In this document: positions 1 through 64,000 of the stretch, one piece after another
Position numbering within the stretch: the first letter of the stretch is position 1
Layout of the letters: each line of letters opens with the position of its first letter
DNA from: Actinopolymorpha cephalotaxi
GTDB lineage: Bacteria > Actinomycetota > Actinomycetes > Propionibacteriales > Actinopolymorphaceae
Direction of reading: 5' to 3'
NCBI RefSeq assembly: GCF_013408535.1
Contig: NZ_JACBZA010000001.1
Coordinates: forward strand, 3,370,850-3,434,849
DNA: 64,000 nucleotides
The notes under the pieces: generated by a model
Told to the model about the DNA's origin: nothing
Databases searched by the model: none
Seen by the model: the letters and a program-made list of their open reading frames with translations, nothing else
Position numbers and translations under genes: made by a program

Positions 1-557
1 TACCCGACGGTTCCTGGCCGGCCGGACCGAAGGCGGACTTCGGGAAGGACGGCCGCCCCTCCCTACCCGAACCCGAGTACCGCCGGCTCACCCGAGGCGC
101 CGGGTGCCGCTCGGCCACGACGGGGGCGGTGGCCTGCCTCGCATTGCACCCCGACCGCAACCGAAGCGACACCGCCCGTATCGGTGTCGACCACCTCCTC
201 GCCCGCGAGACCCGAGACGAGTCGGCGCTCGGCTGGGAGGTCTCCCGCCTGGTCGGACTCGAACGCCACCAGGGACAGGTCACCTTCTACGTCACCTTCG
301 ACCCCGCGTTCGTCCTCGACCTCGCCTCCCGATGCGGCGTCTCCCCCGAGGACCGGCGAGTACGAGAGCTGGTCGCCTACCTGGAGAGCCTGCGCGGGCC
401 GTACGGCCTCTGGCCGCACCACGCCCACCCGCAGCTGTCCCGCTGGCTGACGTTCGACCTCGAATGCAGCCTCCGCCGGCTCGCTGCCGGCGACTGGACC
501 GGCAACGAGGACCCGGCCACCTTCACCCCCTACAGAAGAGGACCGCGCCGCTACTGA
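1..557 (+). CDS. Prenyltransferase/squalene-cyclase-repeat protein, C-terminal part
   Basis: The reading frame is open from the first bases of the window to the TGA at 555-557, so the 5' end lies outside. The visible part starts with PDGSWPAG, which resembles the QxPDGSW-type repeat of the squalene-hopene cyclase and prenyltransferase alpha-toroid fold. A helical stretch follows with further aromatic, repeat-like positions (GPYGLWPHHAHPQLSRW). I infer a terpene-cyclase-like or uncharacterised alpha/alpha toroid protein. Catalytic motifs such as DxDD are not in the visible part, so activity cannot be judged. An internal ATG near 129 is unlikely to be the start, because the repeat motif lies upstream of it. 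Confidence 0.55.
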   Translation, partial: PDGSWPAGPKADFGKDGRPSLPEPEYRRLTRGAGCRSATTGAVACLALHPDRNRSDTARIGVDHLLARETRDESALGWEVSRLVGLERHQGQVTFYVTFDPAFVLDLASRCGVSPEDRRVRELVAYLESLRGPYGLWPHHAHPQLSRWLTFDLECSLRRLAAGDWTGNEDPATFTPYRRGPRRY

Positions 558-637
558 CACAAGCCTGCGAATCACGCCAGGGTGGGTGCCGGCTGCCTAC
601 GAAACGCCGCCGGGACAGGTCGGCCGAACGCGGCCCT

Positions 638-1183
638 TCAGAGCAGTCCTCTGAAGTCAAACCCCCGAACCCGTGCGCGGCGGCGGGCGTCCTCGACGAC
701 AGAGGCGACCAGGTCTCCGTAGGCCGCCAGGAGCAGCAGGAACCCCACTGCCTCGTCGTCGAGGGCACTCCGCCGGCCGGCGTAGATGTTCAGGCTCGCC
801 CGCAGGTCGCGGCCGGGTACGGGCATCACCACCATGGGACAGCTGAGCATGCAGGCGACCGGCGGGCGGGCCGCGGCACGTGCGAAGGCGGGCCACCGGG
901 GGTCGTGTGCCACGTCGCGAACGTGGTACACCATGTCGTCGAGGATGGCGTCCACACACGGGCCCGAGGCCAGCGCGTACTGCACCTCGTCCGCCTGACG
1001 AGCACTCTCATGGCTGGCTGCACAGGTCCAGAACCGGTCCGCACTCGCCAGGGTGACGCTGGCCCACACCGGTCCGCTCGGCACCCGAACGGCGATCTCG
1101 ACGACCGCGTCCAGACGATGCAGGCCTCCGGCCGGACGACGGCTGCCGCCGACATCCTCGAAGGCGGCCACCAGAACTCGCAT
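638..1183 (-). CDS. GAF-domain protein (ANTAR-type GAF without the RNA-binding domain)
   Basis: About 181 residues forming a single GAF-like sensory domain. The pattern (VDAVVEIAVRV, SVTLASADRF, DEVQYALASGPCVDAI, then a hydrophobic strand and LNIYAGRRSALDDEA) matches the GAF module of actinobacterial GAF-ANTAR regulators. The protein ends shortly after this domain and has no ANTAR helices. The ATG at 1183 was chosen because residues upstream (possible TTG at 1273) have no GAF-like character; neither start has a convincing ribosome binding site. It lies just downstream of the DosS-like kinase on the same strand with a gap of about 165 bases, so it could be co-transcribed and act as an accessory redox or ligand sensor. 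That role is inferred. Confidence 0.6.
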   Translation of the reverse strand: MRVLVAAFEDVGGSRRPAGGLHRLDAVVEIAVRVPSGPVWASVTLASADRFWTCAASHESARQADEVQYALASGPCVDAILDDMVYHVRDVAHDPRWPAFARAAARPPVACMLSCPMVVMPVPGRDLRASLNIYAGRRSALDDEAVGFLLLLAAYGDLVASVVEDARRRARVRGFDFRGLL

Positions 1184-1347
1184 GGCCGCAGGCGTAGGGG
1201 TGGCGAATGGAGTTGGCACGACGGCCGCCCTTCGTACTGGCGTAACCAACGCCCTGGGCGGCTGGATGCTCAACCGTGCATCGAATGTACTCCGTGAGCA
1301 CGGATGTGGAAGCCCTTCGACCCGGTGACAAGGAGCTGCCCCGAAGG

Positions 1348-3072
<1,725 letters not shown>

Positions 3073-3123
3073 CTAGGCGAACAACTCTTCTCCGTACGGG
3101 TGGTGATGCACCAAGCTGTCGCC

Positions 3124-3777
3124 ATGACGATTCGCGTGTTTGTGGTGGACGACCACCAGGTGGTGCGCGCCGGGATCCGTGAGCTGCTGCACGACGAGCC
3201 CGACCTGGAGGTCGTCGGCGAAGCCGGCACCGCGGCCCAGGCCCGCGCGCGGGTGCCCGCGCTTCGTCCGGACGTCGCGATCCTCGACGTACGTCTGCCC
3301 GACGGCAACGGAGTCGAGGTCTGCCGTGACATCCGCGCCGCCACCGAGCCACCGCCGGCCTGCCTGATGCTCACGTCGTACTCCGACGACCAGGCCCTCT
3401 TCGACGCCATCATGGCCGGGGCCGCCGGCTACCTTCTCAAGCAGATCGACAGCGAAGCCATCGTGTCGGCGATCCGCCACGTCGCCGCCGGTGGGTCGAT
3501 GCTCGACCCTGCACTGACGGCGGCGGTCCTCGACCGGCTGCGCAAACCCCCGCCGGAGGACCCGAGGTACGCGACGCTGACCGACAAGGAACGCGAGATT
3601 CTCGAGCTCGTGGCCGACGGCCTGACCAACAAGCAGATCGCCAAGGAGCTCTTCCTCGCCGAGAAGACGGTGAAGAACTACGTCTCGGCGATCCTGCGCA
3701 AACTCGGCATGGAGCGCCGTACAGAGGCTGCCGTGTTCGCGGTGGAACTCCGCCAGAACTCCCGACCCAGCCACTGA
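3124..3777 (+). CDS. devR: DosR/DevR-like NarL-family response regulator
   Basis: 217 residues. The N-terminal receiver domain begins VFVVDDHQVVRAG, with the phospho-acceptor Asp55 in ILDVRLPDGNG. The C-terminal LuxR-type helix-turn-helix (about 145-210) contains GLTNKQIAKELFLAEKTVK and ends LGMERRTEAAVFA, which is almost word for word the mycobacterial DosR signature. The ATG at 3124 begins the usual short N-terminus. It is divergent from the DosS-like kinase, its obvious partner. In mycobacteria this regulator switches on nitrate transport, nitroreductase-like and stress genes under hypoxia; the same types of gene follow here. Downstream targets in this organism are inferred. Confidence 0.9.
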   Translation: MTIRVFVVDDHQVVRAGIRELLHDEPDLEVVGEAGTAAQARARVPALRPDVAILDVRLPDGNGVEVCRDIRAATEPPPACLMLTSYSDDQALFDAIMAGAAGYLLKQIDSEAIVSAIRHVAAGGSMLDPALTAAVLDRLRKPPPEDPRYATLTDKEREILELVADGLTNKQIAKELFLAEKTVKNYVSAILRKLGMERRTEAAVFAVELRQNSRPSH

Positions 3778-3784
3778 GCCTGCC

Positions 3785-3816
3785 GAACTGGCCCGGCCGA
3801 ACGAGCCCGGCCGAAC
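3785..3816 (+). repeat. Short direct repeat after devR
   Basis: Two adjacent copies of a 13-14 base unit (GCCCGGCCGAACG) lie just after the devR stop codon. They form no clear hairpin with a T-tract. No function is apparent. Confidence 0.4.
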
Positions 3817-3936
3817 GGGCCATGGAGCAGGGCCGTTTGGCCACGACAGAAAGGGACATTGCCAGCAGCATCGGCTGATGGCGGGCGAGATCCTTCTTGT
3901 GCATGGTTCATCCCCATACGGAGAAGGCAGGCCATC

Positions 3937-4602
3937 ATGACCATCCGCCACGAAACACCCTGCCGTCACCGCAGCTCGGTGCCGAGGCAGAAGTCGACCA
4001 CCGGCCCCGCGCCGACAAGTCAGGCGCCGTCGGCACCGCCGGCAGCACGCCCCGCGACCACCGGCCTCGTGCCCGGCGCTCCGTCGGCGTGGACCGGACG
4101 GATCCTCGCCGTCCTGCGGATCGGCCTGGGGTTCGTCTTCCTGTGGGCGTTCACGGACAAGCTCTTCGGCTGGAACTACGCCACACCGCCCGCGCGGTCC
4201 TGGCTCAACGGAGGCTCGCCCACCAGGGGGTTCCTCGGCGGAGTCCAGGCGGGACCGTTCCAGTCCGTGTTCCACAGCTGGGCGGGCGCCGGCTGGGCCG
4301 ACTGGCTGTTCATGCTGGGACTTCTCGGAGTCGGAGTGGCCGTCGTCGCCGGTGTCGGACTGCGCCTCGCCGCGGTCGCGGGCTCGGTCATGATGGTGTT
4401 GATGTGGGCCGCGGAGTGGCCGATGGCGCACCTGAGCTCCGCCGGTACGCCCACGATGTCGACGAATCCGTTCGTCGACTACCACCTCCTCTACGCCCTG
4501 CTCCTGGTCCTCTTCGCCGTCGCGAACGCCGGAGCGGTCTGGGGCCTCGGCGGGGCCTGGGCCAAGGTCGGGCTCGTCGACCGCAACCGGTGGCTGAGCT
4601 GA
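3937..4602 (+). CDS. DoxX-family membrane protein
   Basis: 221 residues. A proline/alanine-rich cytosolic N-terminus is followed by four hydrophobic segments (about 52-68, 115-135, 140-158 and 185-205). The order and the motif VLRIGLGFVFLWAFTDKLFGW match the DoxX/DoxD family, which includes the quinone-reducing subunit of thiosulfate:quinone oxidoreductase and many redox-linked membrane proteins of unknown role. The ATG at 3937 is preceded by GGAGAAGG; an upstream in-frame ATG would add an unrelated leader. It lies between devR and an Acg-like nitroreductase, which suggests membership of the same hypoxia/redox regulon. The exact reaction is not known. Confidence 0.75.
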   Translation: MTIRHETPCRHRSSVPRQKSTTGPAPTSQAPSAPPAARPATTGLVPGAPSAWTGRILAVLRIGLGFVFLWAFTDKLFGWNYATPPARSWLNGGSPTRGFLGGVQAGPFQSVFHSWAGAGWADWLFMLGLLGVGVAVVAGVGLRLAAVAGSVMMVLMWAAEWPMAHLSSAGTPTMSTNPFVDYHLLYALLLVLFAVANAGAVWGLGGAWAKVGLVDRNRWLS

Positions 4603-4680
4603 ACCCGAGCACGAGTCCAGCCTGAGCACGAGTCCGACCCGACCCGACCCACGAGTCCGACCCGGCCCGACCCCACCTGG
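4603..4680 (+). repeat. Imperfect direct repeats between doxX and the nitroreductase
   Basis: The spacer is built from repeated elements. GAGCACGAGTCC occurs twice and CACGAGTCCGACCCG-like units recur, mixed with GACCC repeats. It has no open reading frame of its own. It may reflect slippage or a protein-binding array. Confidence 0.45.
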
Positions 4681-4699
4681 CCCACCGACGGGGGATCCG

Positions 4700-5689
4700 A
4701 TGAACGACGCACCGGGCCCGGAGCTGACCGCCGAAGAACGTGAACTCCTTCTCCGCGCGGCGATCCGGGCGCCGTCGATGCACAACACCCAGCCGTGGCG
4801 GTTCGCGTTCCGGGACCGCACCGTCGAGGTCTACCGCGACATCGACCGGGAGCTGGCCGCCGAGGACCCGGACGGGCGGCTGGCCATGTTGGGGGTGGGT
4901 GCCGCCGTCCTCAACCTGCGGGTCGCCGCGGCGACGCTTGCGCTGTCGACGACGACAGTCCTGCTCCCGGACCCGGGCCGGCCCACCCTGACGGTCCGGC
5001 TGACCCTGGGCACCGGAGGCGGTGAGGGCACCGAACTGGCAGGCCTGTTCCCGTCCATCCCGAGCCGCCGGACCAACCGCCACCCGTACGCGGAACGTGC
5101 CATCGCCCCGGCCGTGCGAGCAGAACTCGCGCAGGCGGCCGCCGCCGAAGGCGCACGGCTGTACTGGGCGAACGAGGACCAGGTGCGCTGGCTGCAGCAC
5201 CTGGCAGGCGATGCCGACCGCTTCGAGGAACAGGACCTGCACCGCATCGTCGAGCGGGGCGCGTGGGTGGGCGGTGATCGGGACCGCGACGGCGTACCGT
5301 CGGCGTCCCTCGGACCCCGGCCGGCAGAGCTGTCGAGTCCAGTCCGCGACCTCGCCGTCGATCCCGCCGACCGGGCGCGCAGTACCGCGAGGTTCGAGGA
5401 CCACCCACAACTGGCGGTGCTGGCGACGGCGGAGGACGGCCCCCGCAGCTGGCTGGTCGCGGGCCAGGCTCTGCAACGCGTGCTCCTGGTCGCCACCCGC
5501 AACGGCCTCGCCGCGTCCCTGCTCAATCAGTTGGTCGAGCACCAGCCGTTTCGCGAACTGCTGTACGCCCCGAGCGCCGGGCCGACCGCTCCCCAGGCGG
5601 TGCTCCGGCTCGGGCACGGGCGAGCCGTCGCGGCCACGCCACGGCGGCCGGCAGAGGCCTTCGTTCTTCGTGACAACGAAACGCCGTGA
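4700..5689 (+). CDS. Acg-family nitroreductase-like protein
   Basis: 329 residues. The N-terminal motif RAAIRAPSMHNTQPWRF is diagnostic of the Acg branch of the nitroreductase superfamily (mycobacterial Rv2032/Rv3131 type). These proteins keep a flavin-binding-like fold but are divergent, and their enzymatic activity is doubtful in the described members. A second conserved block is SRRTNRHPYAERAI. The ATG at 4700 follows GGGGGA. In Mycobacterium tuberculosis such genes are among the strongest DosR targets, so its position beside devR and devS is informative. I infer a dormancy or redox-stress role. FMN binding would need testing. Confidence 0.83.
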   Translation: MNDAPGPELTAEERELLLRAAIRAPSMHNTQPWRFAFRDRTVEVYRDIDRELAAEDPDGRLAMLGVGAAVLNLRVAAATLALSTTTVLLPDPGRPTLTVRLTLGTGGGEGTELAGLFPSIPSRRTNRHPYAERAIAPAVRAELAQAAAAEGARLYWANEDQVRWLQHLAGDADRFEEQDLHRIVERGAWVGGDRDRDGVPSASLGPRPAELSSPVRDLAVDPADRARSTARFEDHPQLAVLATAEDGPRSWLVAGQALQRVLLVATRNGLAASLLNQLVEHQPFRELLYAPSAGPTAPQAVLRLGHGRAVAATPRRPAEAFVLRDNETP

Positions 5690-5696
5690 GACCTGG

Positions 5697-6452
5697 TCAC
5701 CTGGCGAGGTAGACGGTGTTGGCCGACTCGCCCCTGGTCAGCGGATTGGCGAAGGTGACCACGTGCGCGTCGGCCTGGCGGAACACCTCCGCGAGTACGC
5801 CGAGGAAGGCGTCGTCGGGCGGGTCGTCGGACCACAGCGCGAAGACGCCTCCGGGGCGCAGGTGCCGGGCGAGCCGACGTATCCCGTCCGGGGTGTAGAA
5901 CGGCGCGTGCCGCGGGTGCAGGACGTGCCGCGGAGTGTGGTCGATGTCGAGCAGGATCGCGTCGACACGACCTCCCGGCGTCCGCGGATCGAACCCGCCG
6001 TCGGAGTCCACCAGGGCGAAGAAGTCACCGTGCACCAGGTGCGTCCGCGGATCGGCTGTCAGCTCGTCCGCACCGGGGATCAGCCCTCGCTGATGCCAGT
6101 CGATCACCTCGGCCAGGGCCTCCACCACGGTCAGCGAACGGACCCGCTGGTCGGTCAGGACGGCGCGCGCGGTGTAGCCGAGCCCGAGCCCCCCGACGAT
6201 CACGTCCAGGTCCTCGCCCTCCACCTGGGCCAGAGCCAGGTGCGCGAGTTCGGTCTCCCCCACCGTGAACAGGCTCGACATGAGGAACTCCTCGCCGAGC
6301 TTGGCCTCGTACACCTGGATCTTGAGCATCGGGTCGAGTCGGCGGCGCAGACTGATCACCCCCATCGGGGTGTCCGCCCAGGCCAGCTCCTCAAACCGCG
6401 CGCTCACGAGACGACGGGGGTGGAGAGCGGGTGGTACATGACGAAGCCTCAT
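5697..6452 (-). CDS. Spermidine-synthase-like class I methyltransferase-fold protein
   Basis: About 251 residues. The SAM/dcSAM-binding region has the motif IVGGLGLGYTARAVL followed by VVEALAEVIDWHQ, and later DAILLDIDHTPRH. This pattern belongs to spermidine-synthase-like proteins, many of which are not true polyamine enzymes. The protein is encoded convergently with the nitroreductase, seven bases separating the stops. The ATG at 6452 is preceded by AAAGG with very short spacing, so a GTG about 45 bases further in is a possible alternative. Its link to the redox cluster is by position only, and its substrate is unknown. Confidence 0.65.
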   Translation of the reverse strand: MRLRHVPPALHPRRLVSARFEELAWADTPMGVISLRRRLDPMLKIQVYEAKLGEEFLMSSLFTVGETELAHLALAQVEGEDLDVIVGGLGLGYTARAVLTDQRVRSLTVVEALAEVIDWHQRGLIPGADELTADPRTHLVHGDFFALVDSDGGFDPRTPGGRVDAILLDIDHTPRHVLHPRHAPFYTPDGIRRLARHLRPGGVFALWSDDPPDDAFLGVLAEVFRQADAHVVTFANPLTRGESANTVYLAR

Positions 6453-6555
6453 CCTTTGATCGGAAACCGACGGCGCGGACGACCGGCTCAGGGCGCCACG
6501 CGGCACGTCGGCGAGGGTACCCACCTGGTGCCGGGGCCACGTGCGCGCGGTGAGA

Positions 6556-7329
6556 TCAGCGCGCGTTGGAGTGTGGCCTCGGGCTGTCGGGCGCGGCGTG
6601 CGCGGCCCGGGCGGACCGCACCCGCCGAGTGAGGCGGGGCGGGTTCGCCGTACGGGGCGCACGGGAGCGGTAGACGATGTAGGGCCGGAAGAGGTAGCCG
6701 ACCGGCGCGGTGAACGCGTGCACCAGCCGGGTGAACGGCCAGATCGCGAACAGCAGCATCCCGATCAGGGTGTGCAGCCTGAACTGGACGGGTGCCCCGG
6801 CCATCGCGTCGATGTCCGGGTGCAGGACGAAGATCGAACGGAACCACGGCGCGACGGTCTCCCGGTAGTTGTGCTCCTGCCCGACCACGCCGGCACCCAG
6901 GAGGGTGGTGGCCAGTCCGGCGACGATGGCCGCGACGAGCACGACGTACATTCCCTTGTCGTTGCGGGTGGTGGCCATGAACACCGGACCGGTCGTCCGG
7001 CGCCGAAAAATGAGGATCGCGATCCCCACCAACGTGGCGAACCCGGCGACGCCGCCGAGCAGCAGCGCCTGCACGTGGTAGCCGTGCTCGGTCAGCCCGG
7101 CCGCGGTCGTCCAGGACTGCGGGACGACCAGGCCGATGAAGTGGCCGACCACGACGACCAGAATCCCGAAGTGGAACAACGGGCTGCCGATCCGCAACAG
7201 TCGCGACTCGTACAGCTCCGACGATCTCGTGGTCCAGCCGAACTGGTCGTAGCGGTAGCGCCAGATCGTGCCGCCGATCAGCACGGCCAGCGTGACGTAC
7301 GGGAGAACCGCCCAGGCGAGGACGTTCAT
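6556..7329 (-). CDS. narI: Respiratory nitrate reductase gamma subunit (cytochrome b)
   Basis: 257 residues, with five hydrophobic segments between about 5 and 205. Histidines in the second helix (GHFIGLVVP) and in the last two (QFRLHTLIGM, TRLVHAF) are positioned as the di-haem b ligands of NarI. The subunit takes electrons from the quinol pool and passes them to NarH. The C-terminal tail is Arg/Pro-rich and probably cytosolic. The ATG overlaps the narJ stop (ATGA at 7326-7329), so it is translationally coupled. It is the last gene of the narGHJI operon. Confidence 0.93.
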   Translation of the reverse strand: MNVLAWAVLPYVTLAVLIGGTIWRYRYDQFGWTTRSSELYESRLLRIGSPLFHFGILVVVVGHFIGLVVPQSWTTAAGLTEHGYHVQALLLGGVAGFATLVGIAILIFRRRTTGPVFMATTRNDKGMYVVLVAAIVAGLATTLLGAGVVGQEHNYRETVAPWFRSIFVLHPDIDAMAGAPVQFRLHTLIGMLLFAIWPFTRLVHAFTAPVGYLFRPYIVYRSRAPRTANPPRLTRRVRSARAAHAAPDSPRPHSNAR

Positions 7330-8024
7330 CGTGACCTTCCCTCCGTCGGCTCGGCCACGGGGCGGGCGGCGTAGGGTTCGAGCCCCACGCTCTCCTGGGG
7401 CGGCCCGGCTTTCGCCAGCCGCTGTGCGGCGGCCCGGTCGGCAGGAGACGGCCCGGGCAGCAGGGCGCAGACCGCCTCGACGACCCGGGCGTACGGCGAC
7501 CCCACGTCGACCAGGGCGAGCCGCAGGAGTTCGACTCCCGCGCGGTGTTCCTGCAGCAGGGCAAGGCCGTCGGTCACGTCACCGGTGGCGGCGTACTCCA
7601 GGACGACGGGCAGGTAGTCGGGCAGCTCGCCGCCCTCCCCGACCTCGCCGCCGAAGTCCAGCCCGCCCGAGCGGTACCGCTCCTTGAACGCGGTGAGCGA
7701 CTGCCCCCGGCGGCGGGTCTCCCCGTCGGCCCACCAGGTGAGGTGGAGGCAGCAGCGCCGGCGCCGGTCGAACGTCGCGACGTAGTGCTCGGCGAGGTCG
7801 CGTTCGGGCACGGCCGCAACGTGGTCGAGGAAGGCGGTCAGCGTTGCGCGGGGCTCACCCGCGGGACCCGCCGTCGGCAGCTGACGTACGGCAGTCGCCA
7901 CGACAGGCACCAGCGCGCGGATCGTCTCGTCGGGATACTGCAGCAGGATCGACGCGGCCTGGCAGACGATCGCGGCGTCCCGCGCACCGATGGTGCCGGT
8001 CCCCCGGGCCCCACCGGGCTTCAC
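7326..8024 (-). CDS. narJ: Nitrate reductase molybdenum cofactor assembly chaperone
   Basis: 232 residues of the all-helical NarJ/TorD family. Recognisable blocks are CQAASILLQYPDE, HYVATFDRRRRCCLHLTWWADGETRRRGQ and ELPDYLPVVLEYA. NarJ binds the NarG N-terminus and helps insert the FeS cluster and molybdenum cofactor before membrane docking. The start is a GTG that overlaps the narH stop in a GTGA arrangement at 8021-8024, and the 3' end overlaps narI. Four-base overlaps throughout point to one transcript with coupled translation. Confidence 0.93.
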   Translation of the reverse strand: MKPGGARGTGTIGARDAAIVCQAASILLQYPDETIRALVPVVATAVRQLPTAGPAGEPRATLTAFLDHVAAVPERDLAEHYVATFDRRRRCCLHLTWWADGETRRRGQSLTAFKERYRSGGLDFGGEVGEGGELPDYLPVVLEYAATGDVTDGLALLQEHRAGVELLRLALVDVGSPYARVVEAVCALLPGPSPADRAAAQRLAKAGPPQESVGLEPYAARPVAEPTEGRSR

Positions 8025-9778
8025 GAGTCACCCCCGTCCCCGTGCCCGTCCCCGGCCTGGTCCTCGGTCCGGCCCTCGGCACGATCCTCGGTCCGGCGGG
8101 CCGGGAAGAGACCGGACGGGGTGCCCTTGCCGTCCCAGTTGAGCAGGTTGATCCGGCTGCGGCGGCGCTCGGGGTCGGCGAGTCCCTCGCTCGTCTGCCG
8201 GTCCTTCAGCGCGTGGAACGTCTCCACCGAGACCGGTGTGGGCCGCCCGGACGCCTCACCGAACGGACCGCTCGCATACATGCCCGGGCCTTCGTCGTAG
8301 TCCAGGCTGCAGCTGAGCTCCTCCAGTTGCTGCGCGTCCCCTTCGTGCGCGGTGGGGATGACGTACCGGTCGCCGTACTTCGCCACCGCGAGCAGGCGGT
8401 ACAGCGCGGTGAGATCAGCGCCCGTCGTGCCCGCCGCCCGGGCGACGGACTCGTCGGGAGGATCGCCGAGGTTGACCGCCCGCATGTACGAACGCATGGC
8501 GGACAGCTTCCGCAGCACGTCGCGCACCGGCCCGGGGTCGCCCGCGGTGAACAGCTCGGCGAGGTACTCCACGGGGATGCGCAGCGCGTCGATCGCGCCG
8601 AAGAGGTTGTCGAGGTCCTCCCCGTCGTGGCCGGTCTCGCTGATCGCCTCGACCATCGGCGACAGTGGCGGGACGTACCACACCATCGGCATGGTGCGGA
8701 ACTCCGGATGCAGCGGCAGCGCGACCCGGTGCACCTTGGCGAGTGCGTAGACCGGGGAGCGCCGGGCGGCGTCCAGCCAGTCCTCGGGAATGCCGTCCCG
8801 GCGCGCGGCCGCGGCCACCTCCGGATCGTTCGGGTCGAGCAGCACGTCGAGCTGTGCCTCGTACAACGCCTTCTCGTCGGCCACCGACGCGGCCGCGGCT
8901 ACCCGGTCGGCGTCGTAGAGGAACAGCCCGATGTAGCGCAGCCGGCCCACACACGTCTCCGAGCACACCGTCGGCATGCCGACCTCGACGCGCGGATAGC
9001 AGAACGTGCACTTCTCCGCCTTGCCGGTGCGGTGGTTGAAGTAGACCTTCTTGTACGGGCAGCCCGTGACGCACATCCGCCAACCACGGCAGCGATCCTG
9101 GTCGACCAGCACGATGCCGTCCTCGCTGCGCTTGTACATCGCCCCCGATGGGCAGGACGCGACGCAGGACGGGTTGAGGCAGTGCTCGCAGATCCGCGGC
9201 AGGTAGAACATGAACGTGCGCTCGAACTCGAACCGGATCCGGTCCTCCGCCTGCCGCCGCACCCGTTCCACGATCGGGTCGGCGTCCGCGACCTCCGCCC
9301 CGCCGCCGAGGTTGTCGTCCCACGCCGCGCTCCACTCGACCTTCGTCTCCTTCCCCGACAGCAGGGACTTCGGCCGGGCGACCGGGAAGTCGTCGCCGAG
9401 CGGTGCGGAGGTCAGGGTGTCGTAGTCGTAGGTCCAGGGTTCGTAGTAGTCGCGGATGTCCGGCAGCACCGGGTTGGCGAAGATCGAGGCCAGCTTGCGG
9501 AAACGACCGCCGGCCTTCAGCCGCAGCCGGCCGCGGGACGTGCGGACCCAGCCGCCCTTCCAGCGCTCCTGGTCCTGGTAGCAGCGCGGGTAGCCCTGCC
9601 CGGGCCGGGTCTCGACGTTGTTGAACCAGACGTACTCGGTGCCGCTGCGGTTGGTCCACGCCTGCTTGCAGGTGACCGAGCAGGTGTGGCAGCCGATGCA
9701 CTTGTCGAGGTTCATCACCATGCCGAGCTGGGCCATGCAACGTCCGATCGACGACGGGGCACCGGTCGAAGCTGCCAT
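8021..9778 (-). CDS. narH: Respiratory nitrate reductase beta subunit (FeS)
   Basis: About 585 residues. Cysteine clusters typical of NarH are visible: DKCIGCHTCSVTCKQAW near the N-terminus, CEHCLNPSCVASCPSG, CRGWRMCVTGCPYKK (tryptophan in place of a cysteine, giving the 3Fe-4S centre) and CTFCYP. The subunit relays electrons from NarI to NarG. The ATG at 9778 overlaps the narG stop (ATGA). The frame is open further upstream, but that part is only an antiparallel reading of narG. The protein is longer than the E. coli enzyme (512), mainly in its C-terminal half, as in other actinobacteria. Confidence 0.95.
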   Translation of the reverse strand: MAASTGAPSSIGRCMAQLGMVMNLDKCIGCHTCSVTCKQAWTNRSGTEYVWFNNVETRPGQGYPRCYQDQERWKGGWVRTSRGRLRLKAGGRFRKLASIFANPVLPDIRDYYEPWTYDYDTLTSAPLGDDFPVARPKSLLSGKETKVEWSAAWDDNLGGGAEVADADPIVERVRRQAEDRIRFEFERTFMFYLPRICEHCLNPSCVASCPSGAMYKRSEDGIVLVDQDRCRGWRMCVTGCPYKKVYFNHRTGKAEKCTFCYPRVEVGMPTVCSETCVGRLRYIGLFLYDADRVAAAASVADEKALYEAQLDVLLDPNDPEVAAAARRDGIPEDWLDAARRSPVYALAKVHRVALPLHPEFRTMPMVWYVPPLSPMVEAISETGHDGEDLDNLFGAIDALRIPVEYLAELFTAGDPGPVRDVLRKLSAMRSYMRAVNLGDPPDESVARAAGTTGADLTALYRLLAVAKYGDRYVIPTAHEGDAQQLEELSCSLDYDEGPGMYASGPFGEASGRPTPVSVETFHALKDRQTSEGLADPERRRSRINLLNWDGKGTPSGLFPARRTEDRAEGRTEDQAGDGHGDGGDS

Positions 9779-12700
9779 CAGTACGTCACCTCCTGGCTGC
9801 GCCGGCGGATCACTGTCACCTCGTCGCGCTGGTTGCCGGTCGGGCCGAAGTAGTTGAACCCGAACGACAGCTGGGCGTAGCCGCCGATGAGGTGGGTGGG
9901 TTTGACGAGGATCCGGGTGAGGGAGTTGTGGATCCCGCCCCGGCGACCGGTGGACTCCACGAGCGGTACGTTGACGACGCGTTCCTGCGCGTGGTGGACG
10001 TACACCGTGCCCGTCGGCATCCGGTGGGACACGATCGCCCGCAGGACCATCACGCCGTTGCGGTTGACGAGTTCGACCCAGTCGTTGTCGCGGGCGCCGA
10101 CGGTGGCGGCGTCGGCCGGGCTCATCCACACCGTGGGGCCGCCGCGCGACAGGGTGAGCATGAAGAGGTTGTCCTGGTACTCGGAGTGGATCGACCACTT
10201 CGAGTGCGGGGTGAGGTAGCGGACGACGACCTGTCTGGATCCGTCGGGTCCGAGCGCCGGTTCGCCGAAGAGGCTCGCCATGTCCAGCGGTGGGCGGTAG
10301 ATGGGCAGCGCCTCACCGAACTCGTGCATCCAGTCGTGGTCGAGGAAGAAGTGCATCCGCCCGGTCAGGGTGTGCCAGGGCTTGCCCTCCTCGACGTTGG
10401 TGGTGAACGCGGCATACCGCCGGCCACCGGTCTCGCTGCCCGACCACTCCGGGCTGGTGATCACCGGCACCGGCGCGACCTGGGTGTCGGCGAAGGTGAT
10501 CCGGCGTTCCTCGCTGCCCTCGGCCAGGTGCGCGAGCGGCCGGCCGACCCGGCGCTCTGCCGTACGGAAGCCCTGCACCGCGAGCCGGCCGTTGGTCGCG
10601 CCGGACAGTGCGAGGATCGCCTCGGCCATCCTGGCGTCGGTGTCCAGGGCCGGGCGCCCGTCGCCGGCGCCGCCGAGCATGACGCCGTTGACCCGGCCGA
10701 GCCGTTCGACCTCCTCGTCGGGGTGGAACGTCACTCCCTTGGTGGGCAGGCCGAGGCGTTCGGCCAGCGGCCCGAGGGTCGCGAGCTTGTCCGCGATCGC
10801 GGTGTAGTCGCGTTCGACGACGGTGAGGGCCGGCATCGTCGCCCCGGGCGTCGCCGGGACCTGCCCGGTCCGCCAGTCCCGGACGGTGCCGCCGGTGCTG
10901 GTGGTCTCCCCCGGTGTGTCGTGCTGGGCGGCGGTCGCCACGACGTCGTGGCGTACGCCGAGATGGGTCCGGGCGAGCTCGCTGAACCGGCGGGCGATCG
11001 CGGTGAACGCGTCGAAGTCGGTCCGCGCCTGCCAGGGCGGGTCGATCGCCGGGTTGAACGCGTGCACGAACGGGTGCATGTCGGTGGAGGACAGGTCGTG
11101 CTTCTCGTACCACGTGGCGGCCGGCAGCACGACGTCGGCGAGCAGCGTGGAACTCGTCATCCGGAAGTCCAGCGCCAGCAGGAGATCGAGCTTGCCCTCG
11201 GGGGCCTCCGCACGCCATCGCACGTCCCGGGGCCGGCGCTCCTCCGGTGTCTCGTCGGCCCGGAGGTTGGAGTGGGTGCCGAGCAGGTGCCGCAGGAAGT
11301 ACTCGTTGCCCTTCGCCGAGGAGCCGAGCAGGTTGGCCCGCCACAGGGTGAGGCAGCGCGGCCAGTTGGCCGGGGCGTCCGGGTCCTCCGCCGCGAAGTG
11401 GAGATCGCCGTCGGCGAGCCGCCGGGCCACGTGCTCGGTGGCGTCCTCCCCCGCGGCCGCCGCCTCGTCGGCGAGGTCGAGGGGGTTCGCGTCGAACTGC
11501 GGGTACGACGGCATCCAGCCCAGCCGGGCGGACAGGGCGAGCGTGTCGGCGGTGTGCAGACCGGCGAGGTCGCCGCGGGCGAGGGGGGACGCGAGCGCGT
11601 CGGCGCGGTAGCCGTCGTAGCGCCACTGGTCGGTGTGGGTGTACCAGTACGCCGTACCGATCATCTGCCGCGGCGGGCGCTGCCAGTCGGTCGCCCCGGC
11701 GAGCGTCGCCCACCCGGTGACCGGGCGGCACTTCTCCTGCCCGACATAGTGCGCCCAGCCGCCGCCGTTGCGGCCCATCGACCCGGTGAGCAGCAGCAGT
11801 GCCAGGATCGCGCGGTAGGTGGCGTCGCCGTGGAACCACTGGCAGATTCCCGCGCCCATGATGATCATCGTCCGGCCGCCGGACCGCTCCGCGCTGCGGG
11901 CCATCTCCCGCGCGACGCGGGTCGCCGCCTTGGCCGGTACGGAGGTGAGCGGCTCCTGCCACGCCGGGGTGTACGGCTGGGAGGGGTCGTCGTAACCGGT
12001 CGGCCACTCCCCCGGCAGGCCGGCGCGGGAGACGCCGTACTGCGCGAGCATCAGGTCGAACACCGTCGTCACGAGGTGCTCCCCGACGCGGCGGGCGGGC
12101 ACTCCCCGCCGCAGGATCGAGTCGTCCCGCAGGATCGAGTCGTCCTGCCGGGCCTCGTCGCCGCCCCTGCCCGCCGAGAGGTCGAAGCGGGGCAGCAGGA
12201 CCTCGACGTTCTCCGCGTCACCGGCATCCCGCCCCAGCAACGTGAGCTGTGGCTCGATGCCGTCCAGGTGGAGGTTCCACCGGCCCTCCCCGGACGCGGT
12301 CCAACGGTCGCCGAGGGTGCCGTTCGGGACGGCCGGTTCGCCCGTACGCCCGTCGATCAGCACCGTCCGCCACTCCGCCCCCTCGCCGTGGTCGCCGAGG
12401 TCGGCCGCGCGCAACAGCTTGTGGGGTACGAGACCCGCGCCGGACTCGTGCTCCCGCAGCGTCACGAGGAACGGCAGGTCGGTGAAGCGGCGCACGTAGT
12501 CGACGAAGAACGGCACCCGGCGTTCCACGAAACACTCCCGCAGGATCACGTGCCCCATCGCCATCGCCAGCGCGCCGTCGGTGCCCGGCTGCGCGGGCAG
12601 CCAGGTGTCGGCGAACTTGGTGTTGTCGGCGTAGTCGGGTGAGACCGCGACCACCTTCTGGCCGCGGTAGCGCGCCTCGGCCATCCAGTGCGCGTCCGGC

Positions 12701-13548
12701 GTGCGGGTGACCGGGACGTTCGACCCCCACATCAGCAGGTAGGCGGCGTTCCACCAGTCGCCGGACTCGGGTACGTCCGTCTGGTCGCCGAACACCTGCG
12801 GCGATGCCACCGGCAGGTCGGCGTACCAGTCGTAGAAGGACGTCATGCACCCGCCGAGGAGTTCGACGAACCGCGAACCCACCGCGTGGGAGACCATCGA
12901 CATCGCCGGGATCGGCGAGAAGCCCGCGATCCGGTCCGGCCCGTACGCCCTGATGGTGTGCACGTGGGCGGCGGCGACCAGCTCCACCGCCTCGTCCCAC
13001 GAGACCCGCACGTGGCCGCCCTTGCCGCGGGCCCGCTGGTAGCTGCGGCGGCGTTCGGGGTCACCCACGACGTCGGCCCAGGCCAGCACCGGGTCGCCGA
13101 GCCGCTCCTTCGCCTGGCGGTACAGGTCGACCAGGACACCGCGGGCGTACGGGTAGCGCACCCTGGTCGGCGAGTAGGTGTACCACGAGAACGCCGCTCC
13201 CCGAGGGCAGCCGCGTGGCTCGTACTCCGGGGAGTCCGGGCCCACCGACGGATAGTCGGTCTGCTGGCTCTCCCAGGTGATGATGCCGTCCTTGACGTAC
13301 ACCTTCCACGAGCAGGAGCCGGTGCAGTTGACGCCGTGGGTCGAACGGACGACCTTGTCGTGGCTCCACCGGTCTCGGTAGAAGACGTCGCCCTCGCGGC
13401 CGCCGTGCCGGTAGACGGCCCGCAGGTCCGCGGAGGTCTCCCGCCGGGTGAAGAACCTGCCCGACCGCAACAGCAGGTCGGCGGCCGCCCCGTCGGTCGC
13501 CGCGTCCTGTCGCCGGGAACCGTTGCTGCGCGCACCATCGTGTTCCAC
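9778..13548 (-). CDS. narG: Respiratory nitrate reductase alpha subunit (molybdopterin)
   Basis: About 1256 residues, normal for NarG. The FS0 4Fe-4S ligands are His71, Cys75, Cys79 and Cys114 (HGVNCTGSC and PRGCPRG). The molybdenum-coordinating aspartate is Asp244 in SFYDWYADLP, equivalent to E. coli Asp222. Further family blocks are QTDVPESGDWWNAAYL and SVTRTPDAHW-like sequence. There is no twin-arginine leader, so this is the cytoplasm-facing membrane enzyme rather than the periplasmic type. The GTG at 13548 is preceded by GAGGTGG at good spacing and gives the usual N-terminus. First gene of narGHJI, divergent from the nitrate transporter at 13696. Confidence 0.95.
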   Translation of the reverse strand: MEHDGARSNGSRRQDAATDGAAADLLLRSGRFFTRRETSADLRAVYRHGGREGDVFYRDRWSHDKVVRSTHGVNCTGSCSWKVYVKDGIITWESQQTDYPSVGPDSPEYEPRGCPRGAAFSWYTYSPTRVRYPYARGVLVDLYRQAKERLGDPVLAWADVVGDPERRRSYQRARGKGGHVRVSWDEAVELVAAAHVHTIRAYGPDRIAGFSPIPAMSMVSHAVGSRFVELLGGCMTSFYDWYADLPVASPQVFGDQTDVPESGDWWNAAYLLMWGSNVPVTRTPDAHWMAEARYRGQKVVAVSPDYADNTKFADTWLPAQPGTDGALAMAMGHVILRECFVERRVPFFVDYVRRFTDLPFLVTLREHESGAGLVPHKLLRAADLGDHGEGAEWRTVLIDGRTGEPAVPNGTLGDRWTASGEGRWNLHLDGIEPQLTLLGRDAGDAENVEVLLPRFDLSAGRGGDEARQDDSILRDDSILRRGVPARRVGEHLVTTVFDLMLAQYGVSRAGLPGEWPTGYDDPSQPYTPAWQEPLTSVPAKAATRVAREMARSAERSGGRTMIIMGAGICQWFHGDATYRAILALLLLTGSMGRNGGGWAHYVGQEKCRPVTGWATLAGATDWQRPPRQMIGTAYWYTHTDQWRYDGYRADALASPLARGDLAGLHTADTLALSARLGWMPSYPQFDANPLDLADEAAAAGEDATEHVARRLADGDLHFAAEDPDAPANWPRCLTLWRANLLGSSAKGNEYFLRHLLGTHSNLRADETPEERRPRDVRWRAEAPEGKLDLLLALDFRMTSSTLLADVVLPAATWYEKHDLSSTDMHPFVHAFNPAIDPPWQARTDFDAFTAIARRFSELARTHLGVRHDVVATAAQHDTPGETTSTGGTVRDWRTGQVPATPGATMPALTVVERDYTAIADKLATLGPLAERLGLPTKGVTFHPDEEVERLGRVNGVMLGGAGDGRPALDTDARMAEAILALSGATNGRLAVQGFRTAERRVGRPLAHLAEGSEERRITFADTQVAPVPVITSPEWSGSETGGRRYAAFTTNVEEGKPWHTLTGRMHFFLDHDWMHEFGEALPIYRPPLDMASLFGEPALGPDGSRQVVVRYLTPHSKWSIHSEYQDNLFMLTLSRGGPTVWMSPADAATVGARDNDWVELVNRNGVMVLRAIVSHRMPTGTVYVHHAQERVVNVPLVESTGRRGGIHNSLTRILVKPTHLIGGYAQLSFGFNYFGPTGNQRDEVTVIRRRSQEVTY

Positions 13549-13695
13549 GTCGGTCCACCTCACCCCGGGGCTCGCCAGTCCGGCCAAAGTACCGCCACGC
13601 CGGACCGAACGGTAGGCAAACCGCCGCGCTCTGTGACAGCGTTGCCGTCGTGGCCGGACGCGGGTGCCGGCCGCGACCTGGCAGGGAGGACACCG
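13549..13695. promoter_or_regulatory. Divergent nar promoter region with a possible DosR half-box
   Basis: This 147-base spacer must hold the promoters of narGHJI (leftward) and the NarK-type gene (rightward). Read leftward it contains GGTACTTTGGCC (about 13582-13595), which resembles the GGGACTTT-GGCC core of DosR boxes. A TGTGA half-site lies near 13632. No full palindrome for FNR/CRP was found. Assignment is tentative. Confidence 0.35.
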
Positions 13696-14943
13696 GTGAC
13701 GCGCCGCAAATCCGCGCAGCCGCCCACCCGGCCGGCGGACGACATCGCGCCACCGGCCACCGGGATGCTCGCACTCGCGACCGTGGGGTTCGCCGTGGCG
13801 TTCTGGGCCTGGGCGTTGCTCGCCCCCCTCGGTGCGACCCTTCGCGAGCAACTCTCGCTCACGGCGTTCCAGCAGTCCCTCGTCGTCGCGGTCCCGGTCG
13901 TCGTGGGCTCGCTGGGCCGGATCCCGGTCGGCGCGCTCACCGATCGCTTCGGCGCCCGCCGGATGTTTCCCGCGGTGACCGCGCTGACGATCCTTCCCGT
14001 CCTCTACCTCGGCTTCCTGGCCGACTCGCTGGCCGAGGTGCTGATCGGCGGGTTCTTCCTTGGCCTCGGCGGAACGACCTTCGCGATCGGGGTGCCGTTC
14101 GTCAACGCGTGGTTTCCGGCGCAGCGGCGCGGCTTCGCCATCGGCGTCTTCGGGATGGGCACCGGCGGCACAGCCCTGGCGTCGTTCACCACGATCCCGC
14201 TCACGGATGCGCTCGGCCAGAGCTTTCCGTTCACGCTGGTGGCGATTCTGCTGGCGGTGTACGCGGTGACCGCCCACCTGCTGCTGCGTGACAACCCCAC
14301 CCGGCCGGCGGCGACCGCACCACTCCTCGCACGGATCGGCGCCGGCCTGCGTCACGGCGTCACCTGGCAACTCGCCTTCCTCTACGCGGTGGCGTTCGGC
14401 GGTTTCGTCGCGTTCAGCGTCTACCTGCCCACCTACCTCACCACGGCCTACGGCCTGGACAGATCCGACGCCGGTCTGCGGACCGCCGGGTTCGTCGTGC
14501 TGGCCGTGCTGATGCGCCCGGTCGGGGGCCTGCTTGCCGACCGCGTGGGTGCCGTTCCCGTACTCCTGTGCTGCTACGTCGTCATCGCGCTGCTCGCGGT
14601 CGTCGCCGCCACGAGGCCGCCGCTCGTGCCCGTCGGAACGGCTGCCTTCCTCGGCATGGCCGCCGCCCTCGGCGCGGGGTCCGGCGCGGTCTTCGCCCTG
14701 GTCGCCGCGCTGGTCCCGGCACAGGAGGTGGGCACCGTCACCGGGCTGGTCGGAGCCGCCGGCGGGCTCGGCGGCTTCTTCCCGCCGCTGGTCATGGGCA
14801 CGGTCTACGGGCTCATGGCGGACTACTCGTGGGGCTACATCCTGCTGGCCGTCACCGCAGCGGCCGCAGCCGCGTTCACCGCGACGATGGTGCGCCGACG
14901 AGTCGCCACGGTCGCACCAGCGGACCAGCCGGCGAGAGGGTGA
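13696..14943 (+). CDS. narK: NarK-family nitrate/nitrite transporter (MFS)
   Basis: About 415 residues with twelve hydrophobic segments. The nitrate-transporter signatures are seen in degenerate form: GLGGTTFAIGVPFVNAWFP between helices and GAAGGLGGFFPPLVMG near helix 11, both typical of NarK/NasA proteins. The start is a GTG at 13696 with a perfect GGGAGGA ribosome binding site five bases upstream. Reading further upstream only gives an antisense frame of narG. It probably imports nitrate for, or exports nitrite from, the divergent NarGHI enzyme. Confidence 0.88.
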   Translation: MTRRKSAQPPTRPADDIAPPATGMLALATVGFAVAFWAWALLAPLGATLREQLSLTAFQQSLVVAVPVVVGSLGRIPVGALTDRFGARRMFPAVTALTILPVLYLGFLADSLAEVLIGGFFLGLGGTTFAIGVPFVNAWFPAQRRGFAIGVFGMGTGGTALASFTTIPLTDALGQSFPFTLVAILLAVYAVTAHLLLRDNPTRPAATAPLLARIGAGLRHGVTWQLAFLYAVAFGGFVAFSVYLPTYLTTAYGLDRSDAGLRTAGFVVLAVLMRPVGGLLADRVGAVPVLLCCYVVIALLAVVAATRPPLVPVGTAAFLGMAAALGAGSGAVFALVAALVPAQEVGTVTGLVGAAGGLGGFFPPLVMGTVYGLMADYSWGYILLAVTAAAAAAFTATMVRRRVATVAPADQPARG

Positions 14944-14981
14944 TACCGCGCGAACGTCCCAACGACCTCACAGGTGAAGGA

Positions 14982-15280
14982 CTCGACCACCTCGAGGCAT
15001 CCGGTACGTGCTTCACGAGGTCCACCGCGCCGTCGAGAACCGTCCTGACGTCCTCGCCCATGACGAGTGAGTGGTAGGCGTCGTAGAGCACCGCGACCTC
15101 GGGGCGTCCGACCTCGCGGACGATCGCGACCGTCTCCGGTGAGCGTCGGCGGGTGCGGCGAGGTTCTGCTCGAGGTGAGCCGCGGTGCCCGGCTCTTCGA
15201 TCGGTGCCGTGACGACGACGATCGTCACGCCCGTCCCACGAAGAGCCGCGGCGTAATCCTTTGCCTGGTCCGCGGGAGGA
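14982..15280 (-). pseudogene. Decayed, internally deleted copy of the hydroxypyruvate-isomerase-like gene at 19062
   Basis: From about 15008 to 15275 the DNA closely matches two separate parts of the intact gene (about 19262-19384 and 19593-19725) in the same orientation, with about 210 bases missing between them. Peptides recognisable on the minus strand are ETVAIVREVGRPEVAVLYDA and, in a shifted frame, AKDYAAALRGTGVTIVVVTA, so the copy is both deleted and frameshifted. The first 25 bases (14982-15006) match the intact gene in inverted orientation, encoding LDHLEASG on the plus strand. No start or complete product remains. Confidence 0.85.
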
Positions 15281-15506
15281 AAGCGTCGAATGCTGCCGAA
15301 ATGGCCGCGTTGCGCGTTCTGCGAGAACAACACAGGGCCGCGACAAAGAGTAGGGCAAGGACAGGACCCCTGGTTGAGGCGGCGTGGGCCGACGCGGGTG
15401 ACCCTCGAGAAGTGACCACTCGCAGGGAACGTCCACCAGACATGTCGCCGCGGCGCCATTTTCGGTCCTCCCTCAGAGCGGGCACTGCTTGGACGGTCGC
15501 CTCCTC
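15281..15506 (+). other. Leader region upstream of kaiB
   Basis: About 225 bases between the decayed isomerase copy and kaiB. I see no convincing gene. The base composition begins to drop here relative to the flanks. The kaiBC promoter should lie here, but no clear -35/-10 pair was recognised. Confidence 0.4.
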
Positions 15507-15815
15507 ATGACGACTTACACCTTCAGGTTGTACGTCGCCGGACAGTTCGCCGAGCGGGCCGAGACTGCTCTGTGGAACCTGCGAACCTTGTGTGAGTCGC
15601 GCGTGCCCGGGCGGTATGCGGTGGAGCTGATCGATCTGGAGAAACGGCCCGAGATGGCACAGGAAGAACGGATCCTGATGACTCCGACGGTGATCAGAAC
15701 TGACCCGCCGCCGCAGCGGCGGGTCATAGGTGTCCTGTCCGACCATCAGCGGGCAGCGTTCGCCCTTGGCCTTCCCGACGCTGACGGGCGCGCAGAGGAG
15801 AACACGAAGATATGA
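15507..15815 (+). CDS. kaiB: KaiB-family clock-like protein
   Basis: 102 residues, the length of KaiB. Family-defining positions are present: FRLYVAG at the N-terminus, GRYAVELIDLEKRPEMA in the middle, ILMTPTV, and the PPPQRRVIGVLS segment with the prolines around which cyanobacterial KaiB changes fold. In cyanobacteria KaiB binds phosphorylated KaiC and sets the clock phase; in other bacteria its role is less clear, often linked to stress. The ATG at 15507 was preferred over an upstream TTG. The stop overlaps the kaiC start in an ATGA, so both proteins are made together. No KaiA is seen in the window. Confidence 0.85.
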   Translation: MTTYTFRLYVAGQFAERAETALWNLRTLCESRVPGRYAVELIDLEKRPEMAQEERILMTPTVIRTDPPPQRRVIGVLSDHQRAAFALGLPDADGRAEENTKI

Positions 15816-17323
15816 CGAATTTCGTTGCCCTTGAACGAGTGCCGACCGGTATCAGTGGTTTCGACGAGGTCGCCGTGGGCGGTTTACCCGCAGGCCGATG
15901 CTGTCTGGTCTCCGGGACCACCGGTAGCGGCAAAACCCTGTTCTCCATCGAGTTCCTCGCCCGCGGCATCCTCGACTTCGGCGATCATGGGGTGTTCGTC
16001 ACGTTCGAGGAGACCGCTGATGACATCCGCCGCAACGCCGCCTCCCTCGGCTTCGCGATCGAAGAATGGGAAGCAGCGGGAAAGTGGGCTTTCGTCGACG
16101 CGTCGGCCAAGGTGGCCGACGAAGCGCCGACGATCGGAGAGTACGACTTCGGCGGACTCCTTGCCCAGATTAGTGCTGCCGCGCGCCGGATCAATGCCAA
16201 ACGGGTATCGATCGACTCCATTGGGGCGGTCTTCAGCAGATTCCCACTGGGTGGCGTCGTCCGTTATGAGTTGTTCCGGATTGTTGCCGGCATGGAGCAA
16301 CTTGGCGTCACCACGGTGGTCACGACCGAACGAAACTCCGAATACGACGGCGTATCTCGGCACAATGTCGAGGAGTTCGTGGTCGACAACGTGATCATCC
16401 TGCGGAACTACCTGGCAGAGCAGAGGCGTCGCCGCACGGTCGAGATCGTGAAGCTCCGCGGAGCACAACACCGCAGCGGTGAGTGGCTCTTCACCATCGA
16501 TCCCGAACGCGGCCTGGTCGTCATCCCGATGGCTTACATAGTCCACCGGCCCGCGGCATCCAGCGAACGGGTCAGTTCCGGGATACCGGGACTGGACGCA
16601 ATGTGTGGCGGCGGCTTCTTCCGGGACGCGATCGTTCTCATCACCGGCCCCACCGGGACAGGAAAGACCCTTACCAGCCTCCAGTTCATCGCCGAGGGGG
16701 TCCGCGCCGGCGAACGTTGCCTCCTCTACACCTTCGACGAGACCCGGGAGCAACTCAACCGGAACGCCAGTGGCTGGGGACTCGACCTGAACGAGATGGA
16801 GGCATCCGGGCTCCTGCGGGTCAACAGCGAATACCCCGAGACCGCCGCAATGGAGGATCACTTCATGCGGTTGTGGGCAGTAATGCGACAGTTCCGTCCA
16901 CATCGCCTTGCTCTCGATACTCTCTCCGCGCTGGAGCGAATCGGCTCGCCGCGCGCGCTACTCGATTTCGTCATCTCGCTCGGATCCCTCTTGCGTCAGG
17001 GTGAGACCACCGCGCTACTGACGTCTGCCCCCAGCGCGACGACCGGCCGCGCGGGCCCACCTATATCTGTCGAGATCGCTAGCTTCACCGACGCCACGAT
17101 CCTCTACCGATATGTCGAAACTCCCGAGCGGGAGATTCAACGCGCCATCGCCGTGGTGCAGACTCGAGGATCCACTCATGACCACGCGATCAGAAAGATC
17201 AGCATCGACGAGCAGGGTATGCACATCGGCGACCGGCTTCCGAGCCTCCCTGGTGGAGGTGTAAGCCTCCCGGAGAACCCGCAGTGGCCTATTTCTTCAG
17301 GGCCTCCCATCGGAGGGCTGTGA
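15812..17323 (+). CDS. kaiC: KaiC-family double-domain RecA-like ATPase
   Basis: 503 residues, close to cyanobacterial KaiC. Two RecA-like domains are present: CI with Walker A GTTGSGKT (35-42) and the catalytic pair Glu66-Glu67 (FEETADD); CII with Walker A GPTGTGKT (279-286) and FDETREQLNRNA, where Asp309-Glu310 replaces the usual Glu-Glu. The phosphorylation-site region reads EIASFTDATILYRYVE, so the Ser431-Thr432 dyad of the clock protein is Ala423-Ser424 here. ATP binding and CI ATPase activity are expected. The autophosphorylation cycle is probably altered. The start overlaps the kaiB stop. GC content is noticeably lower than in neighbouring genes. Confidence 0.88.
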   Translation: MTNFVALERVPTGISGFDEVAVGGLPAGRCCLVSGTTGSGKTLFSIEFLARGILDFGDHGVFVTFEETADDIRRNAASLGFAIEEWEAAGKWAFVDASAKVADEAPTIGEYDFGGLLAQISAAARRINAKRVSIDSIGAVFSRFPLGGVVRYELFRIVAGMEQLGVTTVVTTERNSEYDGVSRHNVEEFVVDNVIILRNYLAEQRRRRTVEIVKLRGAQHRSGEWLFTIDPERGLVVIPMAYIVHRPAASSERVSSGIPGLDAMCGGGFFRDAIVLITGPTGTGKTLTSLQFIAEGVRAGERCLLYTFDETREQLNRNASGWGLDLNEMEASGLLRVNSEYPETAAMEDHFMRLWAVMRQFRPHRLALDTLSALERIGSPRALLDFVISLGSLLRQGETTALLTSAPSATTGRAGPPISVEIASFTDATILYRYVETPEREIQRAIAVVQTRGSTHDHAIRKISIDEQGMHIGDRLPSLPGGGVSLPENPQWPISSGPPIGGL

Positions 17324-17367
17324 CCCACTGCCCCGGAGTTACCCGCTGGCCCGCGTAGCATGGTCGA

Positions 17368-19065
17368 GTGGCTGACACCAAGAGCCACGATTCGGTCGTG
17401 TCACCTGACAACCCCTGGCCGTCCCAGTCGTCGGGGCAATCCTCCGAATCACGGCACCCGGCGGGAAAGCCCGATCCGGTTCTGGAAGGCATCGTCGAGG
17501 CGGCATGTCGCCTCGGCGGCCGTCGCTGCGGCCTGTTGATGCTTCATATCGGAGGAGTCGTCCCAAAAACCATCACCAGTGGCTTTCGGACCAGTCCCGA
17601 TATCGGTTGGGATCCCCTGATAAGGCAGTTGCACGACCTCACCCGCGACACGAAGGATCCGGTCCGTCTCAACGACCTGTCCCGATACCCGGCAGCCCAT
17701 CGAACTCTTCGCCGGCATCTTCCGCGAGCCCATGGTCTCCTCGTGGTGCCGATCCGCAAAGGGCCTGACCTCCAGGGTTATCTCTGCGTCGTATCCGAGG
17801 AGCAGGAGCCACAGTTCACCACCGGCGACGAACACACCGTGGCCACCCTTGTCAGCGCCACGTACAGCGCTATCGAGAACGTCGAACTACACGACAGCCA
17901 ACGTCGACGTCACGGCTGGCCCGACATCGCCACAGAAGTCGCCAAACTCCTGCTCGGAGAAGTTGACCTCGATCGAGCCATGCGGTTGGTGACGCAGCGT
18001 CTGCGCGATCTCGCCGGCGCCGACTGCACCGCGATCGCCCTGACCGACCCCGCAGACCCCGACGGGGCGCTGCAGGGAATCCTCGAGTGGTCCCGGATGT
18101 GCGCCGTCCACATCCGTCTCCCGCGCAGAGGCATGGTGGGTGAGGCGTTGCAGCGGGGCCGTCCGGTGATCGTCGACGACGCCGTTCTCGAACCTGGGGC
18201 GGACCTGCTTCTTGACTGGGCGGCCGAAACCGCCCCCATCGGCACCGCAATGTTCATTCCCCTTGTCACCCGCGACCACATCGTCGGGGTGTTGTTCTCC
18301 GGATGGCGCCAGGACGCCCCGCTGGCGGAATGCGCCAAAGCCGAAAAAACCCTCGTCAGCATCTTTGCCGAGCAGATCACTCCCGTCCTCCAACGCGTCG
18401 AACAGCAAAGACTCGGTGTCCAGGACCGCCTGACCGAAGACCGCGAACAGCTTGCCGGCAAGCTCTGTAACGTAGCGATGGAACGCATGCTCGCCATCAG
18501 TACACAGCTGCACAGCATCGAGGGACGCTCCACCGACAGCGAACTCCGCCAACGCCTCACCCACGAAGTCGGCCAGCTCGACGACTCCCTCCAACAACTG
18601 CGCGCGACGATCTTCGGCATCGACGTTCCGGACCCACATCCCTCCCCCACCGGCGACGAGCCGCAGCCGTCGGTGTCCGACTCTCTACTCCACGAACTCG
18701 ACTCCTCCCTGACCTTTCTCGGGTTCGTGCCACGCCTGGTCATCCAGGGGTCCCTCTGCAACATCTCCCCAAGACTGGGAGTCGAACTGACCAACGCCGT
18801 CCGCGAAAGCTTGGCAAGTGCGGCCCCCTTCTCGCCTCGGAGTGTCGAGGTGGTTGTCCGCGCATCGGCAACCCACCTCAATCTCCAGGTGACCGACGAC
18901 GCCCAAACTCGCGGCCCGGACCGCGCGACCTGCCCTGCGGAGCTGCGGGCCCGCGCCAACCGCCTCGGCGGCACATGCACATGCCGAACAGACGGGCGCC
19001 ACAACATCCTCAACTGGACCATCCCCACCGGCTCAGGCACGGTTGGCGCAGCCGCTCGAGCCTAA
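17368..19065 (+). CDS. DosS-like double-GAF protein with a degenerate histidine kinase core
   Basis: 565 residues with the layout of a DosS-type kinase: GAF (about 38-175), GAF (about 190-345), a dimerisation helix and a HATPase-like end. The phosphoacceptor motif DLHDQ is replaced: DREQLAGKLCNVAMERML has Cys367 where His should be. The N-box has Ser484 for Asn, and the G1 box DDGxG reads DDAQTR (Ala512). It should therefore not autophosphorylate or bind ATP normally, although the fold may be kept. The GTG at 17368 lies 45 bases after kaiC, so it is probably the third gene of the operon and may be the output or input partner of KaiC. Its last four bases overlap the stop of the convergent isomerase gene. 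Confidence 0.75.
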   Translation: MADTKSHDSVVSPDNPWPSQSSGQSSESRHPAGKPDPVLEGIVEAACRLGGRRCGLLMLHIGGVVPKTITSGFRTSPDIGWDPLIRQLHDLTRDTKDPVRLNDLSRYPAAHRTLRRHLPRAHGLLVVPIRKGPDLQGYLCVVSEEQEPQFTTGDEHTVATLVSATYSAIENVELHDSQRRRHGWPDIATEVAKLLLGEVDLDRAMRLVTQRLRDLAGADCTAIALTDPADPDGALQGILEWSRMCAVHIRLPRRGMVGEALQRGRPVIVDDAVLEPGADLLLDWAAETAPIGTAMFIPLVTRDHIVGVLFSGWRQDAPLAECAKAEKTLVSIFAEQITPVLQRVEQQRLGVQDRLTEDREQLAGKLCNVAMERMLAISTQLHSIEGRSTDSELRQRLTHEVGQLDDSLQQLRATIFGIDVPDPHPSPTGDEPQPSVSDSLLHELDSSLTFLGFVPRLVIQGSLCNISPRLGVELTNAVRESLASAAPFSPRSVEVVVRASATHLNLQVTDDAQTRGPDRATCPAELRARANRLGGTCTCRTDGRHNILNWTIPTGSGTVGAAARA

Positions 19066-19850
19066 CGCGGTCTCTGACGCTCCTCGATCACGCGGCGGAG
19101 TATCTCGGTCGACGCGACGGACTCCACGGTCGGCTGGTACTCCAGGCCGAGCGGACCGACGTAGCCGGACGCCTCGAGGTCGTCGAGCAGCTTCGCCCAG
19201 TCCAGCGTTCCCGTTCCGGCTTCGTGCCGCCCCGGCACGTCCGCGACCTGGACGTGCCGCACGAGGTCCACGGCGTCGGTGAGGACCGTCCTGACGTCCT
19301 CGCCCATGACGAGTGAGTGGTAGGCGTCGTAGAGCACCGCGACCTCGGGTCGTCCGACCTCGCGGACGATCGCGACCGTCTCCGGCGTCGAGTCGAGGAA
19401 ACAGCCGGGGTGGTCGACGCGGGAATTGAGGTTCTCCAGCACGATGCCGACGCCGGAGCCCGCCACGATGTCCGCCGCCCGCCTCAGAAACTCCACGAGC
19501 GTGGCCCGCTGCTCCCGGGGTTCGACGCCATCGAGGATCGTTCCACCGGTCACCACGAAGTGCCGTACGCCGATCCGCTGCGCGACCGGCAGAGCGTCGG
19601 CGAGCGCGGCGAGGTTCGGTTCGAGCTGAGCCGTGTCGCCCGGCTCCCCGACCGGTGCGGTCACGACCATGATCGTCACGCCGGTCTCACGAAGAGCCGC
19701 GGCGTAGTCGGCTGCCTGGTCGGCGGTGGGCAGCGGCCACGTGTCGACGAATCGGAACCCGGCCGAGGCGGCGGCCCGGACCCGGTCCGCGGGCGAGGGC
19801 CCGGCCTCGGTGAACAACCACGTCAGGTTGGGCGACAGCTCGAAGGTCAC
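19062..19850 (-). CDS. Hydroxypyruvate-isomerase-like TIM-barrel protein
   Basis: 262 residues of the xylose-isomerase-like TIM-barrel family. The start FELSPNLTWLFTEAGP is typical of hydroxypyruvate isomerases, and the metal-binding segments VLENLNSR, LYDAYHS, HVQVADVPGRHE and GLEYQP are all present. Such enzymes interconvert hydroxypyruvate and tartronate semialdehyde or related sugar acids. The start is the GTG at 19850 after AGGAGAAG. A degraded copy lies at 14982-15280, so the kaiBC module is bracketed by two copies of this gene. It is divergent from the PIG-L gene. Confidence 0.78.
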   Translation of the reverse strand: MTFELSPNLTWLFTEAGPSPADRVRAAASAGFRFVDTWPLPTADQAADYAAALRETGVTIMVVTAPVGEPGDTAQLEPNLAALADALPVAQRIGVRHFVVTGGTILDGVEPREQRATLVEFLRRAADIVAGSGVGIVLENLNSRVDHPGCFLDSTPETVAIVREVGRPEVAVLYDAYHSLVMGEDVRTVLTDAVDLVRHVQVADVPGRHEAGTGTLDWAKLLDDLEASGYVGPLGLEYQPTVESVASTEILRRVIEERQRPR

Positions 19851-20027
19851 TTCTTCTCCTCGGAGGCGAGTGGGTACCGGTCGATGCACCGGACGAGGTA
19901 CTGGGCGGGGGCGTCAGGGCGAGTGTCCACGTGCACGCCGAGGACGCACAAGCTCGACATCGACGTGCCGACGGTGTAGACGCACTGGAGGGGACCGCGC
20001 CCCGCAGCCTCTACGAGGAGGAGATCG

Positions 20028-20759
20028 ATGTACTTCAAGGACTTCGAACGGGTACTGGCCGTCTACGCGCACCCAGACGACGCGGAGTACCTGTTCGGCG
20101 GCACGGTCGCGCTGCTCACCAACCGTGGCGCCGAGGTCACCTACGTGTGCTGCACCGACGGCCGTAAGAGCGGCTCTGATCCGGACCTGACCGAGGACGA
20201 CGTGGCCCAGGTGCGCGCAGAGGAGCAACGCGCCGCCGCGAAGGTTCTCGGCGTGAAGGAGGTGGCGTTCCTCGGCTACCCCAACGGCAGCCTCGAAGTG
20301 ACACCGGAGCTTCGGCGGGACATCGTCCGGCAGATCCGCCGCCATCGGCCGCAACTGATCCTCACCCTGGATCCGCGGCGCGCCCTCGACCTCCCGATCG
20401 AGATCTCGCACCGCGAGCACATGAACGTCGGCGAGGCGACCATGGTGGCCGCCTTCCCGGAGGCCGGCACGCCGCGGATGTATCCGGAGCTGGCCGACGA
20501 AGGGCTGACGCCACACCGGGTGAGCGACATCTGGATCCCGGCCGTCGGAGATGCCAACCGGTACATCGACACCACCGATGTCGTCGAGCAGAAGGTGCGC
20601 GCGTTCCAGTGCCATGTCAGCCAGTACGGCGAACGCCCGGGGCGGCCGGCTTGGACGTTCGACAGCTCAGGCTGGTCCCCGATGCAGAAGGCGATGCGGG
20701 CCGCGGGTGAGATGATCGGCGCCGAGTTCGCCGAGAGCTTCCGGGCCGTGACCATCTGA
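20028..20759 (+). CDS. PIG-L/LmbE-family deacetylase
   Basis: 243 residues. The zinc-binding signature AHPDDAEYLFGG lies near the N-terminus, followed by VTYVCCTDGRKSG and the third ligand region ISHREHMNVG. The family includes MshB (GlcNAc-Ins deacetylase) and the mycothiol S-conjugate amidase Mca; the sequence is not close enough to name either. GAGGAGGAG lies just before the ATG. A role in deacylating an N-acetyl-glucosaminyl or similar conjugate is likely, with the substrate unknown. Confidence 0.82.
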   Translation: MYFKDFERVLAVYAHPDDAEYLFGGTVALLTNRGAEVTYVCCTDGRKSGSDPDLTEDDVAQVRAEEQRAAAKVLGVKEVAFLGYPNGSLEVTPELRRDIVRQIRRHRPQLILTLDPRRALDLPIEISHREHMNVGEATMVAAFPEAGTPRMYPELADEGLTPHRVSDIWIPAVGDANRYIDTTDVVEQKVRAFQCHVSQYGERPGRPAWTFDSSGWSPMQKAMRAAGEMIGAEFAESFRAVTI

Positions 20760-20795
20760 GGTGGCTGGGCCCTACGACGTTGGGCACGGCAAGGA

Positions 20796-22703
20796 TCACT
20801 TGACGATGACGGTGGTGCTGCCGGTCAGGTTGCTGCTCCGGCCGCTCACCTCGACGGTGTGCTCACCCGGCGCCAACGGGCCGGGCAGTGCTATCCGGAC
20901 GTCGAGAGTGCCGGTCGGAGACGCGGCCAGATCGGCAGCCGAGACCGTTTTTCCGTCCACACTCACCCGCACCGGTTCGTCGTCGGCCAGCAACTCGGTC
21001 GACACCGAAAGCTGGTCACCGCTCGCGGAGGCCTCGACGTCGAGGAACGTCGTCGCCTGCTGGATCGGCGCACCGACTCCCAACGGGGCAAGGGTGTCTG
21101 CCGGCAACCGCCGGGGGCGGTCGCACCTGGAGGTGTCCCAGATCGTGCCGTATCCACTGCGTACGTCGGCGAACGGAATGTCGCCGCCGGTGATCTTCTC
21201 GGTGATCGCGCAGGTCTCGCCCGGCGTCGGGTAGGCGTCGTTCTGGATCGTGTACTTGCCCGAGAGCTGGCCGGTGAAGCCGATCCGGTTCAGCGGCCGC
21301 CATCCGTTGCCGGCGTGGTAGATCGCCGCGTTGCTGTACGCGGCCTGCCGAACCCGTCCTTCGGTGAAGGACCCGTCGCGGAGGAAGTCCTCGAGGAAGG
21401 AGTACAACCCGGTCAGCTGGAGCGGTGTCGCGGACGGGCGTTCGGTCCTGACCGTCATCAGCTTGAGCCAGTTCGGACGCCGGCCGATCGGTTCGGTGTT
21501 CAGCCACGCGGTCACGATCTGCGCGTGGTTGCCCCGCGTCGCGTCCGGCTGGTTGGTGATCATGGTCGCGTACGTCCTGCCGACCTTCCAGTCGAACGGG
21601 ATCCGGATGCTCGGCCCGCCCGCGTACTCACCATGGATGACGAAGTCGCCGTGGCCGATCCGGTACAGCACCTTCGAGGTCAGCCTGTCGTCGGGAACCG
21701 TGCCCCGGTTGGGGCCGAAGATCGAGAAGATCGCGATTTTGCTGCCGTCGTCGAGTTGCTGGATGCCGTAGTAGCCGCCGCTGTAGCCGTTGGTCATGAA
21801 GTACGTCGAGGGAACCGACGACTGCACGGTGATCTCGTTGTAGAAGGCGGTGGCTCCCTCGGGCACCACCCCGGAGGCCGGGAAGTAGCGCAGGTGCGTC
21901 GAGGGATCGGCGTTCTCCCAGTAGTTGAAGGGTCCGCATGCCTCCTTCCCCTCGACCCGCGGATCGCACGGCACACCGTCGTCCTCCGGCTGCGGGGTCC
22001 GGCCCAGCACGGAGTCGACCGCGAACGGCTTGCCGACGGTGACGACCCGCAGGTCGTACAGATGGACCGAACCGATGCTCGCCATGGTGAGGCTGCGCAC
22101 CGTCTTGGACGGGTCGATGTTCACGCCGACCATGAAGACCGCGTAGTCGGTTCCGAGATCCACATCGGGCGCCGCGGCGGTGTTGCGGCCGGCGACGGTG
22201 GTCGCGATCGTCGACAGGTGGAGAGGGTCGGCGGCGGATTTGGTGTAGGCGGGCATCCCGACCCACAGCCGCTTGCTGGACCGGTCGGTGTAGTGCACCG
22301 TGAGGTCGAGGCCGGAGAAGCCACCCGCGGTGCCGAGGAAGGCGATCGCGTTGCCGCTGCCGGACACGCCGATCGTCGTTTCCGCCGGGCTCGGGGTGAA
22401 GTTGTCGGGCTCGCCCGCAGCGACGTCAGGCATGGTGAAGTCGAGGCCGTCCACATCGACGTCCGCGCCGGGACCGTACCCCGCAGCGGCTATCGCCGAG
22501 GCGCGGAACGAACTGCCCGCACTGTCGAGTTGACCGCGCTGATGGGTGCCGGCGTCGGTGATCGAGACGTTGTTGCGGATGGCGTCGAGTGAGTCGCCGC
22601 GCGACGCCGCGGCCGGACCACTCCCGGCAAGGCCGGCCGCCACGACACCGACAGCCAGGCCGGCGGCGACACCAAGACGGGCCAGACGACCTACTCCAGG
22701 CAT
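20796..22703 (-). CDS. Secreted DUF3472-type protein
   Basis: About 635 residues. A Sec signal peptide (MPGVGRLARLGVAAGLAVGV up to about residue 35) is followed by a carbohydrate-binding-like N-terminal region (about 40-220) whose FSGLDLTVHYTD pattern recalls NPCBM-type modules. The central DUF3472 part (about 250-520) is recognised from YFMTNGYSGGYYGIQ, IAIFSIF and LTGLYSFLEDF. A C-terminal Ig-like stretch follows (ELLADDEPVRVSVDG). DUF3472 proteins are extracellular and associated with polysaccharide use, but have no proven reaction. The ATG at 22703 follows GAGGAG. Confidence 0.75.
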   Translation of the reverse strand: MPGVGRLARLGVAAGLAVGVVAAGLAGSGPAAASRGDSLDAIRNNVSITDAGTHQRGQLDSAGSSFRASAIAAAGYGPGADVDVDGLDFTMPDVAAGEPDNFTPSPAETTIGVSGSGNAIAFLGTAGGFSGLDLTVHYTDRSSKRLWVGMPAYTKSAADPLHLSTIATTVAGRNTAAAPDVDLGTDYAVFMVGVNIDPSKTVRSLTMASIGSVHLYDLRVVTVGKPFAVDSVLGRTPQPEDDGVPCDPRVEGKEACGPFNYWENADPSTHLRYFPASGVVPEGATAFYNEITVQSSVPSTYFMTNGYSGGYYGIQQLDDGSKIAIFSIFGPNRGTVPDDRLTSKVLYRIGHGDFVIHGEYAGGPSIRIPFDWKVGRTYATMITNQPDATRGNHAQIVTAWLNTEPIGRRPNWLKLMTVRTERPSATPLQLTGLYSFLEDFLRDGSFTEGRVRQAAYSNAAIYHAGNGWRPLNRIGFTGQLSGKYTIQNDAYPTPGETCAITEKITGGDIPFADVRSGYGTIWDTSRCDRPRRLPADTLAPLGVGAPIQQATTFLDVEASASGDQLSVSTELLADDEPVRVSVDGKTVSAADLAASPTGTLDVRIALPGPLAPGEHTVEVSGRSSNLTGSTTVIVK

Positions 22704-22820
22704 CCGAACTCCTCGTGTCGGGATGATCACCGACCCAACCAAGGAGCGGGCGCGCGCGTCAATCCGCGGTCCAGGATCGGCCGAGCGGAGGACGCGCCGG
22801 TCGGCACCCGCCTGCGGGAT

Positions 22821-23063
22821 TCAGGTGCCGGGGCCGTCGGGCGGTGGGTGCTCCTCGTACTCCTCCAGCACCTGGACCGCGTCGAGCAACCCGCGCAGGC
22901 TGATCTCCTCGCGTTCGACGTCCGTGGGATCGAACAGCCAGTCCGTGACCGGTAGGCCGGCCACCTCCTCAGGGTGGCTGGCCACCGCCTCGGCCACCTC
23001 CTCCTCGATCTCGAGTTCCAGCTCGTGCAGGTGTTGTCCGTCGTCCCCGTCGGAGGTGCCCAT
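22821..23063 (-). CDS. Small acidic hypothetical protein
   Basis: 80 residues, extremely rich in Glu and Asp (for example LELEIEEEVAEAVASHPEEVAG), predicted helical and soluble. AGGAGAAA lies six bases before the ATG. It follows the 48-residue gene and the NAD(P)-binding protein gene on the same strand and may be the third gene of that operon. No family recognised. Confidence 0.6.
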   Translation of the reverse strand: MGTSDGDDGQHLHELELEIEEEVAEAVASHPEEVAGLPVTDWLFDPTDVEREEISLRGLLDAVQVLEEYEEHPPPDGPGT

Positions 23064-23111
23064 GGTTTCTCCTATGTCAGCAGCGGGGGCGGGCGAGCGA
23101 GCACTGCGATC

Positions 23112-23258
23112 TCAGGACGGACGTGGTGCCCTCAGGTGTTCGCGCCGGGTGAGTTCCTCGTCCTCCACGAGTGTCAACATCGGCTTGCCCGGCTCGCACA
23201 GCATGGTGACGAGGAACCGGACCGGGTCGGACCTCGGCCTGGTGTGAACGTCGGGCAT
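23112..23258 (-). CDS. 48-residue hypothetical protein
   Basis: A short frame beginning MPDVHTRPRSDPVRFLVTML and ending LRAPRPS. It has a perfect GGAGGT ribosome binding site four bases before the ATG; this site overlaps the stop codon of the preceding NAD(P)-binding protein gene, so the two are probably coupled. The middle part (MLCEPGKPMLTLVEDEELTRRE) could form a small strand-helix unit. No family recognised. The tight arrangement is the main support. Confidence 0.55.
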   Translation of the reverse strand: MPDVHTRPRSDPVRFLVTMLCEPGKPMLTLVEDEELTRREHLRAPRPS

Positions 23259-23260
23259 GA

Positions 23261-24016
23261 CTACCTCCGGGTCAGGTTGTGGGCGAGCCAGTCGCGGTAG
23301 CGGGTCGTTGCGAGCGTGGCGCCGTTACCGGGTACGAGAGTCCGCTCCCCTGGCACGGTCCCGAAGTACGTCGCCTTCGGGTCGGTCACCACGTGGCGCG
23401 GGTCGTGCCAGGCGGCCAGCGCCTCGCGGAAGAACTCGTCCATCCGGAACTGCTCCGGTCCGCCGGTCTCGATCCGCCCGTTCAACGGCTCACCCACCGC
23501 GACCCGTCCGACCACACGGGCCACGTCGTCGCCTGCCATCGGCTGGAAGCGCACGGGCGCGATCCGCACGGCGTTTCCGTCGGTGGCCTCGTCGGCGATG
23601 CCCCTGGCGAACTCGAAGAACTGGGTCGCGTGGACGAGGGAGTACGGGATGCCCGACTTCTCGATCAGCTGCTCCTGGGCGATCTTCGCCGCGAAGTAGC
23701 CGTTGTCGGGCATACGTTCCGTACCCACCACCGACAGCGCCACGTGGTGACCCACCCCCGCTGACGCCTCGGCGGCGAGCAGGTTGCGGGTGGAGGTCTC
23801 GAAGAACTCCATGACAGCAGAGCGTTCGAACGATGGCGAGTTCGAGACGTCAACGACAACTTGTGCGCCCGTCAGCACCTCCGCCAGTCCGACACCGGTG
23901 AGGGTGTCGACTCCCGTGTTCGGCGCCGCGGCCACCGCCTCGTGTCCGTGCTCACCGAGATACGACATGAGCTTCGACCCGATCAGGCCGGTTCCTCCGA
24001 TGACGACTGTCTTCAT
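23261..24016 (-). CDS. NmrA-like NAD(P)-binding protein (atypical SDR)
   Basis: 251 residues starting MKTVVIGGTGLIGSKL, a glycine-rich Rossmann motif of the atypical short-chain dehydrogenase (NmrA/NAD(P)H-binding) type. Later segments VVVDVSNSPSFE, HVALSVVGTERM and GYFAAKIAQEQLIEKSGIPY are the usual family blocks; the active-site Tyr-x3-Lys appears as YFAAK. Proteins like this act as redox sensors or as reductases of unknown substrate. The ATG at 24016 is in the standard place. It heads a probable three-gene operon with two very small proteins. Confidence 0.78.
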   Translation of the reverse strand: MKTVVIGGTGLIGSKLMSYLGEHGHEAVAAAPNTGVDTLTGVGLAEVLTGAQVVVDVSNSPSFERSAVMEFFETSTRNLLAAEASAGVGHHVALSVVGTERMPDNGYFAAKIAQEQLIEKSGIPYSLVHATQFFEFARGIADEATDGNAVRIAPVRFQPMAGDDVARVVGRVAVGEPLNGRIETGGPEQFRMDEFFREALAAWHDPRHVVTDPKATYFGTVPGERTLVPGNGATLATTRYRDWLAHNLTRR

Positions 24017-24355
24017 TTCGAACCCACCCTCGACTGCCGGGGCATGTGCGGACCGGCCGGTCACGAGCTGGGACGGGACAACCGTCCGAAGGGGTGACAG
24101 CCGGCGCGAGGTTCGCCGAGGTTGTGGCGAAACCTCCTGTGTTCGGCCACCGGTGGGGTCCCCATGGGTACTGCTCCACCGACACCTCTCGACTCACTCA
24201 ACACCTGCGCGCATCGCATGGTCAAGGAGTGCGAGTGTCCTGCGACTGCGAGTTCGAACGCTGTTACCGAGCAGCGTTCGCCTCACGTTCGTCAAGGCGA
24301 ACTTGACGTGTGCTCGGGTGGCGTTCGCGTTCGTCCGCGAGCTCCCAGGACACCC
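24017..24355. other. Intergenic region with overlapping inverted repeats
   Basis: About 340 bases without a convincing gene. Two overlapping inverted repeats occur near its right end: GTTCGCC/GGCGAAC (24276-24302) and CGTCAA/TTGACG around the same GGCGAAC loop (about 24290-24308). They would form mutually exclusive hairpins downstream of the leftward gene ending at 24356, so a terminator is possible. There is no T-tract. Confidence 0.35.
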
Positions 24356-26452
24356 CTAGAGGTCGAGGTCGAAGCGCGGCCGGCTCTTCCGGGGCGCCGC
24401 CGTCACGCCACATGCGGGATCGATGCGAATCCGGGCCAGGTCGCGGCCCTGAGCTCCCCAGGCGAACCAGCCGGTCTCCGGTGCCAGCTGCGGATCGGTC
24501 AGCCACTGGTCGCCGAGCCCGCTGGCCACCAGCTTCTGCTGGGCGAGGTCGGGACCCAGCTGGAAGACGTCGCCGATGAAGACGCTGGTGAAGACCTGTC
24601 CCTGGTGCAGAAGCGTTTCGCCGTAGCTGCCGACATTGCCCTGCTGGACCACCGAAAGGGTGGTGAGGCTCATGCGGAACCACACTCCCGCATCCCTCTT
24701 GTCCACCACGTACGCGTCGCCGTTCGCGATGGTCAGGTCCTGGATGGTGCGCTGACCCGCCAGCGGCCGGACCTGCCACAGTGTCCGGCGGGTCGTGAGG
24801 TCGAAGGCGAGGACGGAGGCGCTGGACTGCACCGGTGTCACATCCCCCCCGCCGATCACGTCGCCGCCGAGGTAGGCGATTCCGTTCTCCGTGTCGACGG
24901 ACAGAACCGACTCGCCGCTCATGATGCCCGGATAGACATCGAGCTTGCCGCTGCTCGGACTGTAAAGCGCGAGGGCGCCGGTGAGGTTACCGGTGCCGGG
25001 CGCGGTCGCCACCGCGATGAGCCCCGTCTGCGGGTCGTAGTCCATGTTCCACGGACGTTCCTGGCCGGTCTGGATCGTCGCGAGCGTGCGTACCTCCTGG
25101 GTGGCCGGATCGAACACGATCAACTGGGTGCTTGGGTACAACGCGGCATAGACCAGATGGTCGAGCACCAACATGGCCTTGACCTCGCCGGGCACGCGCA
25201 CGCGGGTTCGCTCGCCGGTCGCCGGCTTGTACGTGTCGATCGCCCAGTGGCCGCCCACGAACACCTGTCCGTCCTGGTCGTACGCGATCGACTGCGGCCG
25301 GTCGGGCCCGGGTGTCAGGCCGGCGCTCACCAGGTCGGTGAACGTGAATGTGCGCGTCGACGGCGTGACCCACCAGACGCCTCCGCTGCCCGCCGCCCCG
25401 AACAGCCGGCCATCGGGCAGTAGGAACAGCCCACGGGTCTCGTCGTTGGGCGACGGCGTGGCGAGAAGCGTGAGTCCGGCATCGCCGGAGCGGTAGCGGT
25501 ACACCGAGCCGGAGCGGCGGGTCGTCGAGTAGATGGTTCCGTCCGGGGCGACGGCTATCGCGTCGATGAGCGCCTCGTTCGTCGGCAGCTCGGTCGTACG
25601 GAGGTTCGAGCCGTTCTTCTTCATGGTGACCAGTTGCCTGCCGAAGGTCGTGACCAGCCGGTCGCCGTCGACGACGACCGGCCCGAAGGGCTGGTCGCCG
25701 AACGGGCTGAGGTTGCGCACGGCACCGGAGGTTCGGTTCACCGAGACGAGTCGGCCCGGGCTGTACACCGAGGCGTACACGTTGGCGGCGTCGGCCGCGA
25801 TGTAACGCGCATACTGCGCGCCGGGCACCGGCCGCGCGATACGCCGGAAGGCGCCGGTCGAAGGCTTGACTTCCCAGATCCCGCCGTCCGGATACGTCGC
25901 CGCGTAGACGGTGCCGTCGGGTGCGGTGGTCAGCGCCCAGATGTATCCACTGGTGCCCCCGAGACGGCCGATCAACGTCACCCTGCCGGTGGCGGGGTCG
26001 TACCTGTAGAGGTCTGGCACGGCATACATGCCGACGTACACCAGACCCCCCGACACCGTGGTCGCCCATCCGCCTTCGCCGGTGGGCAGAGTTGCCGTGG
26101 TGGCGACCGTGCGTGTGGACATGTCGATCACAGCAAGTCGAGCCGGCACCACGCCGCGGGTGACGACGTAGGCGTTGCTGCCAAGGACAGTCGCACCCAC
26201 GATGGCGTCCGACATCGTTGCCGGTCCGAAGGTCTGTACGCCCGGACCCGTGCAGTCTGACTCGGTGGCCGAGGGGCTGCCCGCGGGTCGTGCCGAGCGG
26301 CCGCTTCCGTCAGCCGGCACACCTGCGACGTTGTCGTCTCGAGCCGCACGAGTTGTCGCCTGAGCGTCGCCGGGCAGTACAGCTGCGACCGCCACGATGG
26401 CGACCAGAGAACACGCCAGCCGGCGTACCTGAGATCGGCTCTGGCCCCGCAT
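24356..26452 (-). CDS. Secreted beta-propeller protein
   Basis: About 698 residues. The signal peptide (VRRLACSLVAIVAVAAVLPG, cut near 35) is followed by many repeats with the pattern of YVTN/NHL-type propellers: for example LAVIDMSTRTVATTATLPTG, DLYRYDPATGRVTLIGRLGG, GTVYAATYPDGGIWEVKPST and LIVFDPATQEVRTLATI. Probably two propellers are present. No catalytic motif was recognised, so a binding or scaffolding role outside the cell is more likely than an enzyme. The ATG at 26452 begins the signal sequence; a second start 63 bases upstream would add a charged leader and is less likely. Confidence 0.7.
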   Translation of the reverse strand: MRGQSRSQVRRLACSLVAIVAVAAVLPGDAQATTRAARDDNVAGVPADGSGRSARPAGSPSATESDCTGPGVQTFGPATMSDAIVGATVLGSNAYVVTRGVVPARLAVIDMSTRTVATTATLPTGEGGWATTVSGGLVYVGMYAVPDLYRYDPATGRVTLIGRLGGTSGYIWALTTAPDGTVYAATYPDGGIWEVKPSTGAFRRIARPVPGAQYARYIAADAANVYASVYSPGRLVSVNRTSGAVRNLSPFGDQPFGPVVVDGDRLVTTFGRQLVTMKKNGSNLRTTELPTNEALIDAIAVAPDGTIYSTTRRSGSVYRYRSGDAGLTLLATPSPNDETRGLFLLPDGRLFGAAGSGGVWWVTPSTRTFTFTDLVSAGLTPGPDRPQSIAYDQDGQVFVGGHWAIDTYKPATGERTRVRVPGEVKAMLVLDHLVYAALYPSTQLIVFDPATQEVRTLATIQTGQERPWNMDYDPQTGLIAVATAPGTGNLTGALALYSPSSGKLDVYPGIMSGESVLSVDTENGIAYLGGDVIGGGDVTPVQSSASVLAFDLTTRRTLWQVRPLAGQRTIQDLTIANGDAYVVDKRDAGVWFRMSLTTLSVVQQGNVGSYGETLLHQGQVFTSVFIGDVFQLGPDLAQQKLVASGLGDQWLTDPQLAPETGWFAWGAQGRDLARIRIDPACGVTAAPRKSRPRFDLDL

Positions 26453-26702
26453 GATGTCGGCCTCTCTGCCGCGTCGGGAACGGCTCTCCCGTCGAAACGT
26501 CGATTCATCGGTCAACGTAAAGGCCGTCGCCGTTTCGAAAACAGCCGATTCGCGGGAGGACGGAAAATTTCGGCGGTACGGGCAGGAGACGAAGGTTGCG
26601 CGGCGGGTTGATGCATCAGACCTGGCCAGGTTTTCCTACCATCTAGATAGGGCTTCGTGTCCGCGTGAAAACGCTTTGATCCAAGGGCGCAGGCCTGTTG
26701 GA

Positions 26703-27686
26703 ATGGCCGGCATGTCACCGCTCGGCTCGTATCTGGAGTGGCAGCACGCTCAGGTGAGTACGCCACGCCCGGTGCTGGCCGACGTCGTACGCCGCGCGGT
26801 CGGATCCGAGATCGACCGGATCGAAAGGATCGTGGAGGGCTACTCCAACGAGGTCTACCGGGTCCGGTGCGCGGACGCGCAGGACGTGGTGATCCGGATC
26901 CCGCGGTTCGACGACGCCCCTTCCCCCGCCGCCTCCCAAGGCGAGGCCCGGGCGATCGAAGGTGCTCGCGCCGCCGGCGTGCCCGTCCCGGAGATCCTGC
27001 TGCTCGACACGGTACGGATCGACGGCGCCGAGCTCCCCGTCATGGTGCAGCGAACCGTGCCCGGCCGTCCGCTGGGCGACGTGATCGATGGTCTCTCGCG
27101 GCGACAACGCCACGACGTACTCACCGAGATCGGCGAACTGATCGCCCGGATCAACGGGATCGACGTCGAGCACCCACTCGACTGGCCGACGGCGATGTCG
27201 GCCGACCTGGCGAACCGACAGGCGAACCGGGACAGGATCCTTGCCGGCGGGTTCTCGGCACCCGAGTTCGACCGAATGCTTGGCCTGCTGCAGGGATACG
27301 TCCGTGACCACCCCTGCGAGCGATGGGTGCTGTGCCATGGGGACCTCGGCCCCAAGCACATCTTCGTGTCCGGCGACGACGCCGATGGCGCGGCTGTGCG
27401 CGTCAGCGGGATCATCGACTTCGGTGACTGGAAGCCGGGCCCACCGGTCCACGACCTGGCCGTGCTCCGGGTTCGCGGTCCGCTGCTGGAGCTGTCACCA
27501 CTTCTCGCCGGCTACGGCGCGCCCACCGGCACGGCGTACCGGCGGCAGCTCGACCTGCACACACTGATCATCGCGCTGGGTTCGCTGGAGATCGGCGTGG
27601 ACGAGAACGACCATGCCTGCATCGAGCGCTCGCGCCGCCAGATCCGCCGCATCGTCGGCGACCTCGACAACCCGTCGTCGACCTGA
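26703..27686 (+). CDS. Aminoglycoside-phosphotransferase-fold kinase
   Basis: About 327 residues of the APH/choline-kinase family. The N-lobe has IVEGYSNEVYRVR and DVVIRIPRF. The catalytic loop is LCHGDLGPKHIFVSG, with HGD kept but the usual Asn of HGDxxxxN replaced by His. The metal-binding segment is GIIDFGDWKPGPPVHDLA. Small-molecule kinases of this kind phosphorylate antibiotics, sugars or choline; nothing here identifies the substrate. Start at 26703, or a second ATG nine bases later. Divergent from the secreted propeller gene, with 250 bases between them in which I see no clear signal. Confidence 0.72.
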   Translation: MAGMSPLGSYLEWQHAQVSTPRPVLADVVRRAVGSEIDRIERIVEGYSNEVYRVRCADAQDVVIRIPRFDDAPSPAASQGEARAIEGARAAGVPVPEILLLDTVRIDGAELPVMVQRTVPGRPLGDVIDGLSRRQRHDVLTEIGELIARINGIDVEHPLDWPTAMSADLANRQANRDRILAGGFSAPEFDRMLGLLQGYVRDHPCERWVLCHGDLGPKHIFVSGDDADGAAVRVSGIIDFGDWKPGPPVHDLAVLRVRGPLLELSPLLAGYGAPTGTAYRRQLDLHTLIIALGSLEIGVDENDHACIERSRRQIRRIVGDLDNPSST

Positions 27687-27699
27687 CGCGATGTCAGGT
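27681..27699. terminator. Short hairpin at the end of the phosphotransferase gene
   Basis: ACCTGAC and GTCAGGT are perfect 7-base arms around GCGAT, overlapping the stop codon. There is no T-run, so a weak intrinsic terminator is only a possibility. Confidence 0.35.
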
Positions 27700-27791
27700 G
27701 GTCGGAGTATCACTACTGTCCGCACCGACCCGGAGAGTACGCGCTGGGTTCACCTGATGGACCCCGTCGACGTGAGACGGTGAGGCACGTG

Positions 27792-27854
27792 ATGCTTCTT
27801 CTGGTGGCACTTCTCGCCCTCGCCCTGCTGGCCGGCGCCGCCGCCGGCGCCTGA
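27792..27854 (+). CDS. Possible 20-residue hydrophobic micropeptide
   Basis: ATG to TGA encodes MLLLVALLALALLAGAAAGA, a single membrane-spanning-like helix, in an otherwise empty spacer of about 340 bases. GGTGAGG lies upstream but spacing is only fair. It could be a tiny membrane protein or chance, because leucine/alanine runs arise easily in GC-rich DNA. Confidence 0.25.
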   Translation: MLLLVALLALALLAGAAAGA

Positions 27855-27983
27855 CGCCCGCCTCGAGTTCGAGGGAGACCTTTCAGGCCTCGCTCGTCGT
27901 GCACCTCGATCCCTGCCGACACGATCGCGGTGCGGTCGACGCGCCCGGGGTGCGGCCCGGCCCGGGGTTGCCCGGAGTGGGCG

Positions 27984-28020
27984 CTCCTCCTATGGTTATC
28001 GCCGATAACCATAGGAGGAG
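27984..28020. promoter_or_regulatory. Perfect palindrome, 17-base arms, overlapping the ribosome binding site
   Basis: The arms CTCCTCCTATGGTTATC and GATAACCATAGGAGGAG are exact reverse complements around GCC. The right arm contains the AGGAGGAG ribosome binding site of the gene starting at 28029. As DNA it could be an operator for a dimeric repressor; as RNA the hairpin would hide the ribosome binding site. No regulator gene sits beside it. Confidence 0.75.
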
Positions 28021-28028
28021 GTCTGAAC

Positions 28029-28571
28029 GTGAGGATCAAGACGCATCTGGGGATCAGTGTCGACGGATTCATCGCCTCCGAGGAGGGTTGGCCCTCCCAG
28101 GCGTTGATGCCGACGTTCGTCCCGGGAGTCTCGCACGGACATCCCGAGTTCATCGCGGGTTGTACGGCCGTACTGATCGGGCGGAACACATTGGAGGCCG
28201 GTCTGGGTGCTCCCCAATGGCCGTGGCCCGGGCACCGTGCTTTCGTCCTCACCTCGCTGCCGCTGCCCGACGGTGCTCCCTCCGACGTCGTCGCGGCATC
28301 GACCCCGGAGGACCTGCTCAAGACCATGCAGGACAGCGATCTGGGCGGTGACGTCCACCTGGTCGGCGGGCAGCGCACCCTGGCCGCGTTCCTGGACCTG
28401 GACGCGGTCGACTCGCTGGGCGTGGTCGTTCTCCCACTGCTCCTCGGGCGGGGTGTGCCCTTCTCCGTCCAGCCGGCGGGCCGCCGCAACCTGAGCTTGA
28501 CGTCGACCCGGGCGCTCCCCGACGGCTCGGTCGAGAACACCTACACTCGCGGGACACAACCTGGACAGTGA
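28029..28571 (+). CDS. Dihydrofolate-reductase-fold protein (RibD C-terminal family)
   Basis: 180 residues beginning MRIKTHLGISVDGFIAS, the signature of the RibD C-terminal/DHFR-like family common in actinobacteria. Further blocks are AVLIGRNTLEAGL, VLTSLPLPDGAP, GDVHLVGGQRTLAAFL and VVVLPLLLGRGVPF. These bind NADPH and reduce pterin-like or other heterocyclic compounds, usually of unknown identity. The GTG start at 28029 has GGAGGAG eight bases upstream, inside the 37-base palindrome. Thirteen bases separate it from the next gene, so the two probably share a transcript. Confidence 0.8.
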   Translation: MRIKTHLGISVDGFIASEEGWPSQALMPTFVPGVSHGHPEFIAGCTAVLIGRNTLEAGLGAPQWPWPGHRAFVLTSLPLPDGAPSDVVAASTPEDLLKTMQDSDLGGDVHLVGGQRTLAAFLDLDAVDSLGVVVLPLLLGRGVPFSVQPAGRRNLSLTSTRALPDGSVENTYTRGTQPGQ

Positions 28572-28584
28572 CCGAAGGACCGCC

Positions 28585-29508
28585 ATGACACCACACGCCG
28601 ATCTGCCGGACAGCGAGCAGCAGGAGAAGTCCCGTCACCGCACGCTCCGCGCCGGCCAGAGATCGCAGGTGTGGATCGCCGGGCCGGACCTCCCCGCACC
28701 GCGGCTGTTGTTCGAAACCGACGAGATCCTGATCGAGGCACCGAACTGGACCCTCGACGGCCGCCACCTGCTGGTCAACGGAGACGGTGCCGCGTGGACG
28801 CTGGACATCCAGCACCCCGAGCGGGGACTCGACCGGATCGTGTTCGAACCGCCGGTCAGCCTCAACAACGACCACGTCCTGAGCCCCGACGGCGAGCACC
28901 TCTACCTCTCCGCGAGCGACACGCACATCTACCGCGGCCCGCTGGCCGGTGGGCCGGTCACCCGGCTCACCCCGGACGACGGCAAGTGGCACTTCCTCCA
29001 CGGCGTGTCTCCCGACGGCCGCCGGCTGGCGTACGTACAGATCGACGACTTCACCCGGCCGGGAGCGCTCGCGATCCTGCACCCCGACCACACCGTCACC
29101 GTGCTCGACACCGGGCCCGGACACCTCGACGGACCCGAGTGGTCACCCGACGGACGCTGGATCTACTTCAACACCGAGACCTTCACCACGAGCACTCCCG
29201 GGCACGCCCAGATCGCCCGCATCCCGGACGGAGGCGGACCGCTGCAGCGCCTCACGACCAGTTCCACCGTCGACTGGTTCCCGCACCTGTCACCCGACGG
29301 CCGCTGGGCGTCCTACATCTCGTTCCCGCCAGGCACCACCGGCCACCCGGCCGACCTGCCGGTCGAGATCCGGCTGGTGTCGGCCGACGACTGGAACCAG
29401 CCCGTCCAGAGCTACGCACTGCTCGGTGGCCAGGGATCGTTGAACGTCAACAGCTGGTCACCCGACAGCACCCACATCGCCTTCATGGCCTACCCGATCG
29501 AGCCCTGA
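28585..29508 (+). CDS. TolB-like cytosolic beta-propeller protein
   Basis: 307 residues made of WD40-like/PD40 repeats with the motif SPDGxxLxY: LSPDGEHLYLSAS, VSPDGRRLAYVQ, WSPDGRWIYFN, LSPDGRWASYIS and WSPDSTHIAFMA. This gives one six-bladed propeller. There is no signal peptide, unlike TolB itself. Similar short proteins are found in many actinobacteria and bind ligands of unknown nature. It closely follows the DHFR-like gene. Confidence 0.78.
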   Translation: MTPHADLPDSEQQEKSRHRTLRAGQRSQVWIAGPDLPAPRLLFETDEILIEAPNWTLDGRHLLVNGDGAAWTLDIQHPERGLDRIVFEPPVSLNNDHVLSPDGEHLYLSASDTHIYRGPLAGGPVTRLTPDDGKWHFLHGVSPDGRRLAYVQIDDFTRPGALAILHPDHTVTVLDTGPGHLDGPEWSPDGRWIYFNTETFTTSTPGHAQIARIPDGGGPLQRLTTSSTVDWFPHLSPDGRWASYISFPPGTTGHPADLPVEIRLVSADDWNQPVQSYALLGGQGSLNVNSWSPDSTHIAFMAYPIEP

Positions 29509-29534
29509 GCCTGCGCGATCCGGCCGTTTCGGAG

Positions 29535-30068
29535 TCAGATGCCGAGGTTGCACACCAGGTAGCCGTCGAGTTCCAGCAGCAGATCCGACGTGGGCAGGTC
29601 GGGTAGGTCGTGGCCGAGGTCGCGGGCGCGGACCTCGCCGATCCACTTGCTGTGCTGGTACTCGTGGTTGATCACCGCGGCCAGCACGACCTTCGCGACC
29701 ATCCCCAACTGGGCCGGGGCTCCGACGTTGCCGTCACGGATGTCGCCGATGCGGGTGTGCACACTGCGAGCGGCGTTCTCCCGGAAGGTGGCGAGTCGCC
29801 TCAGGTCCGGCAGCGTTCCGCGAGCCGGCTCGGGACTGGCGGAGTCCATGATCGGGTCGAGCGCGGGATCGTGGCTGGGCTCGGCGGCGGTCAGGTTGCG
29901 CACCATGAAGTGGGCGACGTGGGCCTGGTGGCCGAGGTGCCAGCCGATCGCCGAGGAGTTCTCGTGGGGCCGCCAGGTGACCTCATCGAGGGCGAGATCA
30001 CGCCAGAGTTCGTCGGTGTACGCGCGAGCACGGTCGTACTCGCTCAGCAGCAGGTCGATCGAGGGCAT
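29535..30068 (-). CDS. DinB-family metal-binding four-helix protein
   Basis: 177 residues. The DinB/MDMPI pattern is clear: start MPSIDLLLSEYDRARAYTDEL, a first histidine in IGWHLGHQAHVAHF and further histidines in INHEYQHSKWIGE. These bind a divalent metal. Family members use mycothiol or bacillithiol as cofactor for isomerase or transferase reactions. A possible function is thiol-dependent detoxification. The gene follows the MFS exporter gene on the same strand, 11 bases apart, so it is likely the third gene of that operon. Confidence 0.82.
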   Translation of the reverse strand: MPSIDLLLSEYDRARAYTDELWRDLALDEVTWRPHENSSAIGWHLGHQAHVAHFMVRNLTAAEPSHDPALDPIMDSASPEPARGTLPDLRRLATFRENAARSVHTRIGDIRDGNVGAPAQLGMVAKVVLAAVINHEYQHSKWIGEVRARDLGHDLPDLPTSDLLLELDGYLVCNLGI

Positions 30069-30079
30069 GGCGCGCCAGC

Positions 30080-31435
30080 CTACTCGCGGTCGTAGACCGG
30101 GACGCGGGCCGAACCGGTCGTGAGCTGCTGGGCCGGAGGCGGTGCGCCCGAGCGATCCGCACCGCTGTAACGGAGCAGGTCCGGTACGCGTGTGCCCAGC
30201 ACGAGCAGGAACGCCACCAGGGACAGTGCTCCCACGAACGAGGTCGCCCGTACGCCGAAGAACACCGCGGCCGTCCCCTGCAGCATCGTGGCGAGCGGCA
30301 GGATGCCGATGGTCAACTCCTGCAGGCCGAGTACGCGACCTCGTACCGCCGGCTCGGTCATCATCAACAGCAGTGTCGTCTGCAGGACGCCGAACGCCGA
30401 ACTCGCCACCCCGGCGAGGCCCAGCAGTACGAACGACAGCGGGACCGATCGGGTCAGCGCGAAGGCCATCCACAGCACACCCCAGATCGCCGTACCGACG
30501 ACGAACAGGCCACCCTTGAACCGGAAGTCACCCAGGCCCGCGATCACGAGCGAACCGGCGAGTCCGCCGAGCCCGCCGCACGTGAGCAGCCAGCCGAGCC
30601 CGGTCGCGTCCAGACCCAGATCCCTCGCGAAGACCGGCATGAACGACTGGTAGATCGGCCAGAGCGTGATGTTGGCGGCGAGCGTGACGAGCAACGCCGC
30701 CGCGGCGAGCCGGTTCGTCACCACGGCCCGCAAGCCGGCGACGAGCGACTCCCGGATCGACTCCCCCGGCCCACGAGGCACCACCGTCGCCGCGGCCGAA
30801 GAGGCGTAGCCCACGTTGCGCAGCGGCCACAGCAGCAGCCAGGACAGCAGAAACCACAGCGCCGAGATCCACAGCGCCGTCGGGACTCCGAGCACGCTGA
30901 TCATCACGCCGCCCGCGGCAGGGCCGACGATCTGGGTCATGTTCATGACGATGGAGTTGAGCGCGTTGGCGTTGCTGAGGTTCTCGCGCCCGACAAGATC
31001 CATCACCAGGGTCGCCCGGGCCGGCTGCGACGGTGACTGCGCGAGTCCGATGCACAGGCCGCCGACGACGATTCCCCAGTACGGCAGGTGGCCGCTGGAC
31101 GCCAGCGCGGCCACGACCGCGACAGCCACGAACGCCCACGCCGCGGCGACCAGCAGCAGCCGCGGCCGATGGTAGCGATCGGAGACCACGCCACTGATCG
31201 GGCCGAACATCATCGGCGCCAGCCGGGCCGCGGTGAAGACCGCGAGCAGAAACTCCGAGCCGGTCCGGTCGTAGACCAGCCAGCCGAGGATGAGGGTCTG
31301 TGTCCAGGCACCGCCGAAGAAGAACAGGTTCGAGAACCACAGCAGCCGAAACGACGGATACCGCACCAGCGACGAGAACAGCCGGGTGCCGGGCGCGAAG
31401 GGCCGGCCCGAGCCAGGCGAGCTCATAGGGCTCAT
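30080..31435 (-). CDS. MFS transporter (enterobactin-exporter-like, MFS_3)
   Basis: 451 residues with about eleven to twelve membrane segments. The N-terminal FRLLWFSNLFFFGGAW and the loop GVVSDRYHRPRLLL are typical of MFS_3 efflux proteins (EntS group). The family exports siderophores, macrolides or other small molecules by proton exchange. The ATG overlaps the amidohydrolase stop in an ATGA at 31432-31435, so the two are coupled. The GntR regulator on the other side of the amidohydrolase probably controls both. Confidence 0.83.
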   Translation of the reverse strand: MSPMSSPGSGRPFAPGTRLFSSLVRYPSFRLLWFSNLFFFGGAWTQTLILGWLVYDRTGSEFLLAVFTAARLAPMMFGPISGVVSDRYHRPRLLLVAAAWAFVAVAVVAALASSGHLPYWGIVVGGLCIGLAQSPSQPARATLVMDLVGRENLSNANALNSIVMNMTQIVGPAAGGVMISVLGVPTALWISALWFLLSWLLLWPLRNVGYASSAAATVVPRGPGESIRESLVAGLRAVVTNRLAAAALLVTLAANITLWPIYQSFMPVFARDLGLDATGLGWLLTCGGLGGLAGSLVIAGLGDFRFKGGLFVVGTAIWGVLWMAFALTRSVPLSFVLLGLAGVASSAFGVLQTTLLLMMTEPAVRGRVLGLQELTIGILPLATMLQGTAAVFFGVRATSFVGALSLVAFLLVLGTRVPDLLRYSGADRSGAPPPAQQLTTGSARVPVYDRE

Positions 31436-32667
31436 CGGGCGCCGGGGCCCACGACCACCCGTCCACCGACGAGCACTGTGTCGCGGGCCGGCGCGCGGGT
31501 CACGGCGTCCGCGAGGTTCTCCGCGTCGAGCAGAACGATGTCGGCCGGGGCGCCCGGCCTCAGATCGTGCACGGCCCGGCCGACGAACCCGGCGCCCGCA
31601 CTGGTGGCGATCTCCACTGCCGCGCGGAGGTCCTCGTCGTACCGCCAGCCGGCGAGCCGGGCCAGCGTCCCCGCGAGCCGCAGCATGTCGCCGTCACCGA
31701 ACGGGCCCCACAGGTCGCGGATCCCATCGGTGCCGAGCCCCACCGGCACACCTGCGGTCCGGAGCTGGTCGAGGGGCAGCGGGGGCGCCGTGATCGGCGC
31801 GACGGTCGTGAGTGAGACACCGGCGCCGGCGAGTTGCTCCACCAGGTCCCGCTGCCGGGCCGGCGGAACATCGCCCAGGGCGAACCCGTGCGCGATGGTG
31901 ACCCGCCCCGACATCCCGGTCGCCTTCGTGCGTTCGACGATCAGCTCGAACTCGAACGCACCCAGCTCCCCGGAGTCGTGCAGGTGGATGTCGAGGCCGA
32001 CGCCCCGCCGATCCGCGAGATCGAACAGCGCGTCGAGCTGGCCCACCGGGTCGCGGTCGATCGACGCGGGATCGAGCCCACCGACCAGATCGGCGCCCGC
32101 CGTAGCCGCCCGGTCGAGCAGGTCGAGCACGCCCGGACGACGCAGCACGCCGTCCTGTGGGAACGCCACCACCATCAGCGTGAGGCCCGGATCGACGGCC
32201 GCGACAGCCTCGCGTACGACCTGGATTCCGTCCAGACCGATGCCCAGGTCGACATCGACGTGGCTGCGGAACGCCGTCGTGCCGGTCCGGACGAACTCCC
32301 GCACCTGGGCCGCCGTGCTGTCGGGGCCGGGGATGCCGACTTCGGCGCGGTGGGCGCGCTCGTGCGCGATCCGGCCCTGCGTGCCGGGCTCGCCGCCGTA
32401 GGGCACCCAGGGTTTGCCCCACCAGGTCTTGTCCAGGTGGGCGTGCGCGTTGACGAACGACGGGATCGCGAGCAGGCCCCGGCCGTCGACCACCTCACCA
32501 CGGCCGTACGGGTCCACGCTCGCACCGGTGCCGGCACCGGCACCGGCACCGGCAACGGCGTCGGCAACGGACGTCGGCTCGACCGCCACGATCGTGCCGT
32601 CGTCGACATGGATGTCGCTGACGGCTCCACCCCACGGGCGGACGTTGCGCACGATGATCCGGGACAC
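31432..32667 (-). CDS. Cytosine-deaminase-like amidohydrolase
   Basis: 411 residues of the metal-dependent amidohydrolase family. PSFVNAHAHLDKTWWGKPW carries the HxH metal ligands and the Lys/Trp pattern of cytosine deaminase and N-isopropylammelide-type enzymes. SHVDVDLG, DIHLHDSGE, TIAHGFALGD and GLGTDGIRDLW supply the remaining ligands. The GTG at 32667 follows GAGGAGG. A GC-rich tandem triplet stretch near the N-terminus encodes an alternating Gly-Ala-Thr run (about residues 36-48), probably an expandable repeat. Together with the exporter and GntR regulator it suggests uptake- or stress-induced hydrolysis of a heterocyclic amide or amine. Confidence 0.8.
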   Translation of the reverse strand: MSRIIVRNVRPWGGAVSDIHVDDGTIVAVEPTSVADAVAGAGAGAGTGASVDPYGRGEVVDGRGLLAIPSFVNAHAHLDKTWWGKPWVPYGGEPGTQGRIAHERAHRAEVGIPGPDSTAAQVREFVRTGTTAFRSHVDVDLGIGLDGIQVVREAVAAVDPGLTLMVVAFPQDGVLRRPGVLDLLDRAATAGADLVGGLDPASIDRDPVGQLDALFDLADRRGVGLDIHLHDSGELGAFEFELIVERTKATGMSGRVTIAHGFALGDVPPARQRDLVEQLAGAGVSLTTVAPITAPPLPLDQLRTAGVPVGLGTDGIRDLWGPFGDGDMLRLAGTLARLAGWRYDEDLRAAVEIATSAGAGFVGRAVHDLRPGAPADIVLLDAENLADAVTRAPARDTVLVGGRVVVGPGAR

Positions 32668-32699
32668 CTACTGCCTCCTCTGACATCAAGTCCGGAAAA

Positions 32700-32709
32700 T
32701 GGTATACCA
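32700..32709. promoter_or_regulatory. GntR-type operator
   Basis: TGGTATACCA is a perfect 10-base palindrome that fits the TnGTnnnACnA pattern bound by FadR-subfamily GntR regulators. It lies between the divergent amidohydrolase (start 32667) and the GntR gene, the expected place for an autoregulatory site. Confidence 0.6.
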
Positions 32710-32799
32710 GACGGCGTGGAGGCCGAGCAGCCGACGAGACCCGGGGCAGACCGGTTGCGGACGACCGCGGGGGCCGACGGGCATCGATACGATGCGGCG

Positions 32800-33447
32800 A
32801 TGGGCGACCGGATCGAGGACGAGAGCGAGTCGGCGCGAGCCGCGCGGGTCCTGCGCGAACAGATCGTCGACGGCATCCGCACCCCGGGTTCCCGCCTCGT
32901 CGAACGCGACCTCGCGGCGGAGCTCGGCATCAGCCGCGTTCCGGTACGAGAGGCACTGCACACCCTGGCCGGCGAGGGCCTGGCCGTCCCCCGGCGAAAC
33001 TCCTGGATGACCGTCCGGGCCTTCACCGACCGCGACGTCGACGAGCTGAACGAGGTGCGTCTCGCGCTCGAGCCGGTGACCGTTCGCCGTGCCGCCGAGC
33101 GCCGCGACCCCGGCGCCCTACGCCGCATGAAGCGGTGTCTGGACACGCAGGGCCGCGCGACCGCTCGCGAGGACGCGACCGCCGCCCGGCGCGCCGCCGC
33201 CGACTTCCACGAGGCGATGACCGAAGCCGGCGGCAACTCGCTGCTCACCGAGATCTCCGCCTCGCTGGCCGGCCGGATGCGCTGGCTGCTCGGCCAGTAC
33301 GACGACCTGCAACCGGTGTACGACGAGCACCGCGAGCTCTACCTCGCCATCGAGGCCGGCGACGCGAAAGCCGCGGCCACGCTGGCCCGCCGCCATCTCC
33401 GCTCGGCGATGGCCCGAGCGCGTAAGCCGAGACGCGTCCAGTCCTGA
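32800..33447 (+). CDS. GntR-family regulator (FadR/FCD type)
   Basis: About 215 residues. The winged helix-turn-helix is at about 12-78 (LREQIVDGIRTPGSRLVERD, then LGISRVPVREALHTL). The helical FCD ligand domain follows, with metal-ligand-like residues in DFHEAM and the C-terminal AAATLARRHLRSAM. The ATG at 32800 gives the normal FadR-type N-terminus; a GTG at 32716 would start only seven bases after the operator and adds an unrelated leader. It probably represses the divergent amidohydrolase-exporter-DinB operon until its ligand appears. Confidence 0.85.
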   Translation: MGDRIEDESESARAARVLREQIVDGIRTPGSRLVERDLAAELGISRVPVREALHTLAGEGLAVPRRNSWMTVRAFTDRDVDELNEVRLALEPVTVRRAAERRDPGALRRMKRCLDTQGRATAREDATAARRAAADFHEAMTEAGGNSLLTEISASLAGRMRWLLGQYDDLQPVYDEHRELYLAIEAGDAKAAATLARRHLRSAMARARKPRRVQS

Positions 33448-33573
33448 CGGCCGAGCCGTGCGCCGCAGTTGGCCAGCCGCCGGTCGGCCGCACGACACCC
33501 GATGATCTTGAGGCGTTCAGTATTGATCGATACGTTCTCCGGCAGCGATCTACCGAGCCGAAGGGGAACGCAG

Positions 33574-35757
33574 ATGCCCGTCAGCCGTCGTACTTTCCTC
33601 CGCAGGTCAGCAACGACTCTCGGCGCGGCAGCCGTCGCGACCGCGTGGCCCGCGTCCATCGAGCGTGCGCTTGCCGTCCCCGCCGCCGCGGACACCGGGA
33701 CCATCAAGGACGTCAAGCACGTCGTCATCCTGATGCAGGAGAACCGCGGCTTCAACCACTACTTCGGCACGATGCGCGGCGTACGCGGCTTCGGTGATCG
33801 CATCACGATCCCGCTGGAGAGCGGCAAGCCGGTGTGGTTCCAGTCCGACGGTACGAAGGACATCCCGCCCTACCACCTCGACTCGGAGACGATGAGCGCG
33901 TTGCTCATCCCCTCGACTCCGCACAGCTTCAACAACGCGCAGGCCGCGTGGAACCAGGGCAAGCTGGGCTTCTGGCCGAAGTACAAGACGCAGTACTCCA
34001 TGGGCTACTACAAACGCGAGGACATCCCGTTCCAGTTCGCGCTTGCCGACGCCTTCACCATCTGCGACGACTACCACTGCTCGGTCACCACCGGCACCGA
34101 CCCCAACCGCATCGCGTTCTGGTCGGGCTCGAACTTCAACCCCGAGTTGGCCGCGCAGGGCTTCAACTGCGACGACGACCAGAGCGAGCCGAACAACCGG
34201 CGCAGCTGGATCACCGGCACCTGGGTGCCGGACGCCTGGCCGCAGACCTACAAGTACGTCGGCAACGCGTTCACCTGGGACACCATCCCCGACGTGCTGC
34301 AGCGCGCCGGGATCAGCTGGCGCATCTACCAGGACATGAACGACAACTGGACCGGCGCCATGCACGGGTGCCTGTCCTTCGAGAGCTTCCGCACCGCGCG
34401 CCCCGGCACGCCGATCTACGAGCGGGGCATGACGGGCGGCCCCGACTTCCTGGAGCAGCTGCGCCAGGACGTGCTGGACGGCACTCTTCCACAGGTGAGC
34501 TGGGTGCTGCCGACAGCGGCCAGCTCCGAACACCCCGGCGCCGGCTCGAGCCCGACCCACGGCGGCAACTTCACCGAACAGGTCCTGGACGCCCTCACGT
34601 CCAACCCGGAGGTCTGGAGCAAAACCGTTTTCCTGTTGACGTTCGACGAGAACGACGGGCTGTTCGACCACACGCCGGCGCCCGCCGTGCCGTCGTACAA
34701 CGCCGACGGTTCCCTTGCCGGCAAGTCGACGCAACCACTGGCCGGTGAGTACTTCTCCCACGGCGACCGTTCGTACCTCGCTGCCGACGACACCATCAGC
34801 GGCACGACCCGGCCCTGGGGCATGGGCCCTCGCGTGCCGATGTACGTCATCTCGCCGTGGAGCAGGGGCGGCTGGGTCGACTCGCAGGTCTTCGACCACA
34901 CCTCGGTCGGGATGTTCCTGGAGAAGCGCTTCGGTATCGAGCTGAACACCATCAGCCGCTGGCATCGTGCGATCGCCGGTGACCTCACCTCCGCTCTCGA
35001 CTTCGGTCACCCCAACGAACCGAGGTTTCCGAGCCTGCCCGACCAGAGCAACTGGGCCGAGTCCGATGCGCGGCAGCGCACCCTCCCCGCGCCGACCGCA
35101 CCTGCGACGCCGCAGCCGTTGTTCCAGGAGCGGGGAGTGCGCTATTCCCGTGCTCTGCCGTACGAGATCCACACCACCGCACGCATCGACGCAGGCGCCG
35201 TCACGCTGTCGTTCGCCAACACGGGCAGCCAGGGCGCGGTGTTCCACGTGTACGACAAGGCGCATCTGGACCGCATCCCGCGCCGCTACACCGTCGAGGC
35301 CCACAAGGCGCTCGAGGACACCTGGGACACGGCCACCGATTCGGGCGAGTACGACCTGGAGGTCTTCGGTCCGAACGGCTTCCTGCGCACGTTCACCGGA
35401 AACTCGCTCCACGACGACCCTGCCGGGCTCGACCTTCGCCTGAACTACGAGGTGGCCCGGCGGGCGGTGTCGCTGTCGGCTCACAACGCCGGGGACTCGG
35501 CGGTCTCCGTCACGGTCACCTCCAACGCCTACCAAATCGGTGGACCGTGGACGCTGCAGGTCGCGCCCGGCAAGACGGAAGTACGGCAGTGGCCGGTCGC
35601 CCGGAGCGGCAACTGGTACGACCTCACGGCGACCCTCGCGGGCGGCGGCTACGAGCGTCGGTTCGCCGGCCGGCTCGAGACCGGCAGGAACGGAGTGAGC
35701 GACCCGGCGATGGCCACCGAACTGCAGCGGATGCCCGCCGTTCAGCCAGGCTCGTAA
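33574..35757 (+). CDS. Tat-exported phospholipase C (acid phosphatase-like phosphoesterase family)
   Basis: 727 residues. The twin-arginine signal MPVSRRTFLRRSATTLGAAA is followed by the phosphoesterase domain: HVVILMQENRGFNHYFG with the metal-binding Glu-Asn, GDPN-like TGTDPNRIAFWSG, LLTFDENDGLFDH and VISPWSRGGWVDS. The C-terminal 170 residues form two repeated domains of the kind found in phosphocholine-specific phospholipases C. AAGGGGAA precedes the ATG. It should hydrolyse phosphatidylcholine or related phosphodiesters outside the membrane, for phosphate scavenging or lipid attack. Confidence 0.88.
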   Translation: MPVSRRTFLRRSATTLGAAAVATAWPASIERALAVPAAADTGTIKDVKHVVILMQENRGFNHYFGTMRGVRGFGDRITIPLESGKPVWFQSDGTKDIPPYHLDSETMSALLIPSTPHSFNNAQAAWNQGKLGFWPKYKTQYSMGYYKREDIPFQFALADAFTICDDYHCSVTTGTDPNRIAFWSGSNFNPELAAQGFNCDDDQSEPNNRRSWITGTWVPDAWPQTYKYVGNAFTWDTIPDVLQRAGISWRIYQDMNDNWTGAMHGCLSFESFRTARPGTPIYERGMTGGPDFLEQLRQDVLDGTLPQVSWVLPTAASSEHPGAGSSPTHGGNFTEQVLDALTSNPEVWSKTVFLLTFDENDGLFDHTPAPAVPSYNADGSLAGKSTQPLAGEYFSHGDRSYLAADDTISGTTRPWGMGPRVPMYVISPWSRGGWVDSQVFDHTSVGMFLEKRFGIELNTISRWHRAIAGDLTSALDFGHPNEPRFPSLPDQSNWAESDARQRTLPAPTAPATPQPLFQERGVRYSRALPYEIHTTARIDAGAVTLSFANTGSQGAVFHVYDKAHLDRIPRRYTVEAHKALEDTWDTATDSGEYDLEVFGPNGFLRTFTGNSLHDDPAGLDLRLNYEVARRAVSLSAHNAGDSAVSVTVTSNAYQIGGPWTLQVAPGKTEVRQWPVARSGNWYDLTATLAGGGYERRFAGRLETGRNGVSDPAMATELQRMPAVQPGS

Positions 35758-35769
35758 CCACGATCCGTC

Positions 35770-35806
35770 GGGTGATCGGGGTGATCGGGGTGATCGGGGG
35801 GGGGCG
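35770..35806 (+). repeat. Tandem GGTGATCGG repeat
   Basis: About three copies of a 9-base unit ending in a G-run lie between the phospholipase and asparagine synthetase genes. It looks like slippage-prone DNA. No function is evident. Confidence 0.6.
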
Positions 35807-35963
35807 AACTTTCCTGTGTGCCAGCCATGAGTTTCGCGTAGGTGCTCCACCGAGACGCCTCCCGCCTCGCCATCGAGCCAACTTTCACAGCCTGCGTACA
35901 GGCTACTTACAGGTGAGACCCATAACGTCGCAGTCCTCGATCGGTGCGGCGGGAGGAGCTCAT

Positions 35964-37877
35964 GTGTGCGGCATCGCTGGGTATGTCGGTCTGGACGAGG
36001 TGACCGGGGCGCCTGTCCTGACGGCAATGGCCCGGGCACAGCGGCATCGAGGCCCCGATGGGGACGGCACCTTCACCGGGCCGGGCTTCGGCCTCGCCCA
36101 CCAGCGGCTGGCGATCATCGACCGGGCCCGCGGCGCGCAGCCGATGGTCTCCCCCGACGGCCGGTACGTCCTGAGCTACAACGGCGAGGTCTACAACTAC
36201 CGGGACCTGCGCACCGAACTGACCGAGGCGGGACGGAGCTTTCGCACCGACTCCGACACCGAGGTGGTGCTGGCCGCCTACGAGCGCTGGGGTACGGCCG
36301 CGTTCGACAGGTTCAACGGCATGTTCGCCCTCGCGGTCGCCGACACTGTCACCGGCCGGGTGGTTCTGGCTCGTGACCAGTTCGGCATCAAGCCGCTGCA
36401 CCTGGCCACCGGGCCGGACGGCGAGGCGTTGTTCGCCAGCGAGATCGGTGCGCTGCTCGCGACCGGCCGGTTGTCGCGGTGCCCGGACGAGACGACCGTC
36501 TACCGCTACCTCCGCCATCGTGTGCACGACGACACCGACCGGACCTTCTTCGACGGCATCCACCGGCTGCCGCCAGGTCACCTGGCGATCATCGAACCCG
36601 ACGGCACCTCGACGGTCGAGCCCTACACCCACTTCTACACCGAGCTGCGGGACCTGGCCTCGCGGTCGCAGCCGTACGACGCGGCCGCGCGCGAGCGGTT
36701 CACCCAGGCCCTGACCACGGCGATCCGGCTCCGGCTGGTCAGCGACGTACCCGTGGGAACGGCGCTGTCCGGCGGCCTGGACTCCTCCACCATCGTGGCC
36801 AGCCTGGATCGGCTGCTCGGGCAATCCGACGTTGACGCGGGCTCGCTCGGCCCACGCCAGCAGACGTTCTCTGCGGTCTTCCCGGGCCAGATCAACGACG
36901 AGGAACGCTACGTCGACGCGGTTGCCGCTCGTTGTTCGGATCGGCTGCGGGTGCACAAGGTGCATCCCGAACCCGAGGGGCTGGTGGCCGAGCTCACCGA
37001 CTTCGTTCGTACGCAACAGGAACCCGTGATCTCCACCGGGCCGTACGCGCAGTACTGCGTGATGCGCTCGGCGAGCCGGCACGTGACGGTGATGCTGGAC
37101 GGGCAGGGCGCGGACGAGTTGCTCGCCGGCTACGCGCCGTACGTGCTCGTCCACCTCCGAGAGCTCCGGCGGACGGCCGGGAACCGCCGGGCCGCCCGCG
37201 AACTCCTCCGCTTCTCGGACGTGTTGTGGCGACTGGGGCGGTTCCGGGTCAAGGACTCGCTGCGGCGCCGGACCAGGACTCCCGTCACGGACCTGCTCGA
37301 CCCCGACTTCATGGCCGCACACACCGGGCAGACGCTGCGGGTGGTCCGCGACGACGTGAAGCTGCGCCTGGAGGACGACCTGTTCCGGCAGAGTCTGCCC
37401 GCCCTGCTGCGTTACGAGGACCGCAACACCATGCGCTTCTCGGTCGAGGGACGGGTGCCGTTCCTCGACATGGACCTGCTGCGGGCGCTGTGGCCGCTGG
37501 ACAACTCGGCGATCATCGGCGCCGGCTGGAACAAGCGGGCCCTTCGGGACGCGACGGCCGGGCTGCTGCCCGGCAAGGTGCTCCGCCGGCGGAACAAGAT
37601 CGGGTTCACCACGCCGGAGCAGGCGTGGTTCCTGCGGATCCACGAGAGTGTGCGGGAGATCCTCAGCTCGCCGTCGTTCGGGAGCCGGCCGTACTGGCGG
37701 CAGGAGGCCGTCCTGCAAGCCTTCGACGACTTCGTGGCCGGTAAGGGTGCTTCGGAGACGATGGTCTTCTGGCGGCTGGTCAACGTCGAGCTCTGGCTTC
37801 GTACGTTCGTCGATGGCGACCCGGCCCCATTGCAGACCGGTGCGGGTGCGGCCGAGCCGAGCGCACTCGTGCCGTAG
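35964..37877 (+). CDS. asnB: Asparagine synthetase (glutamine-hydrolysing)
   Basis: About 637 residues. The glutaminase domain must start with Met-Cys, and the GTG at 35964 gives exactly that (CGIAGYVG), with GGGAGGAG five bases upstream. An ATG two bases earlier is out of frame. The N-terminal nucleophile hydrolase part has RHRGPDGDG, LAHQRLAIID and LSYNGEVYNYRDLR. The synthetase part has the ATP-binding SGGLDSS motif near 270 and GQGADELLAGY. It makes Asn from Asp and Gln-derived ammonia, or amidates a product in a biosynthetic pathway. No such pathway is visible around it. Confidence 0.9.
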   Translation: MCGIAGYVGLDEVTGAPVLTAMARAQRHRGPDGDGTFTGPGFGLAHQRLAIIDRARGAQPMVSPDGRYVLSYNGEVYNYRDLRTELTEAGRSFRTDSDTEVVLAAYERWGTAAFDRFNGMFALAVADTVTGRVVLARDQFGIKPLHLATGPDGEALFASEIGALLATGRLSRCPDETTVYRYLRHRVHDDTDRTFFDGIHRLPPGHLAIIEPDGTSTVEPYTHFYTELRDLASRSQPYDAAARERFTQALTTAIRLRLVSDVPVGTALSGGLDSSTIVASLDRLLGQSDVDAGSLGPRQQTFSAVFPGQINDEERYVDAVAARCSDRLRVHKVHPEPEGLVAELTDFVRTQQEPVISTGPYAQYCVMRSASRHVTVMLDGQGADELLAGYAPYVLVHLRELRRTAGNRRAARELLRFSDVLWRLGRFRVKDSLRRRTRTPVTDLLDPDFMAAHTGQTLRVVRDDVKLRLEDDLFRQSLPALLRYEDRNTMRFSVEGRVPFLDMDLLRALWPLDNSAIIGAGWNKRALRDATAGLLPGKVLRRRNKIGFTTPEQAWFLRIHESVREILSSPSFGSRPYWRQEAVLQAFDDFVAGKGASETMVFWRLVNVELWLRTFVDGDPAPLQTGAGAAEPSALVP

Positions 37878-37942
37878 CGCGGCGGACGTCGGTCGTGCGG
37901 CGTCAACCACGCCTTGGCACCGGAAGGCGCACCACGAGATGC

Positions 37943-38704
37943 TCACACGAGTGGGAACAGTTCGTGGTCGAGTGGTTCGCCGACGGGCAGGCCGAGTCCG
38001 TCGGTGACCACGTGCGGTGCGCCGGTGTACGTCGTACCGGCGTCCACGTAGATCGCGACGTGGGCGATGCGGGGGTCGTCGGTGAGGTTCGGCGTCGCGG
38101 AATGGGCGAGGTAGGCGTTGTGGAACGTACAGTCGCCGGCTCGCAGCGGGATCGTCAGCCGCTTCTCCCAGCGCAGATCCGGCGCCTCGCGGAACAGGTC
38201 GTCCCGATCGGCCAGGTCCTGCGGCCGCAGGTTGGTCTGGTCGTGCGAACCCGGGATGAACGTCATGCAGCCGCGCTCGGCCGGTACGTCCACCAGCGCC
38301 ACCCAGGCCGACAACGACGCCCGCGAACCGCTGTGCGGCCAGTACGGCGCGTCCTGGTGGAACTCGGTGGCCGCGCCGTTGTGCGGCGGCTTGATCAGTA
38401 GATGGTCGTGCCAGAGCCGCAGCGGCACCCCGGCCAGTGCGGTCGCCGCCGCCGCCAACCGGGCGTCGAGGGTGAGCTCACGGAGTACGTCGTCGTGTCG
38501 CCAGACGTTGACGTACTGCTTGAAGATCACCGATCTGTTCGCTTCGTCCGAGGCGGTCCGGTACACCTCCGCGGCCGCGTCCCGAAACCGCGCTGCCTCC
38601 GCGGCGCTGACGATGTTCCGGATCCGGACCACGCCGTCACGTCGATAGGCCGAAATGGTCTCTTCATCCAGGGCGAGAGCTGTCGTAGGCTCGGTGGTTG
38701 TCAT
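37943..38704 (-). CDS. Phytanoyl-CoA-dioxygenase-family protein
   Basis: 253 residues with the Fe(II)/2-oxoglutarate dioxygenase fold. The metal ligands are the His and Asp of ATEFHQDAPYWPHSG and a distal His near the C-terminus (HSATPNLTDDPR), followed by an Arg for 2-oxoglutarate. The block MTFIPGSHDQTN is also characteristic of PhyH. The family hydroxylates a wide range of small molecules. It is divergent from an AraC regulator with 105 bases between, so the substrate is probably sensed by that regulator. Confidence 0.82.
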   Translation of the reverse strand: MTTTEPTTALALDEETISAYRRDGVVRIRNIVSAAEAARFRDAAAEVYRTASDEANRSVIFKQYVNVWRHDDVLRELTLDARLAAAATALAGVPLRLWHDHLLIKPPHNGAATEFHQDAPYWPHSGSRASLSAWVALVDVPAERGCMTFIPGSHDQTNLRPQDLADRDDLFREAPDLRWEKRLTIPLRAGDCTFHNAYLAHSATPNLTDDPRIAHVAIYVDAGTTYTGAPHVVTDGLGLPVGEPLDHELFPLV

Positions 38705-38778
38705 GCGCCGGCTCCAGAATCCGTTGCGAGGTTGGACTTCCAGCTTCACCTGGATCGGCGTCCGGCGACAGGCAACAG

Positions 38779-38804
38779 TTGACACGTACTTGACTGATCT
38801 TGAC
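38779..38804 (+). promoter_or_regulatory. Three phased TTGAC repeats in the phyH-araC spacer
   Basis: TTGAC occurs at 38779, 38790 and 38800, spaced 11 and 10 bases, which puts them on the same face of the helix. AraC-type proteins often bind direct repeats, so this is a candidate binding site for the regulator encoded next to it. The first copy could also act as a -35 element. Confidence 0.45.
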
Positions 38805-38809
38805 CTTCG

Positions 38810-39526
38810 GTGGCCATCGTGCACAAGATCTTCAGCCATGAGGTGTTCCCCGACCAGCGCCTCCCGATCGCCGGTGAACAGATCGAGGTGGTCGCCGACG
38901 TCGCACCCCACAGTCATGCGTTCTTCGAGATCGTGGTCGTGCTCGACGGGCACGGCACCCATCTCTCGGCCACTGGCGAGACGCCGCTCCAGCGTGACTC
39001 GGTGGTCGTCCTCCGGCCCGGCCAGTGGCACGGGTACGCCAGGTGCGACGGCCTCGTGGTCCGCAACGCCTACCTCGGTGCGAACATCCTGGGCTTCCTG
39101 TCCGAGGCGCTGATCCACAGCGAAACCCCGCACCCACCCGATCACGCGCACCCCGCCGTCCAGCACGCCATGCGGTTGCTGGAGGCAGGTGCCGGCGAAC
39201 CATGGACGCTGACCCGGCTGGCCGGCGAGGTGAACGTCGCCCCCGGCTATCTGGTCCGCCTGTTCGGGCGTACGGCGGGAGTGTCCCCGATGGCATACCT
39301 CAACAAGCTCCGGGCCGAACGAGCCGCGGGACTGTTGATCGAGACCGATCTCCCGATCGCCGCAATCGGTGCGATGGTCGGCTGGCACGACCCCAGCCAC
39401 GCCAGCCGCCGATTCCATGCTTCCTTCGGCCTGAGTCCATCCCGCTATCGCAGGGACTTCCGTCCATCAGGGCAAACCCAGTCACCGAGCGGGGAGTTGG
39501 ATGGCTCCGCAGGCGAAGCCGAGTAG
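38810..39526 (+). CDS. AraC-family transcriptional regulator
   Basis: About 238 residues. The N-terminal cupin (ADVAPHSHAFFEIVVVLDGHG, then VVVLRPGQWHGY) would bind the effector. The C-terminal double helix-turn-helix starts WTLTRLAGEVNVAPGYLVRL and ends in the classical GWHDPSHASRRFHASFGLSP. The start may be the GTG at 38810 or the GTG nine bases later (MHKIFSHEVFPD). It probably activates the divergent PhyH gene in response to a small compound. Confidence 0.83.
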   Translation: MAIVHKIFSHEVFPDQRLPIAGEQIEVVADVAPHSHAFFEIVVVLDGHGTHLSATGETPLQRDSVVVLRPGQWHGYARCDGLVVRNAYLGANILGFLSEALIHSETPHPPDHAHPAVQHAMRLLEAGAGEPWTLTRLAGEVNVAPGYLVRLFGRTAGVSPMAYLNKLRAERAAGLLIETDLPIAAIGAMVGWHDPSHASRRFHASFGLSPSRYRRDFRPSGQTQSPSGELDGSAGEAE

Positions 39527-39578
39527 TGAAGGGCGGGTCAGCAGGTTCACCAGACCGGCCGGCATCCTGGCCAAGCCG

Positions 39579-39666
39579 TCAGCCCGGCGCCTCGACACGT
39601 GGCTCAGCCCCGGGGGTGCCGTGCCAGGTGGACCACAACGCGGCGTAGGTGCCGCCCTGCTCGATG
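39579..39666 (-). pseudogene. Remnant copy of the 3' end of the ABC exporter gene at 41208
   Basis: About 87 bases match the last 85 or so bases of the ABC transporter gene (41207-41294), including its stop codon, in the same orientation with only about six mismatches. The match ends abruptly on the right. The intact gene lies 1.6 kb further on, beyond the VOC-ArsR-SRPBCC operon, so that operon sits between two copies of this end. Confidence 0.8.
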
Positions 39667-39741
39667 GCCGCCGCGGGTTCCCTCATCGCGTGAGCCACCA
39701 CCGCCGCACATCACGACGAGTAGAACGGCCAGCTTCCACAG

Positions 39742-40170
39742 TTATCCCTCGTACCTGGATAGGTCCTCGGTCGTACCCACGAGCCGAAACACCTGGCCTC
39801 CAGGAGCCTGGAAGTACAGATGCGGATCCGGGACCTCGAGCACCCTCACGCCGAAGTCGACGATCTTCCTCCGCATCTCGTCGACGTCGTCTGCCTTCAG
39901 TTCCAGGAAGATCGCCTTCAGGAAGTCGTCGTCGCTCAGGGCGTCCTCGGAGGCGTAGGTGACACCTTCGTCCACCTCCCGCGCGTTGCCGCGTTCGTAG
40001 AGGAACGAGATCCAGAAGTCGTCCCCCACCCGAATATCGTCCTTGTCGTCGAACTCTCTACCGACTTCGCAGCCGAGGACGTCACGGTAGAAACGGCGGA
40101 TTCGGTCTCGCTCAGCCCGGCGTACTCGAAGTGCCGAGTGGTTTCCGAAGACCACGTTGTTCACGGTCAC
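39742..40170 (-). CDS. VOC/glyoxalase-like protein
   Basis: 142 residues of the vicinal-oxygen-chelate fold. It begins TVNNVVFGNHSALRVR, with a metal-ligand-type His, and has RFYRDVLGCEVGREF, then DVDEMRRKIVDFGVRVLEVP and HLYFQAPGGQVFRLVG at the C-terminus. Such proteins are metal-dependent lyases, dioxygenases or resistance proteins. The GTG at 40170 overlaps the arsR stop (GTGA), so it is coupled. Last gene of the SRPBCC-ArsR-VOC operon. Confidence 0.8.
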   Translation of the reverse strand: MTVNNVVFGNHSALRVRRAERDRIRRFYRDVLGCEVGREFDDKDDIRVGDDFWISFLYERGNAREVDEGVTYASEDALSDDDFLKAIFLELKADDVDEMRRKIVDFGVRVLEVPDPHLYFQAPGGQVFRLVGTTEDLSRYEG

Positions 40171-40529
40171 GCGCTTCCCCTGTCCGTTCGGTTTGCCGGT
40201 CGCCCCGCCTGGATCGACTCGGCGATCGTCTTGATGCGACGCAGGCGCGCGTCCCATGCGGCGCCGACGGATGTCAGTTGCTCGACGGCGCGGGAGAACT
40301 GCACCTCGTCGACGACGTAGCGCACCTCGCGACCATCCTTTCGGGGCAGGACGAGCGCGGCGCGTTCCAGGACGCCGAGATGTTTCGCGACGGCCTGCCG
40401 CGTCACCGGCAGGTGGCCGCTCAGGCTCGTCGCCGTGCCGGACCCGTCGGCGAGCAGCAGATCCAGCAGCCGGCGCCGGGTGGGGTCACCGATGGCCGCC
40501 CACAGCTCGTCGTCGACACCCGCGGTCAC
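40167..40529 (-). CDS. ArsR-family regulator
   Basis: 120 residues. The winged helix (ELWAAIGDPTRRRLLDLL, LSGHLPVTRQAVAKHLGVL, KDGREVRYVV) is the ArsR type that accompanies SRPBCC proteins. No clear metal-binding cysteines are present, so it probably senses an organic ligand. Both ends are coupled by GTGA overlaps to its neighbours. The paired palindromes upstream of the operon (41005-41062) are its likely operators. Confidence 0.88.
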   Translation of the reverse strand: MTAGVDDELWAAIGDPTRRRLLDLLLADGSGTATSLSGHLPVTRQAVAKHLGVLERAALVLPRKDGREVRYVVDEVQFSRAVEQLTSVGAAWDARLRRIKTIAESIQAGRPANRTDRGSA

Positions 40530-40987
40530 GACCGCACCAGTCCGGACGCATACGCCGCGAGGTTCGGCAGGTGCTGGTCCCAGCCGGCGCTGTGGCTGCG
40601 GTAGTGCGCCTCGAGCTGAGCTGCCTCCCAGCCGATCTCCCGGAACCCGGCCTCGGTGAGGCGTAACAGGGTCCCGCCCTCGGCAGGCGCCAGGTCGAAC
40701 GTCACCAGGAACGAGTTGTGGGTCGTCGCCGGCTGGCCCTCAGGGTGAGCCCAGCGGAACACGAACCGCCGCGGCTCGTCGGCCTCGACCACCTGGATCG
40801 GCACAGTGAGGGTGCCGGTCCCGTCCCGCCGGAGCCTGGTCATCCGTCCCTCGCCACTTCCCGTGGGCGGGAAGGACGCGTCGAAGCCCCACTACTGCGC
40901 GATGTGCTCGGGCCGCGTGATCACCGCGTACACCACCTCGGGAGTGGCATCGATGTGGATCTCGCGTTCGATGCTGCCGAACTCCAT
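40526..40987 (-). pseudogene. SRPBCC/AHSA1-domain protein interrupted by an in-frame amber codon
   Basis: The frame from ATG 40987 (after GGGAGGGTGG) reads MEFGSIEREIHIDATPEVVY and IARPEHIAQ-like sequence, meets TAG at 40892-40894 where a Trp is expected (EHIAQ-stop-WGFDASFP), and then continues without shift to a normal C-terminus at 40526 (WDQHLPNLAAYASGL). It would be 153 residues if the codon were read through. The rest shows no decay: the ribosome binding site, frame and GTGA coupling to arsR are intact. A recent TGG-to-TAG mutation or a sequencing error is most likely. The START-like fold binds hydrophobic ligands. Translation could restart at an ATG near 40843. Confidence 0.8.
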
Positions 40988-41004
40988 GGCCACCCTCCCC
41001 GTCC

Positions 41005-41062
41005 TGCAACCGTTGGTTGCACCGTAGCTCCACCGGGGCAGATCGCGCAACCTTTGGTTGCA
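41005..41062. promoter_or_regulatory. Two identical-arm palindromes, probable ArsR operators
   Basis: TGCAACCgttGGTTGCA (41005-41021) and GCAACCtttGGTTGC (41047-41061) are perfect palindromes with the same arms, 41 bases centre to centre (about four helical turns). They lie directly upstream of the SRPBCC-ArsR-VOC operon. Two ArsR dimers on the same face of the DNA would be expected. Confidence 0.75.
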
Positions 41063-41207
41063 GGACAGGCGTGCGAGTGTCGCATCACACGATTGACGGT
41101 GGCTATCGCCGGACGTTCGACGAGAGGTCGTTTGCAGGTCCGGCCGCGGCGAGGTCCACCCAGAAAACGTGTCTCCGGTCGTAACGGCGACCCGTAATCT
41201 CCGGTCG

Positions 41208-43003
41208 TCAGCCCGAGGCGTCGACACGTGGCTCAGCCCTGGGGGTGCCGTGCCAGGTGGACCACAAGGCGGCGTAGGTGCCGCCCTGCTCGATGAGTTC
41301 GCCGTGGGTGCCGATCTCGATGATCCGGCCACTGTCCATGACCGCTACCCGGTCGGCGTCGTGAGCGGTGTGCAGACGGTGCGCGATGGCCAGTACGGAG
41401 CGTCCGGACAGCACCGCGGACAAGGCCCGTTCGGCGCGCCGTGCGGTCGTCGGGTCGAGCATGGCGGTCGCCTCGTCGAGGATCACCGTGTGGGGGTCGG
41501 CGAGTACGACGCGGGCCAGGGACAGCTGCTGCGCCTGCCCTGCGTCCAGGCGGACCAGCTCCGAGCCCAGTTCGGTGTCCAGGCCGTCGGGAAGGTCGTG
41601 GAACCACGTGGCTCCGACCGCCTCCAGGGCGGCGCGGAGTTCCGCGTCGCCGGACGCGACGCTCGCTATTCGCAGGTTGTCGCGGATGGTTCCCCTGAAC
41701 ACATGATGGTCCTGGGTGACGAGCACGATCTGCCGGCGCAGCTGCGCCACCGACAGCTGTGACACAGGTACGCCGCCGACCGTGACCGAACCGGTCCTCG
41801 GTTCGTCGATGCCGGCCACGAGGCGCGCGACGGTGGACTTCCCGGCCCCCGAGGCGCCGACGACGGCGAGCCTTTCCCCGGGCCTCAGGTCGAGGTCGAT
41901 GCCGTGCAGGACGTCCGGCCGCCCGTCGTAGGCGAAGCGGACTCCCCTGATCTCGACGCGGTCGTGGGCGGGCTCCGGCGGCGCTCCGTCCTGGGGCGCG
42001 GCCAGGTCCGCGACGCCTTCCAGGCGGGCGAAGGACGCGGCGCTGCTCTGCAACTGGTCGATCCAGATCTCGAGGACGTCGATCGGGCCCTGGAGCTGGC
42101 GCAGGTACAGGGCGACGGCGACGATCGAGCCGAGGCTGACCGCCCCGCGCTCGTAGAGGACGCCGCCGACGAGCAGGGCGCCGACGAGCGGGAGCACGTA
42201 GGAGACGTCGACGATCGAGTACAGAACGGTGCGCAGGCGCAGGGCCCGCAGCCGGGTCCCACGAGCCCGCTCGATGGCTGCCAGGCTGGCGTGCAGTCGT
42301 TCCCGCTGCAGCGAGAGGGCCTCGACGGTTCGGGCGCCGGCCGCCGTCGTCGCCAGGACCTCGGCCATCGTGGAGTTCGCCGCACCCATGCTCAGATAGG
42401 CCGATCGGGCCCGGCGCAGGTACCACCGGGCCGCGAACCAGATCCCCGACAGTCCGATCACGCTGCACAGTCCCAGCAGCGGGCTCACGACGGCGACGGC
42501 GACCAGGATCATCAGCGTCTGGATCACGGCGATGAACACGTCGGGGATGGCCATGCGCATGGTGGCGGACACCGCGGAGACGTCGCCGCCGGCGCGGGCC
42601 GAAAGATCGCCCAGGGACGCCTTCTCCACGATCCGAGCCGGAAGCGTCAGGACCCGTTCGAGGAACTGCTCGCGGATGTGGGCGGACAGCCGTTCGCCGA
42701 GACGTACGGCGATCAGCCGGGCGTAGCGGGTGAGCACGAACTGCAGTGCGGCGAAGACCACGATGAGCGCGGCCAGCCGGTCGATCCCGGCGACATCGGC
42801 GCCACGCCCGACGCTGTTGACGATGCGCCCCAGCAGGAAGGGCCCGGCGAGTCCGGCCGACGTCGCCAGCACGTTGAGCCCGACGACGAGGCCGAACGCC
42901 AGGGGTTCCCGGCGTACGAGGGACACCGTGGAACGCCGTACCGCCGCGGCCGTCGCGACCGGCAGGTGGCCCGCGTCCGTGGTCGCGGGTACGACGGACG
43001 CCG

Positions 43004-43007
<4 letters not shown>
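41208..43007 (-). CDS. ABC exporter subunit with intact Walker motifs and a degenerate signature
   Basis: 599 residues: six membrane segments (about 35-310), then a nucleotide-binding domain. Walker A GASGAGKST and Walker B VILDEATAMLDP are complete, and the H-loop reads AIAHRLH. The signature motif is LDAGQ instead of LSGGQ. The partner encoded by the preceding gene has the reverse pattern, so only one of the two ATP sites of the heterodimer should be fully active, as in TM287/288-like exporters. The start overlaps the partner's stop (ATGA at 43004-43007). Substrate unknown, probably hydrophobic drugs or peptides. Confidence 0.88.
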
Positions 43008-44803
<1,796 letters not shown>

Positions 44804-44906
44804 AGGCCCGGCACCGCGGCATCAACCTGCGACCCTGACGTGAACGACATGCGGTCATGATCCCAAGAACACGGCTCCTCGCACGCCCCCCGGTCTGGGC
44901 CACGAC

Positions 44907-45725
44907 CTACTGGCCGGCCAGCTTGGCTACGACGGGAGCGAGGGTCTCGGCGAAGTCGGCACCGAAGACGAAGTAGGAGAAGCCGATCTCCTCCCGCCGA
45001 CGCTGGATCTCCTCGGCCGCCGCGGCAGGGTCGCTCGGGAGTGCCGCCAGGGAGTCCGCCGCGTGAAGCGAGGCAGGGTCGGTGCCGGGCGGCGCCATGA
45101 ACGGTGCGACGTTGTCGCCGATCACCGCCACGTGCTGGGAGAGTTCGACGTCTCGTTCGGGGCGGAAGTCGCGTACGAGCCGGGTGATCTCGGCCCGGTC
45201 GTCCCCTGGCATCAGTGCGAACGTGACCGTGTCCGCGACCTCGGCCGCCAGTGCCTGGGCCTTCGATCCGCGTACGGCCATCACCACAGGTGTGTGCAGG
45301 TCGGGGCCGTCGAGATCTCGCAGCGTCGTGATGGTGTCACGCACCTGGGCCAGCCGCTCTCTCGGCGGGACGACGGGCAGTCCCAGGTCCTCGATGCCGG
45401 GCCTGCCGACGCCGATGCCCATCTCGAACCGCCCCTCGGTGAGCACCGACAGCGAGTGCGCCTCCCACGCCGTGTGGAAACTCTGCCGCAGCGCGGAGGC
45501 ATACACCCAGGTGCCCACCCGCAGGTCGGCAAGGCCGGCCGCGACGGCCAGGGTGGGCCCGGGCGCCGGCTGCCATCGCGGGACGTCTGGCATCAGCAGC
45601 GTCGAGTAGCCGCTGGCGGCGATCCGGCGCACCCGGTCCCGCCACGTCGGCAGGTCGGTTCTGATTGGGGCGACCACCCCGAATCGGAACGGTCGGGTGC
45701 CGCCGCGCGTCGTCGGATGAGTCAT
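44907..45725 (-). CDS. Luciferase-like (LLM) F420-dependent oxidoreductase
   Basis: 272 residues of the bacterial-luciferase-like TIM-barrel family. It starts FRFGVVAPIRTDLPTWRDR and has PTLAVAAGLADLRVGTWV, RFEMGIGVGRPGIEDLGLP and a C-terminal IGFSYFVFGADFAETLAPVV, all typical of actinobacterial F420-dependent LLM proteins such as the Rv2161c-type group. GAAAGGAC precedes the ATG at 45725; an upstream start is less likely. It reduces or oxidises an unknown substrate with deazaflavin F420. Confidence 0.82.
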   Translation of the reverse strand: MTHPTTRGGTRPFRFGVVAPIRTDLPTWRDRVRRIAASGYSTLLMPDVPRWQPAPGPTLAVAAGLADLRVGTWVYASALRQSFHTAWEAHSLSVLTEGRFEMGIGVGRPGIEDLGLPVVPPRERLAQVRDTITTLRDLDGPDLHTPVVMAVRGSKAQALAAEVADTVTFALMPGDDRAEITRLVRDFRPERDVELSQHVAVIGDNVAPFMAPPGTDPASLHAADSLAALPSDPAAAAEEIQRRREEIGFSYFVFGADFAETLAPVVAKLAGQ

Positions 45726-45892
45726 CGTTCTTGTCCTTTCAGGACCAACCGTGGGAGGGGCCGTGTTTCGAAGATCTGTCACTCTGCTCGGACGAACTCA
45801 TACCCAAGACCGGCGTGCCCACCGAAACTCATCGGAGGAGTGCCAGAATTCCTCGGCGGCATGCTCGCACGAAGCCAGGTAGCGTGCGGCGG

Positions 45893-46384
45893 ATGAGCGT
45901 TCCCGACTCCTCACCCGAGCAGTACGCGAGAACCCTGCCCCGCAAGCGGATGGGAGCAGGCGTGTTGCTCCTGGATCCGGACGGCCGCGTCCTCCTCGTG
46001 GAGCCCACGTACAAGGATCACTGGGAGGTTCCTGGCGGTGTCGTGGAGGCCGACGAGTCGCCGAACGAAGCCGCGCGGCGCGAGCTGAAGGAGGAACTCG
46101 ATCTCAGTCAGCCGTTGGGCCGCCTCCTGGCCGTCGACTGGGTACCACCGCAGGAGGGCCGGACCGAGGGCCTGATGATGATCTTCGACGGCGGCGTGGT
46201 GCCGCCCGCTGTCGCCGCGGAGATATCCGTACCCGCGGAGGAACTTCGCGGGTGGGCGTTCTGCTCTCCCCAGGAGGCGGCTGTCCGGCTGTCGCCGCTG
46301 CTGGCCAGGCGGGTGTCGGCGTGTGTGGCCGCACGAGAAACCGGATCGGTTGCCTACCTGGAAGACGGTCAGCTGGTGACCTAG
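45893..46384 (+). CDS. Nudix hydrolase
   Basis: 163 residues. The Nudix box is GGVVEADESPNEAARREL followed by KEELDL; the residues that bind metal (REx2EE) are present, with Asp where the consensus has Gly near the end. It cleaves a nucleoside diphosphate linked to another group, with the actual substrate unknown. The ATG at 45893 lies close after a weak purine stretch. Thirty bases separate it from the next gene on the same strand. Confidence 0.83.
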   Translation: MSVPDSSPEQYARTLPRKRMGAGVLLLDPDGRVLLVEPTYKDHWEVPGGVVEADESPNEAARRELKEELDLSQPLGRLLAVDWVPPQEGRTEGLMMIFDGGVVPPAVAAEISVPAEELRGWAFCSPQEAAVRLSPLLARRVSACVAARETGSVAYLEDGQLVT

Positions 46385-46414
46385 TGGGTGACTCCCTTAC
46401 GCGATGATGGTGCG

Positions 46415-46774
46415 ATGCCTGAACGACACTCGCGGACCGTACCCGGAGGGCGAGCCTTCTACCTGACCGAACGCCTGTGGGAGCTGGCCGCCGTCCTGCC
46501 GGTCGAGTCGGTGCCGATCGACGCCATCAAGGAGTTCGACCAGGACTGCTGGTTCGGCGGTGGTCCGGTCACCTGCCGCATGGTCGCCCGCCATGCGGGC
46601 CGCATCCAGCAGGCTGATCTCACGTACCCGGTGATCCTTTCGGCGGACGGCCGCCTGATGGACGGCGGGCACAGGATCGCGAAGGCGTGGCTCAGCGGCG
46701 CGACCACCGTCGATGCGGTCCGGTTCAGCGTCGATCCCGAACCGGACTACATCGAACGAGACACCGCTACCTGA
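46415..46774 (+). CDS. Small ParB-nuclease-like hypothetical protein
   Basis: 119 residues. The segment TYPVILSADGRLMDGGHRIA, then KAWLSGATTVDAVRF, resembles the ParB/sulfiredoxin-type core (DGxHRxxA). Proteins of this length with that motif are usually called ParB-like but are not linked to chromosome partition. The ATG at 46415 was chosen because the residues upstream overlap the tail of the Nudix gene. Function unknown. Confidence 0.6.
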   Translation: MPERHSRTVPGGRAFYLTERLWELAAVLPVESVPIDAIKEFDQDCWFGGGPVTCRMVARHAGRIQQADLTYPVILSADGRLMDGGHRIAKAWLSGATTVDAVRFSVDPEPDYIERDTAT

Positions 46775-46841
46775 GCGTTTTCCCTTCCAGGCAACGAGTC
46801 TGGCCTTCAGCAGCGCCGCTGGCTCAGGCGCATGGGTCCGG

Positions 46842-47267
46842 TCACGGCTGTTTCACACAGCATCCGTCAGCCGGCCGCTGGTGGAACAGGTCGAGTCCGG
46901 CACGCAGCTCATCCGTGTGCGGCAAGGTCTCCAGGGCCTCAACGGAAATCCAGGCGGCCTCCTCCGTCGACCCGCCGACCTCGTGTCGGAGTTCCCCGCC
47001 GACGACGTGCACCTCGTACAGGACGGACACCTGGTGAGTAGCGGTGCTGCTCCACACGTGGGACCGCACCCCGAGCAGGCTGCCGACCCGCACGGCGTAT
47101 CCGGTCTCTTCCTCGACCTCCCGGACCACGCCGTCGACCGGATGTTCGCCGAAGTCGACCCCGCCTCCGGGCAACGACCACCGCGGGTCGCCACCCGCAA
47201 ACCGGATCAGCAGGATCCGGCCCTCGTCAATGCACACGCCATACGCACCGACCCGTACGCTCTGCAT
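46842..47267 (-). CDS. Nudix hydrolase (second)
   Basis: 141 residues beginning MQSVRVGAYGVCIDEGRILL, with the canonical Nudix box GGGVDFGEHPVDGVVREVEE and then ETGY. The fold is complete and all catalytic residues are present. Not closely similar to the Nudix protein encoded at 45893. Divergent from the phosphotransferase at 47388. Confidence 0.85.
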   Translation of the reverse strand: MQSVRVGAYGVCIDEGRILLIRFAGGDPRWSLPGGGVDFGEHPVDGVVREVEEETGYAVRVGSLLGVRSHVWSSTATHQVSVLYEVHVVGGELRHEVGGSTEEAAWISVEALETLPHTDELRAGLDLFHQRPADGCCVKQP

Positions 47268-47387
47268 GGCGTCATCCTGCCAGGCAACACGGTTCCGGAT
47301 TCGAGCGGCGTGGTTTCCCGACAGGAAATGGAGTGGCGCGAACCCTGGTCCGCTGGAAGTCTCGCCTCACGGGAAGGAGCCGCACTC

Positions 47388-48161
47388 GTGAGCGAGCTAC
47401 CAGGTGGCCGGATCAACAAGGTTGTCCGTGTCGGCGACACGGTTCGGCGACGGCCTCCCGGGCGCCCTGACGAAGCCCAGGCATTGCTGAACCACTTCGA
47501 ACACCATGGCTGGACAGGTGCTCCTCGCTTCCTCGGCGTGGACGACGAGGGCCGTCAGATACTGAGCTACGTTCCTGGCTGGGTTCCCCTGCCCAGATTG
47601 ACCCGGCAGCCTGCCGACCGCCTGGTCGCCCCTCCTGGCGTGTGGTCGGACGAGAGCCTTGCCGGGATCGCCAGGCTCGTACGGGAGTTCCACGACCTCA
47701 CCGCCGGTACGCCGTTCGCGGAGGACGAGGAGACCCGTTGTCACAACGACCTGACCCCGAACAACACCGTCTTCGCCGACACCGGCAACGGAACCTACCG
47801 TCCGGTGGCGTTCATCGACTGGGACGACTCGACTCCCGGGCCCCGCATCCACGATGTGGCTGACATCTGCTGGACCTATCCCTCGGCGCGATTCGCACCG
47901 GACCGGCCTGAACCAAGGGCGATGGGCAGGCTGATGCGGCTGATGTGCGACGCCTACGGGCTCGCCGACTGCTCAGAGCTGATCACGACCATCCTGGACC
48001 GCCACGACGGGACCTGGCGCGGAATCGCAGACCTCGCCGACGCCGGACACCCCGGCTACCAACTGCTGCGGGAACTGGGCGCGGTGGAGTCCGGACGTGC
48101 CGACCACGAGTGGACGACGACACATCGCGCGGAGCTTGAACGCGCACTCCGGGACGGCTAG
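47388..48161 (+). CDS. Aminoglycoside-phosphotransferase-fold kinase (second)
   Basis: 257 residues. The catalytic loop is RCHNDLTPNNTVF (HxDxxxxN) and the metal site AFIDWDDSTPGPRIHDVAD. The N-lobe is short (GRINKVVRVGDTVRRRP). The GTG at 47388 has GGGAAGGAG at ideal spacing; an ATG 60 bases upstream is possible but poorly spaced. Substrate unknown. Confidence 0.78.
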   Translation: MSELPGGRINKVVRVGDTVRRRPPGRPDEAQALLNHFEHHGWTGAPRFLGVDDEGRQILSYVPGWVPLPRLTRQPADRLVAPPGVWSDESLAGIARLVREFHDLTAGTPFAEDEETRCHNDLTPNNTVFADTGNGTYRPVAFIDWDDSTPGPRIHDVADICWTYPSARFAPDRPEPRAMGRLMRLMCDAYGLADCSELITTILDRHDGTWRGIADLADAGHPGYQLLRELGAVESGRADHEWTTTHRAELERALRDG

Positions 48162-48182
48162 GGCCGAGGCCAGCCGCGGCGT

Positions 48183-49415
48183 TCACACCGGTCGAGGGAC
48201 GACGTCCAGGCCGGCGGGGCCGTTGACGATGAACGACTGCAGGCGGACAGGCCGTTCTCCGGGACAGGCGAGAACCAGGTCGGGCAACTGTCGGAACAAC
48301 GTCGACAGGGCAACCTCCGCCTCCAGTCGTGCGAGGTGTGCTCCCAGGCAGAAGTGCGGGCCGTGGCCGAACGCGAGATGCGCCTTGCTGGTCCGGGTGG
48401 GGTCGAAACGCTCCGCGCAGTCCGGGTGGATTTCCGGATCGCGCCCGGCGGCAGCGAAGGCGATGATGATCGCGTCTCCCTTACGGATCAGCACATCCTC
48501 GCCGAGGTCGATGTCCTCCACGGCGAAGCGCAACGGCACGTGCATGACCGGTCCGTCGTAACGCAGTGTCTCCTCGACGATGTCCTGCCAACTCGTGATC
48601 CCCTCGCGGATCCGGTCGAGATTCTCAGGGTGGGTGAGCACGGCGTGGACGGCGTTGGTGATCAGATTGACGGTCGTTTCGTAGCCGGCGCCGACCATGA
48701 GGAAGAGCGTGTCGAGGAGCACCGGATCAGGCATCGGCTCCTCGTCGGTGAAGGACGGGAGGAGCAGGTCGCTGGTCAGATCGGCGGCCGGATGCCTTCT
48801 CTTGTACGCGAGCAACTCGGTGAGCCGGTCGTGGAGTTCGGTCTGAACGGTCAGCGCACTGCCCTCGTCGACCGACGGATCCAGAGTGGCGTCGATCGCG
48901 GTGCCGATCCTTCGCCGCAGGTGATGCGGAACGCCGAACAGGTCGCAGACAACGGTCATCGCCAGCGGAAGAGCCAGGGCCTGCCGCACGTCGACGGCCG
49001 TACCCGGTGGCAGGGCGGCGAGTGCCTCGACCAGACGGTCCGCGGTCGCCTGGACCCGCGGCCGTAGCTGCTCGACCCGTCGCGGCGAGAACGACCCGGC
49101 GATCCGACGCCGGGATCTACGGTGTTCCTCGCCGTAGGCGTTGAAGAAGTTCTGCTGCAAGGCAAGAGGAGCAAGCGACCACCCCTCTGGCGCGGTGGCC
49201 ATACCGGGCCAGTGCCGGCGCGGGTCGCGCGAGACCCGCGGATCCCCGGTCAGCGCCTGAATGACGCTGTGCCGGGTGACCGACCATGCGCGGACCGTTC
49301 CCGGAAGTTCGACGAGAACCGCGGCGCCCGCGGCGCGCAACGCGTCGGCCTCGGCGTGGGTCGCCCGGCCTGTGGGATCGAGAACGTGAAGCCTGGGAGC
49401 GAACGATGACGACAC
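48183..49415 (-). CDS. Cytochrome P450
   Basis: About 410 residues, standard for an actinobacterial soluble P450. The I-helix motif is GAGYETT, the K-helix ExxR is EETLR, and the haem loop AFGHGPHFCLGAHLAR contains the axial cysteine. It hydroxylates or couples a small molecule with electrons from a ferredoxin not seen in this window. The GTG at 49415 was chosen because it gives the usual N-terminal length; residues upstream are Arg/Pro-rich and unlikely to be part of the protein. The 22 bases between its stop and the phosphotransferase stop leave no room for other genes. Confidence 0.87.
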   Translation of the reverse strand: MSSSFAPRLHVLDPTGRATHAEADALRAAGAAVLVELPGTVRAWSVTRHSVIQALTGDPRVSRDPRRHWPGMATAPEGWSLAPLALQQNFFNAYGEEHRRSRRRIAGSFSPRRVEQLRPRVQATADRLVEALAALPPGTAVDVRQALALPLAMTVVCDLFGVPHHLRRRIGTAIDATLDPSVDEGSALTVQTELHDRLTELLAYKRRHPAADLTSDLLLPSFTDEEPMPDPVLLDTLFLMVGAGYETTVNLITNAVHAVLTHPENLDRIREGITSWQDIVEETLRYDGPVMHVPLRFAVEDIDLGEDVLIRKGDAIIIAFAAAGRDPEIHPDCAERFDPTRTSKAHLAFGHGPHFCLGAHLARLEAEVALSTLFRQLPDLVLACPGERPVRLQSFIVNGPAGLDVVPRPV

Positions 49416-49810
49416 GGTGCGCGCCTGACAGGTGGGTACGTGAGGACGTTCCGTCGATTCGCCCCAGGTGGGGTTGCCCCGCGGCAACGGAAGCAGTGAT
49501 GCCAACCCCTCCCGTTCTACGCGCGTCGTCCGTGCGATGGCAAGGGTTCCGACCCGCCGACCACACCGGCGTACGAACAGCTGCCGGCACGGGTCACACC
49601 TGGCGTGCATTTCGTCGGGAGGAGGCGGAATTATCTGATCGTTTCCGCGCGTACGCGGCCGGAACCGGCGTACTGCGGCTCGGAGGCTGTGTGGATGGCC
49701 AACCTGGCCGAACTCATGCGCAGGCGGCCACGCGCCCGGAAGTACGATGAACGATCTCCAACGGCGGAGCACCATGCCCAAGACGCCAACGACGACAGGA
49801 CTGACGTCTC
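49416..49810. other. Spacer of about 395 bases with no convincing gene
   Basis: Lies between the divergent P450 and oxidoreductase genes. All frames give Arg/Pro-rich shadow reading only. It should hold both promoters. No palindrome or repeat stands out. Confidence 0.4.
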
Positions 49811-51040
49811 GTGACGACACCCTCATCGACCACCGCGGCGGCCACAGCTGCGTCGGGCCGGACCGATGCTCCCACTCGTGCGCTGATCATCGGCTGCGGC
49901 GTGATCGCCGTCCTGCACGCCGAGGTGCTCACCCAGCACTCTGAGTTCACCGTGACCGCACTGGTGGACGTCGACAGGGCCGCTTCGAAGCGGCTTGCTC
50001 AGAGGGTGGTCGAGCTCGGCGCCGAGGAACCCGTCGTCTACGGCTCGATCGCGGAGGCAGTCGAATCCGGCACGGTGGACCTGGCCGTCATCTGCACACC
50101 CAGTGGCTACCACATCGACAACGCCCTCGAGGTGATCGACGCCGGTCTGCACGTGGTGATCGAGAAGCCGCTGGACGTGTCGGTCGCGAAGAGCCGCGAG
50201 TTCGCCGAGCGCGTCGCGCGGGCCGAGAAGGCCGGTCAGGTCGTCTCGGTGATCAGCCAGCATCGCTTCGACCCGGGCAGTGCGCTGATCCGTCAGGCGA
50301 TCGAGGACGGCAGGTTCGGCCGGATCACCTCCGCGGTGGCCAGCATGGCGTGGTATCGCAGCCAGGGCTACTACGACTCCGGTGACTGGCGCGGCACCTG
50401 GGCGCTGGACGGCGGCGGCGCGGTGATGAACCAGGGAATCCACACCCTCGACCTGCTGCGCTGGTTCTGTGGCCGGCCGGTCGAGGTCTACGCGCACTTC
50501 GGCCAGCTGAACCACGAACGGATCGAGATCGAGGACACCGCGACCGCCACCGTACGGTTCGAGTCCGGGACCCTCGCGGTCATCCACATGACGACCGCCG
50601 CCTACCCCGGGCTGACCGCACGGCTGCAGGTGCACGGATCACTGGGCTCGGCGATCCAGGACAACGACGTGTTGCGCTACTTCCACGCCGGTGACGGTGA
50701 GGTGTCGGACAACCTCCGCGAGGCGAAGACCATCGGCAACCAGATCGAGGCAGTGCTCGGACTCCCGGCAGGTGGCGACGAGTTCGCCGGCAGCCGCAAC
50801 CAGGCGGACGCCTTCGCCGCGGGCCACACCCGCCAGTACGACGACATCGCCGCCGCGATTCGTGAGCACAGGCAGCCGTTGGTCACGACCGAGGAGGCGC
50901 TGCTGTCGCTGGCGCTGGTGCGTTCGATGTATGTGTCGGCCACTCTCGGCGCGCCGGTGAACTTCGAGGACGTCCTGGATGGCAAGTACGACACCGTGAC
51001 CGTGTCCGTCCCTCAGGACGTTCAGGCCCACACCGCCTGA
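49811..51040 (+). CDS. Gfo/Idh/MocA-family oxidoreductase
   Basis: 409 residues. The N-terminal Rossmann fold has RALIIGCGVIAVLHAEVL, followed by the family's VICTPSGYHIDNALEVIDAG and the catalytic-loop motif VIEKPLDVS. The C-terminal domain includes GGGAVMNQGIHTLDLLRWF, with the conserved His of sugar dehydrogenases. It uses NAD(P) to oxidise or reduce a sugar, inositol or related compound. The GTG at 49811 was taken as start. A second member of the family lies at 52940. Confidence 0.85.
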   Translation: MTTPSSTTAAATAASGRTDAPTRALIIGCGVIAVLHAEVLTQHSEFTVTALVDVDRAASKRLAQRVVELGAEEPVVYGSIAEAVESGTVDLAVICTPSGYHIDNALEVIDAGLHVVIEKPLDVSVAKSREFAERVARAEKAGQVVSVISQHRFDPGSALIRQAIEDGRFGRITSAVASMAWYRSQGYYDSGDWRGTWALDGGGAVMNQGIHTLDLLRWFCGRPVEVYAHFGQLNHERIEIEDTATATVRFESGTLAVIHMTTAAYPGLTARLQVHGSLGSAIQDNDVLRYFHAGDGEVSDNLREAKTIGNQIEAVLGLPAGGDEFAGSRNQADAFAAGHTRQYDDIAAAIREHRQPLVTTEEALLSLALVRSMYVSATLGAPVNFEDVLDGKYDTVTVSVPQDVQAHTA

Positions 51041-51069
51041 GGATCCGTATCCGGCAAACCTCGGCGAGG

Positions 51070-51501
51070 TCAGGCCGCCAGTCTTTGAAGACGATCGCAG
51101 ACGAACGTGCACGTCTCGTACAACGTCTCGGTTGGGCCGGCCTTGACCGCACCGACCTCCAGCTTGGACGGCCACGCCTGTTCGAGGTAGTAGCTGGCCG
51201 CCGCCGTGCCGTCTGCGGCGTACATGCCCAGCGTGCAGTTCCTGCGGGCGGCCGCCGGGTCGCCTACCACCACAGCCGCGTGCCAGGTCCACAACGCGAG
51301 GTCGCTCGTCTGACCCCGCCTGAGGATCACGGTCGGCGGCAGGGGCTTGCCCAGCAGTTTCTGGTTGCCGGCCACCTGGTCGGCGGAGTCGATCGGCTCG
51401 ACCTCGCTCGTGATACCGACAAGCTCCGAGAACGAGGCGATGGTGTAGCCGTCCACGGTGATGGAGAACCGGGTGGCGGTCAGAACGTCGCTGGGTGGCA
51501 T
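51070..51501 (-). CDS. Orphan phage-tail-tube-like protein (gp19/eCIS tube family)
   Basis: 143 residues. The sequence follows the contractile-tail tube pattern: FSITVDGYTIASFSELVGIT, a loop with KLLGKPLPPTVILRRGQTSD, ALWTWHAAV, the central CTLGMYAADGTAAASYYLEQ, then AWPSKLEVGAVKAG and the C-terminal VCDRLQRL. In phages and extracellular contractile injection systems this protein stacks as hexamers inside the sheath. No sheath, baseplate, spike or ATPase gene is nearby. AAGGAGG lies just before the ATG, so it is well translated. Either a stray remnant or a tube protein working with genes elsewhere. Confidence 0.7.
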   Translation of the reverse strand: MPPSDVLTATRFSITVDGYTIASFSELVGITSEVEPIDSADQVAGNQKLLGKPLPPTVILRRGQTSDLALWTWHAAVVVGDPAAARRNCTLGMYAADGTAAASYYLEQAWPSKLEVGAVKAGPTETLYETCTFVCDRLQRLAA

Positions 51502-51522
51502 CGGGTGCCTCCTTGGGCCGGA

Positions 51523-51542
51523 TGTTCAACCATGCTTGAACA
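51523..51542. promoter_or_regulatory. Palindromic operator upstream of the tail-tube-like gene
   Basis: TGTTCAA and TTGAACA are perfect arms around CCATGC, about 22 bases upstream of the start codon. A MarR- or TetR-type dimeric repressor site is likely. The cognate regulator is not adjacent. Confidence 0.5.
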
Positions 51543-51640
51543 CTAGAACGCCAAGATCATCAACGGATGTGGAATTCGCATCCTCCCTTCGCGCCGCCCG
51601 ATGCCGAGGTGGCCTCTGTAGTGGCCGGTAGCCTGAGGCG

Positions 51641-52792
51641 ATGCCCGCCTATCCACTCACCTCCGCCCGTCGTGAGCACGTGATGGCTTTCCTGACCAGG
51701 CTCGCGGGACGGCCTTGCCGACTGGTGCGCGAACAGCCCCTCGGGCACGAGTGGGCTCCCACCACCCGCCTGGCTCTCGACACCGAGCTGCCCGGAATCG
51801 GTCACTCGGTCGTGGTCAAGACCCGCCGCGTGGAAGGCGAGGGCCACGGAGGTCCGGCCTACCTGCGACGAGAGGCAGCCGGTCTGTACACAGCCGAGGT
51901 GAGCGGAGTGGCCGCGCGGGTGATTCACGTCGACGATGACGCCGGCACAGTGATCGTGACGGATCTTGGCGAGTGGCCAAGCCTGCAGGACCTCCTGCTG
52001 GCGAACGACCCCGAATCCGCAGCGGCAGGCATGGTCGAGCTCGCGACCGCTGTCGGCCAGCTGCATGCGGCGACGCTCGGCCGAGGAGACGCTCACCAAC
52101 GAAACCTCGACGCATTCGCTGCGGACGTCGACACCGGCCAGAGCTACAGCCTCGACGGCGGCCATTGGGACGTTGTCGAGCAGGCCTGCACCGAACTCAG
52201 CCTGCCATCGGCGCGGCCGGCCCGAGACGACGTCGTAAGGATCCTCAAGCGGGTCGAGAATCCGGGCCCGCTCGGCGCCCTTACGCACATGGACCTCAAC
52301 CCGACCAACGTTCTGATCACCGATTCCGGCGCTCGCCTGGTCGACTTCGAGGGTTGCAGGTTCGGCCATCCCGGGATCGACGCCGCCTTCCTGCACTACC
52401 CTTTCCCGCACCACAGCACGCCCTGGGGCCTGCTGCCGGCGAAGGTCGTCGAGTCCGCCGACACGGCGTACCGATCCGCACTCGCTCACGGTGGGGCCGA
52501 ACCATTGCTCCACGACTACGCCCGGATGCTGGCCGACGGCGCAGCCATCACCCTGATCGGACGCATCACCCGACTGGTCATGGTCGCCCGTCCTGGCCAG
52601 TCCCGGCACGACAGCTGGCGTCGGCGAGGTCAGATCGTTCAGCAGATACGGACCTACACCCGACTGGCCGATCGAGCCGCACAACAATCAGCCTTCACGC
52701 GCTGGCTCCGAGCTCTGGAGGCCGCGATGACCGATCGATGGCCGGACGCCACCGACCCGCCACCGCCGCAGTTCCCCGCATTCGCCACCTGA
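51641..52792 (+). CDS. Aminoglycoside-phosphotransferase-fold kinase (third)
   Basis: 383 residues. The catalytic loop LTHMDLNPTNVLI (HxDxxxxN) and metal site RLVDFEGCRFGHPGIDAA are clear. The N-lobe has SVVVKTRRVEG with the ATP-binding Lys and YLRREAAGLYTAEVSG. It is longer than the other two kinases of this fold in the window, with an extra C-terminal helical part. The region between it and the next gene (about 150 bases) shows no gene. Substrate unknown. Confidence 0.76.
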   Translation: MPAYPLTSARREHVMAFLTRLAGRPCRLVREQPLGHEWAPTTRLALDTELPGIGHSVVVKTRRVEGEGHGGPAYLRREAAGLYTAEVSGVAARVIHVDDDAGTVIVTDLGEWPSLQDLLLANDPESAAAGMVELATAVGQLHAATLGRGDAHQRNLDAFAADVDTGQSYSLDGGHWDVVEQACTELSLPSARPARDDVVRILKRVENPGPLGALTHMDLNPTNVLITDSGARLVDFEGCRFGHPGIDAAFLHYPFPHHSTPWGLLPAKVVESADTAYRSALAHGGAEPLLHDYARMLADGAAITLIGRITRLVMVARPGQSRHDSWRRRGQIVQQIRTYTRLADRAAQQSAFTRWLRALEAAMTDRWPDATDPPPPQFPAFAT

Positions 52793-52939
52793 CATCTGAA
52801 GGACTCGGAGAGCCTCCATGATCGGGCGGTGGTGGCGGAGTGAAGCCTGCAGAAGGTTGATGATCGGCGGAGGCACGGGCACAGTGAGTCAAGCACCTGT
52901 CGGCGAACCACACCGAGTGCAACCGGATCGAGGTGAACC

Positions 52940-54001
52940 ATGAGTCTGCGGGTTCTGGTGGTCGGGCTGGGCAACATGGGCAGGTCACACGCGCTGGCCT
53001 ATGCCCGCATTCCGGAGTACGACGTGGTGGGCGTGTGCACCCGGCATGTGACCGACCTCGACCTGCCCGAGCCGCTCAAGGACGCGAAGCGGTTCACCAG
53101 TTACGAGCAGGCGCTGGCCGAGCTACGCCCGGACGTCGTCTCGATCAACACGCTGCCGGACACTCACGCCACCTACGCGATCCAGGCCATGGAGGCCGGC
53201 GCGCACGTCTTCGTGGAGAAGCCGCTTGCCGAGTCCGTCGAGTCGGCGCAAGCTGTGGTTGACACTGCTCGGCGTACCGGCCGGAAGCTGGTCGTCGGAT
53301 ACATCCTTCGCCGGCATCCGTCGTGGACGAGGTTCGTCGAGATCGCCCGTCAACTCGGCGCCCCGCTGGTGTTCCGGATGAACCTCAACCAGCAGTCCGA
53401 CGGGCAGACGTGGGACTGGCACAAGCGCCTGATGAGCAGCTTCCCACCGATCGTGGACTGCGGAGTGCACTACGTCGACGTGATGTGCCAGATGACGACC
53501 GCGAAGCCGGTACGCGTGCATGCCATCGGCGCCCGGCTCACCGACGAGGTGCCGCTGAACAACTACGGCATGCTGCAGGTCACCTTCGCCGACGGCTCGG
53601 TCGGATGGTACGAAGCCGGCTGGGGCCCGATGATGAGCGAGACCGCGTTCTTCGTCAAGGATGTCGTCGGGCCGAAGGGCTCGGTGTCGATCGTGATGGC
53701 CGAGGCCGGCGACGTCGCCGTCCGCTCCGACGACATCAACGCACACACAAAGACGAACCAGATCCTGTGGCACCACGCGGAGAAGTCCTCTGACGGGACG
53801 TACGACCTGCGTGACGAACGCATCGCCATGGCCGGCGAACCCGACCACGACGAGCTGTGCGAGAAGGAGCAACTGCATCTGCTCAAGGCGATCAACCACG
53901 ATCTCGACCTCGGCAGCGAAATGGACGACGCCGTCACGAGCCTGCGTATCGTGCTGGCCGCGGACGAGTCCATCGCCACCGGCCAGGTGGTCACCCTCTG
54001 A
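52940..54001 (+). CDS. Gfo/Idh/MocA-family oxidoreductase (second)
   Basis: 353 residues. The Rossmann motif is VLVVGLGNMGRSHALAYARI, the catalytic-loop motif FVEKPLAESVESA, and the conserved His block PPIVDCGVHYVDVMCQ. GAGGTG lies before the ATG. Close to the other oxidoreductase of the same family at 49811, but clearly not a recent duplicate. A role in sugar or polyol metabolism is likely. Confidence 0.85.
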   Translation: MSLRVLVVGLGNMGRSHALAYARIPEYDVVGVCTRHVTDLDLPEPLKDAKRFTSYEQALAELRPDVVSINTLPDTHATYAIQAMEAGAHVFVEKPLAESVESAQAVVDTARRTGRKLVVGYILRRHPSWTRFVEIARQLGAPLVFRMNLNQQSDGQTWDWHKRLMSSFPPIVDCGVHYVDVMCQMTTAKPVRVHAIGARLTDEVPLNNYGMLQVTFADGSVGWYEAGWGPMMSETAFFVKDVVGPKGSVSIVMAEAGDVAVRSDDINAHTKTNQILWHHAEKSSDGTYDLRDERIAMAGEPDHDELCEKEQLHLLKAINHDLDLGSEMDDAVTSLRIVLAADESIATGQVVTL

Positions 54002-54037
54002 CCCTCGACCGCTGCCGGCCGCTGTTAGCCTCGCGGG

Positions 54038-54529
54038 ATGCAGATCCGGGCGTACGACGAAGGTGACTGGCCGCAGGTGTGGCCGATCATCGAGGCGATC
54101 GTCCGAAAGGCGGACACCTTCTGCTACGACCCGTTGCTGAACGAGGCCCAGGCACACGCGATGTGGGTGGTGCCACCGCCAGGCCACGTCGTGGTGGCGG
54201 TGAACGACGGCCGCATTCTGGGCACGTCGAACATGTACGCCAACCGGCCCGGACCGGGTTCACACATCGCGAGCGGCAACCTGATGGTGGCGCCGGACGA
54301 GCGTGGTCGGGGTGTCGGGCAGGCGCTGGGCGGGTACCTCCTCGCCTGGGCCCGGGAGTCCGGATACGCCGGCGTGCAGTTCAATGCGGTGGCGGCCTCC
54401 AACGCGCCGGCTCTCAAGCTGTACGAACGTCTCGGGTTCACGGTGGTCGGCACCGTTCCCGGTGCGTTCCGGCATCCGGACCAGGGTTTCGTCGGGTTGC
54501 ACGTGATGTACCACGACCTGCACAGCTGA
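54038..54529 (+). CDS. GNAT N-acetyltransferase
   Basis: 163 residues. The acetyl-CoA-binding motif is ERGRGVGQALGGYLLAWARE, followed by GVQFNAVAASNAPALKLYER and LGFTVVGTVPGAF, typical of the phosphinothricin-acetyltransferase/RimL-like group. It begins MQIRAYDEGDWPQVWPIIE. Acceptor unknown. It follows the oxidoreductase by 36 bases on the same strand. Confidence 0.85.
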   Translation: MQIRAYDEGDWPQVWPIIEAIVRKADTFCYDPLLNEAQAHAMWVVPPPGHVVVAVNDGRILGTSNMYANRPGPGSHIASGNLMVAPDERGRGVGQALGGYLLAWARESGYAGVQFNAVAASNAPALKLYERLGFTVVGTVPGAFRHPDQGFVGLHVMYHDLHS

Positions 54530-54552
54530 CCTCGGGCGCCCGGCCGGGTCAG
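54526..54552. terminator. Bidirectional terminator candidate
   Basis: CTGACC and GGTCAG are perfect arms around a 15-base loop that itself contains the self-complementary GGGCGCCC. It covers the stop codons of the two convergent genes ending at 54529 and 54549. No T-tract, as is common in high-GC genomes. Confidence 0.5.
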
Positions 54553-54857
54553 GATCGACGGATCCGGAGGACGTCCTGGGTAGCCTCCACGATCTCGAAC
54601 CCGTCGGCGCCTGTCTCGGGCTCGCGGAACGTCCCCGGACCGACGCGGTCGAGCGTGGCACGCGGCCGGGGCCGGTCGTCGGGGCCGGGGGCCCACTCGA
54701 CCACCTGGTCACCGTCGAAGACGAGCCGTACCCGACCGCGCGCCGGCGGGAAGGGAAAGGTGTCCGTCGGCCGATAGACCTCGATCCCCGGCGTGTCCTC
54801 CTCGAACGAGTGCGTCCAGCTGCCCTGGACCGAGATCGGATCATCGGGCACGGTCAT
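54549..54857 (-). CDS. Hypothetical protein, lipocalin-like beta-sheet
   Basis: 102 residues beginning MTVPDDPISVQGSWTHSFEE and containing VRLVFDGDQVVEWAPGPDD and VEATQDVLRIRRS. The pattern of strands ending in an I-R-R-S tail resembles small lipocalin-like or DUF-type proteins that accompany peptidases. The ATG at 54857 follows GAGGAGG at slightly long spacing. Same strand as the metalloprotease at 54925, which lies upstream, so it could be the second gene of an operon. No family named with certainty. Confidence 0.55.
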   Translation of the reverse strand: MTVPDDPISVQGSWTHSFEEDTPGIEVYRPTDTFPFPPARGRVRLVFDGDQVVEWAPGPDDRPRPRATLDRVGPGTFREPETGADGFEIVEATQDVLRIRRS

Positions 54858-54924
54858 GGTCGGCAAGCCCTCCTCGCGGGCGACAGCAGGCTGCTTCCCC
54901 AGCAGTATCCCCGCCCGGACGGTC

Positions 54925-55896
54925 TCACCCCGATGAAACGGGAGCCTCGGCACCGATCGAGCTTCGCGGGCCGTCCAGGCAGGCCTGCATGCGAGCGACC
55001 TGCCCGGCCGAGAACATCACCATGGCGGCGTCGTCGACATAGTCCATGTAGTTCATGAACATGTCGCCGTTCGGCCCGTTGCTGCAACTGAGGTGCGGGA
55101 AGGTGGGCTTGCCGTAGTTCGGGCCGCCCTGGTTCGGGGTGTCGGACACGTTGTCGGTGCCGAAGCACCCGGTGCCGTCGTCGCCCCAGATGTGGTTGAG
55201 GTTGAGCCAGTGGCCGACCTCGTGGGTGGTCGTACGCCCGAGGTCGAACGGCGCGGCCGCCGTGCCGGTCGCGCCGAACCCCGAGTGCAGGATCACCACG
55301 CCGTCCGTCTCCGGCGGGCCGCCGGGAAACTGCGCGTACCCGAGCAGTCCCCCTCCCAGCGGGCAGACCCAGATGTTGAGGTAGCTGTCGGCCCGCCAGG
55401 CGTCCAGCCCACCTGAGCTGAACGACTTCACCGCGTCGTCGTCGCCGAACGACGGTGCCGCTGTCTGCCGGCGTTCGATTCCCGTGGTCGGCGACCCGTC
55501 CGGCGCCGTGTCGGCCAGGACGAACTCCACCCGCGCGTCACTGGCCAGCGACAGGAACGCCGAGGGCGTGGTGTCCACGTCGGGGTTCGTACGCCGGAAG
55601 TCGTGGTTCAGCACCTCGAGCTGCGACGTGACCTGCTCGTCGGGGATGTTCTGGTCCTCGGTGTTCCAGACGACGTGCACCACCACCGGAATGCGCGTCA
55701 CCCCGTCCCGGCCCGTGGCGTTCCGGATCAGGCGCATGGTCTCGTTCTCGATCAGGTCCCGGGCTGCGACGTAGTCCGGCCTGGTCGAGAGGAGGCGCCG
55801 ATGCACGTCCATGGTCGCGCACCGTCGAACCGTCGGTGTGTCACCAGGCGGTGCTGCGTGGAGGTTCGAGCCGTTGGTTTCGTCGTCAGCGCTCAT
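54925..55896 (-). CDS. M43-family zinc metalloprotease (pappalysin/cytophagalysin type)
   Basis: 323 residues. The zinc-binding site HEVGHWLNLNHIWG fits HExxHxxGxxH-type metzincins except for Asn in place of the Gly, and the Met-turn is MFMNYMDYVDD. The pro-region RIPVVVHVVWNTEDQNIPDE and the block YLNIWVCPLGGGLLGYAQFP are typical of M43. I see no Sec or Tat signal peptide at the chosen ATG, which is unusual for this secreted family. Function presumed proteolytic. Confidence 0.85.
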   Translation of the reverse strand: MSADDETNGSNLHAAPPGDTPTVRRCATMDVHRRLLSTRPDYVAARDLIENETMRLIRNATGRDGVTRIPVVVHVVWNTEDQNIPDEQVTSQLEVLNHDFRRTNPDVDTTPSAFLSLASDARVEFVLADTAPDGSPTTGIERRQTAAPSFGDDDAVKSFSSGGLDAWRADSYLNIWVCPLGGGLLGYAQFPGGPPETDGVVILHSGFGATGTAAAPFDLGRTTTHEVGHWLNLNHIWGDDGTGCFGTDNVSDTPNQGGPNYGKPTFPHLSCSNGPNGDMFMNYMDYVDDAAMVMFSAGQVARMQACLDGPRSSIGAEAPVSSG

Positions 55897-56004
55897 CTGT
55901 CACCCAGCCCCTGTCTTTCTTGATGGAGTACTGATCCGATCCGGCGGTGTCAACCCTGGTTCGGAGACGCGGGCCCGGTGTGCGCTCGCCTCGATGCGTT
56001 GTTA

Positions 56005-56119
56005 CGCTGACGCCCGAAGGGGAGTACCTCCATCGCCACGTGTCGTCAATACGGCTTCGCAGCCCGGCCCGTGGAGCGCGCCAGCTGAGGAAGACCTTCG
56101 TCGGACCTGACCGATGGAG
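56005..56119 (+). ncRNA. yybP-ykoY manganese riboswitch
   Basis: The terC leader contains the hallmark AAGGGGAGTA (about 56017-56026), then GTCGTCAATACGG (56042-56054) and a pairing 3' side ending in ACCTGACC (56105-56112), just before the TGGAGG ribosome binding site. The order and sequences match the yybP-ykoY riboswitch, which binds Mn2+ and controls Mn exporters. Because the 3' end reaches the ribosome binding site, translation control is likely. Confidence 0.8.
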
Positions 56120-56127
56120 GTTTTTGC

Positions 56128-57234
56128 ATGCTCGCAGTTTCGCCCGGATCGTCCGTTTTCGGGCAGGTGCCCCACGCACAGTCCCTGTACTCCGCCGAGG
56201 CGGCCAAGGCGATCGAGACCATCGGCACGCCGACGCTGTGGATGGTCACCCTCGGAGTGATCCTCGGCCTGATCGCGCTCGACCTGGCCCTCACCCGGCG
56301 CCCGCACGAGGTGTCGATGCCCGAGGCGCTGCGGTGGTCGGCCTTCTACGTCGCCCTCCCGCTGGCCTTCGGCGCCTACGTGTGGTGGCAGCACGGTTCC
56401 GACCGCGGCGTGGAATACCTGACCGGCTATCTGGTGGAGAAGTCGCTCAGCGTCGACAACCTCTTCGTGTTCATGCTCCTGCTCGCGGCCTTCGCCGTTC
56501 CGCGCGCGCTCCAGCAACGCGTTCTCATGTACGGGATCGTCGGCGCGCTGGTGCTCCGTGGAGTCTTCATCGCGCTCGGCGCGGCCGCACTCGAACGCTT
56601 CGACTGGACCTTCCTGGTCTTCAGCCTCATCCTCGTGGTCACGGCGGTGAAGATCCTCAAGGACGCGATGGCCGGTCCGCACCACAACGTGGACGTCGAC
56701 TCCCTCCGGAGTGTGCGACTGGTCCGGCGCTTCGTGCCGGTCACCGAGGAGTACGACGGACCGCGGATGCTCGGACGGGTGGGCGGCCGTCGCGCCCTCA
56801 CACCGTTGGCGCTGGCGGTCGTAGCGGTGCTGGCGGTCGACATCGTGTTCGCCGTGGACTCGGTGCCCGCGGTGTACGGGATCACCGGTGATCCCTACCT
56901 GGTGTTCGTCACCAACGCGTTCGCCCTGCTGGGCCTGCGGGCGTTGTACTTCGTGCTCCAGGGGGCACTGACGAAGCTGGTGCACCTCAACTACGGGCTC
57001 GCGGTGATCCTGGCCTTCATCGGTGTCAAGCTGGGCTTGCACTGGGCACACCTGCAGTGGCCGTCGGTCCCGGAGATCCCGACCCTGCTCTCCCTCGGCG
57101 TGATCGTCGGCGTCCTCGCGGTGACCACGCTCACCAGCCAGATAGCGGTCCGCCGTCACTCCACCCAGGCCGACTCAGCGGAGGAAGCCGGCGAGGCCGG
57201 GCAGGCGGCCGACCGCCGCACGCCATCCGGGTGA
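56128..57234 (+). CDS. TerC/Alx-family manganese exporter
   Basis: 368 residues, with about nine membrane segments. Metal-transport motifs of the TerC family are clear: EKSLSVDNLFVFMLLL in the first half and VDIVFAVDSVPAVYGITGDP in the second, with the acidic pairs that bind the ion. The yybP-ykoY riboswitch upstream indicates control by manganese. The ATG at 56128 has TGGAGG eight bases upstream. The last 60 bases overlap the end of the convergent hydrolase gene. Confidence 0.9.
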   Translation: MLAVSPGSSVFGQVPHAQSLYSAEAAKAIETIGTPTLWMVTLGVILGLIALDLALTRRPHEVSMPEALRWSAFYVALPLAFGAYVWWQHGSDRGVEYLTGYLVEKSLSVDNLFVFMLLLAAFAVPRALQQRVLMYGIVGALVLRGVFIALGAAALERFDWTFLVFSLILVVTAVKILKDAMAGPHHNVDVDSLRSVRLVRRFVPVTEEYDGPRMLGRVGGRRALTPLALAVVAVLAVDIVFAVDSVPAVYGITGDPYLVFVTNAFALLGLRALYFVLQGALTKLVHLNYGLAVILAFIGVKLGLHWAHLQWPSVPEIPTLLSLGVIVGVLAVTTLTSQIAVRRHSTQADSAEEAGEAGQAADRRTPSG

Positions 57235-58092
57235 GCCGGGGTCGATGAGAGAGAAGTGGTCCCCGTCGACCTCGACCAGGCTCGCGTGGTCACCGGCGGC
57301 GGCCGCCGCCCGGACGTACCGCCGGCTCTGCCCGACCGGAACGACGAGATCGGACCGGCCGTGCACGCAGCAGACGGGTACACAGATCGGTATCCGCTCG
57401 ATCGGTGACGCCACCGCGTAGCGGCCCGGCCGGGACTTCGGGGTGCCGCCGAGAAGCCGCTGGACGCTCGTCCCGCCCACTCCCTCACCGGCGGCCGTTT
57501 CGAGGTCGAGCACACCCGCCAGGGAGATCGCCGCGGCCGCCCGCACCCGCGGCCTCGCCCCGGGAGCGCCGGCCGGCAGCCGGTGCCGGCCCGCGACCCA
57601 GGCCGCGAGGTGGCCGCCCGCCGAGTGCCCGACCAGCACGACGGGGTGGTGCGGCGATTTCCCCGTACGTACTGGAAGATCGGCGAGGTGGTCGATCCCC
57701 GTCGCGACGTCGGTGAACGTCGCCGGCCAGCCGCCCCCGTCCCCGATCCTGCGGTACTCGAGGTTCCACACCGCCCAGCCGCGGCCCACCAGGTCGGTGG
57801 CCAGACCGGCCATCAGGTCGAGTCCGTACGCAGCACTCCAGAAACCACCGTGCAGCAGCACCACCGTGCCGAGAGGCCGGGGCTGTCGCGGCAGGTGCAG
57901 CTCACCGAACTGCGCCGGCGCCCGGCCGTAGGAGTAACGGCGAGGGCGCGGCCGCCGCGTCCGCCTCGACGGCTCAGGATCCTTCGACGGCTCCGGACGG
58001 GTGTCACGTTCGAGCGGCCCGCACTCGGAGAGGACGGACCCGACGGCCACACCCGCGGCCGCGAGGATCAGTTCTCTTCGCCCTAGCCGCAC
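57175..58092 (-). CDS. Alpha/beta-hydrolase (esterase/lipase, exported)
   Basis: 305 residues. A hydrophobic N-terminus (LILAAAGVAVGSVLSEC) follows RRE, perhaps a Tat-type or lipoprotein-like signal, although the residue before Cys is Glu, which is not a standard lipobox. The oxyanion-hole motif VVLLHGGFW, the nucleophile elbow VGHSAGGHL, and the acid and base in RSDLVVPVG and DGDHFSLID complete the catalytic set of BD-FAE-like esterases. An Arg/Pro-rich linker lies between signal and domain. It overlaps the terC 3' end by 60 bases. Confidence 0.83.
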   Translation of the reverse strand: MRLGRRELILAAAGVAVGSVLSECGPLERDTRPEPSKDPEPSRRTRRPRPRRYSYGRAPAQFGELHLPRQPRPLGTVVLLHGGFWSAAYGLDLMAGLATDLVGRGWAVWNLEYRRIGDGGGWPATFTDVATGIDHLADLPVRTGKSPHHPVVLVGHSAGGHLAAWVAGRHRLPAGAPGARPRVRAAAAISLAGVLDLETAAGEGVGGTSVQRLLGGTPKSRPGRYAVASPIERIPICVPVCCVHGRSDLVVPVGQSRRYVRAAAAAGDHASLVEVDGDHFSLIDPGSPGWRAAVGRLPGLAGFLR

Positions 58093-58102
58093 GATCCTCC
58101 CT

Positions 58103-58819
58103 TCAGCGCAGGGAAAGCAGGGCGATGACGGGCGTGGTGGGCCGGCTGGAGCCTCCGCGAGGTTCGACGGTGAGGCCGAAGCCGTCCGCCTGCGTCAACG
58201 GCGACTTGACGACCCGGGTGAGCTGGGCGGGGCCCGAGACGTCGAGCATTCCGGCCGAGCGCGCGGTCCCGTCGTTCAGCAGCCACATCTGGTACGCACG
58301 TCCCTTCGGCGGCCGTGGAAGCCGATCGACGATCACCAGGGTCCTGTCCTGGCGCCTGGAGTACACCAACGTGATCCTCCCACCACGCGTGACCCCGCCG
58401 TGGATGCTCCGCGCGTCTGGCGCCGCGACGATCGAGGTGATCAGTTCCCGCTGAGCCGCGCCGCGTTGCAGCCGGTGGATCTGAACGCCGGTGACGCCGG
58501 CAGCGACGATCAACACCAGAGCCGCCGCGGCTGCGAACACACGACGGCCCAGCCGCCCGCCGTGAAAGGCCGGCCGGGAAACGACGGGGGCGAGCTGGCG
58601 GGTCCAGCCGACCTGCTCCAGCACCCGCTCCCTGAGCCGCGCCGGAGGCGGAACGGCAACCGCGTGGGCGAGCCGGACGGCCGTCTCGCCGAACTCGTCG
58701 AGCTCGGCCCGGCACGCACGGCATTTGCGCAGGTGCGTCTCGAAGGCCTCACACTCGTCGGCGGGTACGGCGTCCAAGGCGTAGGCGCCGGCCAGGGTGT
58801 GCACGTCGAAGGCGTTCAT
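58103..58819 (-). CDS. rskA: RskA-type anti-sigma factor
   Basis: 238 residues. The N-terminal anti-sigma domain starts FDVHTLAGAYALDAVPADEC and has the HxxxCxxC element HLRKCRAC. One membrane helix (about 92-112) is followed by the outer domain RskA-C with TLVIVDRLPRPPKGRAYQMW. It binds and inactivates the SigK-like factor encoded just upstream, with which it overlaps by four bases (ATGA), and is presumably cleaved when the signal arrives. Confidence 0.9.
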   Translation of the reverse strand: MNAFDVHTLAGAYALDAVPADECEAFETHLRKCRACRAELDEFGETAVRLAHAVAVPPPARLRERVLEQVGWTRQLAPVVSRPAFHGGRLGRRVFAAAAALVLIVAAGVTGVQIHRLQRGAAQRELITSIVAAPDARSIHGGVTRGGRITLVYSRRQDRTLVIVDRLPRPPKGRAYQMWLLNDGTARSAGMLDVSGPAQLTRVVKSPLTQADGFGLTVEPRGGSSRPTTPVIALLSLR

Positions 58820-59418
58820 CGTGCCGCTCCGTTCTGGACACCGAGACAGTCCCGCAGCCTGATCAGTCCGTCGCGCATCCGCGTCTTGACGGTGGCCACG
58901 TTCGCCCCCAGAACCTCGGCGACCTCACGATAGGTGTAACCGCCGTAGTAGGCCAGGTCCACCGCCTCGCGCTGCAGCTGCGTCAGCGATCCCAGACAAC
59001 GACGGACCTGTTCACGTTCCAGTCGTACCTCCACCTGGTCGGCCACCACGTCGAAGGGCGGTGTCTGCTCCGAGACCGCCGACGCACGCTCCCGGTCGGT
59101 GGACTTCTGCACCGAGCGCACCCGGTCCACCGCGCGCCGATGCGCCATCGTCACCACGTAGGCCGTGGCCGTGCCGCGACCCGGATCGAACCGGGTGGCG
59201 GTTCGCCACACTTCCACGAACACCTCCTGGGTGACCTCCTCGGCCTGTGCCGGATCTCGCACGATCCGCACGACCAGGCCGAACACCTGGGGTACGAGGT
59301 GGGCGTACAGCTCCTCGAACGCCCGCTCGTCACCGTGGCCCACGCGTACCAGAAGGTCCTCCGGCGAGGCCGGTGCAGCACCGTCCGCCGCGCTGAGTCG
59401 TCCCGCCGCATGCGGCAT
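58816..59418 (-). CDS. sigK: SigK-like ECF sigma factor
   Basis: 200 residues. Region 2 is clear from AFEELYAHLVPQVFGLVVRI and EVTQEVFVEVWRTATRF; region 4 from LTQLQREAVDLAYYGGYTYR and EVLGANVATVKTRMRDGL. Pairing with an RskA-type anti-sigma factor points to the SigK group. AGGAAGGTGG precedes the ATG at 59418. It follows the sortase gene by 43 bases on the same strand, so it is probably co-transcribed with the CHRD and sortase genes and regulates their promoter. Confidence 0.9.
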   Translation of the reverse strand: MPHAAGRLSAADGAAPASPEDLLVRVGHGDERAFEELYAHLVPQVFGLVVRIVRDPAQAEEVTQEVFVEVWRTATRFDPGRGTATAYVVTMAHRRAVDRVRSVQKSTDRERASAVSEQTPPFDVVADQVEVRLEREQVRRCLGSLTQLQREAVDLAYYGGYTYREVAEVLGANVATVKTRMRDGLIRLRDCLGVQNGAAR

Positions 59419-59461
59419 CCCGTCCACCTTCCTTCGACCTCCGGTGACAGCTGACGTCGGC

Positions 59462-60190
59462 TCAGTGGCGGGCGGGCTTGCCGGGCAGCAGCTTCGCGTA
59501 CGCGACGACGTTGTCCAGGTAGCGGTTGTCCTCACCGTCGAAGACTCCGCCGCAGGTGATCAGCCGCAGCGCGGCATGGTCGGTGGTCCCGTAGACCTCC
59601 TGGGTGGGGAAGTCCTTCTTGGCGTACTGCGCGACCCTGGTGATCTCGAAGACAGCGGTGCTGCCGTCGCGCCGCGACACCTTCACCCGGTCACCGGGTT
59701 TCACCGCGCCCAGCTTGAAGAAGACGTCCGGCCTGCGGTTCCAGGTCACGTGGGCGGCGATGACGGCGGGCCCGAGCTCGCCCGGGGTGGGGCCGTTCAC
59801 GTACCACCCGGCCTTGCCGGGTCCGGGCGGGACCTGCATGGTCCCGTCGCTGTTCAGCCCGAGCCGGATGATCGAGGTGGAGACGTGCAGGGCGGGGATC
59901 GCGATCCGGACCGGTGCCGAAGAGTCCATGACCGGTCCGACAGGACGCTGGTACGCATCGCCGGCGCGCGCCCGGGTGCCGGGTGGGCGAGGCGCCGCCT
60001 TGGGGCTCGTTTTCGCTGTGTGGGTTGGTGCCGGCTCCTGAGTGCCCACCGCCCGTGCGGGCGCGGGAGGCGCGGGTTCCTGCCTCCACCAGGCGTACCC
60101 CAGCAGGGTCACACCCACCAGCGCGAGGACGACGGCGGCGGCCAGGGCCCCCCTGCTCCGGCCGCCGCCTGCTCGTTGCCGTTCATCCAT
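59462..60190 (-). CDS. Class F-like sortase
   Basis: 242 residues. One N-terminal membrane helix (LAAAVVLALVGVTLLGYAWW) is followed by a Pro-rich stalk and the sortase barrel. The catalytic residues are His in VIAAHVTW, Cys in LRLITCGG, and Arg in DGEDNRYLDNVV. The fold start IPALHVSTSIIRLGLNSDG is typical of the actinobacterial class F/E group. It should link cleaved surface proteins to peptidoglycan. The likely substrate is encoded next door at 60212. Confidence 0.88.
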   Translation of the reverse strand: MDERQRAGGGRSRGALAAAVVLALVGVTLLGYAWWRQEPAPPAPARAVGTQEPAPTHTAKTSPKAAPRPPGTRARAGDAYQRPVGPVMDSSAPVRIAIPALHVSTSIIRLGLNSDGTMQVPPGPGKAGWYVNGPTPGELGPAVIAAHVTWNRRPDVFFKLGAVKPGDRVKVSRRDGSTAVFEITRVAQYAKKDFPTQEVYGTTDHAALRLITCGGVFDGEDNRYLDNVVAYAKLLPGKPARH

Positions 60191-60211
60191 CGGTGTCGTC
60201 CGGCCCACGTC

Positions 60212-61030
60212 TCAGCGGGTGGTGGCTGCCACGCGGCGGCGGTACGCCATCGCGCCGCCGGCTCCGGCCAGTGCGGCCACGCCGAGGCCGATCGCGCCCA
60301 GCGCCTCCGGACCCTGGGTGGAGCCGTTCCCGGTCTCCACCCCGCCGGTGGGCATCGCGCCCGCCGCGGCACCGGTGACCGTGCCGCAGGTGGCCGGGTT
60401 GGTGGCCTCCTCCGGGATCCCGCTCACTCCGAGGGACTTGGCGAAGGTGGACTCCCCCAGCGCCTCCATGTCGTACTTGTGGTTGCCGTTGGCGTCGAGC
60501 CCGTGCTGGACGATGTGCAGGTTCCGCAGCTTCTCACCCGCCCCCGGCGACAGCTGGATGGTCCGCTTGTAGTGCAGGTTGCCCTGGGCGTCCGCGACCG
60601 GCATCCGGTCCACGGCCAGGCCGCTCTTGGGGCTGGTGTCGCCCTTGGTGGTCAGCGACAGGATGACGTCGCCGTACATCGGCAGGCCTTCTTCGACGGT
60701 GACCTGTCCGTCATTGTCCTTGTCCGCGCTGCTGGTCGGGCAGGTGAAGTTCTTGTTGTCGGTGAACGAGCCGTGGAAGTGCTGGGCGTGCGGGGAGTTC
60801 GGGGTGAACCCGGTGCCGTTGATGTCCACTGTCAGGGCGTCGCCCTTGACCCAGATCGTCGCCTCGGCCTTCGACCCACTCTTGTTGCCCATCGTGTCGG
60901 CCAGCTTCATGTGGAACGTGCGGTTCGCCGAGTGGTCGTGCAGCGAAGCCGCCGAAGCCGCGGAAGCGCCGAAGAACGCCAGGCCCAGCGCCGCCGGCAC
61001 CGTCACGAGCGCCTTGGTAGTGGTTCGCAT
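60212..61030 (-). CDS. CHRD-domain surface protein, probable sortase substrate
   Basis: 272 residues. A Sec signal (ALVTVPAALGLAFFGASAAS) is followed by a CHRD-like domain with HAQHFHGSFTDNKNF and NLHIVQHGLDANGNHKYD. The C-terminus has a sortase-type signal: MPTGGVETG, a hydrophobic helix (LGAIGLGVAALAGAGGAMAY) and a basic end RRRVAATTR. It lies just upstream of the sortase gene with 21 bases between. It is presumably anchored to the wall by that enzyme; the role of the CHRD domain outside animals is unknown. Confidence 0.8.
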   Translation of the reverse strand: MRTTTKALVTVPAALGLAFFGASAASAASLHDHSANRTFHMKLADTMGNKSGSKAEATIWVKGDALTVDINGTGFTPNSPHAQHFHGSFTDNKNFTCPTSSADKDNDGQVTVEEGLPMYGDVILSLTTKGDTSPKSGLAVDRMPVADAQGNLHYKRTIQLSPGAGEKLRNLHIVQHGLDANGNHKYDMEALGESTFAKSLGVSGIPEEATNPATCGTVTGAAAGAMPTGGVETGNGSTQGPEALGAIGLGVAALAGAGGAMAYRRRVAATTR

Positions 61031-61107
61031 AGGAGGTCCTCACTGTCTGTGTTGCATCGGCCCGGCCGGCTGTGCGCCGGGTGGCGGGTCAACCCGCTCG
61101 CCCCGTA

Positions 61108-61135
61108 CTTCGGAACCATCCGCCATGCGGTTTGG
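61108..61135 (-). promoter_or_regulatory. SigK-like promoter candidate, leftward
   Basis: Read leftward: CCAAACC, 16 bases, then CGAAGTAC. Mycobacterial SigK promoters have the form CCATCC-N16/17-CGAAT. It sits about 78 bases upstream of the CHRD gene and matches the rightward element at 61149. Confidence 0.5.
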
Positions 61136-61148
61136 TCCGGCTTGGTGG

Positions 61149-61176
61149 CCAATCCGGTCCGCGTCGCCCAACGAAT
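61149..61176 (+). promoter_or_regulatory. SigK-like promoter candidate, rightward
   Basis: CCAATCC, 16 bases, then CGAATACG, with the same spacing and nearly the same -10 sequence as the leftward element. It would start transcription about 60 bases before the kinase gene at 61242. Confidence 0.45.
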
Positions 61177-61241
61177 ACGGGGTGTCCACCGAGTAGCCCT
61201 GACCAAGTGGCAGGCACCGGCGGCCGGCGAGAAGGTGACAG

Positions 61242-62683
61242 ATGGCAGGTGTGGGGGGAGATCCGGGAGATCCGGACCGCAGCGGGGACGGCGGGAGCGG
61301 CGGGGACGGCGGGAGCGGCGGGGACGGCGGGAGCGGTGGGGACGGCACCACGGCGGCTGAGCCGGAGGCCGGCCGGCTGTTCGCGGGTCGTTACCGGGTC
61401 GGACCGCGGGTCGGCAGCGGTGGGATGGCGCTCGTCTACCAGGCGTACGACACCTGGCTGCACCGCACCGTGGCGCTGAAGGTGCCCGCGAACAGCCCGG
61501 CAGGCGACCCCGCGTTCGTCCGGCGCTTCCTGCGAGAGGCACGGGCGATCGCGAGCCTGTCGCACCCGAACGTGGTGACCGTCCACGACTGTGCGCAGTG
61601 GGCCGCGCGTCCCTACCTGACGATGGAGTTCGTCGACGGTCCAACGCTTCGGGACCTGGTCGCCGACGGCGAGCCGATGGAGCCGGACCACGCGCTGGCG
61701 CTGACCGAGCAGGTGCTGCGGGGCCTGGCGGCCGCACACCAGGTCGGGCTGGTGCACCGGGACGTGAAGCCCGCCAACGTGCTGATCTCCCCGACGGCAC
61801 GGTCAAGGTCGCCGACTTCGGCCTGGCCCGATCAGCGTCCGCGTCGAGTGCGGACTCCAAGGGCCTGCACGTCGGCACCGCCTACTACCTCGCGCCCGAG
61901 CAGATCAGCGTCGGCACCGTGGACGCCCGTGCCGACGTCTACGCGGTCGGCATCATGCTGTACGAGATGCTCACCGGCGCCAGGCCCTTCCAGGACGGGT
62001 CGGCGGTCCAGGTCGCCCACAGCCATCTCCACCAGGACGTTCCCCCGCCGTCTCAGACGATGCCGTCCGTTCCCGCCGACCTGGACGCACTCGTGGAGTG
62101 GGCGACGAACCGAGACCGGGAGCTGCGGCCCGTCGACGCCCAGGTTCTGCTCGACGAGGTGACGCATGTGCGGAGCTCGATGGCCCGGTCGGCGGACGCT
62201 CTCGAAGCCACCTCGGCCCTCATGGCGGGGGCGGCGACCGGACCTTCCGGGACCGGCCGGAGCCGAGGCCACCGCCGGCTCGGCACCGCTCTCGCGCTCG
62301 TGTCGGTGGCGGCGGTGACCGCGGCCGTGGTCTGGTGGCTCGGCGCGACCGGTCAGGTCGGGCAGGTCCCGGAGGTGGCTGGCACCCCGCACAACGACGC
62401 GAGCCGAGTCGAGACGACCGGGCCGACGACCACGCCCAGGCCGCCGGCGGCGATCGCGCCACCCGAGGCGACCCGCACCGTTGCCGAACCGGGAACGGTG
62501 GCCGTACCGGACGTTCGAAGACTCGGGACCGACGAGGCCAGGATGGCCTTGTCCGATGCGGGTTTCGAGGTGGAGATCCGTAAGAACCGGCCCTACGTCG
62601 GCGGGAACATCGTCGTCCGCCAGTCCCCCGCCGCCGGTCGTTTCGTCAAGCCGGGTTCGAAAGTCGTCATCGTCATCGCCTGA
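61242..62683 (+). pseudogene. PknB-type Ser/Thr protein kinase with one PASTA domain, frameshifted
   Basis: The first part (from ATG 61242) has the Gly-rich loop RYRVGPRVGSGGMALVY, the ATP-binding Lys in VALKVP and the catalytic loop LVHRDVKPANVLI. The frame then breaks: CCCC at 61789-61792 lacks one C compared with what is needed, and the kinase continues one base out of phase with VKVADFGLARS (DFG loop), APEQISVGTVDARADVYAVG, one membrane helix (LALVSVAAVTAAVVWWL) and one PASTA domain ending in VVRQSPAAG. Together this would be a normal receptor kinase of about 480 residues. The N-terminus has a GGSGGD repeat. Either a recent mutation or a sequencing error. Confidence 0.85.
61288..61350 (+). 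repeat. 18-base tandem repeat in the kinase N-terminus
   Basis: Three copies of GACGGCGGGAGCGGCGGG-like units encode Asp-Gly-Gly-Ser-Gly-Gly. In frame, so copy-number changes would only lengthen a flexible linker. Confidence 0.7.
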
Positions 62684-62713
62684 CGGGGGCCGACCTTCCG
62701 ACAACCGTCGCCG

Positions 62714-64000
62714 TCACTTCAGCGCCTTGTAGTCGTCGCCGGTGTAGTCCTTCGCCGGATCCCAGTTGCCGAACGCGTAGTCGTCGCGGGTCACCGTCGA
62801 GCCCTTCTTCTTCGCGGTGGCGATGGCGGTGTCCAGCGCCGCGTCCAGCTTGGACTGCAGGCTCGCGAACTGCTTGCGGGGATCGCTCAACTGGCCGGTG
62901 AGCAGGCCCTGCAGGACATCGGTCAGGTTGGGGGTCACGACCTTGAGGGCGATGTTCACCTTCGCGACGTCGGGGTTACGCAGCTCCGGACGCGGCGCCA
63001 CATGCATGCCGGCGTTGGCCAGCGCCACCGCGGCCTTGGCCTTCGGGTCGAGCAGACCCGGCTGGTCGGCCGCCTTGTTCGCCTCCGGCTGCAGCGACCG
63101 GAGATTGCCCTCGCTGAGGATGACCATCATCTTCTGACCCTCGGGCGATCCCATGTACGACAGGATCTGGCCGACCACGGTCGGGATCTTCGTGTGCGCG
63201 TACACCCAGCTGGAGTTGCTGCCCTCCAGGAACGGGACCAGGAACGGCTTTCCGTCCTGCGACGGGAGGGACGCGATGTCGTACTTCCACTGCGGGGCCG
63301 CCTTCTTCCAGGCGGGGATGTCCCATGGCCCGTTGAAGATCATGCCTGACTTGCCGGCGGTCATCTGCGCGCGGGCGTCCTTCTCCAGCATGGTGACGAA
63401 CCCCGACACCACGAGCTTGTCGGTGACGAGCTTGTCGAACAGCTCGTACGCCGCCATGAACTCGTCGGCGGTGTAGGCGTACTGCCCCGTCCGCAGGTCC
63501 ATCCCGTTGGCCGGAAGGGCGGTCCAGCCGGCCGTCAACGCCAGATAGCCGACGATTCCGCCGAGGCCGTCGCCGCCCGCCATCAGGCCGACCTTGCCGG
63601 TCTTGCGGACCTTCGTCAGCGCCACGGTGAGGTCGTCCCAGGTCCTGATCTGTTTGCCGGGATCGTCGTAACCGGCCGCCCTCATCACCGCGGTGTCGAA
63701 GATCGACATTCGTTCCAGTCGCCGGTTGGACGCGATCGGCCAGCTGTACACCCGGTCGTTGAAGATGCTGACGCCCGGGACGAGCACGTCGGATCCGAAG
63801 CGGGAACGCCAGGTGTCGAAGTCGGGGATCAGGTCGTCGATCGGACGTACCCAGCCCTCGTTGATCGCGACCTGCGGCGGCACGTCCTGCGGCAGCGCGA
63901 AGACGTCGGGCGCGCTCTTGTTCCTGATCCCGAGCGGCACCACCTGGTTGACGTTGTCCCAGCCGTTGCCGTCGTACTGCGTCCGTACGTTGGCGTGCTT
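62714..64000 (-). CDS. ABC transporter solute-binding protein (family 1), 5' end outside
   Basis: The frame is open to the right edge of the window, so the start is missing; over 425 residues are visible. Typical blocks of family-1 sugar-binding proteins occur: FALPQDVPPQVAINEGWVRP, YSWPIASNRRLERMSIFDTA, AGKSGMIFNGPWDIPAW and FLVPFLEGSNSSWVYAHT. It should bind an oligosaccharide or similar solute outside the membrane and deliver it to an ABC permease, whose genes may lie beyond the right edge or elsewhere. It is convergent with the kinase gene. Confidence 0.87.
   Translation of the reverse strand, partial: KHANVRTQYDGNGWDNVNQVVPLGIRNKSAPDVFALPQDVPPQVAINEGWVRPIDDLIPDFDTWRSRFGSDVLVPGVSIFNDRVYSWPIASNRRLERMSIFDTAVMRAAGYDDPGKQIRTWDDLTVALTKVRKTGKVGLMAGGDGLGGIVGYLALTAGWTALPANGMDLRTGQYAYTADEFMAAYELFDKLVTDKLVVSGFVTMLEKDARAQMTAGKSGMIFNGPWDIPAWKKAAPQWKYDIASLPSQDGKPFLVPFLEGSNSSWVYAHTKIPTVVGQILSYMGSPEGQKMMVILSEGNLRSLQPEANKAADQPGLLDPKAKAAVALANAGMHVAPRPELRNPDVAKVNIALKVVTPNLTDVLQGLLTGQLSDPRKQFASLQSKLDAALDTAIATAKKKGSTVTRDDYAFGNWDPAKDYTGDDYKALK

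Follow-up and report, generated by a model that had tools for sequence, protein, structure and literature searches.

A KaiBC cassette in Actinopolymorpha whose KaiC phosphorylation machinery looks dismantled and whose third gene encodes a pseudo-DosS protein

The kaiBC locus and its borders

The window is the whole stretch of DNA analysed, 64,000 nucleotides of Actinopolymorpha cephalotaxi contig NZ_JACBZA010000001.1 (positions 3,370,850 to 3,434,849). Positions 15507-19065 of the window contain the genes for KaiB, for a KaiC with two domains, and for a GAF-GAF protein whose DosS-type kinase core is degenerate. The initial annotation had described this gene set, including the lost kinase residues, and domain profiles and motif alignment bear the description out. 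All three genes lie on the plus strand: kaiB (15507..15815) and kaiC (15812..17323) overlap by 4 bases, and the third gene (17368..19065) follows after 44 bases. The host is a soil actinobacterium.

KaiB scores above the gathering score of PF07689 (68.5 bits against a cut-off of 27) and below the cut-off of the circadian KaiB equivalog TIGR02654 (64.9 against 145.3 bits), and is 79-83% identical to its counterparts at loci L051 and L003. KaiC matches PF06745 in two tandem stretches (354 bits), passes the cut-off of NF006799 (545.9 against 408 bits), falls below that of the circadian KaiC equivalog TIGR02655 (465.7 against 546.25 bits), and ends in a C-terminal tail of 30 residues.

The cassette is bordered by hyi sequence on the minus strand. 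On the left is a truncated hydroxypyruvate-isomerase-like fragment (15001..15281), which matches the intact hyi in two blocks of 93% and 84% identity and the hyi of three congeners at 78-91%. On the right is the intact hyi itself (19062..19889; PF01261, and TIGR03234 below its cut-off), where homology to congeners holds from 19070 on. The region upstream of kaiB (15340..15506, plus strand) is partly conserved with A. rutila, 15340-15419 being 90% identical to L003 4015-4095.

Distribution and base composition

Kai proteins had been called uncommon in actinobacteria, and the counts agree: in samples drawn evenly at each rank, KaiC was found at E<=1e-60 in 14/391 genomes of the order, 13/394 of the class and 16/396 of the phylum. 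It is common in the small family, in 7 of 8 genomes.

Third-position GC is 0.757 in kaiB, 0.742 in kaiC and 0.753 in the third gene, against a background of 0.878 +/- 0.064 from 206 ORFs picked by a simple rule in 20 stretches of 20 kb from this genome. Ranked among these 206 by codon adaptation, the three genes stand 0, 4 and 9 from the bottom. Low GC had been taken as a sign of acquisition, and these values bear out the low GC and show unusual codon use; because congeners have the same low-GC3 cassette at other places, any acquisition is older than this window, and the signature appears to predate the species split. The cassette in congeners also speaks against recent transposition, and no transposase or integrase stood out among the scanned window genes. 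Viral carriage was considered and set aside, as a KaiC scan of viral_contigs gave two pattern matches, neither of them a relative.

KaiC phosphotransfer residues and the search for KaiA

The window KaiC has the CI residues K52, E77 and E78, and lacks the CII residue set of the oscillator. At the positions of E318, T426, S431 and T432 of Synechococcus elongatus KaiC it carries D, I, A and S. By alignment and residue tally, codons D309-E310 (16736..16741, plus strand) correspond to E318-E319, and I418, A423 and S424 in the phosphosite loop (17063..17083, plus strand) to T426, S431 and T432; the tally places Q450 (17159..17161, plus strand) at K457.

Of 47 KaiC places besides the window, all but six (L041, L043-L046, L050) were fetched with flanks; L059, a partial KaiC, was excluded from both the tree and the residue tally. 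The window KaiC falls in a clade of 12 rows with support 100/99. Throughout this clade E318 is Asp (12/12), K457 is Gln (12/12) and T426 is lost (12/12); Ser431 is retained in one row, and position 432 is Ser in nine rows and has no hydroxyl in three (G in two, A in one). The CI residues E77, E78, K52, K224 and R226 are retained in all 12. Of the 20 short-tail KaiCs outside the clade, 18 retain E318, 18 retain K457 and 15 retain T426. Since the losses are shared by clade members L062 and L063, whose PAS-kinase looks live, and also by kaiBC copies in the genus that lack the third gene (five, L053-L057), they are not tied to the pseudokinase.

No REC-KaiA-like gene lies upstream of the window kaiB, and KaiA profile A1 has no match at E<=0.01 in this genome, nor in any of the 7 tested genomes of the family. 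The KaiA family PF07688 exceeds its cut-off in 0/21 genomes and has no match at E<=5 in this one, a search that a divergent KaiA could escape. At other kaiBC loci of actinobacteria, the place of kaiA3 is taken by a REC protein. The case for these REC proteins being KaiA is weak: PF07688 also responds in 5/14 control genomes, E. coli among them, and although 7 of 12 PDB matches at E<=1 to a profile of the REC-protein C-terminus are named KaiA (best E 0.059), an unrelated chain ranks ahead (E 0.036).

From these residues, the KaiC phosphorylation machinery of the window looks dismantled, and together with the lack of a detected KaiA this makes a phosphorylation clock unlikely. Excerpts of the S. 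elongatus literature report E318D, T426A and S431A each to be arrhythmic (PMC2777353, PMC2778140), and report missing phosphoryl transfer for E318A, not for E318D. A weak autokinase may thus persist, given the hydroxyl of S424 at the T432 position and a transfer-dead mutant that is E318A rather than E318D.

The third gene encodes a pseudo-DosS protein

The third protein has 565 amino acids and two GAF stretches (GAF_2, 74.4 bits), with no match to HisKA_3 or HATPase at E<=1e-3 in the domain profile search. Its H-box reads KLCN where two intact kinases of the same genome, L097 and L098, used as controls, read DLHD, and motif alignment finds the N-box Asn and the G1-box glycines gone. Compared with these kinases the protein thus appears catalytically dead, as had been proposed. 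The DHp-like domain (18403..18612) has C367 at the phospho-acceptor position. In the structure model the C-terminal domain (18667..19035) is predicted to keep the fold of the ATP-binding (CA) domain without N and G1 motifs, with DosS/DevS as best fold match, which gives the DosS/DevS-type order GAF-GAF-DHp-CA. Beyond the CA domain the model is of low quality, so the GAF folds are left uninterpreted.

Within the protein, dN/dS is low, nearly like that of KaiC, in GAF2 (17923..18402; 0.15-0.24) and the DHp-like domain (0.15-0.20), and higher in GAF1 (up to 0.75) and CA, with wide confidence intervals on single domains. Nine chosen paralogue pairs served as controls, only rough ones because some have large gaps or shifted domain limits (the L092 pairs). 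The domain-resolved pattern disfavours a pseudogene.

The protein had been placed where a SasA-like output kinase would be expected. A kinase relative does occupy the output slot, but it is not SasA-like: it has GAF matches only, no N-terminal KaiB-like domain and no kinase motifs. It is one among several conserved pseudo-DosS paralogues of the genus. Six other DosS-like genes occur in the same genome, several of them degenerate and conserved in congeners, and at 72% and 68-69% the third protein shows lower conservation than most pseudo-DosS orthologue pairs (76-89%). Redox sensing by the module, also suggested initially, is unsupported. The candidate haem residue H117, present in the window and in A. 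rutila, falls on the DosS/DosT site or one column off, depending on the aligner; the DosS/DosT His at this site of the first GAF is the haem ligand. In the congener G005 the position is Gln, which leaves haem or redox sensing through GAF1 unsupported.

Conservation of the three-gene unit

In the KaiC subclade, all four sampled loci (the window, L003, L051 and L052) have the third gene next to kaiBC, so the three-gene order does recur in other genomes, and the four loci sit in four different genomic settings. In the tree of the third gene these four rows again fall together, with support 99/98; a first tree gave a warning of long branches meeting, and a mixture model still grouped them at that support. 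When the triad is removed, L052 has no supported place. Related loci fill the output slot with a GAF-GAF pseudokinase, a PAS-GAF pseudokinase or a live-looking PAS-kinase, the last being a PAS-HisKA-HATPase protein with apparently intact motifs in a related genus that belongs to another family.

A possible KaiBC switch without phosphorylation

Two things go beyond the earlier reading: phosphotransfer residues are gone from KaiC too, and the apparently dead kinase has conserved pseudo-DosS paralogues. From the observed gene order, residue losses, conservation and domain-resolved constraint, we infer a mechanism in which a KaiA-less KaiBC module has abandoned phosphorylation as its signal. With its CI domains intact, KaiC would still assemble into a ring that hydrolyses ATP. 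KaiB would bind CI depending on the nucleotide, so that the state of the ring would track ATP/ADP or elapsed hydrolysis. CII would have stopped running the autokinase and dephosphorylation cycle. In Rhodobacter, excerpts of PMC10076222 report that KaiB binding accelerates the KaiC ATPase whatever the phosphorylation state. A small ligand on GAF2 may set the conformation of the conserved DHp-like dimer, which would act through binding, without phosphotransfer, either on the KaiB-KaiC ring or, in mixed dimers on a RetS-GacS-like principle, on an intact cellular DosS-type kinase such as that of window 1348-3051 or L097.

Our best reading, put forward tentatively at a little short of an even chance, is a KaiBC ATPase switch that does not depend on phosphorylation and is read out by a GAF adaptor that is non-catalytic and gated by a ligand. 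Weighing against it are the weak autokinase that may persist, the kinase activity that the survey PMC5520375 reports for every KaiC tested, the KaiC residue losses not being tied to the pseudokinase, and the lower conservation of the third protein compared with most pseudo-DosS orthologue pairs. The evolutionary account is more doubtful: perhaps a lineage without KaiA dismantled its CII autokinase, and the Actinopolymorpha branch added a pseudokinase in the output slot, giving a CI-ATPase/KaiB switch with binding-based output.

An unlikely alternative is a reduced hourglass that still phosphorylates, with weak autophosphorylation of S424 using Asp as base, dephosphorylation driven by KaiB, and the GAF protein as input sensor. 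The Ser at position 432 in most clade rows and the conservative Asp, with E318D not stated in the excerpts to lose transfer, are consistent with this, as is the kinase activity reported in the survey PMC5520375. Against it stand the three rows without a hydroxyl at 432, the uniform K457 change to Gln, and the loss of rhythm in each of the S. elongatus mutants.

We also think it improbable that the pseudo-DosS protein works apart from Kai, in a genus-wide DosS-like network, and merely shares the transcript. The six further DosS-like genes and the kaiBC copies without such a neighbour (L053-L057) would suit this, but the neighbourhood is kept in all four sampled subclade members at four settings, both trees give the same grouping, and a kinase fills the same slot in another family. 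That the module is decaying, with all its parts losing function and no present role, seems very improbable: catalytic residues are lost in KaiC and the third protein, and GAF1 evolves fast, yet frames are intact in three species, dN/dS is 0.12-0.15 in KaiC and 0.14-0.26 in KaiB, GAF2 and DHp are similarly constrained, and the CI residues are invariant.

The bacterial clock is regarded as centred on KaiC phosphorylation. This clade alters the catalytic glutamate, the phosphate-contacting lysine and the phosphosites, and has retained KaiB, the operon and the residues of the CI ATPase. If the switch reading is true, nature would here have uncoupled the KaiB switch driven by ATPase from the cycle of phosphorylation. 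A KaiC phosphorylation machinery that looks dismantled, beside an apparently dead kinase, may show a way for Kai signalling to work without phosphorylation, and whether KaiBC can signal through nucleotide state by itself can be put to a direct test.

Comparison with known systems

The third protein resembles mycobacterial DosS/DevS in its GAF-GAF-DHp-CA order and best C-terminal fold match; unlike DosS/DevS, it is without the phospho-acceptor His and the N and G1 boxes, and its candidate haem His is lost in one congener. RetS, a protein of histidine-kinase fold, is proposed to act on another kinase, GacS, by contact; the third protein is of a different family, and its partner is putative.

With the S. 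elongatus KaiABC oscillator the window shares adjacent kaiB and double-domain kaiC and the CI ATPase residues. Unlike that system, it has no detected KaiA, CII E318, K457, T426 and S431 are replaced, and the adjacent protein is no SasA-like partner and has no catalytic motifs. The kaiB-kaiC order is also that of Synechocystis KaiA3-KaiB3-KaiC3, as given in excerpts of PMC11372060; the window differs in having no REC-KaiA-like gene upstream of kaiB, and none was found in the genome. Rhodobacter sphaeroides KaiC, by the excerpts of PMC10076222, has a coiled-coil extension and phosphorylates, whereas the window KaiC has its short tail and eroded phosphosites; what the window shares with that hourglass is KaiBC without KaiA.

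The kaiBC cassette and its distribution

In the single-contig host genome of 6.86 Mb, kaiB (15507-15815; Pfam KaiB), kaiC (15812-17323; two KaiC stretches in Pfam) and a third gene of 565 codons (17368-19065; two GAF stretches in Pfam) run in the same direction. The kaiB and kaiC genes overlap by 4 bases, and 44 bases separate kaiC from the third gene. The genome has one KaiB and one full-length KaiC, its sole additional KaiC match being a 65-residue piece (E 1e-5).

At E<=1e-60, KaiC is present in 7 of 8 family genomes, in 14/391 from the order, 13/394 from the class and 16/396 from the phylum. Flanks were inspected for 41 of the 47 KaiC places, window excluded, and relatives of the third protein adjoin KaiC in three of them (tblastn, E<=1e-4): L003, L051 and L052, the L052 match covering residues 159-557 only. 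L003 is the Actinopolymorpha rutila locus, whose third gene is 72% identical to that of the window; the named genome collection yielded no further relative. Together with the window these are all four members of one KaiC subclade (support 100/100). The initial annotation had suggested that the three genes may form a complex, with conservation of the trio in other genomes as the check. The trio is conserved at the orthologous locus, in four of four subclade members, but the genus has five more kaiBC copies (L053-L057) that lack such a neighbour by tblastn (E<=1e-4), so the partnership is a narrow one.

KaiC phosphotransfer residues

Numbered by alignment to PDB KaiC, the window KaiC reads T426 to I, S431 to A, T432 to S, E318 to D and K457 to Q. 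In a KaiC tree of 41 rows, built with the K457 column but with the columns near E318/E319 and the phosphosite loop excluded, it groups in a clade of 12 rows with support 100/99. In all 12 members E318 is replaced by D and K457 by Q; T426 is replaced by I (10), V (1) or G (1), while S431 is A (9), T (2) or S (1), T432 is S (9), G (2) or A (1), and E319 is E (10) or G (2). The CI residues E77, E78, K52, K224 and R226 are unchanged in 12/12. Among 20 short-tail KaiCs outside the clade, E318 and K457 are each retained in 18, S431 in 16, T426 in 15 and T432 in 13; D at E318 also occurs outside the clade in L070 and L072. A CI Walker A motif ending AKT, not GKT, was seen in the KaiCs of L074-L077, L065, L066, L070, L072 and L082, several of which have full CII phosphosites.

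E318 serves as the catalytic glutamate of CII in S. elongatus, where E318A and E318D are both arrhythmic and K457 contributes to holding the ATP phosphates (PMC2777353); T426A, S431A or T432A singly abolishes the rhythm (PMC2778140). Judged from the alignment, the window KaiC has lost phosphotransfer residues. Against this reading, S424 is still present at the T432 position, and the available text of PMC2777353 states a lack of phosphoryl transfer for E318A only. In a survey, every KaiC tested is reported to have kinase activity, and these CII motifs are conserved across cyanobacterial KaiCs (PMC5520375). The residue loss is older than the pseudokinase, because L062, L063 and L053-L057 have the same loss.

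The output slot and DosS-like proteins

The gene behind kaiC varies. In the window type it encodes a GAF-GAF-pseudokinase, and in L052 a PAS-GAF-pseudokinase with Tyr replacing His. In L062 and L063, from a different family of the same class, the slot holds a PAS-HisKA-HATPase protein with intact-looking motifs (both read, L062 also domain-scanned). Its PAS shares 59-60% identity with the PAS domain of the third gene in L052 (E 2e-37 and 3e-37, library size 100,000), and is also related to the PAS domains encoded behind kaiC in L061 and L079. The L079 gene is PAS-GGDEF. The L061 gene, at 1566-2591 bases counted from where the kaiC match starts, is PAS-HATPase; its ATP-binding domain matches HATPase_c, and an Asp aligns at the phospho-acceptor position (manual reading). 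By its predicted protein, L061 is a separate instance of an altered output kinase.

The Kai-linked third protein is one of a class of DosS-like proteins. The host genome has six more DosS-like genes. Two of them, L097 and L098, look intact; L092, L095 and L096 have Arg, Asp and Cys at the phospho-acceptor position, and L094 retains His with a degraded CA domain. Congeners carry close counterparts of L092, L094, L095 and L096 (76-89% identity) with the same residue at that position; an additional L092 match, L161 (48% identity), has His. A single branch (99/98, mixture model) unites the Kai-linked third proteins, among them that of L052; once the other three are removed, the position of L052 is unsupported. 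One contig (C35) of the congener G001 carries several DosS-like matches in one array.

Genomic site and origin

Lower GC had been taken as a sign of acquisition. The cassette does have low GC3 and poor codon fit, and its genes are also below most flanking ORFs in GC3 at L003 and L051, so any acquisition would predate the species of the window, L003 and L051.

The cassette is bordered by a truncated copy of the hydroxypyruvate-isomerase-like gene hyi (15001-15281) and by an intact hyi (19062-19889), and its site adjoins a NarK-like gene and narG. The distance between hyi and kaiC is about 133 kb in the congener G003 and about 70 kb in the congener G005. Window homology to L003 runs from 15340 to 19041, with a gap, and hyi homology to three congeners begins at 19070 or 19074. 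These distances and borders place the cassette at a different site in this genome.

Directly left of the cassette, 638-14943 is a respiratory nitrate cluster with narG, narH, narI and the NarK-like transporter (below the model cut-off); within this stretch, 1348-3051 encodes a DosS-type kinase that is intact, and 638-1273 a GAF protein. DNA that adjoins hyi in the congener G004 has its counterpart here at 26989-27674, some 7 kb rightward of hyi, a placement that reads as a sign of local rearrangement.

Comparison with known Kai systems

No KaiA family match was found in the host genome at E<=5, and none of 21 genomes had one over the cut-off. Among the loci whose upstream genes were read, a REC-type protein lies immediately upstream of kaiB at six actinobacterial loci (L060, L061, L064, L078, L079, L080). 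Five of the six were scanned with the REC family, four scoring above the cut-off and L061 below. Their C-terminal domain is conserved and helical-looking; a profile built from all six matches in 7 of 24 genomes, six of the eight matches being the kaiB neighbours themselves, and has no match in 7/7 genomes tested from the family to which the window belongs. Sequence similarity to KaiA does not reach significance, but position and layout agree with KaiA3, and the six loci may be KaiA3-KaiB3-KaiC3-type systems. The available text of PMC11372060 reports KaiA3 outside cyanobacteria in five genera, none actinobacterial. E318, E319, T426 and S431 are retained at all six loci and also at loci where no REC-type gene was seen, so the link between REC gene and intact CII is one-way only.

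Two freshwater actinobacteria are described as having no Kai proteins in the available text of PMC8591293. A search of open papers, which covers a minority of subscription papers and no bioRxiv preprints, gave no paper joining Actinopolymorpha and KaiC. Judged by title and abstract start, it also gave none on a kaiBC-linked GAF pseudokinase or on a clade of KaiCs that lacks the CII glutamate.

We propose that KaiB and KaiC form a switch driven by nucleotide state, with a non-catalytic, ligand-gated GAF dimer as its putative reader. In KaiB, all 12 clade members have A and G at the positions that we take to be G88 and D90 (manual alignment reading). These two sites are proposed to govern fold switching (PMC5520375). 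Rhodobacter KaiB is reported to bind CI and accelerate its ATPase whatever the phosphorylation state, the cue being ATP/ADP (PMC10076222), and the CI residues checked for this are retained in the window KaiC.
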